From Dermacentor variabilis (Eukaryota > Arthropoda > Arachnida > Ixodida > Ixodidae), in assembly GCF_050947875.1 (NCBI RefSeq), contig NC_134570.1, positions 206,046,250-206,110,249 on the forward strand: DNA of 64,000 nucleotides, given 5' to 3'. This document shows, piece by piece, positions 1-64,000 of this stretch. Every line of letters starts with the position of its first letter. The stretch's first letter is position 1. The notes below the pieces were generated by a model that was not told where the DNA came from, searched no databases, and saw only the letters and a list, made by a program, of their open reading frames with translations. The translations under genes were made by a program, and so were the position numbers.

Positions 1-670
1 GTCTAAAAATTAATCTACAGAAAACTAAAGTAATGTTTAACAGTCTCGGAAGAGAACAGCAGTTTACGATAGGTAGTGAGGCATAGGAAGTGGTAAGGGA
101 ATACATCTACTTAGGACAGGTAGTGACTGCGGATCCGGATCATGACACTGAAATAATCAGAAGAATAACAATGGGCTGGGGTGCGTTCGGCAGGCATTCT
201 CAGATCATGAACAGCAGGTTGCCATTATCCCTCAAGAGAAAAGTTTAAAACAGCTGTGTCTTACCAGTACTCACGTACGGGGCGGAAACCTGGAGGCTTA
301 CGAAAAGGGTTCTACTTAAATTGAGGACGACGCAACGAGCTATAGAAAGAAGAATGATAGGTGTAACGTTAAGGGATAAGAAAAGAGCAGATTGGGTAAG
401 GGAAGAAACGCAAGTTAATGATATCTTAGTTGAAATCAAGAAAAAGAAATGGGCATGGGCAGGACACGTAATAAGGAGGGAAGATAACTGATGGTCATTG
501 AGAGTTACGGAATGGATTCCAAGGGAAGGGAAGCGTAGCAGAGGGCGGCAGACAGTTAGGTGGGCGGATGAGATTAAGAAGTTTGCAGGGACAACATGGC
601 CACAATTAGTACATGACCGGGGTAGCTGGAGAAGTATGGGAGAGGCCTTTGCCCTGCAGTGGGCTTAACC

Positions 671-711
<41 letters not shown>
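1..711 (+). mobile_element. RTE-type LINE, 3' end with (GAT)n tail
   Basis: The left edge cuts into the C-terminal part of an RTE-clade endonuclease/reverse-transcriptase ORF. Readable pieces in broken frames include a KTKVMFNSLG-like stretch near the start and, towards the end, a KKKWAWAGHV..R block followed by WIPREGKRSRGRQ, the usual C-terminus of this tick family. The same pieces occur in the copies at 12086, 20304, 22743 and 57000. Stops and frameshifts make it non-coding. It ends in a pure GAT/ATG trinucleotide run at about 674-711, the normal RTE 3' tail. The long Ile/His ORFs predicted across the tail come only from that run. Confidence 0.9.
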
Positions 712-1845
712 ATCTCTGTACGTTGCCGGAAACACCTTGACATCGCAGTTGGCGTCCGCGTGATCCCCAGCTCCGTCCGCTGCGATTAGTGTTGTGTTGG
801 TAACAACAGCGGCCGCGCCAGACGGGGTGGCCGCCACCGTCGCCGTCACTCATCCGCTGAGGTCCCGCACAACAACGGCAGCGGCTGCCTTCTGGGTGAC
901 CGCGTCGCGGCGGGTAAGCTGCCTCGCGACGAGGTGGGCGCGCTCGTTGTGGTTGGGTGGAGTGTCGTTGCGTCTTCGGCCGTTAGCATTGTTGGTGTCA
1001 TTATTGTCGTGGCTGTTGTTGATACTGCCAAGCTCCCCGACGTGCGCGGGGAACCACTTGAGGGACTTGTTTGTAATCGTGCCGGATCCGAAGTCCGCGG
1101 CCCGGGCGTTGAGCTTGCGCGCCACATCTGCGGACACCCAACCTTTGGTGTAGTTCCGAATCGCTGATTTGGAGTCGCTGATGATCAGGTTATCCTCCGC
1201 ACTTTCTTGGAATACCGCGAGGGCTATGGCCATCTCTACCGCTGCTTCGGCTGACGGCAGCCTCGCTGATGCCGTGACTCGGATTCTTCCCTTTTTATCT
1301 ACGACTGCCATGGAGAAGGCGGGCGCCGCCGCCGTCGGCCAGCCGTGTCGATGTTGCCGCTGTTGCTGCTGCCGTTTTTGTCTTAGTCGTAGTAGTGACG
1401 GTGGTGTTGGTAACTGCGGTTCGTCTCGTCATTCTCTTGTAGCGGCGGGGGTGGTCGACGTCCCTCGTCACTATCAGAGTCACCGACTGGCCGCGGGTAC
1501 ATGGCTGCATCGGCGAAGAGGACGCCTTCTTGTCTTCCATGCTTCTCGAGGATTGCTACCGCCCTGCATGTACGTCTTTGCACGTCATGCAGCGGGTGCA
1601 TATTCTTCGGCATGTTTTCCGTCGGTATGTCGTCCCTGACTTCCGGTAGCAGTGTTTCCTTTAGTCCCCGCACCTCGTGATATCGAATCCCGAGCAGGTC
1701 TAGGATTCGCCTTCCCGTTCTGGTGCTCGACAGCCTCTCCAGCTGCGCGATTCCCTGCGCCTCGGCGATCTCCTCGAGCGTGTTGTGTACGCCCAACTCG
1801 AGGAGCCTGCGAGTTGGCGTGTACTGGGGTACAATTACTATTATT
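712..1845 (-). mobile_element. LINE fragment, ORF2 C-terminus with RNase H
   Basis: Two - strand ORFs, about 1383-1842 and 850-1311, give the end of a LINE ORF2 of the I/R1-like group. First comes a LELGVHNTLEEIAEAQ region that in such elements follows the RT. Then come RNase H signatures in order: VLFADAAMY (first Asp), SAEAAVEMAIALA (Glu), IISDSKSAIRNY (second Asp) and WFPAHVG near the His position. The two halves are in different frames, separated by a repetitive Thr/Lys-rich stretch around 1300-1420, so the copy is dead. Its 5' side is truncated near 1842 and its 3' side abuts the RTE tail. Confidence 0.82.
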
Positions 1846-2933
1846 CAGGCAGAAAAACCCTGAGACCCACATGGCCACCACAAACTAATGTTCACTTGCA
1901 CATGCCCTAACGTTCAAAACATTGTAGTTGAGCTTAATGGATACTAGACTCAGCACTGGTGAAATGTGAACGTCCTTGGCAAAGGTGCCCGCAGTGTAAT
2001 AGGCCACAGTTTATGCGAAGATAAAGAAAAAGTGAGAAAAATTATATAAATTTTGCCCTTTATATTGTTAGCGTTCTATTAATGCTATTCTTGCTTTAGT
2101 TATCCTTCGTTTTGTTTAGTCGCAGTATGTGTTAAATGCCGCAACATGTGGTATTATAATCTGGATAGTTCATTTCTAGTGCACACACTTTGCTTGGTTT
2201 TTTCACGTTACCAACGCCTACTATATTACTTTGCGATAAAAACCTTCACAATTGTTTTTCACGAAAAAATAAACAAGCAGCGTAAAGGCTCCCTTGTATT
2301 ATGCAATATAGTGCTTCTCTCAACCAAAGCTGTATGCTCTTGAGAGACAAGTAAGCAGCTAGATGTCAGCTGCATAACATCTTAAATTTGCAGCAATTTT
2401 TGAATCTATTCAGACAAAAAAAAAAGATATCTTGTTGAAGCAAAGCTAAGCACAGCGTCACCCCTAGACTGAAGATGACGCTACGCTTCACATTAATTGA
2501 CATGAAGTTTGATAAAAGCTAAGTAACTACTTCTGTCGATGATCGGTGCTGCTGTGCACTTTCTTGAGTCCAGGTGGAGTGTTGAGCGGAGAATACGGGA
2601 GTTAGTCATCGTTACCTGTCCTCGAGCCTGGTACGAGGTTTCCTACAATATTTGGGCTCAGCCTCTCTTTTTTTTTCTTACAGCATAGTTATTACAGGTG
2701 GTAGACGACATTCCATTGTACAGTTTCTATAATTATTCGGGAAAACATCCATCACCATGCTAAACAGGAATAGGCTTAATAGGTTCACAGGTATCTATAG
2801 CGTTTGCAATATCTACTGCTTTCACAATGCATTACAGACATTCAACGGCGTACCCAGAAGTTTAATTCAGTAGGGGGTACTACAGTGGCCACTACCACTC
2901 TCCCTTCCTTATCACCTCTCTACCTCTCACCAC

Positions 2934-2936
<3 letters not shown>
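1846..2936. other. No recognised feature
   Basis: AT-rich sequence with short poly-A and poly-T runs and no ORF with recognisable protein similarity. I see no gene or repeat family I can name. Confidence 0.6.

Positions 2937-3021
<85 letters not shown>
2937..3021. repeat. (TA)n microsatellite
   Basis: About 85 bp of uninterrupted TA dinucleotide. ORFs of alternating Ile and Tyr through it are artefacts. Runs like this form cruciforms and are often length-variable and hard to assemble. Confidence 0.97.
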
Positions 3022-3024
<3 letters not shown>

Positions 3025-5064
3025 CACTTTTTTACGCTGCCACATACCCTTTATTTAAATTCAGACAAAAGTTTTCATTGCTAAGGCATGCAATCACTAC
3101 GCTTCAAATTATGCTATCATCCTCGTGCTGTTTACAAATTGATTATCTAAAAATATAACATTTTGTTTACAAATTGCTGCATTTATATACTGTATGTTAT
3201 GACCTAGTGGATACATTACTTAGGAAAGGGAACTGGGGTAAAAACAGAACTAAACAAAAACATGACGGCGTTCTGTCTTGTGTCTTCCGGACTTGTTGCA
3301 GTCCAAGTAACAGTGGAGATCAGAGTTATTTTCCTACCTGATTTGCTAGTGAGTAGTTCAGACATGGTTATGTATCGAATAGAGCGGGCACTATGTTGCA
3401 AGTCGCCTATCACTCACTTGCCCTTTCGGCATTATGGGCGCGCTATATTGTTCTACATTGAAAAATAGAGAGAAGAACCTTTGCGCTGGAAATTGAATAT
3501 GATCATATGATGCAAGTTTGACTCACTTTCAGTGAACTGCTGTCCGACTTGTTTGAAGACATGTTTATAGCTAACTTTTGATCGTGTTTTGTAGTCATCA
3601 CGCAATTCACAATGTTATTTCACCACGCTCGGGAACTTATGGTGCACACAGTTCGAAGCCGAAGGGCTTTCTTTGTTAGACGCCCTTGTCAACATTATGA
3701 CATCCGTAGTTTGCACTAAAATAAGCGCTAGAAGCTACAAGAGATGTGAAGGTGTCGTGTGCCCCGACATCTGGCTATTCTAAAGACTGCAGAGCAGCAA
3801 GTAGCTCGTGCTATGACAGCGTAGGTGGGCCTCAGCTAGGGCAACTGGCCACGGCCATCTGGCGTTGAGCAATCGGGAAGTGATGAGACTATAATTTATA
3901 TGTTCTGTGTCCCTAATTTTTCACCATGTTCGCTCTTGACGCTCTTAATGCGTGTAACACCCCCCACCCCCGCCCCGTCATCGTATCCACCTCCCCACTC
4001 CCGGGCGCTCCTTGACCCTGTTATCAGTCAGTCGCTGTCGCACTCTTTAACATTCACGGGGTTGTTGAACAACGCGGCGGCGTCTAACATTCCTGTATTT
4101 CGGTTTCTGTGTAGGCATCGACGCAATTTACCTAGCTCCCCTCCCACCTGGCGGCCTCTTAGCTTACCTGGCCCAGAACCCCCGTCCTTAATATAAATTA
4201 CCGTGCGCAAGTCAGCGTTCCGTAGGCCATTCTTTCTTGTCACGTTTCTTTTTTCATGTTTTCATTCTGAGCAGTGTGTACAAACAAGCTTGAGAGAAAG
4301 CATTTTGAAGTTTAATGACAGAATGAAAGTCAGAGTCAAGGGAAAGAAAAAGAAGAAGAAAGGGGAGGCGGAGTTGTCATTGGTTTCCTATACGAGCAAG
4401 TTGCAATATTTTCAGAATGCTTTTCTCCTGCGCAGTATGGTCGATGATTCGGTCAACTACCACAAATTAGAAGTTCTTCGACGACATGAAGTCAAGTTTT
4501 AAGCTTGCGCGGGCCCCAGTTTTGTCTGCGTGGGGAACTTTCACGCTGACCTTCCCTCAGTAGTTATGATTAAAACGGTCCGGAATGAGGTAGAGACACT
4601 GGGCAGTGTCTCTAGGAGCCTCAATGTTCAGCCGGCTACAGGTGCTAGGCAACCCCTTTCTCCTACCTTTCTCTCTCAAAGCGACGCATATGGCACAATT
4701 AGTGTGGTCCTAGATATAGTGGTCCTAAACATTGGATTCTGGGGAGGGTAGTTCTACAACTGACTTTTTTTTTTATTTCATCGCCTCTGTGTCTGCGCCT
4801 CAAATATTCTAGCAAGCAGCAAGCTCAGGAGGCCCGACTCTTTATTCACTGAGTATCTCATCAATGGTGCACATTATGTGCGCACCAGTGACTGCACAGA
4901 ACAAGGGCTCGTCGTTCTTCTGAGAACAATAACGTCCTCATTACTTCAACAAAGAAAAACGTGCAGTTGCTTCAGAAAGCACTTTGCATACTTGTCTATT
5001 TTCCTTTCAATAAAGCCTTTCCTTGCTCCCGTAATCATTATGTGTCGGTCATAGGCACGCATTC
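3022..5064. other. No recognised feature
   Basis: Two kilobases of AT-rich DNA with only short, unsupported ORFs on both strands. A C-rich stretch lies near 3958-4020 and a purine-rich AAG run near 4345-4370; neither resembles a gene. Confidence 0.55.
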
Positions 5065-6340
5065 ATAATGGTAACGTTGCGAACAAGACGACGACGGAGT
5101 GAAATGACACAGGACGAGCACTGACTCAGAACTAAGTTTACTGAAACACACACCAGGTATATGAGCGACACAGGCGATCACGTGGTCACTCAAGGAACGC
5201 ACAACCGAGCCATGTATATACAGGGCATCTGTTATCGTATCGAGCTATCTAGGTACGTTAATTCCTGCTGCAAAAGCGCGATGGAAGGCTGGTTAATGCA
5301 CCACATGCCCTTTCGCTTAATGTGGGCTGCTTCCACGACTAATCTGGTGGATGCATCAGTTTGCTTCAACAAGATAGTTGTCTCTTTGAGCAGAGGCTTA
5401 CGCCTACATTTCCGGCAATGGGCAGACCCATCTGCATAATCATTCTTGTCCAAGGACTATTCATGCTCTTACATTAAATCTTGCATTGATGCACCGGCCG
5501 GTTTGCCCTATGTACACTCGCCCGCACTTGAGCGGGAAAGAGTATACCACATTCGTAGTGCAGCCTACATACTTATAAACATGTTTCACTTTGCACCTTA
5601 CGTTATAATTACGTTCTGCTGCACTTCCTCGCCTTTCGACCGTTGGACAAATAGCACTCAATTTTTCAGGAGCCGAAATGACAACCTACACCCCATAGCG
5701 ATCTGCAACGTTCTTCGGGCCATGAGACCGGCAGTATTCATAGCGTACAACTACCAGGTTGCTCTTTCTTGCTCCTGCTCCTGCTCTTTCTTCCGACCTC
5801 CTGCCTCCTCGAGTTTTTTTGCCCATTTAATCAACTTATCAGAGCTGCCCGTTATTAAGCGACCCGGGTACCCAGCTTCGTCCAGCCTGACTACCTGACG
5901 TGCGAAGGTGTCACCCAATGCATGCCCACATGTTTTTACCAGGACGGCGCGAAGTACGCAGATACAGATGGTATTTTTTATTACTTTAGAATGACCTGAG
6001 GTGAAGTTCAACAGGGGCTTGGCAGAACGAGCGAAATATTCCGAAGAGACATGATCGTCTAAAAAAACGTAGTCTAAGGACAAGGTATTCTAGTTCATCC
6101 TCTTTTGGTTGCTTCGAAGCGAACCTCAAACCCTGACCAAGCTTACTAAAAAAAACCCACTATTTCGTCCACCTTGTTGGTAGAGTCGTCTCTGTCAATT
6201 AAAGCCAAAAATTCATCAACATATCTGAACGTCTTGATGGCTATCCCAGAAGGACGCCGGTCTTATGCCACATCCACTTGCGTCAACTAAATGCTACTCA
6301 GGACGGGAGCCACCCCGGATCCGATGAAAAGCAAGTCGGA
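5065..6340 (-). mobile_element. Penelope-like element, 3' half (RT end + GIY-YIG)
   Basis: On -, in order: an RT remnant at about 6150-6340 reading YVDEFLALIDRDDSTNKVDE (the YVDD box changed to YVDE); the linker with VLVKTCGHALGDTFARQVVRL at 5751-6083; and a GIY-YIG nuclease at 5232-5661 with VVYSFPLKCGRVYIGQTGR followed by a Cys-rich SAHCRKCRRKP segment. These are the RT-linker-endonuclease parts of a Penelope-like element. Frames are broken between the blocks. The 3' end lies near a sequence reading ATTCATAATGGTAACG on +, which is the reverse complement of the end of the + copy at 9945. It is the inverted neighbour of the copy starting near 6505. Confidence 0.85.
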
Positions 6341-6504
6341 CAAGTTTCGGACAAGTTCAAGTTCAAGTTTATTCGTCAAGGATGTCAGTTTTACAAAGAA
6401 TTGCATACAACATTAGTACTACACAGGTAGCCGAAGTTAGAAACTGTCAAGCGGACTCCCTTACATGAACAAAATTAAAAAAAGCGAGATATAGATAAAG
6501 CATT
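6341..6504. other. Spacer between two opposed PLE copies
   Basis: About 160 bp between the - and + Penelope-like copies. It opens with a TTCAAG triplication followed by a TTTATT motif, as seen in antisense LINE 3' ends. No coding evidence. Confidence 0.4.
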
Positions 6505-7476
6505 GGTTACGGTGACTTTACAGACGATTCTTCTGTGGTGATACCTAACGGGGTTTATCAGGAAAAATCAAGTTTGGCTATTCGTCAGAACATTAAAGAA
6601 GGTAACGATAATCTACATAAAGTGAAAGAAAAGGCAGTGGCGCTTCTTGATGCTTTTAGCCTAGAAGGCTTTTACAAGTTCTGTTAAGAAAGCAAAAGAG
6701 GGACATTTAAAGTTATTCTTCTCTGTGAAGACGCACAAACAGGAGATACCGTTTCGATTCGTCATAACTCAAAGGAAAAATTGGCAAAGCGATGTTTCCA
6801 TGTTTTACAAGGTCCACCTTACCTCGCTAAAACCACTAAAACTGATCGATCCACTGGTCATCCCGAATTCTGAGAACTTGTAAAATACCTCTCGTCAAAT
6901 AATCCACGAAAGTGTGCCGCTTTTAGTGTCGACGTAGAAGGTCTGTTTTCATTCTTTGCTCGCAACCTAATAATGTGCAATCTCAAGGCATGCATTATGT
7001 AGCAGAATTGTGAAATGCGGTTTGTCCAAAAATGTGATGTTACTGTTCAAAGTTACCTGGAATTTTTTCATGTTAACTGAAGTCGACAATGAGTGGATGG
7101 AATGGCTTCCTTTTCGTACAAAACGATGGCATTTGTATCGGACCAGGCTGGCTCCCGTCCTGAGTAGCCTTTTGTTGGCGCAGGTGGATGTGGCATTAGA
7201 CCGGCGTCTTGCTGGGATAGCCATCAAGACGTTCAGGTATGTTGATGATTTTTTGGTTTTAACTGACGGAGACGACTCTACCAACAAGGTGGACGAAATA
7301 TAGGGGCTTTTTATTGAGCTTGGTCAGAATTTAAGGTTCACCTCGGAGCAACCAAAAGAGGATGAACTACAACACCTTGGCCTCAGACTAGGTTTTTTAG
7401 ACGGTCATGGCTGTTGGGAATATTTTCCCTGTTGAACTTCACCTCAGGTCATTCTAAAGTAGTAAAAAAATTGGAC
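6505..7476 (+). mobile_element. Penelope-like element, RT part (first of three pieces)
   Basis: The + frames give the Penelope RT: FFSVKTHKQEIPFR near 6718, a VDVEG-type box near 6925, then the ORF at 7010-7303 with SSLLLAQVDVALDRRL and the catalytic-box equivalent FRYVDDFLVL, followed by DDSTNKVDE. The piece stops at about 7476 inside the sequence that, in the opposed copy at 5065-6340, leads directly into the VLRAVLVKTCGH linker. That linker resumes at about 8332, so this is one element split by an insertion. Several stops show it is a dead copy. Confidence 0.82.
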
Positions 7477-8331
7477 GCTTAAGCTTCGCCTTCAAGAGTG
7501 GAACGTGACAGCGTTCCCGTCGACCCGGCAAGGGGTGTAAGACAATGCGCTACGGCCCAGCGAACACTTACGAGGCGCCCCGCATCGGGCTTTGCACCCA
7601 CCAATCACGCGGTGAGCGTCGAGCAACAGCGTTCGGCGCGGCAACGAAACGTGCGCCTGAGCAAGCGGAAAGAACCAAAGAACTCGGTGTCTCGGAGGGG
7701 GAAACGATGTACGCCAGCCAAACATCGTGATCGGCACGGGCAGAGAGATAGACAGATAGTGATCTAAAGAAACGAAGGACGCTTGATTCTGCAACCCGTG
7801 AGGAAGTACGGCGAAGCGTCGTCAGGAGAGAGAGAGTCCGGGCCGTGACGTGCCTCGCACCGGTCCCCGCACAGCCCCAATGTGCGTGTGGCGCGCCACC
7901 TGTGGGGGCAGTGCCGTACATTGAGAGGAGGGGGTCTTCTGTGTTGGCCGCAAGATGGATTTGCGTGTGCGGAAAGCGCAGAAGAAATGCAGCGGAAACG
8001 CACTTCGCCACTCGTGTAACTGCGACTTCTGTAACTTACATGTTCATAATTACCGATATACACCGCAGTATAACATTCTACGGCTCGCTTCTAAGGCAAC
8101 ACCGCATTCACTAGAGGCGCTTTTACACCGCTCTAAAGCATCGAACTCGTGTCTGAGTGGTAGCGTCTCCGTCTCACACTCCGGAGGCCCTGGTTCGATT
8201 CCCACCCAGCCCATCTTGCAGGTTGTTTTTTATTCATGAAGTACCTCCCGGGATTTATCGCTCACGGCCAATGCCGCCGACGCCGACACCGGCTTTTCTG
8301 CGACACGAACTCCTTAACGCTGTCGCGTTAA
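7477..8331 (+). mobile_element. tRNA-like SINE composite inserted in the PLE
   Basis: An 855-bp block interrupts the Penelope reading frame. The flanking A-rich positions (TAAAAAAATT before, GTTAAAATGCC after) match the uninterrupted site in the - copy, so this is a later insertion. Near 8155-8215 it contains a tRNA-like pol III promoter: an A-box-like TGAGTGGTAGCGTC and a B-box GGTTCGATTCC. The 3' part, with GGATTTATCGCTCACGGCC and a TTAACGCTGTCGCGTTAA end, is a sequence I associate with repeated tick DNA. No coding frame is convincing. Whether all 855 bp are one element or a SINE inside another is not resolved. Confidence 0.6.
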
Positions 8332-8692
8332 AATGCCATTCAACTCCGTACTTCGCGCCGTCCTGGTAAAAACATGCGGGCATGCATTGGGTAACGCCTT
8401 CGCACGTCAGGTAGTCAGGCTGGAGGAGGCTGGGTACGCAGGTAACTTAATAACGGGCAGCTCTGAGAACTTTAATAAATGGGTAAAAACACGAGGAGGC
8501 AGGAGGCGGAAGGAAAGAGCAGGAAGAACGTTGCAGTTGTACCCTGTGCACATCACCTGTCTCAAGGCCTGAAGAACGTTGCAGGTCGTTATGGGGTGCA
8601 GGTTGTCTTTTCGGCTTCTGGAAAATTGAGTGCTATTTGTCCGGTGGTCGAAAGGCGAGAAAGTGCAGAAGAACGTAATTCTAACGTAAGGT
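8332..8692 (+). mobile_element. Penelope-like element, linker (second piece)
   Basis: Continues the element that begins near 6505: VLVKTCGHALGNAFARQVVRLEEAGYAG is nearly identical to the linker of the opposed copy, followed by VQVVFSASGKLSAICPVVERR. It breaks off at ERNSNVRCK just before a (GA)n run at 8701-8720, where a LINE has inserted. Confidence 0.85.
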
Positions 8693-9412
8693 GCAAAATT
8701 AGAGAGAGAGAGAGAGAGAGCAAATGATAAATGAAAGATAGAGAGGTTAACCAGGACTGAGTCCGGTTGGCTACCCTACACTGAGGAAAGGGAAAAGGGG
8801 GACGGAAAGATTAAAAGAAGAAGAGAAAGTGCACTGGGGATATCGTTCGGTCACTCAGTCTTGATCGCAGACGCTCACTCAGTACGGTAGCTTTCAAATA
8901 TCGCAGTAGCTCTTTTGTGGCCTTTTGTAGCTGCGAATGCGAGGCCAAGGTCCCAAGATCTTGTTCAAGGTGAACGGTTTTCTATGTAACTGGTTGAGAG
9001 CTGTGCAGACGTCATGTCTTTCATTTTCAAAAGATAGGCAGTAGCACAGTAGATAGGCACAGCGCAGTAGCACAGTTTCCTCGACACCGCAGGCATTGCA
9101 CTCGGCGCTATCAGCCATTCCAATCAAAAACGTGTATGCATTGGTGCATGCGACGCCCAAGCGTAAGCGGCATAGCATTGTTTCCTCATTACGCGGAAGC
9201 CCTGGTAACCGCCGCAATTGCATAGATGGATCGAGGAAATACAATCGATGTTGGGTGAATTCAGGTCTGTGCCACTTCTCCAATGTCATACGGTGCGCTA
9301 GCTTACTTAAGTGACGGGCTGCGTCAGTCCACGATAAAGGTACAGAAATAAGGGCTGCTCCTTCGTGTGCTTTCCTAGCAGCTTCGTCAGCGAGGTCGTT
9401 GCCGGAGATACC
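8693..9412 (-). mobile_element. 5'-truncated LINE (RNase H end) inserted in the PLE
   Basis: The - strand ORF at 8894-9418 begins with HGISGNDLADEAARKA, the C-terminal His/Asp motif of RNase H, then continues through a typical LINE C-terminus with RLRLGVACTNAY and a CNACG...LLRCAYL Cys motif. The 3' UTR (8735-8890) and a GA/CT-rich tail (8701-8720) follow. Flanking Penelope sequence reads GGTGCAAAATT on one side and CATGCAAAGTG on the other, consistent with a short TGCAAA target duplication. The element keeps only its last 720 bp, as expected from incomplete target-primed reverse transcription. Confidence 0.85.
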
Positions 9413-9945
9413 ATGCAAAGTGAAACATGTTAATAATTATGTAGGCTGCACTACCAATGTGGTATACTCTTTCCCGTTCAAGTGTGAGCGACTGTACATA
9501 GGTCAAACCGGCCGGTGCCTCAATGTAAGACTGAGAGAGCGTGACTTGTCCTTGGAGAAGAATGATTATACACACGTGTCTACTCTTTGCCGGCAATGTA
9601 AGCGTAAGCCCTTCCTCAAAGAGACAACAATTTTGTTTAAGCATACTGATGGATCCACCAGATTAATCGTGGAAAAAGCCCACATTCAGTGAAACGGCAC
9701 GTGGCGCATGAGCCAGCCTTCGATCGCGCATTCTCAGCAGGAATCAACGTGCCTAGATAGCTGGATACGCTAACAAATGTCCTGTGTACACGTGGCCCGG
9801 TTGTGCGTTCCTTTAGTAACTATGTGATTGCCTGTGTCGCTTACATACCTGATGTTTGTTTTAGTAAACTTGGTTGTGAGTCAGCGCTCGTCCTGTGTCC
9901 TTTCACTCCGTTGTCGTCTTGCTCGCGCTGTTACCATTATGAATA
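9413..9945 (+). mobile_element. Penelope-like element, GIY-YIG end (third piece)
   Basis: Resumes the PLE: CTTNVVYSFPFKCERLYIGQ followed by TGRCLNVRLRERD is the GIY-YIG endonuclease core, then STLCRQCKRKPFLKETTILF and RLIVEKAHIQ. The element's 3' UTR runs to about 9945, ending in a sequence shared in inverted orientation with 5065-5080. Together the three + pieces make an almost full-length but interrupted element. Confidence 0.87.
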
Positions 9946-12085
9946 TATACCAAGTAGCCCTACTTTCCACTTTAATACGCGCACATACCTGCCGGAGCAG
10001 CGATGTGGATGAACTTGTGCGTTCACTTTAAAAACGCCTCCAAAGCGGCCGTCTAAGAAGCTAAGGCGCCAAGAAATTACTGGAATCTTATCTCGTACAA
10101 TATAGAATAGCCCGTAGGGTTGCACCTCTTGAAATGGGCTCTCTTAATTGCCCACTAGCCAGGGCATTACCTGCGTGGGAGGCGAAATCTCTGAGTAAAT
10201 TGCCCTAAGATTCACTATTTTATGTTCTCTAATTATTGTAAATAGGTTGTCTATGCTTTTTTGCTCCCCACTCCGTGCTTTTTCTAATTTTTTTCCCTCA
10301 TAAGTGCACCATCCCCCTTTCTCGCCCATGTTCAAAGTGTCACCCATCGCCAGTACGGCGAGTGAAATTGTCTCTCGTTCTTTCAAGAAGCACAAATGCT
10401 TTTTTCACCACCACGTGTGGCCTGATGTGGATGCTTAATAAGCTGAATATTTAGCCTATTTCTTCTTGGCCGATAGCAAAGAGATTTTGTGCACGTACAT
10501 GGAAGAAGGAATCACCCCATGACATTCCCCCCTTTCGGACCAACATTAGCCCTCGACTTGCTTTCCCATTCAAGCTTTCTGTTTCACTGATGTCGCTCTT
10601 TCCGAGCCAGTCTCCTGAAACTTTCAATTCTATCGGAAAGGTGGATGGGGGAGGATTCAACTCCTCAAACCTTGCTCCCTCTGGTTAAGACAATGCAGAC
10701 ATTATTTAAATGAATTTGAAAGGTGAATTTCTCCACTAATATTTTCTAAAATTGTATCTTTAGCAAAATGTTCATTGGATAAGTCAGGTATGTTATGAAA
10801 GAACACCTAATCTATTCTGACAGACTTTGGTATCGGATCGCTTTGCCGTCTTCTATGTAATGTACGTAAGGTAAAACTGATCTCTGACTAATTGCCAAAA
10901 GTATGCCCTGAGCCATGCTTCATTTTAAGCTTAACTGTCGTCTCTTATGGGGCAAATAGTAATGGCTGCTAACGAAGCTGGTTGCTCTCTCTGTCAACCT
11001 TGGCCAACATGCATGTTGACTCTCAGTGAGAAGGGACAGGTAAAAAGGAGGACTTGCCCCACAAGTTCAAGGTACCGCTCGAAGTGGACTCGAACTTAAC
11101 GTACTGTCTGCACCCCGTGCCCAGAAATTATCTTTGTTCCGGTAAATTGCAAAAATTACACTTTCCCTGCTTTCATGTAGGCAGTTCCCACACATGAATG
11201 TTATTTCGCAAATTGTACGGGTACCCGATTTGGTGCGTGCATTTTACATTCATGCGTAGTCAGGGCCACCACAACCTGTCCGTTTACCACTTCTTGGTCT
11301 GCATACTTATAATCTATGGATGTTTATAATCACCTTTCTGCATCACTATTGCACACATTCTTAATAGATCAAGTACTTTTCCATCAGGCCCTAAAGCGCT
11401 TGAAGTAGACAACTCCAACAATACCGATATGAGACTAGGACATGCAAACTTTGTTAAACTTGTAGTGTGGCTAAAGGTGAACGAGAATCTTAGCATTCAT
11501 GCTAAGATTCTCAGCACTGACATGCATACATTTATGTGTTTAACATTATCTGGCTAACCAAAGTAATGCATTATGAAAGCATTCATTATGTTCTCATGCA
11601 TCTTGGCAGAACCTATTACTGGGCCACACAATAATTGGTTGTGTGCTCATTTACTGGTTCCTTGAGCATTGCTGTATGATATCCTAAACTCTGTTTCTGT
11701 ATCATCATGTTCAGGTACAGTACACGTGCACTTCACTACTGCACTAGTAGAAAGGCTTCAAGGCTTTTCCTAGGCATTCAATAACCACTCTACGCATCTC
11801 TACAAACCTAAATGAGGAAGGAAATATAGCTTGTTAATTCGAGCTTACACTATGAAGACCACGACACATTTTGGCAGGAAATGTTTATTTTCAGCAGTAT
11901 GTTCTTGTTGACATAGAAATGATGATGCCCCACTCTTTGCCCAAAGCGTGTGCTTGATGTACACTGATGAACACTCCACACAGTGTCACTGTGCCTGGAT
12001 CATTGTGCCTGGACTGCCTGGATCAAAAGATCAAATTCAGATGAGGCGCTTTGCTTTAGCTTAAGAGAAGGCAAGATTGAGGCAT
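9946..12085. other. No recognised feature (one perfect hairpin inside)
   Basis: About 2.1 kb of AT-rich sequence with no ORF I can assign. The only clear structure is the short perfect inverted repeat at 11483-11512, listed separately. Confidence 0.55.
11483..11512. repeat. Perfect 14-bp inverted repeat, 2-nt spacer
   Basis: GAGAATCTTAGCAT, a TC spacer, then its exact reverse complement. The tiny loop suggests a cruciform or a transposon-end palindrome rather than a structured RNA. It has no T-run after it and no neighbouring gene. Confidence 0.9.
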
Positions 12086-13796
12086 CATCGTCATCATCAT
12101 CAGCCTGGCTACACCCACTGCAGGTCAAAGGCCTCTCCCATACTTCGCCAACTACCCCAGTCATGTGTGAATTGTGGCCATGTTGTCCCTGCAAACTTCT
12201 TAATCTCACCCCCCACCTAACTTTCTGCCACCTCTTGCTACGCTTCCCTTCTCTTGGAATCCAGACCGTAACCTTAATGACTATCAGTTATTTTCCCTCA
12301 TCATTACATGTCCTGCCCATGCCCCATTTCTTTTTCTTGATTTCAACTAAGATGTCATTAACTCGCGTTAGTTCCCTCCCCCAATCTGCTCTTTTCTTAT
12401 CCCTTCACGTTGCACCCATCAATCTTCTTTCCATAGCTCGTTGCATCGTCCTCAATTTAAGTAGAACCCTTTTCGTAAGCCTCCAGGTTTCTGCCCCATA
12501 CGTGAGTACTGGTAAGACAAAGCTGTTATACACTTTTCACTTGAGGAATAATGGCAACCTCCTGTTCATGATTTGAGAATGCCTACCAAACGCGCCCCAG
12601 CCCATTCTTATTCTTCTGATTATTTCCGTCTCATGATCCGGATTCGCAGTCACTACCTGTCCTAAGTAGATGTATTCCCTTACCACTTCCATTGCCTCGC
12701 TAGCCATCGTAAACTGCTGTTCTATTCCGAGACTGTTAAACATTACTTTAGTTTTCTGAAGAAAAATTTTTAGACGGACCCTTCTACTTTGCCTGTCCAG
12801 GTCAGTGAGCATGCATTGCAATTGGTCCCCTGAGTTATTAAGCAAGGCAATATCATCAGCGAATCACAAGTTACTAAGGTATTCTCCATTAACTGTTATC
12901 CCCAATTCTTCCCAATCCAGGTCTCTGAATACCTCCTGTAAACACGCTGTGAATATCATTGAAGAGATCCTATCTCCCTGCCTGACGCCCTTCTTTATTG
13001 GGATTTTGTTGCTTACTTTATGGAGGACTACGGTGGCTGTGGAGCCACTATAGATATCTTTCAGTATTTTTACATACGGCTCGTCTACACCCTTATTCCG
13101 TAATGCCTGCATGACTGCTGAGGTTTCGACTGAATCAAACGCTTTCTCGTAATAAATTAAATCTATATATAAGGGTTGGTTATATACCGCACATTTCTGT
13201 ATCACCTGATTCATAGTGTGAATATTGTCTATTGTTGAGTAGACTTTACGAAAGCGTGGCTGGTCCTTCGGTTGACAGAAGTCTAGGGTGTCCCTGATTC
13301 TATTTGCAATTACCTTAGTAAATACTTTGTAGGCAACGGACTGTAAGCTGGTCGGTCTATAATTTTTCAAGTCGTTGGCGTCCACTTTCTTATTGATTAA
13401 GATTATGTCGGCGTTCTTCCTAAATTCTGGCACGCTCGAGGTCACGAGGCATTGTGCATACAGGGTGGCCAGTTTTTCTAGAACAATCTGCCCCCCATCC
13501 TTCAACAAATCTGCTGTTACCTGATCCTCCCCAGCTGCCTTCCCACTTTGCATAGCTCCCAAGGCTTTCTTTACTTCTTCCGACGTTACTTGTGGGATGT
13601 CAAATTCCTCTAGACTATTGCCTCTTCCATTATCGTCGTGGGTCCCACTGGTACTGTATAAATCTTTATTCAACTCCTGAACGACTTGAGCTATCTTATC
13701 TGTATTAGTAACGATATTGCCGGCTTTGTCTCTTAGCGCATGCATCTGACTCTTGCCTATTCTTAGTTTCTTCTTCACTGATTTTAGGCTTTCAGT
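12086..13796 (-). mobile_element. RTE-type LINE, 5'-truncated copy
   Basis: The - strand ORF at 12864-13778 (about 304 residues) covers most of an RTE reverse transcriptase: GKAAGEDQVTADLLKDGG, LKNYRPTSLQSVAYKVFTK, a YEKAFDSV box, and KKGVRQGDRISSMIFTACLQ. The catalytic FADD box is lost to the ORF: the sequence before GCTGATGAT carries TGTGA in place of TTCGA, creating a stop. The C-terminal KTKVMFNSLG...EYIYLGQVV block follows at 12537-12845. The element ends in CAT/ATG trinucleotides at 12087-12105. Against the copy at 20304 it carries more changes in conserved positions, for example IINKK where that copy keeps LIHKK. Confidence 0.9.
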
Positions 13797-16674
13797 CCTT
13801 TACAACTTTCAGAAGTGATGACGCGATAAGTAGCGATAAGCTTTAATGCATCGATCGTTATCAATTTTGCTGGCTGCGATGCGCCGTGGTGACCGCGACC
13901 TTCGAGCTGTGTGTTTTTTGTTATGAAGTGTGTTCGCAAGGTAGAAATCATGATATATATGCGATGTGTCGCAGCGGCACTAGGCGTAAAAGTGCTCATT
14001 TTATGTGATGTGCTTGTCCTCAGAAGTGAACTGTACAGCGCGTAAGTGTTGCTGATTGTGCTAAAGGAAAGCTTACCGTTACTTTGTAGATCCACCCTAG
14101 TTCATTCTGTGGTTCGTGTTGCCCATTGGGCACGAGCCTTCAGTTTGATGCGAACAAAATTTATTACTAGCAGCACTATAATCTGCCTGGGAATTGCTTT
14201 AGGTTCTATTCTCTGGTTGATTCTGCCGATAGCCAGTTCTCAAATAATGTGCCTTAAACTGACTTGTGCCTGGAAAGTATACCTATTAAGTGTTTTTTCA
14301 GTACTATTTCATCTAGCTGTAAGCGTATGCTGCCAATCATTTGTGGGCGCAGGATATTGGACATTTTAAGTGTCCATATCTTTGATCTTTATTTTGCACA
14401 GGCCACAGTTCCACTCATTAACTGAACCGTTTTCAGCTGCGCTGCCAGATTATGGAAAAAGGTGCCTCGCCTTGCCTCTTGTCATTCTTGAGCATGTTTG
14501 TGGCCACAGTGCATTACGCCTGAGAATTCAGCTGATATCACAATATAAAGAGTGCCTATTGGCTGTCATAAGAATATTCTGAACACAAATTCTCACAAAT
14601 ATGTCAGCATTAGTTAAGTGATTAAAGCCAGCCAATGAGGACGAACTGCTGACAAAATTTTCAGTTGAATCTGTCGACAGAATATCTGCTTACTGTATTA
14701 TATTAGCCACAATGTTTTGACCTGTGTGCTACATTGCTCTCTTGACATAAATTTATTACCCAGCCAGATAAGATATTGTCAAACCATCAATTTTAGAACC
14801 ACAGACAGGGACATTTACTTGTTTTATCATATTTCCTAATACCCAAGGCCAGCTTAGATTATCATCAGCTTAACTTATGCACGCAGTCGACTTGCTTTAT
14901 GCGAGAAAAAAATAATTGCGTAAATAATAAGAATTAGTTCTGTACAACATCCAATACGGACTTATGTCTTGATTGTATAAGTTGTGCTGTTCATTTGACG
15001 GACACAGTAACATGTAAATACAATATGTATGCGGACCTTGCGTTCACGTGCATTTGTGTGTAAATAAAAGCACAACTTATCCCATCAAGACATGTGGCAC
15101 CAACCAGACCCTATCAAAGATGTTCTATAGAGTATTCAGCTGGTCTTATTTTAAATTTATCATGTGTTGTACTTGCAACACTTCATACGTGTATGTAAAG
15201 CAATTTATGGACTGTATCCGCTGCATGTGAGAATGCATATTTTAGACCAAGAACAGTACCTGAGGCAACAGCTTTTTATTTAGCCTTTGCCATCGCTTAT
15301 TAGAGTAGTCTTGTTTATTATGTCATCTCAGCAACTCAAAGCTTTATATTTAGTATACGAGCATTGAAATATTGAATTCAGCTACACTACTTTGTATACT
15401 AGTGCTCTCGTGTGTTCTTCAGTCATACATGGTGACAGCATTTGGTGTCATGCGTTGTAGGTCCACTTTGGCTTGGGCCTTTCGCTCAAGTTAAAGCTCC
15501 CTCTTCAACAATCAATTTATAGTACTGCCACAGAACCGATAGTTCCAAGATCAATTTCTATATGCTGTTGGCCAATCAGATTGGCTGCGGAAACTGTGTC
15601 TGATACATGACATCGCCTACACCAATAATCACACAGCGCAATCTGCTGCATGTACTTAAGTCACTGACAGATGCAGAGGAAGATGTCGCACTTATGCAAC
15701 CGTCGCTCATCACTTCAAATGTGAATGTGTGGCCCAAACCTTCGTGAGCATATTGGTCACGACCATGCAACAGTACAAGGCGGAAATGAACTTTAGTATA
15801 GTGTCACTATCTCAGCTGGTTTGTCATGATGCTTTTGCCTGTAGGTGTCGTGTTTATATTTCATGGGCTTTACACTTTAAAAATTCACAGCTTTCATAAC
15901 ACTTACTGCACTAATCAAGGTACAGCACACATACCACTACCGAAGGAGGTGTCTGCACATGTAGAGCAGAGAGAGCGTAGGGGCAAGTTAAAAGATATAC
16001 AGATAAATATAAGTGGATCAATCTATTTTCGCATTAGAAGATATACCAATGGCAATACATGCACATTCAGAACATGCAATAGGTATCATGTGTGAAAAAT
16101 GGAGACGTGTGATGCCGGAAACCTGCATGCCTTTTCAATATTGATGTAAAGAAATATTCCAGCCCGGGCTTTTGTCTTCCGCGTCAGAGGGTGGAATATC
16201 AAAGGAGAGGTGCAAAATGGAAGTCGTATGTAGTTGTATGTAGTAAGCACATGTTGTATGTAGTACTCCATTATGAATGGGCTACTGAAGTTACACGAAA
16301 CATACGTATTAGTGTGCAAAGCATTGGACCAGTGACCATTATACCAGTAACCATATGTATGCCTGGCACAGAAATCTTTTGCACTGGTCAGCTTGAGCTC
16401 TAAATGAGAAATTCCTGCTGTTTTCAGCTACAAATAATACATACATATAGACAGAGAACTTGAGCTGTGCTACTAGGTAAAGGGAACAAGTATATCATTT
16501 CAACAGTTTCGACCGGTGCAATCAGGGTTTACAAGAAAATGCCAGTTCGGCGCTGACAGTGAAGACACCAGATCTGGTGCGCGCTCGATTCTCAGATGCA
16601 TCAAGCCGAAAGGGGCAGTTGTGACAGTGACTGACTTTCTCTCTGCGCTTTGACAGATTTACAGCTGGCTTAAT
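13797..16674. other. No recognised feature
   Basis: Nearly 3 kb with scattered short ORFs. A + ORF at 14046-14369 is rich in hydrophobic residues, but it lies in AT-rich DNA and shows no family motif, so I do not call it. No repeat family recognised. Confidence 0.5.
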
Positions 16675-16940
16675 GGCAACGATGCAGGGCAAGCGAAAGG
16701 CGGAGTCCTACGTATATAGGGCAAAGAGGTCAGTGGAAAGAAAAGAAAAACAGAAGAAGAAAAAGTGAAAAAGAAAAAACACATAGGAGGGGGAGACATA
16801 AGTCGGAGAGTGGAAGGGGGCGGGGAGTAGCGGCAGCAAGGTTCCCGTTGACACGAGGCAGGGAGGGAGAAAACGGTCGCTGCGCAGCACCAGAGCGCGT
16901 TCCGCCGTTGTAGCGGGAGAGAGGGCAAGTTTAATCGTGC
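16675..16940 (-). repeat. Inverted copy of the repeat at 22530-22742
   Basis: Starting GCAACGATGCAGGGCAAG and running through GGCGGAGTC..GGTCAGTG, then a purine-rich AGAAAAAGTG tract, GACATA..GGAGAGTGGAAGGGGGC and ACGGTCGCTGCGCAGCACCAG, this matches the reverse complement of 22530-22742. The two copies face each other across the large PLE/RTE block. They may be terminal repeats of the PLE or independent copies of another repeat. Confidence 0.75.
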
Positions 16941-17464
16941 GGAGGGGAGCACAATAGAGGAGGGGCCGGGACAGGAGACAGAAAAGCGGCAACTTGTGGA
17001 AAGTAACACAGTGTCACAGTACACATGTACAAGGCACGGCCCGTTCCGGCAAATCTGGGGTCCAGATAAGGTGCGAAAAAAATATATAACTCCAAAAAGA
17101 GTATATACGAGGGATTCGCAAAGCAAATGCACCCCTAGGCTTGGTTTTAGGGAGCCGAGTTAAGGAGCCTTCTTGTAGTCCAGTTTTTGAACGTTTAACC
17201 GACAAGTGACATCACGTCAGCTCGTGCGGATTCCCAAAAGGGACAATAGGTCACTCAGAATGATTACTTGAGTGGCAGGGGGGAGGAAACTGGATTTATT
17301 AGTTTTCCGCTCACCCCCTTGAGGCGCACGCGGAGGGAGGAGCAAGCAGTGGCCAGCGTCTCAATTTTAGAGTAGAGAACATGTATCCCATGCGCTTTCA
17401 CGGCATATCCCGGAGGCACGTCAGCCGCCTCGGACTCTCGTTAATTACTTTAGTGTACGTTCCA

Positions 17465-17712
17465 AATTTATGGATGAGAGAGAGAGAGCGTAACTTTTTA
17501 TTTCAAATCAACAAGATTTGAGTCCGGAGTCTTTTTAGTGGATCTGGGCACCCGCCGCGGACGCGGTTCCGAGTCCTTGTCTCGAAGCGGCTTCCTCGGC
17601 TCGCTGGACGGTCCAGAGTTGTGCTGTCAGGTCAGAGCTGAGCAGTGCGGTCATCAAGCGTGACCGCAGGCTGGCGGTGGAAGAGACGGAGGGGTCGGCA
17701 CTGCCCGACTTG
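17465..17712 (-). mobile_element. LINE 3' end fragment
   Basis: Begins with a GA run and TTTATTTC, then AACAAGATTTGAGTCCGGAG and GATCTGGGCACC, a CG-rich segment reading CGAGTCCTTGTCTCGAAGCG, and TCAGAGCTGAGCAGTGCGG. I recognise this as the antisense of a common tick RNase-H-bearing LINE 3' end. It is truncated on its 5' side, next to the PLE end. Confidence 0.55.
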
Positions 17713-17724
17713 TTTGTTAGGTCC

Positions 17725-20303
17725 CGTCACTCCCATAACATGTGAGTGTCGTAGGAGTGTCGGGACCTAAGAAACAGGTCGGTCCCGAAAAAAGATTCTT
17801 TCTGTTCGTGTGCACGGGTGTGTTGGAAACCAGACTGCAAGAGCACAACTCCCACGTGTTTAAAGGAGTGATCTGGCAGTCGAACGTGGGTGGAGAAGGG
17901 CAAATTTGGAAGACTTTTCACATGCGCGCGGTGATTGTTGAACCGCAGGCGAAAAGGGGTCTCTGTTCGATATATTCCTGTTTACACACCTCGCATCGAA
18001 TTTTGTACACGACGTTACTGGAATCACAGTCAAGATTTGCGTTAATTTTATATATGAAGGGCGAGTTCGACGCCTCAGCCGTGTCTGTTGTTGTCATGTG
18101 ACGACATATCTTGCAACGAGGTTTCGCACACGGTCGACAGCCCTTGGGCATGTTTGGCTTCTGTGTCTTCGCCCCGACTAACAAATCCCTTAAATTTTTT
18201 TTCTTCTATGAACAACCCGAGGCGGCCGCCTGAAGATAGTATCGAGTCGGATGCTCTGTTTCCTGATGTTGAAATGGCGGTTGAAAATAGCATTGTCCCG
18301 CGGAGCCCCGCTAGTGTATGTGAGGACCAAGTTCGGATCTGATTGGGTATTGGTATTGCTCACCCTTTCTCCCATTATATGTGCTCGATCTAAGCTGCGG
18401 GCGCGTTCGACGGCATCGTCTACTATTATTGGAGAATATTTTTGGCGTATAAGAGCAAATTTCAGTTCCTCCGTGTGTCGCTCAAATTGTGCAGATTCGG
18501 AACAGATTCTTCTGTATCTGTGGGCCTGGGAGTAGGGGACGCTTGTTTTGCAGTGATAGAGGTGGCTACTATAGAAATGTAGATATTGCTGGCGATCTGT
18601 CATCTTTTTCTATAGGGACGTCGAAATGCGACCGCAACTAAGTCGCAGAGTGACGTCGAGGAAGTGAATACTATCTTGGGAGAAGTTTTGCGTAAAGCAG
18701 ATTGACGGGTGCATAGAATTTAAATTGGAAATGAAGTCCAAGAGATTTTTTTCACTGTCGGCAAACACAAAGAAAATGTCATCCAGGAATCGATTATAAA
18801 ATATTGATTTTATGGCCGAGTTTGCGAGGAAGGGTATTTCTAACGATGCCATAAAGATATTTGCATAATTTGGTGCCATCTTCGTTCCCATGTTGGTTCC
18901 GCTGATTTGCAGATAAGGCTTGTTCTCGAACTCAAAGTGATTATATTTCAGTACTAAATTTAGAAGAGTCTCAACTGCATATTTCTCTAATTACCTAGGT
19001 TGGCTGAGGCCAGCGTAACCTGAAACTGCGGAAACTGTGCCCTCGGCGTGAAGTATGCTGGTGTACAAAGATGCGACGTCCATAGTGACCAAGTAACCAC
19101 CGCCGGTACCGTCAGGTTTGATACCTCCCGAATGAAGTGATTTCTGTCTTTAATGTACGAGGGGAATGAAGATGGAATGTCCTTAATGAGACTATAAATA
19201 GAGCTGGAAATATGCTCAGTCACTGTTCCATTGCTGGAAACGATAGGCCGACCGGGATTGTTTATTTTGTAAATTTTGGGTAGTAAGAAAAAACGGTCGG
19301 GGCCAGAGTTTCTTGGTATCAATGTTTTGAACGTCTTATCGGTTATCTGCCCTGCCTTACGCAGAGTGCTTAGGTCGTCATTTATTTCGCTTTCAAATTT
19401 CTCGGTAGGATTGCTTGGGAGTTCTGTAAAAAAGTTAGAGTTGCCCAGTAGACATAAACCTTCGCCTATGTAAACATTCCGGTCAACTACCACCACTGCA
19501 CCACCCTTGTCCGCTGGCTTAGTGACATTTGTTTGATCGTCAAGTAAGGTTCGCAGCGCCTCCTCTTCCTCTTTTGAGAGGATTCTGTGCACCGGGACGA
19601 TGCCTCTCGTACTCTTTTATAACGACTTTTTGAATCGCACAAATATACATGTGCAATTATTTATCGCGTGCTTCGCAAGGTGTCCATGATTTTTCGGAGA
19701 GTTCAGCTAGCTGATCACGACGCCCCTCTGTAGTTTTTCGGTCATAAAAGCACTCCCTTGGTCACAAATATCTCGCTAAATTATCCAAATCTTGGTACAA
19801 TTGAAACTCGTTCATCCTTCCCGACGCGGGACAAAAAGTTCGACCTTTCGAAAGGAGATTCAGTTGTGCACTGGACAATGGGCTACTCGACAAGTTTATG
19901 ACATTTGAAGTATTTCCCACTGTCTCGGGCTTTTTCTTTCGCTGATTACTTTAGAACAACCGGTTGTTATGGATTCATGGTTATGGCTTTGAGTATCACC
20001 TCTCATGGCCGTTGTGGTATTGTCACGCTCGCGTTTCATTCTTTGTTGTTCTTGGATGTTGAAATTTTTCTTTCCCTCGTATTTTACCAGTTCCAACGCT
20101 TCCAATTCTGTGAGCTTTGAGTTACACAACAGCAGCTGCTCCTCTTTTTTAAGCTGCGATGCTCTAAGCACGCTATGTTGTGCCACCAGCCCAGTGAGCT
20201 AAAGCGAGCACTCTCGTAGTATAGCATTCCACTGCTCTCCTTCTTTTTCGTCAACTGTATCCATTGCCAGGTTCTGTTTTACCTGAAGACCCTTCGGTGC
20301 CAC
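17725..20303 (-). mobile_element. Penelope-like element, main part (RT and nuclease-like end)
   Basis: A long - strand PLE. In coding order: an N-terminal acidic/coiled region at 19896-20300 with KKEEQLLLCNSKLTELEALE; 18987-19592 with NVTKPADKGGAVVVVDRNVY and FFLLPKIYKINNPGRPIVSS, the Penelope-clade RT start; 18610-18891 with MGTKMAPNYANIFMASLE and the catalytic equivalent NRFLDDIFFVF; then 18190-18603; then 17918-18184 with CRPCAKPRCKICRHM and NVVYKIRCEVCKQEYIEQ, the degraded GIY-YIG start. The VVYKIRC..KQEYIEQ form differs from the VVYSFP..YIGQTGR form of the 5065-9945 pair, so this is a second PLE lineage. Frames are broken several times. Its N-terminal end is cut at 20303 by an RTE insertion and continues at 22178. 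Confidence 0.87.
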
Positions 20304-22177
20304 ATCATCATCATCATCAGCCTCGTTACGCCCACTGCAGGGCAAGGGCCTCTCCCATGCTTCTCCAACTACCCTGGTCATGTACTAATTGTGGCCATGT
20401 TTTCCTTGCAAACTTCTTAATCTCATCCGCCCACCTAACTTTCTGCCGCCCCCTGCTACGCTTCCCTTCCCTTGGAACCCAGTCCGTAACCCTTAATGAC
20501 CATCGGTTATTTTCCCTCCTCATTACATGTCCTGCCCATGCCGCCATTTCTTTTTCTTTATTTCAACTAAGATGTCATTAACTCGCGTTTGTTCCCTCGC
20601 CCAATCTGCTCCTTTCTTATCCCTTACCGTTACACCCATCATTCTTCTTTCCATAGCTCGTTGCATCGTCCTCAATTTAAGTAGAACCCTTTTCGTAAGC
20701 CTCTAGGTTTCTGCCCCATACGTGAGTACTGGTAAGACACAGCTGTTATACACTTTTCTCTTGAGGAATAATGGCAACCTGCTGTTCATGATCTGAGAAT
20801 GCCTACCAAACGCACCCGAGCCCATTGTTATTCTTCTGAATATTTCATTCTCATGATCTCGATCCGCAGTCACTACCTGTCCTAAGTAGACGTATTCCCT
20901 TACCACTTCCGGTGCCTCGCTACGTATCGTCAACTGCTGTTTTCTTCCGAGACTGTTAAAGATTACTTTAGTTTTCTGCAGATTAATGTTTAGACCCAAC
21001 CTTCTGCTTTGCCTCTCCAATTGCTCCCCCGAGTTACTAAGCAAGGCAATATCATCAGCGAATCGCAAATTCCCAAGGTATTCTCCATACCTCTTATCCC
21101 CAATTCTTCCCAATCCAGGTCTCTGAATACCTCCTGTAAACACGCTGTGAATAGCATTGGAGAGATCGTATCTCCCTGCCTGACGCCTTTCTTTATTGGG
21201 ATTTTGTTGCTTTCATTATGGAGGACTATGGTGGCTGTGGAGCTACTATACGTATCTTTCAGTATTTTTACATACGGCTCGTCTACACCCTTATTCCGTA
21301 AAGCCTGCATGACTGCTGAGGTTTCGACTGAATCAAACGCTTTCTTGTAATCAATGAAAGTTATATATAAGGGTTGGATATATTCCGCACATTTCTCTAT
21401 CACCTGATTGACACTGTGAATATGGCCTATTGTTGAGTAGCCGTTACGAAATCCTGCCTGGCCCTTTGGTTGACAGGAGTCTAAGCTGTTCCTGATTCTA
21501 TTTGCGATTACCTTAGTAAATACTTTGCAGGCAACGGACAGTAAGCTGATCGGTCTATCATTTTTCAAGTATTTCGCGTCCCCTTTCTTATGGATTAAGA
21601 TTATGTGAGCGTTCTTCCAAGATTCCGGTACTCTCGAAGTCACGAGGCATTGTGCATACAGGGTGGCCAGTTTTTCTAGAACAATGTGCCCACCATCCTT
21701 CAACAAATCTGCTGTTACCTGATCCTCCCCAGCTGCCTTCCCCCTTTGCATAGCTCCCAAGGCTTTCTTTACTTCTTCCGGCGTTACTTGTGGTATTTCA
21801 AATTCCTCTAGACTATTCTCTCTTCCATTATCGTCGTGGGTGCCACTGGTACTGTATAAATATCTATAGAACTCCTCAGCCACTTGAACTATCTCATCAA
21901 TATTAGTAATGATGTTGCCGGCTTTGTCTCTTAATGCATACATCTGATTCTTGCCAGTTCCTAGTTTCTTCTTCACTGCTTTTAGGCTTCCTCCATTCCT
22001 GAGAGCATGTTCAATTCTATCCATGTTATACTTCCTTGTCAGCTGTCTTACGCTTGTTGATTAAGTTGGGACGTTCTGCCAGTTCTATTTTAGCTGTAGG
22101 GTTAGAGGCTTTCATACATAAGCGTTTCTTGATCAGATCGTTCGTTTCCGGCGATAGCTTACTGGCATCCTGTCTAA
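20304..22177 (-). mobile_element. RTE-type LINE inserted in the PLE, 9-bp target duplication
   Basis: The - ORF at 20990-22024 (344 residues) is the best-preserved RTE RT in the window: YNMDRIEHALRNGG start region, GKAAGEDQVTADLLKDGG, SWKNAHIILIHKKGDAKYLK, FIDYKKAFDSV and KKGVRQGDTISPMLFTACLQ. A small frameshift near 21060-21075 breaks it before LRFADDIALLSN, which is present in the next ORF (20703-21143). The C-terminal WAGHVMRRENNRW block and a CAT tail (20304-20320) complete the 3' end. CGGTGCCAC at 20295-20303 and CGGAGCCAC at 22178-22186 flank it and match the uninterrupted PLE protein frame (..GVAP|KGLQ..), so they are the target duplication. Confidence 0.9.
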
Positions 22178-22529
22178 CGGAGCCACGCCTGAGGCTAAAT
22201 ATTGATTCAGATTAGAGGGATGCATCGCAAATTGCACCAGCTGGTCAACTGTTTTACGAACGTCATGAACTCGCGGGAGCAAAAATTGCCGTTTCGCGCC
22301 GTATTTGAAGGGTTGGCCAGTCAATCGCTCGGCGTTGGCGTTGCGCTGCCGACAGCCTCGGCGTAGCTGGGACAATCTCCGCTGTGTCCGCTCCCCTCGC
22401 GGCAACCGGCGCCTCTACTCGTGCCACAACTCTGGGCACGTGCAGCGTGTTGGTGAGACCCGTCACAGAAGGGGGCCTGGGCACCGCTCGGACGGAATGG
22501 AGAAGGCCGCCGCATGGGCCCTGCGTAAC
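22178..22529 (-). mobile_element. Penelope-like element, upstream N-terminal part
   Basis: Continues the PLE beyond the RTE insertion. The - ORF 22133-22405 carries FLLPRVHDVRKTVDQLVQFA and NQYLASGVAP, which joins in frame at the target duplication to the N-terminal region ending at 20303. Upstream DNA is GC-rich; on + it reads SCHNSGHVQRV, a weak zinc-knuckle look-alike that I do not consider a gene. Exact 5' limit unknown. Confidence 0.6.
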
Positions 22530-22742
22530 CATTCGCACTGGTGCTGCGCAGCGACCGTTTTCTCCCTCCTTGGCTCGTGTCAACGGGAAGCTAGCTACCG
22601 CTACTCCACGCCCCCTTCCACTCTTCGACATATGTCTCCCTCCTCCTGTGTGTGTGTGTTTATTTATCTCTTATTTTTTTCACTGACCTCCTTGCCCTAG
22701 TTAGATGGGACTCCGCTTTCCTCTTGCCCTGCATCGTTGCCA
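22530..22742 (+). repeat. Repeat, inverted partner of 16675-16940
   Basis: Contains CTGGTGCTGCGCAGCGACCG, GCCCCCTTCCACTCTTCGAC, a TGTG run, CACTGACCTCCTTGCCCTAG and GCATCGTTGCCAA. It is the reverse complement, with changes, of 16675-16940. It lies at the 5' border of the PLE described above, with an RTE end immediately after it. Confidence 0.75.
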
Positions 22743-23128
22743 ATAAGGGTTCTACTTAAATTGAGGACGACGCAACGAGCTATGGAAGGAATGATGGGTG
22801 TAACGTTAAGGGATAAGAAAAGAGCAGATTGGGTGAGGGAACAAACGCGGGTAAATGACATCTTAGTTGAAATCAAGAAAAAGAAATGGGCATGGGCAGG
22901 ACATGTAATGAGGAGGTCAGATAACTGATGGTCATTAAGGGTTACGGACTGGATTCCAAGGGAAGGGAAGCGCAGCAGGGGGCGGTAGAAAGTTAGGTGG
23001 GCCGATGAGATTAAGAAGTTTAGAGGGACGACCTGGCCACAATTAGTAGATGACCGGGTTTGTTGGAGAAGTATGGGAGAGGCCTTTGCCCTGCAGTGGG
23101 CGTAACCAGGCTGATGATGATGATGATT
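22743..23128 (+). mobile_element. RTE-type LINE 3' fragment
   Basis: Starts at TAAGGGTTCTACTTAAATTG, equivalent to position 303 of the first copy, and runs through the KKKWAWAGHVMRRSDN block (about 22877-22925; a TGA follows instead of the Trp codon) to a GAT tail at 23110-23128. It is nearly identical to 303-711, so it is a short, relatively young, 5'-truncated copy. Confidence 0.92.
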
Positions 23129-24100
23129 TGGCCTGCAGCACGAAGAGCTGATGTGACAAGAAATGTGTACACCTGAGCGTTATGATGCTTTTCATGGTGT
23201 CTCAGTTTTCTTAGAATAGTTTTGAATCTACGTGTTTCTTCACATTTTGATAGCTTAATACCACAGAGAAAACCACAGAAATCTACCTGCATTGTGACTG
23301 GGAGGTCACAACACAAATATTTGTGTTGTGTCCTACCTATCCATTGATGCGATCTTGCACTACAGATGTAAAATGTGACACCAGAAAAGCTAAGCGTCAA
23401 CCCTTAGATATGAAATGCTTTTTTAATGCTAGGCAGTTATGCTCATAAGCATATTGTGACAGCAAACGTGCACCACCTTCATTTCAGAATGATCGAAAGG
23501 GATGTTTGTGCATAGTCGAACTGTTCTAGTGTGCCTGCAGGAAAAGGCACCGTGTAGTTCAAGCGTAACATTGAACAAGTAGTAAAGAGCTGATACTAAA
23601 GTGACCCATATGCATGAGGATTATATTATGTAACCAGCATTCAAAGTTGCTTTCACTATACTGAATTACCACAGCTTTCATTTGTCAGCTTCTTTTTTTT
23701 CTCTGTGTTTGGGTTGTATACCTACACATACAGCCCTGCAATAGTGTCTACAATGGTCAGCAATGTGGAAAGAAATGAAATTTTATTTGTGACATGCATA
23801 TTTGAATAGTACGTGTGAATGCACACCCATTTTGCCTCAATACATGTTTTATTCTGGGGCATTTCTATGTTTGGTACAGAGGCTGAGCCACTGTAGCCTC
23901 CCTGGACTGCGGATTCCTGTGCTCTCTTTCACAGTGCTCATAGGAGTACCATTTATTTGACTGCTCGAGCAGTGGCTCGGTAACAGAGCACACCAATCTT
24001 GCGGCTTTATGCAGAACACACTGTGCATTAGTCACCAGTAAGTGTCAGTTCAACTCCTTCGCACATAGACTCAATTCATACCCGTTTGATTATACATGAG
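23129..24100. other. No recognised feature
   Basis: AT-rich sequence without supported ORFs or recognisable repeats. Confidence 0.5.
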
Positions 24101-24680
24101 ATACTGTACGATTATCACGAGTTAGTGAGTGTAAATATCTTCGGCTTTATTTTTCACCCGACTTGGACTAAGCAGGTTGAATATGTAACAGTGAGAGCTT
24201 GCAAAATGCTGAAATTTCTCAAACCTAGCTGCAAGGACAGCGGCTCCCAAAATTAGAGAACTACTTTACTAATGTGAGATTCACATTAGAGTACGCCTGT
24301 GTGGTCTGGGACCCGCAAAATAAAATCCTTCATAATATGCTTGAACTAGCACAAAACAGCACGGCTCGATTTGGTTCTTGTAATCATAGCTTTACTTCTA
24401 GTGTTACTAAACTTAAGGATGAGCTCGAATGGAAATTATTAAGCCAACACATAAAAAAACTTGCGATTAAGATGATTTTCAAAATTTATTGCAGCGTGGT
24501 TAAAGTAAACAGGGAAGCATACCTTTTGCCCCTTTTTATATCTCAAAGATCTGATCATCAATGGAAAATAAGAAAAATTAATTGTGGAACAAATGTCTTT
24601 CGTGGCTCCTTTTTTTCTGTACACCATCAATCAATGGACTCAACGGCCACAACAAATCACTGAATGCCGAACTGAAGTGT
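24101..24680 (+). mobile_element. CR1/Jockey-type LINE, RT C-terminal fragment
   Basis: The + frames read FGFIFHPTWTKQVEYVTVRA followed by CKMLKFLK, then in the ORF at 24274-24663 RFTLEYACVVWDPQNKILHN and a QNSTARFGSCNH / SVTKLKDELEWKLLSQHIKK block. This is the region after the RT palm and thumb in non-LTR elements of the CR1/Jockey group (LEYA..VWDP..). Stops separate the pieces. A similar fragment of the same group lies on - at 41065-41450. Confidence 0.78.
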
Positions 24681-26465
24681 AGTTTTGAGCTTCGTTATTG
24701 GATGTATAATCGTGTGCGCGGTAGTTTGTTGTTTGCGCCACGCTGGGCTTATAATGTGTATTCTTACCCCCTGCGGTAATGGCTTCGGGCGCTGCAGTTA
24801 TTTAAAGAAAAAGGTCGCACCCGAAGAACTATCCGTTGGTTTGTTACGAAAATAAAATATGGCAAAAATATTTACTCACCTTTTTTGGCAGCCCTGTCTT
24901 GCGCCATATAAGCCTTCACTTCTTTTCATTGTCATGTGCGTGGTAAAGCAGCTACTAATTAAGACAGACCCACTAAACCACTTCATCAACCTTTCACACA
25001 ACGTGAGATCACTAAACTCGCTGTGAAGCTTAGTCACTTGATAATTTTAGTTTGCTTTCACATACTGGCCTGTGCATTTTTTTTCGTTTTCTTAAAATGT
25101 GGCTGTGCATTAGCTAGCTAGGTTGTTATTACATAAAAAGCCTATGCCGAACTCGCTCAAATAACCTGAGTAGAGCTTACAATAGTTCACTCATTATGTG
25201 CATCCTGTCCAAGCTTATTTTTATTTAGGAAAAAAGAATAAAACTGGAACATGCATGTATGATACTGACAGCATCAAACGGTCTCAAGTCGATCATCCTC
25301 CTTTGCTGTCATGGCTGAGAGAGGGAGCATGCCTGTCATTGTACTAATCTTTTGTGCACTTCGGTAGTGCGTTGCACATTGTTTAAATGCTGAATAAGGC
25401 ATGTCTAATTAGTAACGGTGTAACAGATTTGCCACCCAGCCCGGCTAGAAAGAATGTAATCATTTGCTTTCAAAATAAATAAGTACGTGTCTTACCAGCA
25501 ATATAAATTATTATTTGCTTTCATATAAATATTATCCCTTAAAAGTCTGATGAGTATATATCTGCATAAGGTGAAAGTTAAACGTACATATTGCTTTTAA
25601 TTAATTGTACAATTTATCTTCACTGCCTTGCGGCATCAAGGTAAACGCTTATATAGAACGTATTTAGACACGGTAAGAACTTCACACATGGCTGAGTTTA
25701 TCTTTAATTTTTTCTGCTTCAGTTAAGGTTTTATTTTCTTTGGAAAGTTTTCAAGCAGCAAGCATTTAATTTCTAAAAGGCATGTTTTATGCCGTGCTTT
25801 GTCTTTAGCAATTTTATATATGTAAAAAAAGGGAAAAAGGCATCTCGTGCATCAAAGTGTTTTAAGCACATTCTTGAAATTGCAGGGTAAAAGAAAAGCA
25901 TGAACAAGCAAATGCAAGCAAACCAGAAAGCTGTACTCGAAGTCCCACACGCGTGCTCAATTGTTAATAGGAGTGGCTTGTCGACCTACGCAGCTGTATT
26001 CTGCGACAGTTGTTCGTGATCTTGCAAGCAAACTAGAACAACTAGAAACTGTGCCACCGCAGTGCAGAAACTAGTACAGAAACTGCGCCATCGCGTCGAA
26101 CATAACCGAGTATAGGTAGCGATATGTGGGGATTCTCGGACGAATCACTTTTGCGTGACGTAGAACACGGCGCATCTGATGATTCGATAAGTTTTGCTCG
26201 ACCAGCCAGTGCAGCGTGCTCTGAAAGCGATCGTCCGAGAATGCGTCCCATGTTGCGACATGATGTGATCGCAATGTGTTTTTAAAAGGTTGCGCACATT
26301 TTAGCGACACGTTCCACCCTGCATGCGTGCGTCTTAGTACGCACGCAGGCGAACGCGGGCGGAACGAACGGGCGGCTTGAGCATGCCTCGGTCATAAGAG
26401 GCGATAGGAGGTTTGGTGGCTGATAAGTAGGTAGGTTGCCTGGTAGCCATATTTCTCTATCATTA
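24681..26465. other. No recognised feature
   Basis: AT-rich to about 25900, then more mixed. Short - ORFs at 26042-26310 have no recognisable family. Nothing supportable. Confidence 0.5.
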
Positions 26466-26957
26466 TCGTCAGGCACCATTCCTCAGGATTGGCTAATAGC
26501 AAAAGTAGCGCCCATATTTAAATCAGGGAATCACTCGTCCCCACATAACTACAGATCTGTAAACTCTTGGAACACATTATAGACTCACAAGTAATTAAAT
26601 ATTTAGAGGAACACAATGTCATCTTCAAATACCAGCACGGTTTTCGTAAGGCTTCTCACATGAAACACAACTTGCAGGATTTACTCAGGATTTACACTCA
26701 TCATTGGACGCCGGCATCCAAACTGACGCCACACTCCTTGACTTCTCAAAAGCATTCCATCGAGTTCCTCACCACCGGCTCTTACCACAACTTAGACAGC
26801 TTAATATTCACCCACTTGTTCTGGCATGGGTACAAACGTTCCTCTCTAGTAGACAACAGTTCACGTCGGTCAATAACTTTGACTCTCCTTTCATCCCAGT
26901 CTCATCCGGTGTTCCTCAAGGAAGTGTGCTCGGTCTATTGCTTTTCCTAATTTATAT
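26466..26957 (+). mobile_element. CR1/Jockey-type LINE, RT palm fragment
   Basis: The + frames give GTIPQDWLIAKVAPIFKSGN, then MEHIIDSQVIKYLEEHNVIF / KYQHGFRK, and TDATLLDFSKAFHRVPHHRL / SSGVPQGSVLGLLLFLIYI. These are the fingers and palm motifs of a non-LTR reverse transcriptase (DFSKAFD-like and GVPQGSVLGP-like boxes). The frame shifts once near 26700. The sequence stops at 26957, exactly where a Gypsy LTR begins, before the FADD motif. Confidence 0.85.
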
Positions 26958-27160
26958 TGTTACGTAGGAAGACGCCGACGAAATGTTATATACAAGAATA
27001 TTTACAAGGCAATACGCCGCACTTGGCCAAAAGGCAACAGCTCGTGCTAGCCTCTAATCGTCGTCGTCGTCTTCACCCTGCTCGCCTCTTTGTCATCGAA
27101 AATACTGTTCCGTAGCACTACCCCCGGGGGCAAAAGCGCCTTCCCGGAGCAATTAAACGC
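26958..27160 (-). mobile_element. Gypsy-type LTR
   Basis: Starts on + with TGTTACGTAGGAAGACGCC, so on - the LTR ends in ..GTAACA. A purine/GC tract with CCCCCGGGGGC at 27119-27131 lies between it and the pol stop codon and would serve as polypurine tract on -. The outer boundary at 26958 coincides with the break in the LINE. The inner boundary is approximate. Confidence 0.65.
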
Positions 27161-27530
27161 CGGACTCGGAAGCAGCGTAGTAAGCCTTAAGCCTACTGAC
27201 GTGCACAACATCACTAGATGCCAGAGTAGAGGACGAGGTTGAACGCACAGGAGCAGTTTCGTACGTCACAGGCGTCACCTCGCTGAGCACGTGGTAGGGC
27301 CCTGTATATCGCGAAGGCCCTTTATATCGCGAAGAGCCGCCGAGACCTGCTGGACGCAGCAGGTCTCGGTGGCTCTTGAAAGACAAAGACCGAGCGAAAC
27401 CGACGGAACGTTGCCCCTCAGGGCGACCGACTGCGGGACTAACACGCGCTGGAGTTGAGTAGAGACCACCCGCTGAGAAGACGTCAGGGCCCGCATCACG
27501 GCGCCATTTAGTCATGGTGTCTTTCTGCAG
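27161..27530 (-). pseudogene. Ty3/Gypsy pol C-terminus (integrase tail)
   Basis: The - ORF at 27153-27515 ends with TGPYHVLSEVTPVTYETAPV..SSDVVHVSRLKAYYAA, the GPY/F-type C-terminal module of Ty3/Gypsy integrases. A direct duplication KGPSRYTGPYH shows local slippage. Only the last 120 or so residues are present and the rest of pol is missing, so the copy is a 5'-truncated or recombined remnant. Confidence 0.8.
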
Positions 27531-29574
27531 GCGACTAAATAAAGTTTCTCTCTCTCTCTCTCTATCGCTCTGCCCCTAAGACGATGCCGCAATGTGGGTG
27601 AAGGCCACGGGAAAACTCGGCGACCTCACCCAAGTGGCGCGGAACGTCCGGAGCCCTAAGGAGAGATTGGATCCCCTGCTGGCGCAGTTCTTGCGGGAGA
27701 ACACGAAAAACAGGAGAAAAGAAGTGTTCCGGACCTTTATTACTCGTCGATACCTAAGCTAACACGCTTCGGCCAAATTTTTTTAACGTGCCTGTTTGCT
27801 TTACTAGATCAGAAACAGGGGAAGGCGGTCGACAGGCCAGCAGGTAGCAGACCTGGTGCGTGAGTAGGAGTTTTAACGAAAAATTCAGAAGTGTCTGTCT
27901 AGAGCGGGATATGGTGCAGCTAAACGTGTAGCTATCTATCTGCGTGACAGTTCAATTTGCGTGTTACCGGCAGATAAAGAAGGCGGGTTCTGAGTACTCT
28001 CGGAAGGGAATTTTCATGCAAGCGCTGGTCAGGCAGTTCCCGGCATTCTTAGGCGACAGGACACAGTGTCCTTAAGTAAGGTAAATCTAATACTAAGAAA
28101 CTTTATAAAGAATATAACTTGGACAAAATGTTGAGAAACATTGCCAGCAGCAAACGAGATCGCCTAGAGGTGTCTTTTAGCGCGAGAACGCACCAACGTT
28201 ACTAGACTAGCTTCAGTTTCGGAACCGCCACCCGCCCACGCCTTCGTGGCGCTGCAGTCGCGCCCAGCTTCACTTCCTCACTAGCCGGCTACGCGGGACG
28301 CGGGCGGGAAGTACGCGGTGCAGCGTTGGTGTGTTCTGTGGTTCGTTGTTGACGGCGAATTTCAGCAAGCATGTCATCCGCGAAACTGTAGCCTTCGCCA
28401 AGTTTGTTAAGAATATCAGCAGGTGATGGTGACGTGCTGCGTACCTGGCTCTCGGGATAATGTCGACAGTTCGGCGCGCCACTTTTTCTGTGCTCCCAGC
28501 AATGCGGCGCTTCGCTCGGCGTGGAACAGAGCGATTCCTCGTGCTGGCCGGTAACTCTCTGCAAAATCCACGGCACGCGCTCGTGCCACTGCTTCCGCGT
28601 TTGTCTTTGTCTTCCACAGCTGGCCGCGTTGCCGTTCATCATTCCAGCGTAGAATTTCTCTTCTGTCGTCGTAATGGGGAGGCCGCGTTTACGGGGGTAT
28701 GAGCCATTGAATAAGGGAGTATGGGCCACTCATTGTCTTACGTAACGGACAGATTTAATTTTGAATAAATTTAATTTCGGAGAATCACAAGCTGAAAATG
28801 GTGGGCGAAGGCTGCTAACCACGCCGCGGAGCAAACTCGAGACATCGAACGCAAGCGACAACGGCGGACTGCGGGCATACCGTCAGTGACGTCTTTCTCT
28901 CCGTCGCAGCCGATTGTGTGTGTAACCTCATAATTGAGAAATGCTGTAATGAACTCTCGTAATTAACCCAGTGATAAACATAGCGGCCGCACGTTTCAAC
29001 TTCGCTGGTTAACCATCTTCACGGAGTGGAAGAGCCGACGATTTCTTTTTTTGTTCTTGTGTCTTGTGTGTTCAAAGACTGACCTCATTTCCTTGTAGCG
29101 CTTCTTTGGCGTGGTGAGAAGCTTCTGTGGGGATGAAGATCATCCTACAATCACGCACTTTGGTCAGATCTTCAGGCTACTGAGCCTAAACTGCGCGAAA
29201 CGTTAAGAAACTGTGCGAAACGTGAAGACGACAGGATCTACACACGACATTTAGAAACGCAGCTTCTGCGCTTCGCTGTATGCGTTTCTTCCTTTCGTGC
29301 AGTTTACCCTTCTTTCAGTATGAACCAAATGGCCCGATAAATCTTATTGCTGTAGGTGGATACCGCTTTCTCATGGTATCACTAATTCGGGCAAGGGAGA
29401 ACGCCAGCGAGCGTGAAACATGCGCAGACTGCCTGTCCGCACGAGCTCAAGGCTGCGACGAGGCGTCTGCAGTAGAGCTCGATGGAACGGCGCTGCCATC
29501 TGGCGGCTGTCACAGAAGTGGCGACAGCGGCTGTAAAGACGCGGGCGGAGAGTTTTACAACTGAATCTTGTCTA
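27531..29574. other. Unassigned; CT run and an unidentified - ORF
   Basis: A CTCTCT run occurs at 27547-27563 after AATAAAGTTT, resembling the 3' end of a LINE. A - ORF at 28289-28729 (146 residues, starting MAHTPLFNGSYPRKRGLPIT) and an overlapping - ORF in another frame are GC-rich and unidentified. I see no domain. The rest shows no recognisable gene. Confidence 0.35.
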
Positions 29575-30910
29575 GTTACGTTGGAACGCACATACCTTAC
29601 CTACCATTGAGGGTTGTTGTTTCGGAGAAGGACACTTCCCAGAAGTCTATCGCGCTGTTTCTGCGAGCCAACCTAGCCGTTGTACCCGTGAATGACCCGT
29701 TTTTAATACTTAACTCCGACGAAGCGGTTAACTTCTTAAAGGGCAACTCCGATCGAGGCTTCCAAGTCTTCTCCGTCGATGTGAAAGACATATAGTATTC
29801 TATTCCCCACAATGACCGGCTGTCAGCTATTTCGCAGACGACTGATGAATTTGGTGCTACCCGTTTTCAGAATAATGTTGGGCTGTCAAGTAACCAATTT
29901 TTAGAACTTTTGAGCTTCTATTTGTCATCAACGTTCATTACATGAAATGACACCATCTGTTTGCAGAAAACCGGAGTGCGCATCGGTTCTTGCATTGCCC
30001 CGCTCCTCAGTGATTTATTTTTAGCTCGCCTAGATGTTGCCATGTCAGTGAACCTCAATCAGACTAATGTTTTTAAAATATTTCGTTATGTGGACAATTT
30101 TTTGTTTCGTATTCAGTGTTCTCCGGCTGATCTTGAGGCTGAGGTTGCCATTTTGGTGCTAGTAGTTAAAGAGTGCCATGCCTCTCTTGACGTTACCCAC
30201 GATCTCCCACATAGTTATGCGATCCGGCTTTTGGATCTGCGCTTAGCTTGTTCCGGTATTCACACGTTTTGGTACTATGAACGTCGTGCCAACAAAATAC
30301 TTCTTCCGTTTTCTTTTTGTTTTTTTTTTGCTAATTCTAAGTTGGTCAAGAGAGTCATTTTTAACCTTTGCCTAAATAATGCTTTCAAAAAATCGTGCCA
30401 CCATACCGTTTTGTCTAGCTTTGCTTCTCAGTGCGAACAGTTTTCGCAGGCTGGTTATCCCATGTCCTTACAAGTGTCAGTAGCAGAACAGATTCTAAGA
30501 GAGTTTAGAAAAGACAACCAGCACAAAGAAAATCCTACAACTACTCAGGGTAGGACAAGTATTATTCCTTATATCCACACCGTCTCACATAATCCTAAGA
30601 AAATCGCTAAGCGAGCGAATATTCGTGCGGTGTTTTCTGCCCCTGAGAAGCTTATGAGGATTTGCAAGCATCACTAATCCGAATAAGGAGGCTCCTCCTA
30701 GCTGTGATAAGAATCATAACAAAAAAGTTCGTTAATTGCACACATTGTGTTGTTTATTGTTTTCAACTCAAAGGCAGAAAACGTTACGTCGGCCAAACTG
30801 GCCGATGTCTGAATGATAGGCTTCGCGAACATAGTTGCAATGCTGAGAAGTGCATTACAGCTGTGGGGTTTCTTGCGCAGCGCTGCAAAACGTGGGGTTG
30901 CGAACCTTCT
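29575..30910 (+). mobile_element. Penelope-like element, RT to GIY-YIG start
   Basis: The + ORF 29568-29795 carries RVVVSEKDTSQKSIALFLRA and VFSVDVKDI; 29961-30677 carries RIGSCIAPLLSDLFLARLDV and FRYVDNFLF, where the second Asp of the usual YVDD box is Asn. The linker SQAGYPMSLQVSVAEQIL follows, and then VVYCFQLKGRKRYVGQTGRC, the GIY-YIG core, at 30750-30820. A stop after VKDI and the YVDN change indicate loss of RT activity. The coding sequence is interrupted at 30910 by a SINE and resumes at 31138. Confidence 0.87.
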
Positions 30911-31137
30911 AATATTTGGCGTTTTACGTGCCAAAACCACTTTCTGATTATGAGGCACACCGTAGTGGAGGACTCCGGAAATTTTTGACCACCTGGGGTT
31001 CTTTAACGTGCACCTAAATCTAAGCACACGGGTGTTTTCGCATTTCGCCCCCATCGAAATGCGGCCGCCGTGGCCGGGATTCGATCCCGCGACCTCGTGC
31101 TCAGCAGCCCAACACCATAGCCAGTTGCGAACCTTCT
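30897..31137 (-). mobile_element. Ruka-like tRNA-derived SINE with 14-bp target duplication
   Basis: The element 30911-31123 lies on -. Its tRNA-like head is at the high-coordinate end, with B-box GGGATTCGAATCCCG-type sequence (on + CGGGATTCGATCCCGCG), then GCATTTCGATGGGGGCGAAA, TTAGGTGCACGTTAAAGAAC, and a GTTTTGGCACGTAAAACGCC tail. GTTGCGAACCTTCT occurs at 30897-30910 and again at 31124-31137: a perfect 14-bp target duplication. Removing the insert restores the PLE reading frame, where ..CEPS continues into ..FEECGILGRSHNQLTREI. Confidence 0.92.
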
Positions 31138-31465
31138 TTAGAAGAATGCGGCATTTTAGGTCGTAGTCATAATCAGCTTACAAGAGAAATCATTGAAGCA
31201 AAAGCTATCATAGTTCTTGGCCACGCATATGTAAGCTCCCCTTCATTATCGTTATCACGCAATGAATTGGCGTATCTCGGACTGCCGCCACAGGCTGTCT
31301 GAATATGTCTTTTTTTACGTGGTTACGTTTGGGTTTGTTGCTTGGTTTTGTGTTTTTGTCTTTTCATGTCACATGGTTCGCTGAGCGCATAAGTAGCCTT
31401 GTGAGTCACGAAATAAACCATCAGTTGGAAGTTAGCGCTCACCCTGTTCTCCGTTCCTTTTCATT
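31138..31465 (+). mobile_element. Penelope-like element, C-terminal end and 3' UTR
   Basis: Continues the PLE after the SINE: ECGILGRSHNQLTREIIEAK, YVSSPSLSLSRNELAYLGLP, then a stop near 31300. The 3' UTR includes AATAAACCATCAGTTGGAAG at 31411-31430, a 3' end style shared with other PLE copies here. Confidence 0.82.
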
Positions 31466-32508
31466 ACCCCTTCCACCTTCCTTTTTGCTCGTACTGAGCG
31501 GCGCTACAAGCCTAAAAAAGTCATGACATACCAACTCGTTCAAACTGCTACACTTTTGCACCTGTGCAACTTCGGTAGGTCACGCATCCGCAGAAGGTGG
31601 GCGCACACAACATTGGAAGGCTCGCCTGCTGCTGCTACCGGTGAAATCTCGCATGCTGATAGCATCAGAGTTGCGGTGGTCGCTGAAGGAATTGCGAAGG
31701 TTGTGCCTGTGGCGTCACTGTGCCTGCGAGAGTGAAATTTGCGCCTAGTGGAGTCGGTGGGTGAGCCTCTGGATCGTTGATGAGTGAGGTGCCCTTGAAC
31801 GGAAAGCGGACAGCTTGCAGGAACGTCCAAGTAAGGAGAGCGGCGGGCCGTAGAATAGCCGAAGGCGCTTACGTTTGGCCCAGTCAGTTCCTTGAGAAGA
31901 GTCGTCGCGCAGCTCCCTTTGAGTTTGGGAGGAGCCTTACGGACAGAGTAGAGGTTTGATATGGGGCCGGCGCGTGCTGACGGCCAGCACGGGTGGACGC
32001 AGGCGATGTGGGATGGCAAGACACAATGACGCGACAGTTCAAATGGCAAGAGCTGTTGTGATTGAGCGCTCGAGGTGGCGTAGTGAGCAAGGACGGCTGC
32101 CCGCAAGTCCTCGTAGAAGTCCGGGCCGGAGGGTGGCCGCCGGAGCCTGGAATGCAGCCGCAGCCAGGAACCTTGTTGACAAGCAAATGGGTGTCCAGCT
32201 GGATGAACTAGATGTCCGACATGTCGATGTAGAATTCTCGGACACCCTACAGCCGTGGGATGTCTGCCGGACCGCGTGAGGCCGCGCCACTGTCGCCTTG
32301 GTAGGGTCAGTGCGTTGACGCTGGCACTGCTGAACTCGGTCGTCCGGTGTAACCAATTTGTGGGAGGTGGCCCGAAGAGGTAGCCCCCGTAGCGACGGTT
32401 TATTTAGGTCGGCCAGCCATGGTGCCGTGCGATCTCGGGAGTGGCCGACACCTCGGTCGCTCAGGCCGAGTAGGCTAGCGTGTTCTATTCTCGCGTCACA
32501 TGCACGTG
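31466..32508. other. GC-rich unassigned sequence
   Basis: Long overlapping ORFs occur on both strands (for example - 31540-32106 and + 31956-32279), but they are low-complexity reading of GC-rich DNA with no domain I recognise. It could be more TE sequence. I do not call a gene. Confidence 0.35.
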
Positions 32509-32800
32509 AGCACATCTGCTTCACCAGCTCTCGATACGACAGTCGTGCCGATACAAGGTGCGCACGCCGATCCGCTTTCACCGTTGCATCCACGCGGGAA
32601 ATGTCGTCAGTCAGCGACGCACGCGGGCTCCCCGAGCGCTCGCTGTCATGCAAGTCTTCACGGCCTTTTGCGAGCTCACAACACCACCACCTCACACTTC
32701 TCAAACCGAGACACCTTTCCCCATACGTGGGCTGCATTTCCCTGTGAATTTCGTTGCTCGTACGCCGTGCAAGTGCGAAGCATTCTATGATGGTGAAGCA
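32509..32800 (-). pseudogene. mariner-like helix-turn-helix fragment
   Basis: Part of a - ORF reads FALARRTSNEIHREMQPTYG, then RSVRWWCCELAKGREDLHDS, ERSGSPRASLTDD, and VKADRRAHLVSARLSYRELV. This matches the paired helix-turn-helix region of mariner/Tc1 transposases and their domesticated relatives (VR.WC..F..GR....D..RSGRP). The catalytic DDE/D domain is absent downstream, so it is a fragment. The remaining residues of the 339-residue ORF, in the repeat-derived SVRP run and beyond, are not part of a protein. Confidence 0.75.
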
Positions 32801-32813
32801 CAACCGATATCTA

Positions 32814-32878
32814 GGATGGATGGATGGATGGATGGATGGACGGACGGACGGACGGACGGACGGACGGACGGACGGACC
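32814..32878. repeat. (GGAT)n-(GGAC)n microsatellite
   Basis: About six GGAT units pass directly into about nine GGAC units. The ATGG/ATCC tetranucleotide also forms the tail of the LINE 3' ends at 52700 and 53205, so this array may have grown from such a tail. Confidence 0.93.
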
Positions 32879-32899
32879 AGGGGTGCGGAGACATTGACA

Positions 32900-33250
32900 A
32901 CACAGACGCTCTTTTTCCAGCCAGTTTCGGTTTGAAGGAGCCTGCCAAGGATAACTAATTGTTCGCGCAGCTCCCATATGAAATCCGCTATTCAAAATTG
33001 ATCGTTGGGATAGGTAGTGTCGAGGAAGGAAACCAAAGTACTCATTTGCTGTAGCCACGTATTGTTGATAATTAGAAAGTTATTTACTGCAACTTCACTA
33101 ATTAGGAACGTAATTGCGGAAATTGCTCTGTATCTAGTGGCCGCCTATCCGTACACCCAAATGGTAAACCTAAAGTTACCATGATTTATATTTTTCTAAC
33201 ATTAAAAATTTGGTAGAGCTAGAGAAAGAAACACCCTGTATATATATTGC
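32900..33250. repeat. Possible MITE-like repeat
   Basis: Mixed sequence ending in AACACCCTGTATATATATTG, similar to ends of foldback elements in arthropod genomes. I see no clear opposite terminus, so the assignment is tentative. Confidence 0.3.
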
Positions 33251-33299
33251 CAAATCTCTCACCTATGTTAGGAAAATAAAGGAAAGTAAGAAATACCCA

Positions 33300-34550
33300 C
33301 GATGAATTCCCATAAGCAAACTTTCTGAAACCCTATTGTGAACTTTGTTCTTGCACGCCTCCGTGTGTTTGTCGTTTCCCTACTTTTCTTCCTATAATCA
33401 CTTCTTCCACCAATCACCGCTTACTAATCTCTACTGCGAACGTGTTTAATTCCATCCTGCTCTCGCTGAACCCAAGGGCTTCAAGGAAGCCAGAGATGCC
33501 TAAATCGATTGCTGGGCAGGTATCTTCACATTCTAGTAAAACATGCTCCACCGCTTCCCTAGCCTTACCGCAGCAAGCACATGCTTCCTCTTCCTTCTTA
33601 TATCTGACTTTATAAGTCCGTGTTCTAAGGCATGCTGATCTCGCTTCCAAGAGTAATGCGCTTCCCTTTGAGTTCTTTATAAATGTTTCTTTCCTGATGA
33701 CGTTTTTTTTTTCTTTTAAGTATAGCTAACCCATGGCAGGTTTCTTTTCCATTGCCGCCACCCATGAGATAATCTCAGCATCTCTGACTTTCCGCTTTGA
33801 CGTTCTTTGTTTCTGTGTTGCTCACCATATACAGGCCCCATACTTGCTGGTAAGCTTCTTAATTATTTTCCTCCACTGTGAATCAATGTTTTTTCGTGTA
33901 CAAATACCTCAACGCTCTCCCAGCCCGTTTACTTTCTTCCATATTCCTCAGTCGCTATTCATAATCAATTTTACTATGACCTTCTCTCACTTCAAAGCTT
34001 GTCTAGCCCGTATCACCCTGCACACCTGCATTTGTAGTCTTCCCGTGAGCGCCCAATTGCAATGCGAGGCGTACCACTGGCCTCTGTTTCTCATCGAGTC
34101 CTGTTTGTACCCCTGATTTCAAACAAACAACCGCATTTCCAAAAGTAAGTACTGGAACCATTACACCTTTCCACATACCCCGGAGCGCTCTGGGCTTCAT
34201 TATGGCCGCATTTTTGTTCCCCTTCACTGTTATTGATTTTTCCTGTGTCTCCATATATCTATCGCCTTCTTTTATCCATATACCTAGGTATTTATATACT
34301 TTTACCCGAGGTATTGTGTGGCTCTGTATTGTCACTTTCGATCTGTTCACTGTTTTCATTGAATACTATAACACCTGATTTTCTAACACGAAATTTCAAA
34401 CCTAAATTCTCGCCTTCCTGTCCACAGATATTAGCCAGACGTTGGAAATCACTTTGCTTTTTAGCTAGCAAAACAATGTCATCCGCATAAAACAAACCTA
34501 GGAACTGCTGCGTCTTCAACGATGACAGCAGCGTCGTGCCCCGAAGCTAC
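33300..34550 (-). mobile_element. LINE (RT FYADD to 3' end), decayed copy
   Basis: On -, 34292-34519 reads QQFLGLFYADDIVLLAKKQS, the catalytic YADD box with its typical context. Next, 34003-34359 has KVTIQSHTIPRVKVYKYLGI and LTFGNAVVCLKSGVQ. Then 33414-33650 has RTYKVRYKKEEEACACCGKA followed by REAVEHVLLECED, a CCHC-like C-terminal finger. The 3' UTR down to about 33300 matches that of the copies at 52328 and 52721. The pieces lie in different frames. This is the most complete copy of the family that also supplies the LINE ends at 45975-46380 and 52328-53215. Confidence 0.83.
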
Positions 34551-34679
34551 CGGCCGAGTCGGTCCAAGAAAGGTTCACCGCTGGGAATGGTTATGTTGAC
34601 TTCGCATTTACAGCCGCGATTTGCCTCAACAAATTGGGGCAAAGACTTTCTAATCCGGCCTCGTATCTATCTATCGATC

Positions 34680-34850
34680 GATTCATGTCAGATCATGCAC
34701 GGATGTGCACGACCTGACATGATCTAAAGGTCATCTCATGAATTACATGCGTGTCATGAATTGCATGACGTTAATGACAATACATGTATGAGCATGTCCT
34801 TCCCGTGCCATTCTTGTAGCGTCATGCACGCATGTCTCGCCACACATATC
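34680..34850. repeat. ATGTCATG-rich repeat, left part
   Basis: Dense degenerate copies of TCATG, CATGA and ATGTCATG on both strands. It continues after the SINE at 35090-35560, so the SINE sits inside the repeat field. Confidence 0.6.
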
Positions 34851-34854
34851 CAAA

Positions 34855-35077
34855 AAGAATTATGGGGTTCGCATGCTAAAACTGGGATGTTATTATGAGG
34901 CACGCCGTAGTGGAGGTCTCCGCAAAGTTCGAGCGCCTGGGGTTCCTTAACGTGCACGTAAATCCAAGTACACAGGTGTTTTTGACCCCATCGAAATGCG
35001 GCCGCCGTGGCCGGGATTCGATCCCGCTACCTTGTGCTTAGCAACCCAACACCATAGCCACTAAGCAACCACGGCAG
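34855..35077 (-). mobile_element. Ruka-like tRNA-derived SINE
   Basis: Same family and orientation as 30911-31123: GGCACGCCGTAGTGGAGGTC, GGGGTTCCTTAACGTGCACG, CCCCATCGAAATGCGGCCGC, CGGGATTCGATCCCGCTACC, then ACCATAGCCACTAAGCAACC. Compared with that copy it keeps the full tRNA-like 5' end, including CCACTAAGCAACCACGGC. No clean target duplication is visible because the flanks are repetitive. Confidence 0.88.
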
Positions 35078-35089
35078 GTACAAATATCG

Positions 35090-35560
35090 TGATAGATATC
35101 CAGTTAGAGAAATTCATAACCACGACGCCATCACCTCATGTCCTTTACGTCATTCGCGACAATCACATCATCACAAGCATGTCATGTCATTTCATTCATG
35201 TCATGGAACTCTGATGTATAGCTTGTCATAAAGTGGAAGTAAAATGAATGATAATCAAGTCACGCATGTCATGACATGAATGTCATAAATAAAATTACTA
35301 TAATGGATTGGATGGCATGCCGTGCATTTCTCTGACTATACATTTTGGATGTGCTTGTCCCTACATGCATGTATGGCATTAATGACGTGTCATGCGATGT
35401 ATGCCATTAAATGATCGGCATGAATTCCATGATCTGTATATCAAGTCATGACATGATTCCCATGAATGTGATAACATGCACGTCGAAAATGACAGAAATT
35501 CATGACATACGTGCATGCACGACATTAAATTACCATGACAAGAACTTATGTCAACCCAGG
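35090..35560. repeat. ATGTCATG-rich repeat, right part
   Basis: Many copies of CATGTCATG, TCATGACATGAATG and ATTCATGACAT, partly palindromic, in an otherwise AT-rich stretch. Units are degenerate and have no fixed period that I can establish by eye. Confidence 0.6.
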
Positions 35561-36140
35561 GGACCATGTTGTCTGCTAACTTGAACCTATAATTATGTGC
35601 TCGTGATTTATGCTTTAAATGTTGTGCCAGGCAGATTAACGTTCTTTTTTTAAATTTCGAATCAAGATTGTTGAGCATCACGCGGATGTCTCGGCACTTA
35701 GCCAAAAAGCCTATGCGAAGGCTTTAACACAGGCCTGCACCCCTTACAGAAAACGTGGACATGCCGGACAGCAGTTCTTAAGTAAAGTGGGAATGCGTTT
35801 ACATACTGCTCACAAAGCGCAGATTACGCAATAGTTATCGACAATGGAATACAATAAAAATTAATGCACATAATCTATGCACCAACAAAAGTTACGATGA
35901 GCGTATGGAAAGATTAATCAGCTGAATAGTAGCTAGTAAGAACTGTGGCAAAATAGTAAATACAAGAATGAAAATATCAGTAGCATACTCAAATTATGCA
36001 TATACAATGAAAATATAAACGAAGTATGACAAAATTAGACATGAAAGGGAGATCTCTTAAGTTTCTCCGGAATATGGCTAGCAGAAATTCTCGCGATTCT
36101 CCCACTTCATTTGTGATGCTGGAAATTTCCGTAACAACCT
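35561..36140. other. No recognised feature
   Basis: AT-rich sequence leading up to the GC-rich promoter region of the Meteorin-like gene. Confidence 0.5.
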
Positions 36141-36662
36141 CTCTGCAGCGACGTTCCCACGCGGAGTGGGTACCTATAACCAAGCTTCACTCTGAGCTCC
36201 CACGCTCCACGACCTCGAGTTATAACCCAATTAGACCGTACACTCCCGTGGCGCCCGCGCCCGAAAAGAAGCCAATCCCCAATGCATAGAGGCGAGCTCG
36301 TTTCTGAACGCTTCCCCGACCGTTGCCAATACGGTTCGGCGGAGCGAGCAGCAGGAACGCGAAAAGGCGGCTTCCCCGCAGCAAGCGTCAGCGGTGCGGT
36401 GAAGCAGCCGGTGCGCCACGCGCCCATTGAAAAACCGTGGGAACGGCAAGCGCGTAGCTCCCGAGCCGCCCTCGCGGGTTCCCACGATCGGCGGCCCACG
36501 AGCTCCCTCGGGACACCGGGGGCCCGAACTACAAAACGCGCCGCGAGCGCGACCCGGCGCTCACAGTCTCGGTCGCGCCACGGGCGCACGCCGACAGCCG
36601 CTGTTCGTCGGCGCTGCCTGCGCGAGTCGCCGTCGAACTTCGCCGATGCTTGGCCTGCGAGG
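36141..36662 (+). promoter_or_regulatory. GC/CpG-rich promoter and 5' UTR of the Meteorin-like gene
   Basis: Base composition changes abruptly from AT-rich to GC-rich with many CpG dinucleotides, ending at the inferred start codon. Long ORFs on both strands here are a by-product of the composition. No convincing TATA box is visible near the gene start. The transcription start cannot be placed. Confidence 0.5.
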
Positions 36663-39600
36663 ATGAGAACAGTGCGTTACCAGCGGATCGCCGGGATGAC
36701 GCACGTAGTCGGGCTGCTGGCAGCGGCGGTAATGCTACCGGTGGTCCAGAACGCTGCTATCCGTGGTTCCCCGAAGGAGAGCCGTCGCCACATGTCCTGC
36801 GACTGGACGCAAAGGTACGCCTCGAAGCACATGCGCTTGCACCTCACCGGGTTACATAAACGGCGCAAGGTTTTGTGCGCGTAAGTGGAAGGTCTCCGAG
36901 AACGCGGTAAATTTTGCGAATACGCGAGTTACAGTGTACATAAAGCGTGCTGAACGGGAGTTTTCGTCCTGATCAGCAGCCGTATTCTCCGACAAGCGTA
37001 CAAGAGGAGTGTGTCCTGAATAAACGATCAGTCGTTAGCGAGCGCTCGTATTGTCGCTTTTTGCATGTCTTCTGTGTTTGCATCATTCGTTTTCTGTTCG
37101 TTATTTGCTTGTTCGAGCTGTGTTATGCAAATGAATGCTATATTGATACAGTCCCGAGACCTCCAACTTAATTGACGGTGGGGCTTGGACGTAGATATGT
37201 GTTTACAGGATGCCCCACGTAACTTGAGCAAAATTTTCAAAACATGCAGATGCCATGTAGCTTGACAGAACCAAAAGGCAAGGTTGTTTGCCATCGCTCG
37301 GAGATACTCACATTATTTTTTGCATTCCGCCTAATTACATAATTAGCCTTAAGTAATCAACTTCTCAAATATTATCATTACATGAAAACCGTCAATGAGA
37401 AAATTGTACAGCAACATGAAAAACCCCCGATACAGCTTTCTGTTACTCAATGCAGGCTACATAAGAATGTTTTTCCAAGCATGAAAGAAGCTCGAGAATA
37501 CACGAAAAATTGCCGCGCGACTGGCCGCTCGAAGCACTTTGCGTATATACGCGGCCATCTCTCATGCTTTGAAAAACACTTTTACGTAGAACGTATGCAG
37601 CAACAAAAGGCTCTATCGGGAGATTTTCATGTTGCTCTACAATTTTTTCATAGACACCTTTCATCTAAATATAATATTTGAGAAGTTGACTAATTAATAA
37701 AGACTAATTATATAATTAGGCGGAATGCGAAAAATAATCTGAGTACCTCCGAGCGACGGCAAACAACATTACCTTGGTTACCGTGCTAGTCGCATATTTT
37801 TAAAGTTTGGCTCAAGCTGCGTGGGACCCCCGGTATACTGTGTATAGATGTGATAAAGTTGTCACTTCTGTAGCCTAAAGCTCACCTTGACTTTCGAAAA
37901 CAGTGGCCTAGCGCAGTCCTCCGAAGACGTGCTCCCTGTCTACCTGAGCTCGTGCGATTCCGGCACGGTCCGCTGGAGCTACCCTCGCGGGGCTCTGCGC
38001 ATCGTGATACGCGGTCCACCATCGCAGCCTGAGTTCCAAGCCTGCTTCCGGGTCGCAGCTGACAGTTCTGGGGCGTTGGTGTACGCGGAGACCGCTCAGG
38101 GCGGCCTCGTTCCGGGACCTGGCGTACGGGCCAAGTGCGTGCTCTCCAACCGAGGCTCCGCGGTCGTCTACGCCGTGGCCTCGGCTGCTCGAACGGGCAA
38201 GAGGGCTAAGCTAACCTTGACGTACACCACGAGCCAGCCCGTGGCGTCGTTCGAGAGGCTCGAAGGATGGGAAGGTGCGTATGAGCGCATCGTCTGACTA
38301 CGAACGATACACATTTCCTGCTTTGCTGCTAATTCCTTGCGTTTTTCCTCGTTTGTGCCCAGAACACTACACGTATTGCATTTTTCTTTTAAAAAAAAGG
38401 AAAACGAAGCATATTTCCGATGTATTTCGTTGACAGCCAACACTGCCGGTCTTTGAGATGCTCATACAGTAAGCGTCAAATTTTAGGAATGCATCTTGTT
38501 TATCTTTCAACATAATATAGCCCCACCAGTGGTGCGTTTCTTTTTCTTCCTTTTTTGCACACGAATATATTTTCTGCCGAAACACGTGCTTTATTATACT
38601 TACTACTGGGACCAAACCGCGGGTCGACGTTCTCGTGATATTAGTTATGGGTCATAATCAGCGCAACGACAATTTCCTCTAGCACAGGCCCTGTATCGAT
38701 TGCTTTTATTTCTTCTTTTCAGACTGCCGACCCTGCACGGAAACAGAGCTGCGTGAAAGTTACTGCCTTGGCGATCTAGGTGAGCGCCACGTGCCCACTA
38801 AGCAACACCGCGGCGGCTATGGCGCGGTCTGCCGCCGAGCGCCAAGTTCCGTTCCGGCTGCGGCGTTCCCGTAGAGCACAACGCAGAAACCATGCTAGTT
38901 TAGAGTACTTAAATTTAGGTGCATGTTAACGAACCTGAGGCGATTAAAATTGATACGATGCGTCTATTATACTACTCGTACTGCATAGGCGTCATAATTC
39001 GATTTTATCTAAAACGCCCAATGGCTCTATGTACAGATTCATTATACGAGGACGTCACAGCGCCAAGCAACGGTGCCATTTATTTATTTTTTTAACGTAC
39101 TCCACACCAAGCAGGTCCAAGCAGGATGGGCCACACAAATAAAAAGCATTTGTATTATAGAGAAAACGGTGTGCTATGAAAAAGAAAAAAAAACAGTAAA
39201 GGAACTTTAATCAGAATTTATTCGTGCATTTTGTCATAAACTTCAGTTAGATTGTAGAAGGACTTGTTGTGGGCTAGTTGGTGTTTGCTTACCGACATAA
39301 TGTAGCGCGAAGGCACAGTTACAAAGAAGAGACATGGAACACGTGACAGGCGCTACTAACAACTTTATTCGAAGGCCAGCGAGAAGCGTGCTCCCAACGC
39401 GCAGGCGCACCTGCCACTACTGGGGTGATTATCAGGACTAACAAGATAATTCAAGACATCTAAAGAAAGTAAGCTTCGCGTTGTAGAAAACAAGTCTGGC
39501 TTACACAAGCACTACTTTCTTCTTTTATGTAAAACGCTTCTAATATCTCTAATAATTTTAATAACCGGTTTTTTTGTGCAAAAGAATGGCATATGCGTAA

Positions 39601-42551
39601 GATCATGCGTAGCACCTCTACTGTGTGACATATTCCTGTCGGAAATATACAAAAACCTTCACAACAGTGTTCACGGTTCGCATGTTTTTAAAGTATTTTG
39701 ATACGTTGACGATTGTTTCGTTGCGATGAACCAAGGAAGTACCATTAACTGATTTCATGTTATAAAGATTTTAAATTTCAAACTTCACGGCAAGGGCCTG
39801 TCATTCACATTTGAACTCTCCGTAGACAATACCCTCCAGTTGTGAGAGTTTAGCGTCACGTTCTCTAATGATCATGTTTGCTGGTGCTATTCACCACGAG
39901 CAAAAAAAATGAGCTTCTGCCTTACAGCTTTGCGGCATCCAAGTTTCAATTTAGTTGCGAGTTAGTGCTTGTCCTGTTCTTCTGTGTCTATCATCTGTCC
40001 AGTCTTAGAATTGCTCTTACCAGTATTCAGTTGTTAAGCATGAACAATAGCTCAGCAACAAATTTTGTTATTGTCAAAAGAGGTATGGCTTCACTCTGCC
40101 TGGGGTCAGCACCCGAGAAGTCCTGCGAACACAAGATGCAGGACAGTTTTGACAAGCAGTTCACTAGCCATTCAAAAGCCGGCTACCCTCGCTTGGTCCT
40201 GACATCAGTGGCCGAATCCCTGCTACAGAAGCTAAAAGCGGGCACACTAGTGAATGAGGCAAGAGCCGCTGAGCGGAGTGGCCTAAGGCCGGAAATTGTG
40301 CCCTGCGTGCACAAGATGAGCCACAATTTAAAAAGAAAGCGGCGAATAGGTACGGAGTGCCTGTCGTGTTATCCGCTCCGAACAGGCTGGCCCAACTGTG
40401 TATAATTGGCAGCTCAATGCTAAGCTGCCAAAGTAAAACACGCCAAACCCGACGTGCGTTGCGCCACCGGGGTATTTCATGAAATCCCCCTGTCTTGTGG
40501 AAAGTCCCATCTAGGACAAAGAGGCCGCTGCGTCAATGGCCGAATGAGGGAGCATGCGAATAAACCGAAGAACATGACTGCGCATCTTTCAGCGCACTGT
40601 AAAAGCCTGTCCTTGTAAGCCGGTATTTCATGATGTGAAAATCCTGGGCAGAAGTAAAGATAAAACGGCGAGTGAGCTATTAGATGCTTTTACATAAAAG
40701 AAAAAGGTAGTGCTTCTGTAAGCCAGACTTCTGCTGTTTTGTACAACGCGGAGCTTACTTTCTGTAGATTTGCCAAGTGATTTTGCCAGCCCTGACAATC
40801 GCGCTCGGTAGTGGTAGGTGCGTCTGCGTGTTGGGAGCTGTATATGTACGCTTCTCCCTGTCTTTCAATTAAAATTGTTAGTAGCGCCTGTGACGTGTTC
40901 TGTGTCTCTTCTTTCTAATCGTGCCTTCGCGCTACATTGTCTGTATTCAGCTAGGTTGTTTCAGTTGGATGCAGAAAGTGCCAAGTATGAAAACATAAAT
41001 ATTAGCTCTGGTAAAATGCGGCTTTGGAAACTGCGCTTTCAAATGTCGCGTATATAGGTGTTGTGGACCACGGGGAAAAGTACCGTGCATGAGGAGTGGT
41101 GAATTTACCGTTAAGAAATTAGCTCAAGACCTGTAAACAACATTTTCTTCTTAATTCAAGCAGTTAAATTTTGTTAGTATTCATTAGTTAAGTAGCAGAA
41201 TCAGTGTTTATATTTAACATAGATAAACCTAACAGCTTCTTGCTGAATCCATTCGAGTTTTTCAATGTTAAATTTATTATAAGGATCTCATACAATAAAA
41301 AAATATTCAAACTTACGTCGTATTAATGTGAGGTAGCCAAGAAGTTCAACATTAGGAGGATAATCTTGAAGTTTGTGTTTTAAGTAACAAAGTTTGCGGA
41401 AAGTTGAGAAGCAAGTATATTGAGTGCTTTCAGTTACAATCTGCGTGAATGAAGGGGATTTCAGGATGAGATGCCAGTATTTATAGTTTTGTTATGTCCA
41501 TATATGTTCTAATATACTCAGCCGGTGGGGTTCGTTCTAATCCCGAGATAGAAACTTTTGTGTTGCAATCACTGGGCTAACATGAGCTACCGATTAAAGA
41601 AAATATCAGGTCGCGGTCGGGGTGATGATGTATTACGAATACTCGAAGATCACAAAATTGATTAGATGAATTTGTTTTGCAAACATCCCTAACAAGTCGG
41701 AATATTCTGGAAAAAGAAAGTTGGAATTCAGGTGAAATTAGAACGAAAGCCCTTCAACGGAGATCTCTAGAATCCAGGTGCTCTGCTTCCGAAAAACCCG
41801 TATGCCCGCCTTCTTTCTTAACTCCCTTCTAGATACAGGCTAATGCGAAGTTTTAAATTTTTTAACCTTTCTGCATATTTCTAGTCCACGAAATAGATTC
41901 CTGTACTTACTTTTACAGTGCTTCATGTTTTCAGTTATTTCGCTCTCGCACTATCATGCACTAGCATCTTTTGCCAGCTAGCTTAGTCGTTACGCAACCG
42001 GCTCAGCGGACCTCCTGGCGCAGACCATGTTTGGTTTCTACGCCAGGAGGAGCACATTTTAACTATGAATATTTGTGATGTGGAGGCTGTTTTCCTCATA
42101 GCTTTGTCGTTCCTTAACGTGGGCTCCAAGTTTCCATTTTATATGGTAGGACATTTTTCGATTGTAGATCGCTGTGGTGCAGAGATGAAAGTAATCTTGC
42201 CAGAAAAATCATGCGCACTTTTTTACATGTGTTGATTTACAAAAGGATCTCATCTCAGTTGCAGAAGCTACAGTGCGGAATGCCACGCTCCACTCAGACG
42301 GGCAGGCCATCTACTGGTGGCTGTCCGTCACGCGAACCCACCGTGGGCGCATGCCCGACTACGTCACGAGGCCTGCAAGGTGCGGCTTTCCTCGTGACAC
42401 GCAGGAGCCTCGTCTAATACTGGCCACGTGGCACCTGGGCCGCCCCATTGTCACGTGTGCCCCGAAACTGCGGCAGTGGAAAAGGCTCGCGGAGCAGGAC
42501 AGGGTGCAGTGCAATTACGAAACCAACGGTTCTAGTCATCTGGTGAGGTGA
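36663..42551 (+). CDS. Meteorin/Meteorin-like secreted protein (4 exons)
   Basis: Exons inferred at 36663-36814, 37904-38274, 38723-38779 and 42259-42551. Splice phases agree throughout (2, 1, 1). Junctions are AAAG|GTACGC, AACAG|T, GAAG|GTGCGT, TTTTCAG|AC, CTAG|GTGAGC and TCTCAG|TT. The product is about 290 residues, against 293 and 311 for human METRN and METRNL. Residues 1-31 are a hydrophobic signal peptide (GLLAAAVMLPVV), possibly starting at Met12. The mature part opens with SCDWTQSGL, matching the family's CSW..SGL. It continues with VRWSYPRGALRIVIRG, then CRPCTETELRESYC, and ends with RCGFP...VTCAPKLRQW, all hallmark Meteorin positions. An NAT sequon lies in exon 4. Vertebrate Meteorins are secreted neurotrophic or metabolic cytokines; the role in arthropods is not known to me. 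Exon 4 could instead start at 42265, shortening the protein by two residues. Confidence 0.88.
37203..37838. mobile_element. Foldback element in intron 1 of the Meteorin-like gene
   Basis: Nearly the whole 636 bp is one inverted repeat. The left arm has GGTTGTTTGCCATCGCTCGG, GCATTCCGCCTAATTACATA and CAACTTCTCAAATATTAT; the right arm contains their reverse complements with few changes. The arms extend into the centre: the + ORF from 37382 starts MKTVNEKIVQQHEKPPI and the - ORF from 37664 starts MKGVYEKIVEQHENLPI, showing the same sequence on both strands. No transposase is encoded. It resembles non-autonomous foldback/MITE families common in arthropods. In RNA it would form a long imperfect hairpin. 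Confidence 0.88.
38785..38945. mobile_element. Degenerate Ruka-like SINE remnants
   Basis: Shows GCCCACTAAGCAACACCGCG (a minus-type 5' end) and TTAAATTTAGGTGCATGTTA with ACGAACCTGAGG (a plus-type middle) in conflicting orientations. It is a rearranged or doubly inserted remnant in intron 3 of the Meteorin-like gene. Confidence 0.45.
39290..40935 (+). mobile_element. Penelope-like element with ~245-bp terminal inverted repeats
   Basis: The + frames give QKNGICVRSCVAPLLCDIFL and KVF.YVDDCFVAM at 39580-39730 (RT, one stop inside), then 39878-40405 with SHSKAGYPRLVLTSVAESLL, then GIY-YIG remnants near 40480-40560 (EIPLSCGKSHLGQRGRCVNG, with Ile/Gly of YIGQ changed) and ASELLDAFYIKEKG. The 39290-39543 segment (AGCGCGAAGGCACAGTTAC, ACGTGACAGGCGCTACTAAC, GTAAGCTTCGCGTTGTAGAA, TCTGGCTTACA) is the reverse complement of 40690-40935. 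PLEs are known for partial inverted copies at their ends, so this is one insertion with an inverted partial copy. It lies in intron 3 of the Meteorin-like gene, same strand. Confidence 0.83.
41065..41450 (-). mobile_element. CR1/Jockey-type LINE fragment (RT C-terminus)
   Basis: On -, the translation reads KHKLQDYPPNVELLGYLTLI then RRKFEYFFIVWDPYNKFNIE / KLEWIQQEAVRFIY, corresponding to the LEYA.VVWDPY..NI..LE.IQ..A.RFI region after the RT palm. LLELRRKCCLQVLS follows. It is the same class as the fragment at 24101-24680 but clearly a different lineage. It lies antisense in intron 3 of the Meteorin-like gene. Confidence 0.75.
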
Positions 42552-42800
42552 CCGTGGGAACAACCGCTCTCGCTGTGGATACCATACGGCCCGCTCAAAG
42601 TACAGTTTGCGTAGTATGGCCGCATTCAAAAGCAGATATCTGTGATCTCAACAACCGTGACGGCGTTGTCGTCCTGGAAGTGAAGCTTCGCAGCAGCTAT
42701 AAGCTGCATTTCAACCCGGCTCCTCCTCTAGTCATCTGCGGAAACTCTACAGGCGGTGGCATGAGATCAAAAAATAAATATTGTTTTCATAAACTCTCGT
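42552..42800 (+). promoter_or_regulatory. 3' UTR with AATAAA polyadenylation signal
   Basis: An AATAAA hexamer lies at 42773-42778, about 220 bp after the TGA of the Meteorin-like gene, giving a plausible short 3' UTR. Confidence 0.6.
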
Positions 42801-43639
42801 GAGCCAGAAAACAAAGTCACAGTGATGGTGGCTTAGCTGTGTGTCTACTGTCGTATGTCCTGCCTGGCGGTGGAGTGCGCCAGACAATTTCAAAGCTGCC
42901 AAAGGGCAGTGCACTGTTTTAGAGATTCAATACTGTGTAATTTTGTTGATAAGCAAGAAAGATCTATGTAAGTGCTTCTTAGAGTTACGTCTTGTTAAGA
43001 GATTTTCGCCCACTTTGTGACACATTGTAAGAGAACACGTCCGAAGTGACCATCGCTATTACGCATAATTGCACTTTATTACGTGGTACATAATCGCGTG
43101 AAAACACAAGTTTGTTTCAAATGAAGAAAGCGTGAGACTGACAGTCATTAGTTGCTTGTGCCAGACAGAGTGAAATTTTTAACTACTAGTGGGTGCACAG
43201 CACAAAGGGAGAACACGGGCAGAAGGAAGAAACAACGTGGCAATGTCCGTGTTGTCATTAAGAGAACAAAGTCGTGTACCGGTGTTGCACGGGAACTTCA
43301 CATCGCAATTGAGTTCGATAAGAATCGAATTTCTCGAAAGACATTGACTACCTTCCGCAGCTTGCGGAAAATAGTGAACCAAGACCGAGAAATTCGATCC
43401 TAATAAAACTGTATATCGCCATCGAAAGTGCCTGCGTGACATCGGTATTAGCTGCGCTGCCATCAAATGTTTTCATGCCATACATCTCAAGTTTTATGTG
43501 ACGATTATTGAACAGATTCTATCCCACTACCATCACTGCTTATCTGTTAATGTTACGTCGGGCATTATACTGCAGGGCTTCTAAATATGACCACTGTGAA
43601 TTGGTTACTTCTCATTGAACCCTCGGCGTAAGCACTTGC
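42801..43639. other. No recognised feature
   Basis: Intergenic sequence downstream of the Meteorin-like gene. Short ORFs on both strands around 43150-43460 show no recognisable domain. Confidence 0.5.
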
Positions 43640-43742
43640 GCTTCGCACCGTTCAGTGGAGCCATTGCATCAAGGCTTCAATCCAGAGCCACTGCGTTCAG
43701 AATTAGTACACTCTAACCGCTGTACCACTGCGGCAGGTCATA
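43640..43742 (-). mobile_element. tRNA-like SINE fragment, a second family
   Basis: On -, GCCGCAGTGGTACAGCGGTT with AGAGTG forms an A-box-like head, and GGCTCTGGATTGAAGCC is a degenerate B-box about 50 nt later. This spacing fits a tRNA-derived SINE head. It differs from the Ruka-like family. Confidence 0.55.
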
Positions 43743-44768
43743 GAAGCTACCATCGTGACAATGTTCTAGTCTAATATATAGCACGCCGGAGTTATGTTTA
43801 AAAGAAAACATGTCGAATATTTTAATGAGTATGGTATTCAGCGGTTACTGGTACACAAGGAGTACTGGTACACAATTTAATGCGATTAGTACTCTTCGGG
43901 AACTTCACCCAGTATGCGGTATGTATCTAGCCTCTTTCACATATTCAGTGACCCAAGTTATCTATACCATATTGGGCCAACAGGTATGTGCTGGCTGCTA
44001 TCCTGGTGAGCACACAACATGGTCCACTGGGGACAACATGGGATACTGCAGTGATGTTGCCGCCAAGGTACTAGGAATAGACGGGGTTGCTACGGAGTTT
44101 CAACTGGGTCCCGCAGTTTTTAAAGCGAAGCTTTCTTTCCCTCTTCCTTCGACTTCCCCACTGCTGCTGCTGCTGCTGCTGCGGCTGCTGCTGTCGCGCA
44201 CACCGCGCCACGTGGTTGTTCAGAGAGTGTATATAGATGACAGGCGCAAGTAAGAGAGGAAGGGCGACGGGAGAAACTCGTGTTCACGCCACCACGTCGA
44301 ATGTGCACAATGCCCTCTAGAGCTCCCTGGCCGTCGTCACATTAGCCGCTTAACAGCTGTAATTATCCGTCACTCCCCCCAGAAGCATTGCAGAAACTGC
44401 GGCGCTTCCCTTTCTACTAACGTGAGAGGCCAGAGAGGACGCAAATAGAACTGTAGAGTGGTGAAGATGACAAGAAGGAGAGGGAGGAAAAGAGGCAGTC
44501 TCCATATAAGAGAGGGGAGAGGTGACGTAAGAAGGCAAGAAATCTCCACTACTATACGACAGCGGTTGCTGGGATCAAACAGGATAAGCTTAAGTTCAAG
44601 GTACGGTACAGTACATTGCTGCTCTTTTGGAAAAATAAGCGTCATGCAAATATGTCAAGAAAACACATTAAGCAGGGCGTGCAGAAGCAGAGCCGCATTA
44701 ATTAAAGCGCTCCGCAGGGTCCAGGAGGCACTACGGAAGCGGTCGACCGTCAAAGCAACACTTCTGCA
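43743..44768. other. Unassigned; short CTG run
   Basis: A CTG/CTGCGG run at 44161-44193 produces the poly-Leu ORF. The remainder has no supportable gene. Confidence 0.5.
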
Positions 44769-44769
44769 C

Positions 44770-45005
44770 CCGCCGCGTTAGCTTTGCAGCTATGGCATTG
44801 CTAGAGGTCGCGGATTTGATCCCAATTGCGGCAGCCGCATTTCGACGGGGCGAAAGATAAAACGCACGTGCACTTAGATTTTGGGACACGTTAAAGAACA
44901 TCCCGGTGTCAAAATTAACCCCGAGTCCGCCACTACGGCTTACCTCATAATCCGAGTCTGGTTTTGGCACGTACAACCCCATAATCCAACTCAACGTTAA
45001 CACTT
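44770..45005 (+). mobile_element. Ruka-like tRNA-derived SINE, diverged
   Basis: Plus orientation: CAGCTATGGCATTGCTAGAG then GTCGCGGATTTGATCCCAAT (decayed B-box), GCATTTCGACGGGGCGAAAG, CACGTGCACTTAGATTTTGG, CGTTAAAGAACATCCCGGTG, CCACTACGGCTTACCTCATA and GGTTTTGGCACGTACAACCC. It is more diverged than the 30911 copy, so it is an older insertion. Confidence 0.85.
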
Positions 45006-45974
45006 TTGCCACAATGGGATGTGCCATGTCAGGAAATGACAACGCCAAAGCCTATGAGGTTATAAAATATGGCGCACAACAACGCCTCAAGCAAAAACCA
45101 CCCCCTGCGTGTTCTGTGTACAACGCAGACAAACAGCAGTGGTGCACGCAAGATAACGTTTAACATCAACTCACCACTCTCGTGTTAGCCGAAACGTTGA
45201 AGAAATTAAACTTTAGCCGTCAACATTGCCGCTAATTATCGTCAATCAAAGCATCCAGCACGGAAAGCTACGCTTAAATCTATTCTCACAGTGCGTAGGA
45301 TCTGCATATTCTTTTTCTCTGGGATTTTACGCACAACAATCGCGATATGATGATGAAGTCGGGATTAATCTTTGCGTTTTTACATTTAAACGAACTAAAA
45401 ACTTTGTGAACGGGACCCCTGTATCGGAAAAAAAAGCAAGTATTGACTATTGTACACTCTAAGAAAAAAGGAGCGACACTTGCTCCATTAAGGAAGAAAC
45501 GGCGATATCCCCTATGTTCGTCTTTAAATGGAGCAAGTTTCCCCCCTCATGCATGGGAACAAAGGTTCCTCCCTCTCCAAAACCAACATGGCCGACTCCA
45601 AGCAAGCGAAGCGATGGATGAGACTAGGCCTACGAACTGTGCTAGTTCGCAGCTGGAAAAAAACGTACGCGTCATAAGCATAGTGTACGTTACTGATATT
45701 TAGAAAAAAAAAGTAAAAAAGAACTCTCGCTAAGCTTATCATGGCGTGTACAAGAAACCAGGGCAAGTACGACACAATTTTGTAGCGATACCTTCCGCTC
45801 GACTGCACCGCTTATCACCCACCGTTGACGGCCGGCTGATCATGTTGACAACGCGGGCGGAGCTTCGCTTTAACCCATCTCTAACCACTGTTGAAGTGCG
45901 AGAAGGAATGAGATCGCTAGAAGATAGGGATATACATAGATCAATCCGTCGCACACACACACACGCTTAATTAT
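45006..45974. other. Unassigned; lone MITE terminus at 45451
   Basis: GTACACTCTAAGAAAAAAGG at 45453-45472 resembles the terminus of the MITE at 46052-46319, but I find no matching second end. No gene recognised. Confidence 0.4.
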
Positions 45975-46360
45975 GTGCATGGATAGATAAATGTTATGGG
46001 CGTCCCCTTTCGAAAGGGGCGGTGGGTTGCGCCACCAAGCTCTTGCTATTACACTCTAAGAAGAGTTTACACCCTTTGGAGTGCCCCTTCTGCCACACAA
46101 CGATAATCGTCATCTGCCTTGATGCGTTTCCTATCTTTAACGCTGCAAGCCCGGTACTTTCCACTAACGAACGGCATGCGCGTTATCAGCATGAAAGCAT
46201 TCTCGACAGGAAAGTAGCGGGCGCGGCGTTTTCAAGAAAGGAAACGCATCAAGGCAGATGACGATTACTCTTGTGTGGCAGAACGGGCACGCCAAAGGGT
46301 GTAAACTGTTCTTAGAGTGTATACTGCCTAATGTCCTACCTAAGTTAAACAATAAAAACG
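45975..46360 (-). mobile_element. LINE 3' end fragment, split by a MITE
   Basis: Reverse complement of the 3' UTR seen at 52560-52720 and 53080-53215: CGTCCCCTTTCGAAAGGGGC, GGTGGGTTGCGCCACCAAGC, TCTTGCTAT, and after the MITE TACTGCCTAATGTCCTACCT. The GGATAGATAAA at 45980 corresponds to its ATCC-type tail. Confidence 0.83.
46052..46319. mobile_element. 268-bp MITE with long TIRs and TA target duplication
   Basis: CACTCTAAGAAGAGTTTACA and onward, through GATAATCGTCATCTGCCTTG and ATGCGTTTCCTAT, is matched by its reverse complement at the other end, giving arms of about 90 bp with a few mismatches. The centre also partly pairs. TA at 46050-46051 and 46320-46321 flank it. The empty site is visible in the related LINE copies at 52640-52660 and 53125-53150, which read across without the insert, so the insertion point is exact. 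A TA duplication points to a Tc1/mariner-type transposase acting in trans. Confidence 0.9.
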
Positions 46361-46440
46361 CGCTTAGCGCCACCTAGAGAGGCTTCAAATTACTAAACTG
46401 TATAGTTACTGCGCGGTCCGACAGATGCCGCTAACAGCTG

Positions 46441-46448
46441 AAGAAAAC
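46441..46448. repeat. 8-bp target site copy 1 (AAGAAAAC)
   Basis: Abuts the left TIR of the P-like element. Identical copies lie at 50953-50960 and 52320-52327. Confidence 0.93.
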
Positions 46449-46487
46449 TAGGGTGCCTCGATGCGCGCGCCCCCGCTTAGGGTGAGG
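46449..46487. repeat. P-like element left TIR (39 bp)
   Basis: Exact inverted match to 50914-50952. Starts TAGGG and ends GGTGAGG; the next base differs between the ends. Confidence 0.95.
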
Positions 46488-47108
46488 ACATCTGCGTCGT
46501 CTGCTACGGCGGCCGCCATTCTCGTTCCCACTGCATGCTCGTTCTCGCGGAGAACGGACTCCTCCGCTTTCCGGCTCCCTATCTCACGCTCGGCAGCGAC
46601 TGGGGCTAACCCCCTTTCTCCCGCGCTGTTATGCGGAGGGCGTTAAAAGGCTGAATGGGCATTTTTCTTCGTGAACGGAGGCGCGGTAAACAGGATTGCA
46701 TGGGAAACCTCACTGATGTCCCAATGCAAGTGAGTGAATTTGATCGGTAAGAAAATTCAGCCGACGCGGTCAATGCAACAACGTCTTGGTTCTGCACGCT
46801 TTGAAGAAACAGCATCAGCAACGGTAATAAAATATAAAGTCCCCTTTTCGTCTGGTAACAGCCAGATGAATACAAAAGCTGTTACCCAAGCAAACATGAA
46901 ATCATTTATTCAGTGCTTATGAAAACACACAAAGTTAGAGATTTGTGTTTAATGGGAACGTGAACACTGAACATTATTGCACTTTTTAAAAGTCGACATT
47001 TATGTTAAATAGACCGTAATTGATAAAATAGTTGTGATCACTATATATATAGATGCAGACTTCAGACTTTGAAGGAAAAGGCTCGCAGAACTGCAGATTC
47101 CAGCTTGC

Positions 47109-50100
47109 TTACGCAAGGCTGACCCCTGCACAAGTCTTGCTTCCGTGGCCACTAGGATGAGTGCTCGGAATTTGTCGGAGATGAATTCGGAGCCTCACTC
47201 TGGCATATGCAGCAGTCAGCATTTTGCTTATTCGTTCTTTGTGAGCCATGCATGTGTTCACTGAGGGTTTGTCTATGCCTTCGAGATAGGCTATCAGAGA
47301 ACGAAGTGGCGACTTCATGGTGAAAAATTTGCCTGTGCACCATGAGTTGACAGCGGTGAAATGTTCCTCGTAGTTTTTTAAAGTTTTCATGACATCAGCG
47401 CTTGGATATACGAGGTTTTGCCCATCCCTGACGTATTCCTTGAGTGCAGTCAGGGAAGCATACTGATCGTCAGGCTTGCCAAGGAGAGCAGCCTTGCACT
47501 GCGGACAAGTTATAGATTTCAAAATTCCTTTCAAAATAAAACCGCCAAGGTAAAACAAGATGCGGCACTCGGTTGACGTGAGCTCTTCAATGAACAGAAT
47601 TTCCGTGTCGTTGATTTCATCGACTTCGCTTTCTGCACATTCCTTCTTGCTATGTGCAAGCAGATCGACAAGGTATTCGCGGTCGTCAAGTTCGTAGCTT
47701 GTTGATCTCGGAGTGTGAAGAAAGTGGCTGACGCTGACGAGTCGGAGTGCACACTTCAAGTCATACGCAGTGGGCACTGGCTTCATGAGCCGCACCACAG
47801 AAAAAAGGTTTTCTAGGCAGTCTTGCAACAGCCTGCTCGTGAGGAGGAATTCATACCCTTCACTGCCAAGAAGCACTTCTTGAAGGCGAAGGACAGCCGT
47901 TGTCGCAATTAGGACCCCTGCTTGCGATGGCTTCCACTGAGATCCAGTGCCCATTTTCAGTTCTCTGATGGTGTCTGTTGCCGTGCGTAGTGTGTCCAAG
48001 GCGGCATGATATTTAGTAATGTTCCTGCGGCTTAGCGCCATAGTGGGATGACGCGATGACATGAGGGCATACCACCTAGAAACGAGGTCCATAAACCACG
48101 CTGTTGTTTCGGCCTCTGGCTCAATCACTCCTTCTTTTATTAGGAACCGAATAGCTGGTGGGGCTTCACGGAAGAGCTGGACAGCGACTCCTACTTTCAT
48201 TTTGGTGAAGTGCCCACAACTAATGTGGGTTTCTGACAAATTTGGTGCTACCTTAAGTTCGTTGGCTGCGTCATAATCCAAGACGGCCTGTACATGCTCC
48301 AATTTCACCTTCGAGGCCGTCAGTCCGTTCCTGCTTACTGTAGTATCACTGAGTGTGAAAACTTTTGAGCTTAGAAGCTGTCCTTTCAGGTTCTTAAGGA
48401 CATGTGCCGGGTCCGAGATGAAAAAAAGTTCCTTCCCTTTTAAGGTTGGGTGAGGTATTGAGCACGAAGTTGTCGAATGGCGGTGGCTCGAAAAGCCAAA
48501 TTCTCTCCACATAGCGCGGTTTGCTGCACCCATGTCACATGTGATAACACGGACTCTTAGAGAAATCTGGCTGCATATCTGCACTATTTCCAGGACATAT
48601 GCCTTGAGTACAGAGCCGTCCACGTGCCTACCAGTGAATTCATAGGCTATCACTTGCTTCCATCTCTGGTTTACCCCACCTAGCATAAACACCAAAGCAT
48701 GATTGGCTGGCTCTTCAGGCTTTGAGGGCAACGTCGTTCCTCCCAGAAGCACGTCTTCGCCACGGTCGAGTTCAAATCCGGGTGCTATCTCCATTTCATC
48801 TAAAAAGAGAACGCAGTCTTTCTCCACGTCCTCCATTCCCTCTGCTTTCGACCTCATGACGTCGATCACTTCATGCAGGATACCTGGCAGAAACTTCAGG
48901 CCCTGAATTCTTCTTGCTAACGTTCTGCTGGATGGAAGAGGGTAGCCAATCTTTCTGAGTGTTTCATACCCGGTGGTTCCACAAGCAAATTTAATTTTTA
49001 GACCTTGCTTTACTGTTTGCGCTGACCACGAATTACCATGATTGTTGTTCCGAGAAAGAGCACGAATTTGGTCTTCATTTAAAAACTTCGTATTTCGTGA
49101 GAAATTAGTTGCCTCTTTCTGCAGCTTGCGTACCTGCATCTGTAGTTTTTTGACAGTGTTCTTAGATTCGTTATGATGTTGTCTAAGCTTATTATTGGCT
49201 GCTGTGAGATCTGCAATCTTCTTCCTAAGCTCAGCTGCCTCAGAATCGAGGGGTTGGGTCGCAGTAACTATTGCAGTTTCTTGAAGCCGTGCATCCCTGG
49301 GGGTCGAAGTAAGTTGCCCATTAGCATTGTTGGTTTCCGTAGCCGCCAATCTCTCATTTATCTCCCCGTCTGACGAAGAATCAGCGGGAGAAAATTCCTG
49401 CGTAGTTGAGGGAAGAACGTTTCTCACTTCTCGTGAAGAATTGTGTGCGGCTGCGTCGTCACTGAATAATGCAGGCACGTGTGCATTTCGTTCCCTTGGT
49501 GGCCTTCGCTCTTTAGGAAGTTCTGGAAACAGATAAATAAGAAAAAATGCCCATTACATATATTTAAGATTGTGTTAACTAAAAGCAGAATAGAAGGCGC
49601 GCCAGAAAATTTAATATGTATGCGCATGAATCGTTTCCTCACATAACTTTTTCAAATGTAGATAATGAGCCGATAAGCAACGTGGTAACAAATACCAGGG
49701 TCAGGAGGCATCTCACCTTTGAATGGGAACACCGTTGGTACAGCATTAGGCTTGAGCTTCTTCCACCCATCCGCGCGGTTCTGTTCGAAGCTGCTGGCTT
49801 CGAAATGAGCCTGCAGATGAATTTGATATTGAAATTAGCGGCGCATTTCCGGCTCGATAATGAAAACAATGAAGGCAGCACGCAAGAGAACACAGTAGTC
49901 CAAATATCAGTCGAATTACTCGAATGAGAGCCTCAATCTGCACATAACATATCCTGTCTATCTCATTCACTGACTTAATCCGCCATCGCAGAACGAAGCG
50001 TCGGGTTAACAGGCCAAAGAACAAATTAGTCGAAATATCAGGCGAATTACTCGAATGAGCGCCTCAATCTGCACATAACAACGATCTCTGTTAATCTCAT

Positions 50101-50770
50101 TTACTGACATAATGCGGCGTCGTAGGACGAAGCGTCCGGTTAATAGGCAGCGGAAGCTACCCAACGCCGCACACATGTCAAAAACAACTTCAGAAATCGT
50201 GAGTGAATTAATCAAAATTGGTTCCTGGACCATCCATTTGCACAGTAATTGCCACAGCTTATGTGCCCTTGCTTGTCCTCATGCTCTGTGCCTTGATGCA
50301 ATGTTTGGGCCCAGACCGCAATTCGCTGGCAAGCGCCTAGTAAAGGCAATTACCTTTGAATGAAAAGAAGCGGCGAAAGCACGCGTGGTACGTATTCCCC
50401 AGCGGACACGTGTCGTGCAATTTCGGATGCGAACAAGCAAGCGGCAGACAATGGCCTGTACCGCGCTGTAGTGAAACTCATTTACTTTGTTTTAGTGTTT
50501 CACGCAGCTTTTTTAAGCCGAGCAAGAAGAATATTGAACGACACTTAGCTGCCCAAACGCAACAAAATACAAATAAATCGCAACAAAAACAGCACTGAAC
50601 CAACATGTGGCACTTACGCTGCAGACACACGAGGAGTTCGTCGGTTGCCACTTGTCACGCTTGACTCGCACCAGCCACAGAAGCCGCCTTTTTGGGTCCC
50701 TTGGAAAATGGAACATCCTCCAACCATTTCTCGAATGGTTGGAGCACTGAGGAACACAACATCCAGGCAT
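47109..50770 (-). CDS. P-element/THAP9-like transposase, 3 exons, intact
   Basis: Exons on -: 50770-50618, 49810-49717 and 49522-47109. Junctions are AGC|GTAAGT, TCTGCAG|GC, AAAG|GTGAGA and TTTCCAG|AA. Phases fit, giving about 886 residues (human THAP9 is 903). Residues 1-82 form a THAP zinc finger: CCVPQC gives the first Cys pair, CSAHF gives Cys-x2-His, and AVPTVFPF is the closing AVPT-type motif. Residues 175-223 are a Leu/Lys-rich coiled coil. The RNase H-like core follows, with candidate catalytic Asp324 (LFLDEME), Asp412 (CDMGAANRAMW) and Glu653 (LENLFS), plus FFISDPAHVLKNLKG, characteristic of P/THAP9 transposases. A CPQCK motif near the C-terminus may bind metal. The start at MPGCC is chosen because THAP domains begin there; an in-frame Met lies 27 codons upstream. 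No stop or frameshift was seen. It should cut and rejoin DNA at the flanking TIRs in the nucleus. Confidence 0.92.
49896..50153. repeat. Two-copy tandem repeat, period about 131 bp
   Basis: Units at about 49896-50022 and 50027-50153 share AATATCAG/CGAATTACTCGAATGAG, CCTCAATCTGCACATAACA, TCTCATT.ACTGAC and CGAAGCGTC.GGTTAA. It lies in intron 1 of the transposase gene. Such internal repeats could be transposase-binding or regulatory, but this is speculative. Confidence 0.88.
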
Positions 50771-50913
50771 TCTACGCCGATGAAAGCCGCGCGAACGCAG
50801 CAGCGTTTCGAGGACGCCCGCACAGCAGCGCGGCGAAGTCGACGCGGGCAACGCAATGGCGGAGGGAGCGCGCGAAAACAGGTTTAGGCGGCGCCGGCTG
50901 GTTCAAAGGGTGA

Positions 50914-50952
50914 CCTCACCCTAAGCGGGGGCGCGCGCATCGAGGCACCCTA
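50914..50952. repeat. P-like element right TIR (39 bp)
   Basis: Reverse complement of 46449-46487, ending ..GGCACCCTA next to AAGAAAAC. It lies about 140 bp upstream of the transposase start codon, so the promoter must overlap or adjoin it. Confidence 0.95.
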
Positions 50953-50960
50953 AAGAAAAC
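50953..50960. repeat. 8-bp target site copy 2, shared by two transposons
   Basis: AAGAAAAC lies exactly between the right TIR of the P-like element and the left TIR of the 1359-bp element. Confidence 0.93.
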
Positions 50961-52319
50961 TAGTGTTCCTGTATATGCTCCCGCAGGGAGCAGAGTTGCG
51001 CATAGGTCCGCCGTCGTGATCCAGCTCTGCATCGAAGCCCCTCCTCGCGCGCGCAGGAGCCAAATGCCACGCGGTGTTCCGCCTTTCTCTCTAGTGGTCG
51101 CGAGCTACAAGCGCCAATTGTTCGCAGGCGCTTAGCAAAGGGCAATTCTTAATACAGGCTACACTCGAATGAGTCATTCGTGCAGTCGGAGGGGGTGGGC
51201 TTCCAACCAACCGAAACTTTGTATGTACCTATGTAAACACGCATATACAAACACACACATGAACGTACAAATAGGGGGTAGCACCGCCTTCAGTTCCCCA
51301 AAATAAAATACTCCCGTGGCTCGAACAGCTCCAAAGTTCGCTCGCAAACGCGCAGTACGTTGCCACAAAAGGCGGTGCAATGATTTTCATGCATATGAAG
51401 TTGTCTTATCATTGTCAGAAAGCAAGAAATGTTTTAGAGAGTGTTTAAAACTTCACACACGTAAGCTGGACACTTAGCGCATATTGGCTGCCGAAACCAG
51501 CCGATTAATGACCGTCGCCAAGAGAGCTATCGTGCCTGCAGTTATGTCAGTGACCGTTAACAGAGCGTCATTTATCACTAACCATCGCTCAAAACAGCTG
51601 CACGTTTTCGATACATGCGGTGCAGACACAGATTTAAGCGCATTTCAAATGTTCACATGCGCACATTTTAAGCAAAGCTTACTTTTACGATTCATTCACA
51701 CCGCAGACTAATCAGCTATATAGTATCAGCAAATCTGCAAGTGGAAAAAGATTCAAGATGCAAGAGCTTCTAGATCAAATTTATTTCATACAAGGGAATG
51801 CATGAACGGCTGCTGGCAGCAGGCCAAGTGTGCTGGTTCTTGGAACCTTGGGGGCAGAATTCAAAGAAAATGGGAAGGCAACAAGCTATTAAGAGTAACA
51901 ACAGGTTATTTTTATTGCACTAATCACATCAAGATGGCAAACTTGCAGAGTAATTATTCACACAGTGCAGACTGTAATCTGACAACACATTTTTGGCATC
52001 GTAATGGCACAATACAAGTGCCAGTACGATGTGTTTCGTATCACTTCACCAAGGTCCTTGACTTCACATCGTCGAATACCGTACCTGAAACCCGCAGCTG
52101 CTCCTCTCAACGCACGATCGACGGTCCGCTGATTGCAATGGCGATGGCACTGACGGAAACGACGAGTTCGCATGAGTCGGCGATGCGCCCGTAAAGTTGG
52201 CTTCGCAGCGGCGCGGATCATTTGACGTCATTTTTCGCGCTCGGCCAATAGCTGTGCGAGCGGCGCCGGAAAAGGTATGCGCAACTCTGCTCCCTGCGGG
52301 AGCATATACAGGAACACTG
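50961..52319. mobile_element. Second TIR transposon (1359 bp), non-autonomous
   Basis: TIRs of 44 bp at 50961-51004 and 52276-52319 are identical except for the outermost base (T versus C). They begin (T/C)AGTGTTCCTGTATATGCTC and contain the palindrome GCTCCCGCAGGGAGC. AAGAAAAC flanks both sides. The start resembles the P-like TIR (TAG.GT.CCT shared), suggesting the same transposase group; hAT elements also make 8-bp duplications and start YARNG, so hAT is not excluded. Internal ORFs (for example + 51802-52194) show no transposase motif, so the element would need a transposase in trans. Confidence 0.87.
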
Positions 52320-52327
52320 AAGAAAAC
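52320..52327. repeat. 8-bp target site copy 3 (AAGAAAAC)
   Basis: Follows the right TIR of the 1359-bp element and precedes a truncated LINE 3' end. Confidence 0.92.
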
Positions 52328-52720
52328 GGTAAAGCTAGGGAAACGACGGAGCATATTTTATTAGAATGTGAAGACGTCTACCCAGCGGTCGATTTAGGCA
52401 CCACTGGCCTCCTTGAAGCCCTTGGGTTTAGCGGGAGCACTGGTAAAGCAAACAGGTCCGCAATAGACATTAGTAAGAGGCGATTGGAGGATTGGTGGAA
52501 GAAAAGTAGGGAAACGACAAAAGACGGAGACATATAAAAGCACAGTTCGCAATAGGGGATCAGAAAATTTGGACGTGGTAGTTCATAGTGCTTTTTTTTT
52601 CTTCTTTCATTGGTTAACCTAGGTAGGATATTAGGCAGCATACTAGCAAGAGCTTGGTGGCGCAACCCACCGCCCCGTTCCAAAGGGGACGCTCATAACA
52701 TCCATCCATTCATCCAGGAT
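52328..52720 (+). mobile_element. LINE 3' end fragment (first tandem copy)
   Basis: Starts in GKARETTEHILLECEDVYPA (CCHC-like finger end), then AVDLGTTGLLEALGFSGS and ISKRRLEDWWKKSRET, then the 3' UTR with GCTTGGTGGCGCAACCCACC, CCAAAGGGGACGCTCATAAC and a CATCCATC tail. Same family as 33300-34550. Confidence 0.87.
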
Positions 52721-53215
52721 GTTTATGATAACTCAGAGGGAAGCTCATTACTTTTCGAAGCGAGATCGGGATGCCTCAGAACACGCACCTATAAAGCGAG
52801 ATATAAGACGGAATAAGAAGCCTGTGCTTGCTGCTGTAAAGCTAGGGAGACTGTGGAGCATGTTTTATTAGAATATGAAGACGTCTACCCAGCGGTTGAT
52901 TTAGGCGCCACTGGCCTCCTTGAAGCACTTGGGTTCAGCGACAGCAGTGGAAAAGCAAACATGTCCGCAATAGGCATTAGTAAGAGGCGATTGGAGGATT
53001 GGTGGAGTAAAACTAGGGAAACGACAAAAAACGGAGACGTACAAAAGCACAGTTCGAAATAGGGGATCAGAAAATTTGGGTGTGGTAGTTCATAGTGTTT
53101 TTTTTTTTAACCTATCTAGGACATTGGGCAGTATAATAGTAAGAGCTTGGTGGCGCAACCCACTGCCCCGCACCGTTCCAAAGGGGACGCTCATAACATC
53201 CATCCATCCATCCAG
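52721..53215 (+). mobile_element. LINE 3' end fragment (second tandem copy)
   Basis: Repeats the same 3' terminus with a longer start: FEARSGCLRTRTYKARYKTE, CACCC-type finger, ETVEHVLLEYEDVYPAVDLG, ISKRRLEDWWSKTRETTKNG, 3' UTR and a CATCCATCCATCCAG tail. The final Cys of the finger is Tyr (LLEYED). The two copies lie head to tail, the second inserted in or just after the ATCC tail of the first. Confidence 0.87.
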
Positions 53216-53640
53216 AAAGTGGGAAGTGAGAAACCGGCTTTCTATGCCGGTTTCCCACTTCATAAGCTTTCTATGGTTAACGAAAAAGGGTCAAATTTGC
53301 CCTTACATTGCGGCGCATGCCCTTTGGCTACGCCTGATAAAGCATGCCAGCCTTTGCTGGCTAGAACCAAAATCTTAAGGCGCAGTCGTAACCAGGTAGC
53401 ACGTGAACTCGCAGAGGCTTTCTACATTGATAAGTCAGGTGATAAATGCGTAAGCGATTCTAGTATCAATCTGTATAAGAAAGAGAAAACGTTCTTGGCA
53501 TGTGCGCTTAGGCAATGATTGAATGAAAATTTAGGTATATATATGTATGTGCTTTCTGAATAAAATCAGTCGCGAGTTTGCGCCCGTCCATGTCCTTACT
53601 CGTCCGTGTCTTTTTTTAGCGCAATTCCCTTCTTTAAGTA
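53216..53640 (+). mobile_element. Penelope-like element 3' fragment with hairpin
   Basis: The + frame at 53270-53515 reads SNLPLHCGACPLATPDKACQ, TKILRRSRNQVARELAEAFY and CVSDSSINLYKKEKTFLACA, the C-terminal end of a PLE GIY-YIG protein, then a 3' UTR with GAATAAAATCAGTCGCGAG. It is preceded by a hairpin, GAAACCGGC/GCCGGTTTC with a 7-nt loop (53234-53258), in an extended AAGTGGGAA/TTCCCACTT pairing. Confidence 0.8.
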
Positions 53641-53664
53641 TGTACGACCGACTCGCCCAACAAC

Positions 53665-54185
53665 GTGCTCTCACCAACCATTGATTACTGTCTGATGACA
53701 GAAGGAATTCATGATCAGTTGATAGAAATGGTCATTGATGAGGAAGGGTACAGCAGCATAGGGAGTGACCATAAACGCATCATTTTGAAAATGGAATATG
53801 TAGTTGGGAAAGAGAGCAAGGAGTGCAAAATGGCCAGTCCAAATTTGAACACTGAACAAATAACAAATATCGTCACTAGAGTCGAGAAAGAACTTGACAA
53901 ATGGCCAAATAAAGAGTGGGAATATAGTGAGCTTGTAGCTGCAATAACGGCAGAAATACGGAAAGAGAAACAACATATTCGTTGGAAAGGAAAAAAAAGA
54001 AACCGATAAGCTGGTGGAACAGGGAGATGCAAGAAGCGATCACCGAACAACAAAAAGCCTCCCGAGAGCACAGGCATAGCCTCCTATATTTAATATAGGA
54101 GGCTATGGCACCGGCAAGCAAAGAAGGCGCAGTTGCCGCAGGATGACGTAACCAGTAAATGGGAAATATACCGGCAGAAAAAGTC
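53665..54185 (+). mobile_element. LINE endonuclease fragment
   Basis: The + ORF 53665-54009 begins SPTIDYCLMTEGIHDQLIEM and contains YSSIGSDHKRIILKMEYVVG. The SDH motif is the C-terminal catalytic signature of apurinic-like LINE endonucleases. The linker toward the RT follows, with a palindrome inserted at 54075-54107. The RT is absent. Confidence 0.78.
54075..54107. repeat. Perfect 16-bp palindrome with 1-nt spacer
   Basis: CATAGCCTCCTATATT, T, then the exact reverse complement. It sits inside the LINE linker coding sequence, where it adds a stop. Confidence 0.92.
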
Positions 54186-54214
54186 TATGGTTCAAATACA
54201 AGCAAATTTGTAAG

Positions 54215-54585
54215 TGCGGACCGCAATTTGTATGGGTTGCTGTGATGTGTTGTTATTTACCATGCGCTTCAAAGCTTCAAACTCGGCTCGTATCTCGGCT
54301 AAATTGTTAGAAGTAGTTCGTAGCTTCTACTATTTTCTCCTACTGTGGGTTTTGTGTGATTGGTGTTTGCGTATTCTTAGCATTGTCAGTGGGAGATGCG
54401 ACTTGTGCCCAGCTCACCTTTTTATTTTGAGGGGTGCGGCATGCCAGTAGGACCCCTGGCGTCTTGCTTCGTAGGGCCTCCTTCTTTCTTGTCGGCTGTT
54501 GTTCCTGCTGGGGCACCTTGAGTCGGGATGCTGACCGTTTTCCTCTGGCCTGGCTGCCCGCAACGTCGAACGCGTGAGCGGCCAC
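54215..54585 (-). mobile_element. LINE ORF1 fragment
   Basis: The - ORF reads KVPQQEQQPTRKKEALRSK then RTPQNKKVSWAQVASPTDNA and TQTPITQNPQ. In an adjacent frame LAEIRAEFEALKRMVNNNTS, a short coiled coil, follows. SWAQVASP with a coiled coil fits ORF1 of R1/I-type LINEs in ticks. Assignment rests on memory of similar sequences. Confidence 0.6.
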
Positions 54586-55196
54586 AACAAGTGGGACGAT
54601 ACTCCTAAGTACGTTGAACTAAGTGGTCTTCTGCCTCACGGCCGGGCGTCACGAACGTGTGGTTCCGCAACCACTAATCTGATTTTCGCACCTGCTCAGA
54701 CTTCAAGACAAGCTTCACGCGAGTTTTCGGTCGCCCCGTGGTGCCGAAGCTTTGTGCCGAAGAGCGCCTGCGCAGCCGTTCCCAGTAGCACGCGGTGAGA
54801 ACTTCACCAACTACATAGGAGACGTAGTTGACCTTTCCAAGCCTGTCCATGCACTAATGACCAAATCCGATAAGATCCGCCATCTCTTGAAGGGCGTCCA
54901 AGACGACGCCTTTCAAATGCTCTTATCGAAAAACCCGCAGACCGTCGTCGAAGTCACTGATCTTTGTCAGAGTTATGATGAACTCCGCCGACAACGTCTC
55001 GATCCTGACCCGGCGTTCTCCCACGCAAGATGCCTCTGTATCAAGCTTAGCCGTAGTTCCCGATTACGGCCCCCTGCTCTGCGAGATCAACTTTTCCTTC
55101 AGGCCGAAGTCGCTGAGCACCTGTCTCTACTCAGTGCCGTTCCAAGCTCTACGCCATCTTGGACTCGAAACCTGCGACAAATATGATACAGGAGCA
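54586..55196 (+). pseudogene. Ty3/Gypsy gag fragment, 5' part
   Basis: Frames read NYIGDVVDLSKPVHALMTKS, DKIRHLLKGVQDDAFQMLLS and QTVVEVTDLCQSYDELRRQR, typical of gag of tick Ty3/Gypsy elements (K..HLLKG..D.AF..L). Then VVPDYGPLLCEI and LRQI.DTGAI follow in shifted frames. It is interrupted by a foldback element and resumes at about 55926. Confidence 0.72.
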
Positions 55197-55925
55197 ATTA
55201 AGAGAAAGCTTTAGCTCGGGCCCAACTCCGACGCGGCCTATTCAAATACATGTAAAACGCAAAAACGTTTTTATGAAATAATCCCTGGACCGATTTTGAT
55301 GAAATTTGTTGCATTTGAAAGAGAAAGTTAAATTCTAGTGACTGTTGGAAGCGGAATTTCGATTTAGGGCTTGAATTTTCTTAAAACGATTTTCAAATAT
55401 TTGACCGTTTGAAAAAAATAGTAGCACGAAGTTTACAAGTTGATAGCTATGCATCAAGAACTGATATCGCAGTTCTGTAAACGGCATCCATTAGATCATT
55501 CAAAGCGGACAAATTCAATATGTCATCTTACATCTTACATGAATTTGTTACGTTGGTTACAACGGTTTTACAAAAGTTGTATTTCCCTAAGATTAAATTT
55601 TTTTATATTCATGTGTAACATATTAATTTTGTCCGCTATGGATGTACTTTTAGATTCAATTTACAGAATTGTATTATCATTCTTAGTGGTTGAGTTACAG
55701 AGTTGTAAACTTGATAGGTTCGTTTTTTGAAAATTTTTGATTTTCGCCAATTTTTTATAAAAAATTGACGACCTAACTCAAAAATTCGAAACCAACAGTC
55801 ACTAGATTTTAAGTTTTTCTTTTAAATGCCACAAACCTTGTCAAATTTGGTGCAGTGGTTGCCGAGAAAAACGAATTCTCCTTTTACATGTATTTAGATA
55901 GGAGCACTCGAGCTAAAGCTTCCTC
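55197..55925. mobile_element. Foldback/MITE inside the Gypsy gag
   Basis: The left end TTAAGAGAAAGCTTTAGCTC, with AATACATGTAAAA, GATTTTGATGAAATTTGTTG and TCTAGTGACTGTTGG, is matched in inverted order at the right end (CCAACAGTCACTAGA.., ..TTTTACATGTATT, GAGCTAAAGCTTCCTCTTAA). Arms are about 190 bp and imperfect. AT-rich centre, no ORF. On the host side CAGGAGCAA and GTATCTGAGGCT join into one gag reading frame when the insert is removed. Confidence 0.87.
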
Positions 55926-55990
55926 TTAAGTATCTGAGGCTATTCTGTCCCCACGTGCACCGCCGCCGGCACTTTCAAGCTTTGCAGTGA
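55926..55990 (+). pseudogene. Ty3/Gypsy gag fragment, resumed
   Basis: GTATCTGAGGCTATTCTGTCC continues the frame ..QEQ|VSEAI.. interrupted at 55196, then ends within about 65 bp. Confidence 0.6.
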
Positions 55991-56999
55991 AGACAACTTT
56001 CTCTAGAATCAGATAAATCTTTATGGGTGTTCTGTAAATAATTTATTATTCTGAGTGTACTTCAGCCAGTTATTTAATGTGTCGATTCCACCAGACACTT
56101 TAAAAAATAGAATTTCGGAAACTTTTTTTTTTCGAAAATAACTCGGGAGTTAAAGGGTTTAAGACGTGTGAACTTAATAGCTAGTAAGTCTGGCTCCAAC
56201 ACAGAACAATAGTTGCCTGGCCTAATTTGCCATCTCAGGCACTACAACAATATATATTAACGTTTCACACCTACTTACCTACAAAAGTGTACAAAATGCG
56301 TGCGCCTTTGGTATACCACAGCAATTGTAACACACAACTCATCAAATGAAAATTAACTGGTAACCTAACGAAACCAAGGTGAAACTTCACTACTTCACAA
56401 GCAGGTAGCTTCACGCTCAGGCAGTTCATGTAACAGTATGCTGTGCCATGTTTAGTCGAAGCAGGGTGGTGAGAATGATGTGCGTGCATTGGGGAAATAC
56501 AAGGAGCAGTACGACAACACCTGCCTTCTTGTTTTTGTTTATGCCGCATGAACCAATTAATCGCAACAAAATTATTAATAGAAAAATTGAAGAGTTATAA
56601 TTGGCCTGTACAAGGCACCACTGGCAATAAAACCACCCCCGGCCCTTTTCAATGGGTGCCGCAGTGCTACAGTTGACCTGCCGAGGGGTGCCTGAGCCCA
56701 ATAAAAATTAGAGGGGTCACTTCTTCGTTTCTTTCTTTTTTTCTTTTCGGGGGACTTTCCGCCTGAGGTTAAGCACTGTGGCCTCGCGTGCGGCCGTTCC
56801 AAAACGTTTCGCGACTAATCCGCTGGGGCAGGGCGCATGCGCCTTCGTACCGTGAAGAAGACGGATTGGGTCAGCACCAGTTGGTGGTAGTTGGAAAATT
56901 GGATTATTTAGAAACTTAATAAAATGTATAGATAAAAGGTAGTACAAGCCTACGCTCCAGCATCCAGTCACAATGATGATAAAGTTGATCACATTTTAT
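55991..56999. other. No recognised feature
   Basis: AT-rich; no supported ORF and no repeat family recognised. Confidence 0.5.
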
Positions 57000-59463
57000 G
57001 AAGGTGTTGAACTAGTGATGAGAAAAGTGCAAACTCAGTATGTATACTGTAGTAATGGGCTACTTCAATGAAAAAGTGGGGGAAAAGCAGGCTGGTGAAC
57101 AAGCAATCGGCAACTACAGCGTCGATTCTAGGAACGCTAGAGGAGAGATGCTGATAGAATTTGCAGAAAGGAATAAGCTGAGAATAAGGAACACCTTTCT
57201 CAAGAACGGTAGCAACAGAAAGTGGACCTGGAAAAGCTCTTATGGTGAAACAAGAAATGAAATTGATTTCATACTTTCTGCCGATCCCAGTATAGTGCAG
57301 GATGTAGAAGTGATAGGTAGGGTAAAATGTACTGATCATAGGTTAGTGAGGGCTAGGATTCACCTCAATTTGAAGAGAGAAAAAGTAAAATTGGTCAAGA
57401 AGAAACAGGCCAACCTAGAGGCAGTAAGGGTAAAAGCAGACAAATTCAGGCTGCTACTTTCAAACAAATATGCAGCCTTAGAATAGAGAGATGAAGATGA
57501 CATAGAGTTAGTGAATAAAACTGTAACTAGGCTGGCTTCAAAGGCAGCAATTGAAGTGGGAGGCAAGGCACCAAGGCAACCAGTAGGCATGCTCTTCCAA
57601 ATAACAAAGGAACTAATAAAGAAATGACAAAGATTGAAAGTGTCCAACTCAAGAGATAAGATAGAATTCGCGGAGCTGTCAAAACTGATCAACAAGGTGG
57701 AAATAAGCGGTATTCGAAATTGTAACAAGAGAAAGATCGAAGAAGCCGTAAGAAATGGACGCTGCCTGAAATCAGTGAGAAGGAAACTTCGCATAGGACA
57801 AACCAAGATGTATGCACTGAAAGATAAGCAGGGTAATATCATCAGCAATCTCGAAGGTATAGTAAAAGCAGTGGAAGAATTCTATACTGACCTGTATAGT
57901 ACCCAGGGGACTCGGGATGATTCCATTCTAAACAGTAATGAATAGAATACAGAAGCTCCTCCTATAACTAACGAATAGATCAGAAGGTCATTGCAAGATA
58001 TGAGATGGGGAGGAGCGGCAGGAGAAGAAGGAATAACTGTTGGTTTAATCAAAGATGAAGGAGACATAATGCTTGGAAAATTGGTGGATCTCTATACAAA
58101 GTGTCTATCGACTGCAAGGGACCCAGAAAACTGGAAGAATGCAAACCATATACTAATCCACAAAAAGGGAGATGTTAAACAATTGAAAAATTATAGGCCC
58201 ATTAGCTAACTCCCATTATTATATAAAATGTTTGCCAAGGTAATCTCCTATAGAATAAAGGCAACATTGGACTTTAGTCAACCAAGGGAACAGGCAGGTT
58301 TCAGGAAGGGATGCTCTACAATGGATCACATACATGTCATCAATCAGGTAATCGAGAAATCCAGTGCAATCAGCTTCTATATATGGCTTTCATAGATTAC
58401 GAAAAGGTATTTGATTCAGTATAGAGATACCAGTAGTGATAGAGGCATTACAAAATCAAGGAGTACAGACCGCTTACGTAAATATCTTGGAAAATATGTA
58501 CAGAGATTCCACAGCGACCTTAATTCTTCACAAGAAAAGTAGGAAGATACCTATAAAGAAAGGGGTCAGACAAGGAGACACAATTTCTCCAATGCCATTC
58601 CCTGCGTGTTTGGAAGAAATATTCAAGGTATTAAAACGGGAAGGCTTATGAGTAAGGATCGACGCCGAATACCTTATCAACCTTCGGTTTGCCGATGACA
58701 TTGTTTTATTCAGCAACAATGTAGACGGGTGACAACAAATTATTGAGGACCTTAACAGAGAGAGTGTAAGAGTGGGGTTGAAGATTAATATGCAGAAGAC
58801 AAAGATAATGATGAATAACCAGGCAAGTGAACAAGAGTTCGGGATTGCCAGTCAGCCTCTAGAGTCTGTGAAGGAGTACGTTTACCTAGGTCAATTAATC
58901 ACAGGGAACACTGATCATGAGAAGGAAATCCGTAGAAGAATAAAAATGGGTTGGATCACAGACGGTAGACATTGTCAGTTCCTGACTGGGAGCTTACCAT
59001 TATAATTGAAAAGAAAGGTGTGTAATCAGTGCATTTCACTGGTGCTGACATATGGGGCAGAGACTTGGAGACTGACAAAGAAGCAAAAGAACAAGTTAAG
59101 GACCACTCAAAGAGCAATGGGACGAAAAATGCTAGACACAACGTTAATAGACAGAAAGAGAGCGGTTTGGATCAGAGAGCAAACGGGTATAGCCGATATT
59201 CTAATTGACATTAAGAGAAAAAAATGGAGTTGGGCAGGTCATGTAATGCGCAAGTTAGATAACCGCTGGGCCATTAGGGTTATAGAATGGATACCAAGAG
59301 AAGGGAAGCGCAGTAAAGAACGGCAGAAGACTAGATGGTGCGAGGAAATTAGGAAATTCGCGGGTGGTAGTTGGAATTAGTTGGCGCAGGACAGGGGTAA
59401 TTAGAGATTGCAGCGAGAGGCCTTCGTCCTGCAGTGGACATAAAATAGGCTGATGATGATGAT
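57000..59463 (+). mobile_element. RTE-type LINE, longest copy (endonuclease + RT)
   Basis: The + pieces are: 57040-57486 with VVMGYFNEKVGEKQAGEQAI, the GDFN-type endonuclease box (Asp changed to Tyr, as GYFN), KWTWKSSYGETRNEIDFIL, and TDHRLVRARI, the SDH-type box; 57634-57945 with KMYALKDKQGNIISNLEGIV; 57991-58209 with GAAGEEGITVGLIKDEGDIM and ILIHKKGDVKQLKNYRPIS; 58436-58651 with KKGVRQGDTISPMPFPACLE; then LRFADDIVLFSN at 58680; and 59006-59380 with MLDTTLIDRKRAVWIREQTG and KKWSWAGHVMRKLDNRW. Several stops make it inactive. It ends in a GATGATGATGATT tail. It is a different subfamily from the copies at 1, 12086, 20304 and 22743. Confidence 0.9.
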
Positions 59464-59979
59464 TACCATACACCAAAGCACAGAATCATAGACCTTAGAG
59501 ACCCGCCATGTGAGCACGACTTTGGCGAAATTCCTGGAAACCCAGATGTAGAAAGCGGAAGTAATTATCTATCACACAAGACGGTGGCGTGATATTTAAC
59601 TAACTAATTAATAGAAAACAGTGGACTCAGAGTTCGGTTCATGCATTGCGTTCACCTAAAGTTAACCTTACAAACACCAGTGCCGCGGTGCGAGTGCCAC
59701 AATGAGACAGCTAAGCCAAACATTAGGGTTGCCTACCATTTTTTTTTACTGGGTGATGTCAGCAGTAGAAGACAAAGCTATCCTGAGTCAACCGATTGAT
59801 CGGAGCACGTTGACGGTCCACTTTGCTCTAGAGTGTGAAACTCGTCGAGTTGGTTGATCTTCAGAGCAAAGGTAGTGCAAGAAGTGCCACACAAGACGGA
59901 GAAGTACAGAGGACATGCGCTGCTCTCAAATTGTTAATTCAGTGCCTTTCCTGCGTACTTCAATGCTTTGTTTTGCCAT
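59464..59979. other. No recognised feature
   Basis: Sequence between the RTE tail and the MITE-like segment. No gene recognised. Confidence 0.5.
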
Positions 59980-60402
59980 TATTAATGCGAAAGCATTATA
60001 TGTCCCATGAGGCAGAAAACCTGGCGTTGCTGTCTGCAAGGAGTGGTGCCAAAAATCAATGTGACCTCATCAGCGTCTTGTATGATGTCAGTAATAATAC
60101 AGAATGTAGTAAATGGTATAGCAATGCTAATTTGTAGTGATTAAGGTTAATTACTGTGAATCAAAGCGAATTAAGGTTGTTTGGAGTGAAGCAAAGTGAA
60201 TTAATTTATGTTAGAGAAAGTTAGAGTAAGGTGACTTAAGGTGGAGTAATATGTGAATTAAATTTGATTAAGGTTGGCAAAAGTCAGAGCAAGGTGGATT
60301 AAGGTAGAGTTGTGAAATGCAAGTGAAAATGTATAATGCCACGTATCATGAACAGAACAAATTAAAGAGAGAAGTCACAATGCTTTCGCATTCAAATCAC
60401 CT
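59980..60402. mobile_element. MITE-like segment with AATGCGAAAGCATT ends
   Basis: AATGCGAAAGCATT at about 59985-59998 and its reverse complement at 60379-60392 face each other about 400 bp apart. The interior contains a degenerate tandem array (60135-60315). Only about 14 bp of terminal match is clear, so the call is tentative. Confidence 0.5.
60135..60315. repeat. Degenerate tandem repeat, AAGGT-GATTAAGGT type
   Basis: Recurring GATTAAGGTT, GAATTAAGGTTG, GTGAAGCAAAGTGAATTAA, TTAGAGTAAGGTGACTTAAG, GTGGAGTAATATG and AAGGTGGATTAAGGTAGAG. The period is irregular, about 15-30 bp. No coding role. Confidence 0.7.
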
Positions 60403-60959
60403 AATACTTCAGTGGATGTCACTTTTTTTCGCTTCTTTTACTATGAAAACCACTTTGCTCCGTCGTTTTTACAGTAAAACGCAGTTAGCGTTTCTGGAAA
60501 CACCGTAATCCTCCGCGCCTGGATCACGCATGCTCCGTCGATAGCGGGACGGCGAGAATGCACCTCGAACGTCCGTGCAATAGCTTTCGCAATAAATATT
60601 ACCAAACCATCGCCTTTTTCTGCATATTTTAATACGTTCTACGAGGCACGCATTATACTTCCCCGATATGAGGAAGCAAGACGTGACATACTGCATGGTG
60701 GTGGTGTAAACGTGTGAGCCGCGCTATCAGAAACCGATATTGAACGGAAGCGGTATATGATTAGCGCGTGTCCGAACTACAGCCCGCATATATTTTTTGC
60801 TTTTTTAGAAAATCTAGGGACTTTAGCCCGAACATGGCAAGTGCGCTCAGGAAGTCCCTACTTAAAGTGTGCGGTTGAACGTCGCGCTAATTCGTGTCGA
60901 TGTCATTGGGAATGCAGCAAGAGAGAGCTGCAACACGACGTTCGGGCCATAAAATATCA

Positions 60960-61289
60960 ACACGTTGCCCGACGCACGTGAGGACTGGCGCGAAATCCTC
61001 TGCGTGTGTCCTGTGACGGCGCGACGTCAGTGGCCGGTGGCCAGTACGCACCGGGAGAAACGGTTACCACGCGGGGGCGTGGAGCCGCCCCCGCGAGTAC
61101 AGGCAGAGGCGCCGGGAGAGGCGCAGCGAAACATGGCCGACGTTGCGTGATTGTTTTTCCCGCATCGAGTGCAGGGCCGCCGGTAGCTGACGGAGTCGCC
61201 GCCGCCAGCGTATGGTAAGCGGGGACTCGAGCCGGCGGAGGACACTGCGCGTCGTGTCGCTGAGTAGCGCCGGCGGCGCTTGAACAGCC
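60960..61289 (+). promoter_or_regulatory. GC/CpG-rich promoter and 5' UTR of the OSBP-like gene
   Basis: Composition shifts sharply to GC/CpG-rich about 330 bp before the start codon. A donor-like ATG|GTAAGC at about 61211-61219 could end a non-coding first exon. Start context is CAGCCATGA. Confidence 0.55.
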
Positions 61290-61694
61290 ATGAGCAGCAG
61301 CGAGGCGGGCCAGCAGCAGGGCGAGCCGGAGATGAAGGGATGGCTCGCCAAGTGGACCAACTACCTCAAGGGCTACCAGAAGCGCTGGTTCGTGCTCTCC
61401 AACGGGCTGCTCTCATACTACAGGCGAGTGGCAGTGGTGCGCGCAGTGGCGGCGGCAGCTGCTGACCGCGTCGTGCGACGACACGCAGGAACCAGGCGGA
61501 GATGGCGCACACGTGTCGCGGCACCATCAGCCTGGTGAGCGCGGTGATCCACACCGAGGACTCCTGCAACTTCGTCATCTCCAACGGGGGCACGCAGACC
61601 TTCCACCTCAAGGCCAGCAACGAGATCGAGCGCCAGAAATGGGTCACCGCGCTGGAGCTGGCCAAGGCCCGTGCCGTGCGCATGATGGAGTCCG
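61290..61694 (+). CDS. Oxysterol-binding protein (OSBP-type), exons 1-2, partial
   Basis: Exon 1 is 61290-61423, exon 2 is 61489-61694; 113 residues are visible and the gene continues beyond the window. They form an almost complete PH domain (about residues 15-107): [30 protein letters not shown], then [40 protein letters not shown], and [18 protein letters not shown] with the conserved C-terminal Trp. This is very close to OSBP PH domains of animals, which bind PI4P and ARF1 at the Golgi during ER-Golgi sterol/PI4P exchange. The N-terminus is short (14 residues), unlike the long Gly/Ala-rich N-terminus of human OSBP1. The intron 61424-61488 (65 bp) ends in CGCAG but its donor reads CAG|GCGAGT, so it is a GC-AG intron. 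Exon 2 ends TCCG|GTGAGC, phase 1. The FFAT motif and lipid-binding domain must lie downstream. Confidence 0.92.
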
Positions 61695-64000
61695 GTGAGC
61701 TCAGCTGCTGTGACCGTCGCTCCGTTGGGCGGCGGTGATAATTGTAGCTCGATCGTAGGTGCGATCAAAGAAATCAAGGACACCGACCGCAGCAGCGGTC
61801 TCGCTCCGTAGAACCTCTGCTGTGGTGTATCCCGCCTGTTGAACGGGGGTCATCTCGAGAATGAAGCTCGGAGCCGTATATTGTTAGTTTCACTGACTAC
61901 TTCGAAAATGAGACAGACGCACTTACTGGTCGCATACAGCAGACCTCAGCGTGGAAAAGTTGCGAGTAGCCGTGTTCGTCAATTTTTTGCATGCATGTTT
62001 TGAATTTTCATACTTGAAACTGTGCACAAACAAGTGGATACATTTGGCTGAGATTTCAACTTATTGGTGTGCCGTTACGACCCACCAGTAACTTCCTGAG
62101 GCACTCAGATGTCACAACAGTGCAGCTTACTTAAGTTTGACCAGCTTCCTCCCTCTCCAGGTCTCAACGGCAATGTAAAATTGTATAGACCGTCTACAAG
62201 CAGTTAATGTCACTTGCAGAGTAGCCTTTCTGAGTGCTGTTTTATTTCCTGAAACACCCCTTTCTAGGCAGCTGCATTGCACAAAGCATAAATAAAATAG
62301 CGTTTGGGGCTTTCGTTTACACTGTAGGCACTACGATGGTACAATTATATTTCCAGAATGAGTGTATTATAACAGTGAACATACAAAGGTAGATGGAGAA
62401 CACATCTTCAACAAGCGGCACTATCAAATAATATGTGGAATCTGGCAATGTCAGCAATATGATGGGGAAGGGCATTTTGTTCTCTGTCTGCTTGGGAAAA
62501 GAAAGAAATGAAGCTGAGAAGGTAGTAGTACGTGAACACTGCCTAGGGATTCAAGGTTACCAGTGTTATTATCTTGCGGGTGATGTGATACATAGTGTTG
62601 TGGGAAGTGGGCAAGAATTTATAAAGAAGACAAAGGCTAGTGGTAACTGTAGTGGTAAGGGGAAAGAGGCACACCCAGGGAGGGAGCACTCAACCCATGG
62701 AGTCCCCAGTCAAGTGTGCACCCCCTTCGAAAAAAATTTCTGGCTACCTCAGTGGTGTATGAAATTTTGCATTTAGAGATCATACACTTAAGTCATGTGA
62801 ATTGCAGTGAATGCATCCTTGTGGCACAATATTGGACAGACGTGTATGTTGACAAGGCTGGTTAAGGTCCTCTATAAGGCGGTACTTCAAGACAATATAA
62901 GGTTGTGGAATTCTCTTCAGCAGGTGGACTTGGTTACCATCTGTAGTGACCCTCCTCCGTCCTTGTGTGATGTTATACCTCATACTCTATATTTCATTTT
63001 CCTTTCTCCTCTTCAAGTAGATGGGCGTGATGTACCTTTCAGCAGACAACAGCTAGCCTGATTTTCCTATTTTTTGCTTGTTTTTGTATACAACAACAAC
63101 AGCAATAATAATAATATATCTTGGGTAGCAGGCATTTTTTCGTCTTTATGTGTAGTATGCTGTTTGTGACTACCAGTCTTAAAATTTGCGGAATGTGGCA
63201 CACGTGGGTGCCTAGGGAAACCAAGTGTTTTGTTTGCTGAATGAATGTCAGCAGTAATGTGAGTATTGCAGATCAGATCATTAGACAAGGTAACAATTGA
63301 GTACTGAAAGCATTCTACTGTTTGCATAAAAATGTCAGCTTTTGTGGAAGAAAGCAGAAAGAGGTGATGGGGGGATTTTAAAGACCGTCACATTATTCAT
63401 TGTTTTGTTTCGAAGGAGTTCTTCAAAGTCCCTGTGTTTAGTTTTTAATTCTATATTTTTAAGCACGCACTGTAATTTTTCATTATCACTAAACTTTATT
63501 CCTGAGCAGATGCTGCGAAGAACTAGTGGGGGGTCTGCAAGCCTGTCTTTCACTTGTGCATCTTTTCTGGCCTGCTACGATCGTGCTCTCACTAGACTGA
63601 TATTTCTGGTATGTTGGAAGTGTCATTTAGCAATCGAGCTTAACGAGCCTATCTAGGGGAGTACTACTGATGCACATTTTTGAGGTTGCGGGAAGTCTAT
63701 GCACGCCTCACGCACATATGAAAGGATGACACTTAGCGAGTATCAAGCTTACTTTAATGTGATAATACAGGTAATCTTTTAATGCTGGACCTTACATCAT
63801 CTACATTATCATCACACAAAGGAAAACTTGCTCCTATTGTGTTGCGATAAGACTAGATGTGATCATGTTGCTTATGAAAATTTTTAAAATTAGCAAGAGT
63901 TCTGTGTGCACATTTTCTGGCTGTATGCAGCGTGTGGCAGTGGCTGCAATCGTCGGAACAGAGTGATCCATTGTCTCAAGACATCATAGCACATTCGCCT
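61695..64000 (+). other. Intron 2 of the OSBP-like gene (partial)
   Basis: No further exon is recognisable to the window end, so the intron exceeds 2.3 kb. It contains an AAC/AAT microsatellite at 63091-63117 and short unsupported ORFs. No TE family is identified with confidence. Confidence 0.6.

Follow-up and report, generated by a model that had tools for sequence, protein, structure and literature searches.

Two different terminal inverted repeat transposons in tandem at one 8-bp target in the tick Dermacentor variabilis

In the Dermacentor variabilis assembly GCF_050947875.1, a stretch of 64,000 nucleotides (contig NC_134570.1, positions 206,046,250 to 206,110,249; hereafter the window) holds two transposons lying end to end, each with its own terminal inverted repeats (TIRs), and the same 8 bp stand before, between and after them. 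How did two different elements come to occupy a single target site, and does the arrangement say anything about the enzymes that placed them there?

One 8-mer at three junctions

The left-hand element, A, is 4504 bp long (46449..50952, transposase on the minus strand), and the right-hand element, B, is 1359 bp long (50961..52319). As the preliminary description of this DNA had stated, the 8-mer AAGAAAAC occurs three times around and between them, at 46441..46448 (the outer left target duplication), 50953..50960 (between A and B) and 52320..52327 (the outer right target duplication), and it reads in the same, plus-strand direction each time. If it belonged to the TIR of A or of B, the right-hand copies would read GTTTTCTT. 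Since it is repeated directly on either side of each element, that reading is excluded, and the 8-mer is therefore a target duplication and not an element end.

The 8-mer by itself is not very rare; its position is the unusual feature. It is found nine times in the window when both strands are counted, against 4.38 expected, and at least nine copies were reached in 2 of 100 shuffles. Since this frequency is 9 per ~128,000 positions (7e-5, with the three junction copies counted in), a third copy exactly outside the right end of B is unlikely to be there by chance. We scanned the window for 8-bp direct repeats bounding 14-nt TIRs with at most three mismatches and a spacing of 60 to 7000, leaving out 8-mers with over 60 copies. 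A TA microsatellite aside, the scan output consists of six rows, namely A, B, one row inside the TIRs of A, two rows that fall inside an inverted repeat pair (5061-5595 / 9414-9944) and one further real-looking element at 28194-29583; no second tandem pair is among them. At six of the nine occurrences of AAGAAAAC the scan reported no element boundary, which argues against a strict requirement for this target. The site is not palindromic, with none of seven pairs in a 14-bp frame (14% of window 14-mers score as low), and it has no resemblance to the fly P motif GTCCGGAC, so that it does not have the look of an intrinsic hot spot.

The DNA beyond the third copy is a repeat fragment with a LINE-like reading (52328..52717, plus strand), whose similarity to other copies in the window starts at the edge of the 8-mer. 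A Pfam search with this repeat gave no match in the frame tried, and Rfam gave none over 46300-53300.

Element A, a structurally intact P-superfamily transposon

The TIRs of A (46449..46490, plus strand, and 50911..50952, minus strand, on the 5' side of the transposase gene) are 42 nt long and 98% complementary, and not 39 bp as first described, while the length given for the whole element stands. Three minus-strand exons, separated by introns with GT-AG borders, splice into an intact reading frame for an 886-aa THAP/RNase H transposase. Exon 1 (50618..50770) encodes residues 1-51, in which the THAP domain begins (positions 1-45 of the 87 in the profile), exon 2 (49717..49810) the remainder of the THAP region, and exon 3 (47109..49522) the RNase H-like catalytic region and the C-terminus. 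The spliced translation agrees exactly with P0001, a database protein from Dermacentor andersoni whose 90% cluster counts 10 members from 9 contigs; A thus seems to be present in several similar copies.

The protein bears out the earlier label of "P-like". It matches the P-type RNase H-like catalytic region (PF21787) at 8.3e-28 and the Drosophila P transposase (6p5a) at 2.4e-35. For the N-terminal THAP domain, a match to PF05485 (4.2e-8) was obtained on a stretch with exon 1 alone, and residues 6-81 of P0001 match 2d8r at 7.3e-10. The positions of D230, D303, E531 and D339 of the fly enzyme, together with the D(2)H motif, are kept, as read off the 6p5a alignment (fly numbering from PMC8230255; this and the other papers cited here are represented by excerpts). 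In its 8-bp target duplication, its TIRs, its THAP and RNase H-like transposase and its retained acidic residues, A is like the P-superfamily THAP transposons Drosophila P, Anopheles AgaP and zebrafish Pdre2. Its size falls within the 4178-7545 bp excerpted for AgaP, and its TIR length is near the 27-31 bp given there (PMC1562414). A begins TAGGGTGCC, whereas Pdre2 begins CATACC. Subterminal inverted repeats, which are reported for fly P and Pdre2, were not found in A by a search for exact runs within 600 bp of the ends; the longest run in A is 9 nt, no more than 60 shuffles also give, and B likewise has none beyond the shuffled range. Structurally intact and recent by its looks, this P-superfamily transposon could in principle supply transposase.

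Element B and the likeness of its ends to A

B is a candidate nonautonomous TIR element. Its TIRs (50962..51004, plus strand, and 52276..52318, minus strand) are perfect over 43 nt, and the outermost pair, with T at the left end and G at the right, is not complementary; the length of 1359 bp first given is correct, and the 44-bp TIR is reached only if that non-matching pair is counted. No other register yields a flanking duplication, as judged by eye. B has no recognisable coding capacity, and its six frames compared with 49 P relatives gave a best E of 0.075. When both elements were compared with the window by BLAST, A and B did not match each other at E 0.01. On these two results B is not an internally deleted A. 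Protein searches with the frame spanning the right end of B and with a frame inside it gave four candidates and one, respectively, none at E 0.01; because the database consists of predicted proteins, these say little on copies of a non-coding element. A piece of the B TIR found no relative in genome contigs, and the two bacterial records that it did match, over a single 19-20-nt stretch each, are taken as chance. Viral contigs scanned with TIR pieces or with the protein of A gave no confirmed relative; the peptide-pattern scans returned 3 and 25 matching stretches there, none of which was confirmed.

What B has in common with A lies at the tips. A shared TIR start (TAG.GT.CCT) had been proposed as a sign that one transposase may move both elements, and in anchored comparison the likeness of the outer bases is above chance. 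The first 10 bases of B match those of A at 8 of 10 positions on the left, a score equalled or exceeded by 45 of the 127,980 10-mers in the window, and at 7 of 10 on the right (367 of 127,980). The 26-nt anchored score between the TIRs was reached by 3 of 5000 shuffles on the left and by 38 of 5000 on the right. A 10-mer, CCGGCGCCGC, lies on the minus strand near both right ends, 56 nt from the end of A (50888..50897) and 51 nt from the end of B (52260..52269), and these are its only two copies in the window. With the offset matched, 28 of 1000 shuffles contain such a shared subterminal 10-mer, and 187 of 1000 do so at any offset; we regard it as weak evidence. The link of B to P rests on few bases: the TIRs, when aligned locally without anchoring, score best elsewhere than at the tips, BLAST finds no match, and the 10-mer is common in shuffles once any offset is allowed.

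These observations mildly support B as a P-type nonautonomous element, to judge from its outer TIR sequence. Such elements are known from Anopheles gambiae, where P-MITEs combine P-like TIRs and 8-bp duplications with interiors unrelated to P (excerpts of PMC1562414). B would resemble them in all three respects, but only ~10 of its outer bases are shared with A, and P-MITEs retain ~100 bp of the master element.

Two insertions at one site, and the alternatives

The reading that one element inserted into the target duplication of the other, already offered in the preliminary description, is the best account of two TIR elements on one 8-bp target. We infer that there were probably two separate cut-and-paste insertions, the second in the duplicate left by the first, and that B is a P-type element of P-MITE-like kind with an unrelated interior. 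The first element would have made an 8-bp staggered cut and duplicated AAGAAAAC; the second, with the same stagger and in exact register, would have entered one duplicate to give target-A-target-B-target. The exact register would most simply mean that a site acceptable to a P-type transposase, present twice after the first insertion, was used again, with B served perhaps by the transposase of A or a related one. Tandem P insertions with one 8-bp target in common are known from singed-weak in Drosophila, which the A-B pair resembles in having two elements and one shared target copy between them; in singed-weak, however, both are P copies, while here the two elements differ. P elements do reuse exact sites, with 178 of 1,226 natural fly insertions lying exactly at laboratory insertion sites (excerpts of PMC3276498). 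The P transposases of fly and zebrafish can each excise the other's element although the ends differ, but the zebrafish enzyme gave excision without integration and the zebrafish element integrated with neither protein (excerpts of PMC10983969), so that cross-mobilisation is not a given. Since this is one locus only, it does not demonstrate reuse as a tendency, nor the strong preference for duplicated sites or transposon ends suggested in the preliminary description, nor the movement of both elements by one transposase.

A possible but unlikely alternative is that B is a nonautonomous hAT element, in which case one site was taken by two transposases of unrelated kinds. Both superfamilies make 8-bp duplications, so the duplication around B is not diagnostic of P. 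hAT elements start with the consensus YARNG, and Ac has a C/T mismatch at its outermost base. The ends of B, T/CAGTGTTCC, fit this rule, but A, which is P by its protein, begins TAGGG, and the fit does not separate hAT from P. The hAT element hobo and P also have equal duplication lengths and similar target motifs, GTNCGNAC and GTCCGGAC (excerpts of PMC3276498). Against a hAT origin stand the anchored likeness of the TIRs to those of A, the lower likelihood that two unrelated enzymes reused one site, and hAT TIR lengths given as 10-25 bp (excerpt of PMC3942097) versus 43 in B.

The poor palindrome of the empty site, the exact register and the likeness of the two elements' ends would also fit insertion directed by an end, in which a P-type transposase complex, having bound an end of the element already in place, set the incoming one at its flank. 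We consider it improbable that the shared 8-mer arose in this way, with transposon ends and not a sequence as the target: the case is single, the window scan holds no second pair, and nothing of this kind appears in the excerpts of P-element literature examined. The nearest parallel is Galileo, a P-superfamily element of which 28 copies (14.7%) in Drosophila willistoni carry other elements at their termini; the excerpt of PMC4168063 does not state whether duplications are shared, and Galileo mostly makes 7-bp duplications, versus 8 bp here. It is quite doubtful that tick P-type transposases in general prefer the flanks of resident P-type ends, exactly within the 8-bp duplications, such that different families build tandem arrays at a doubled site and an intact element serves a partner with an unrelated interior.

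Composite or hybrid-end (macro-) transposition, with A-8bp-B arriving as one unit, had been allowed for and is now disfavoured. En bloc movement of P copies has been proposed for an Anopheles MITE (excerpts of PMC1562414), but here the target of the unit would have to be identical, by chance, to its inner 8-mer (about 7e-5), which makes this very unlikely. An assembly join or chance is hardly credible at all, for although several apparently similar copies of A can cause misassembly, a misjoin is not expected to leave an identical 8-mer at all three junctions.

With two insertions at one site as the preferred reading, the tandem is genuine, but it lies near arrangements described before and adds a further case of a familiar type. 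Microsatellite-targeted MULEs likewise form end-to-end arrays of different elements that prefer the same targets, though with 10-bp duplications at simple-repeat targets in plants (excerpts of PMC5907723), in contrast to the 8-bp duplication in a tick. Nowhere in the literature listings and excerpts surveyed were distinct TIR elements described at one common target in a tick. As a single locus, the pair would become important only if a genome-wide count shows tandem pairs in excess. A tick locus where an intact, young-looking P transposon shares its target with what may be a nonautonomous partner offers a test case for P-type target choice, and for one enzyme serving different ends.

The 8-mer at the element boundaries

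The 8-mer AAGAAAAC stands at 46441–46448, 50953–50960 and 52320–52327, always on the plus strand, which bears out the preliminary description of one copy before element A, a 4504-bp transposon (46449–50952), a second between A and the 1359-bp element B (50961–52319), and a third after B. Its mere presence means little, since the sequence is A-rich and occurs nine times in the window (4.38 expected; nine reached in 2 of 100 shuffles), and it is the exact placement at three element boundaries that is meaningful. The 8-mer has a frequency of 7e-5 per position, these three copies counted in, and a chance origin of the third copy, adjoining B, is very unlikely. Because AAGAAAAC is direct at both ends of A and of B, the copies are target duplications; as part of the inverted repeats, the right-hand copies would need to be reverse-complemented. 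The TIR scan of the window reported no element boundary at six of the nine copies, which makes AAGAAAAC an unlikely strict target. Another probable TIR element occupies 28186–29591, with 1390 bp between direct copies of GAACGCAC and ends CAACGTTACTAGAC and CAACGTAACTAGAC.

Coding capacity of element A

Element A is bounded by 42-nt TIRs (98% complementary) and encodes an 886-aa spliced protein on the minus strand, from exons at 50770–50618, 49810–49717 and 49522–47109 separated by introns with GT–AG borders. The joined exons read letter for letter as P0001, a Dermacentor andersoni protein and the representative of a cluster at 90% with 10 members from 9 contigs, and from this identity and cluster we infer that A is probably multicopy and recent. 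The protein matches PF21787 (8.3e-28) and THAP (4.2e-8) in Pfam and the Drosophila P transposase 6p5a in the PDB (2.4e-35), and it keeps acidic positions D230, D303, D339 and E531 (fly-enzyme numbering). These matches uphold the earlier label "P-like", and A is a P-superfamily element with no visible defects. Intron 1 contains an imperfect tandem duplication at 49879–50148 (∼139 bp, 83%). In two additional gene models of D. andersoni (P0024, P0025), the first part of this transposase is fused to transposon domains of other kinds (PF03184; PF00665/PF00078); these models represent either more copies of A or prediction artefacts. Elsewhere in the window, reverse transcriptase reading frames (PF00078) occur at 12867–13778 and 20993–22024, in repeats 89% alike, and 37201–37838 is self-complementary (76%).

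Affinity of element B

The TIRs of B are 43 nt long and 100% complementary (50962–51004 paired with 52276–52318). A BLAST search of the window with A and B as queries found no A–B similarity at E 0.01, the six-frame readings of B reached at best E 0.075 against 49 P relatives, and two frames had no match in a large protein set. Scans found no relatives in viral contigs, and in genome contigs two bacterial records, each sharing only a 19–20-nt stretch of the TIR. The outermost 10 bases of B are identical to those of A at 8 of 10 positions on the left and 7 of 10 on the right, a match to A's end equaled by 45 and 367, respectively, of 127,980 window 10-mers. Shuffles equaled the anchored 26-nt A–B alignment score in 3 (left) and 38 (right) of 5000 trials; without the anchor, the top-scoring local alignment of the two TIRs is one other than the terminal alignment. 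In addition, the window has two copies of the 10-mer CCGGCGCCGC, lying 56 nt from the right end of A and 51 nt from the right end of B, a sharing equaled in 28 of 1000 shuffles at offsets ≤6 and in 187 of 1000 at any offset. The resemblance of the ends, together with the shared CCGGCGCCGC, tips the balance toward a P-type origin of B. Derivation from a hAT element is less likely but plausible, as an 8-bp duplication is produced by either superfamily and the T/CAGTG ends of B agree with the hAT end rule; A's ends follow that rule too.

Nonautonomous P-MITEs with 8-bp duplications are described from Anopheles (PMC1562414). Fly and zebrafish P transposases excise each other's elements, the ends of which differ; in the experiments described there, the zebrafish transposase did not integrate, and integration of the zebrafish element was observed with neither protein (PMC10983969).

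Probable history of two insertions and target choice

A first insertion would have doubled AAGAAAAC, and a second, in identical register, would have entered one of the two duplicates. Either element may have come first, since both orders would produce this arrangement and the three copies of AAGAAAAC do not differ. Tandem P insertions with 8 bp in common occur in Drosophila. The composite insertion offered earlier as an alternative, in which A, the inner 8 bp and B moved en bloc, is disfavored because the target would have to equal the inner 8-mer.

The right flank (52327–52717) holds a repeat fragment that reads as a LINE-like 3' fragment, with no Pfam match in the one frame searched. Related window copies run from 52836 onward and from 33570 downward (minus strand); both extend upstream, and the fragment's similarity to them begins at 52327–52329, the edge of the third AAGAAAAC. 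As A's left flank does not resemble its continuation, either the fragment was previously cut at this AAGAAAAC or the target lay by chance at its 5' end. Just left of A, 46050–46321 is self-complementary (80%).

Exact sites are reused by Drosophila P, with 178 of 1,226 natural insertions reported at laboratory-insertion positions (PMC3276498). Fly P and hobo are described as preferring palindromic targets (PMC3276498), whereas the reconstructed empty site has 0 of 7 palindromic pairs (14% of window 14-mers score likewise), which is evidence against an intrinsic hot spot. The non-palindromic site therefore leaves room for end-directed insertion, in which the incoming element would be targeted to the end of the resident one; for Galileo in D. 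willistoni, 28 copies (14.7%) are reported with other elements at their termini (PMC4168063).
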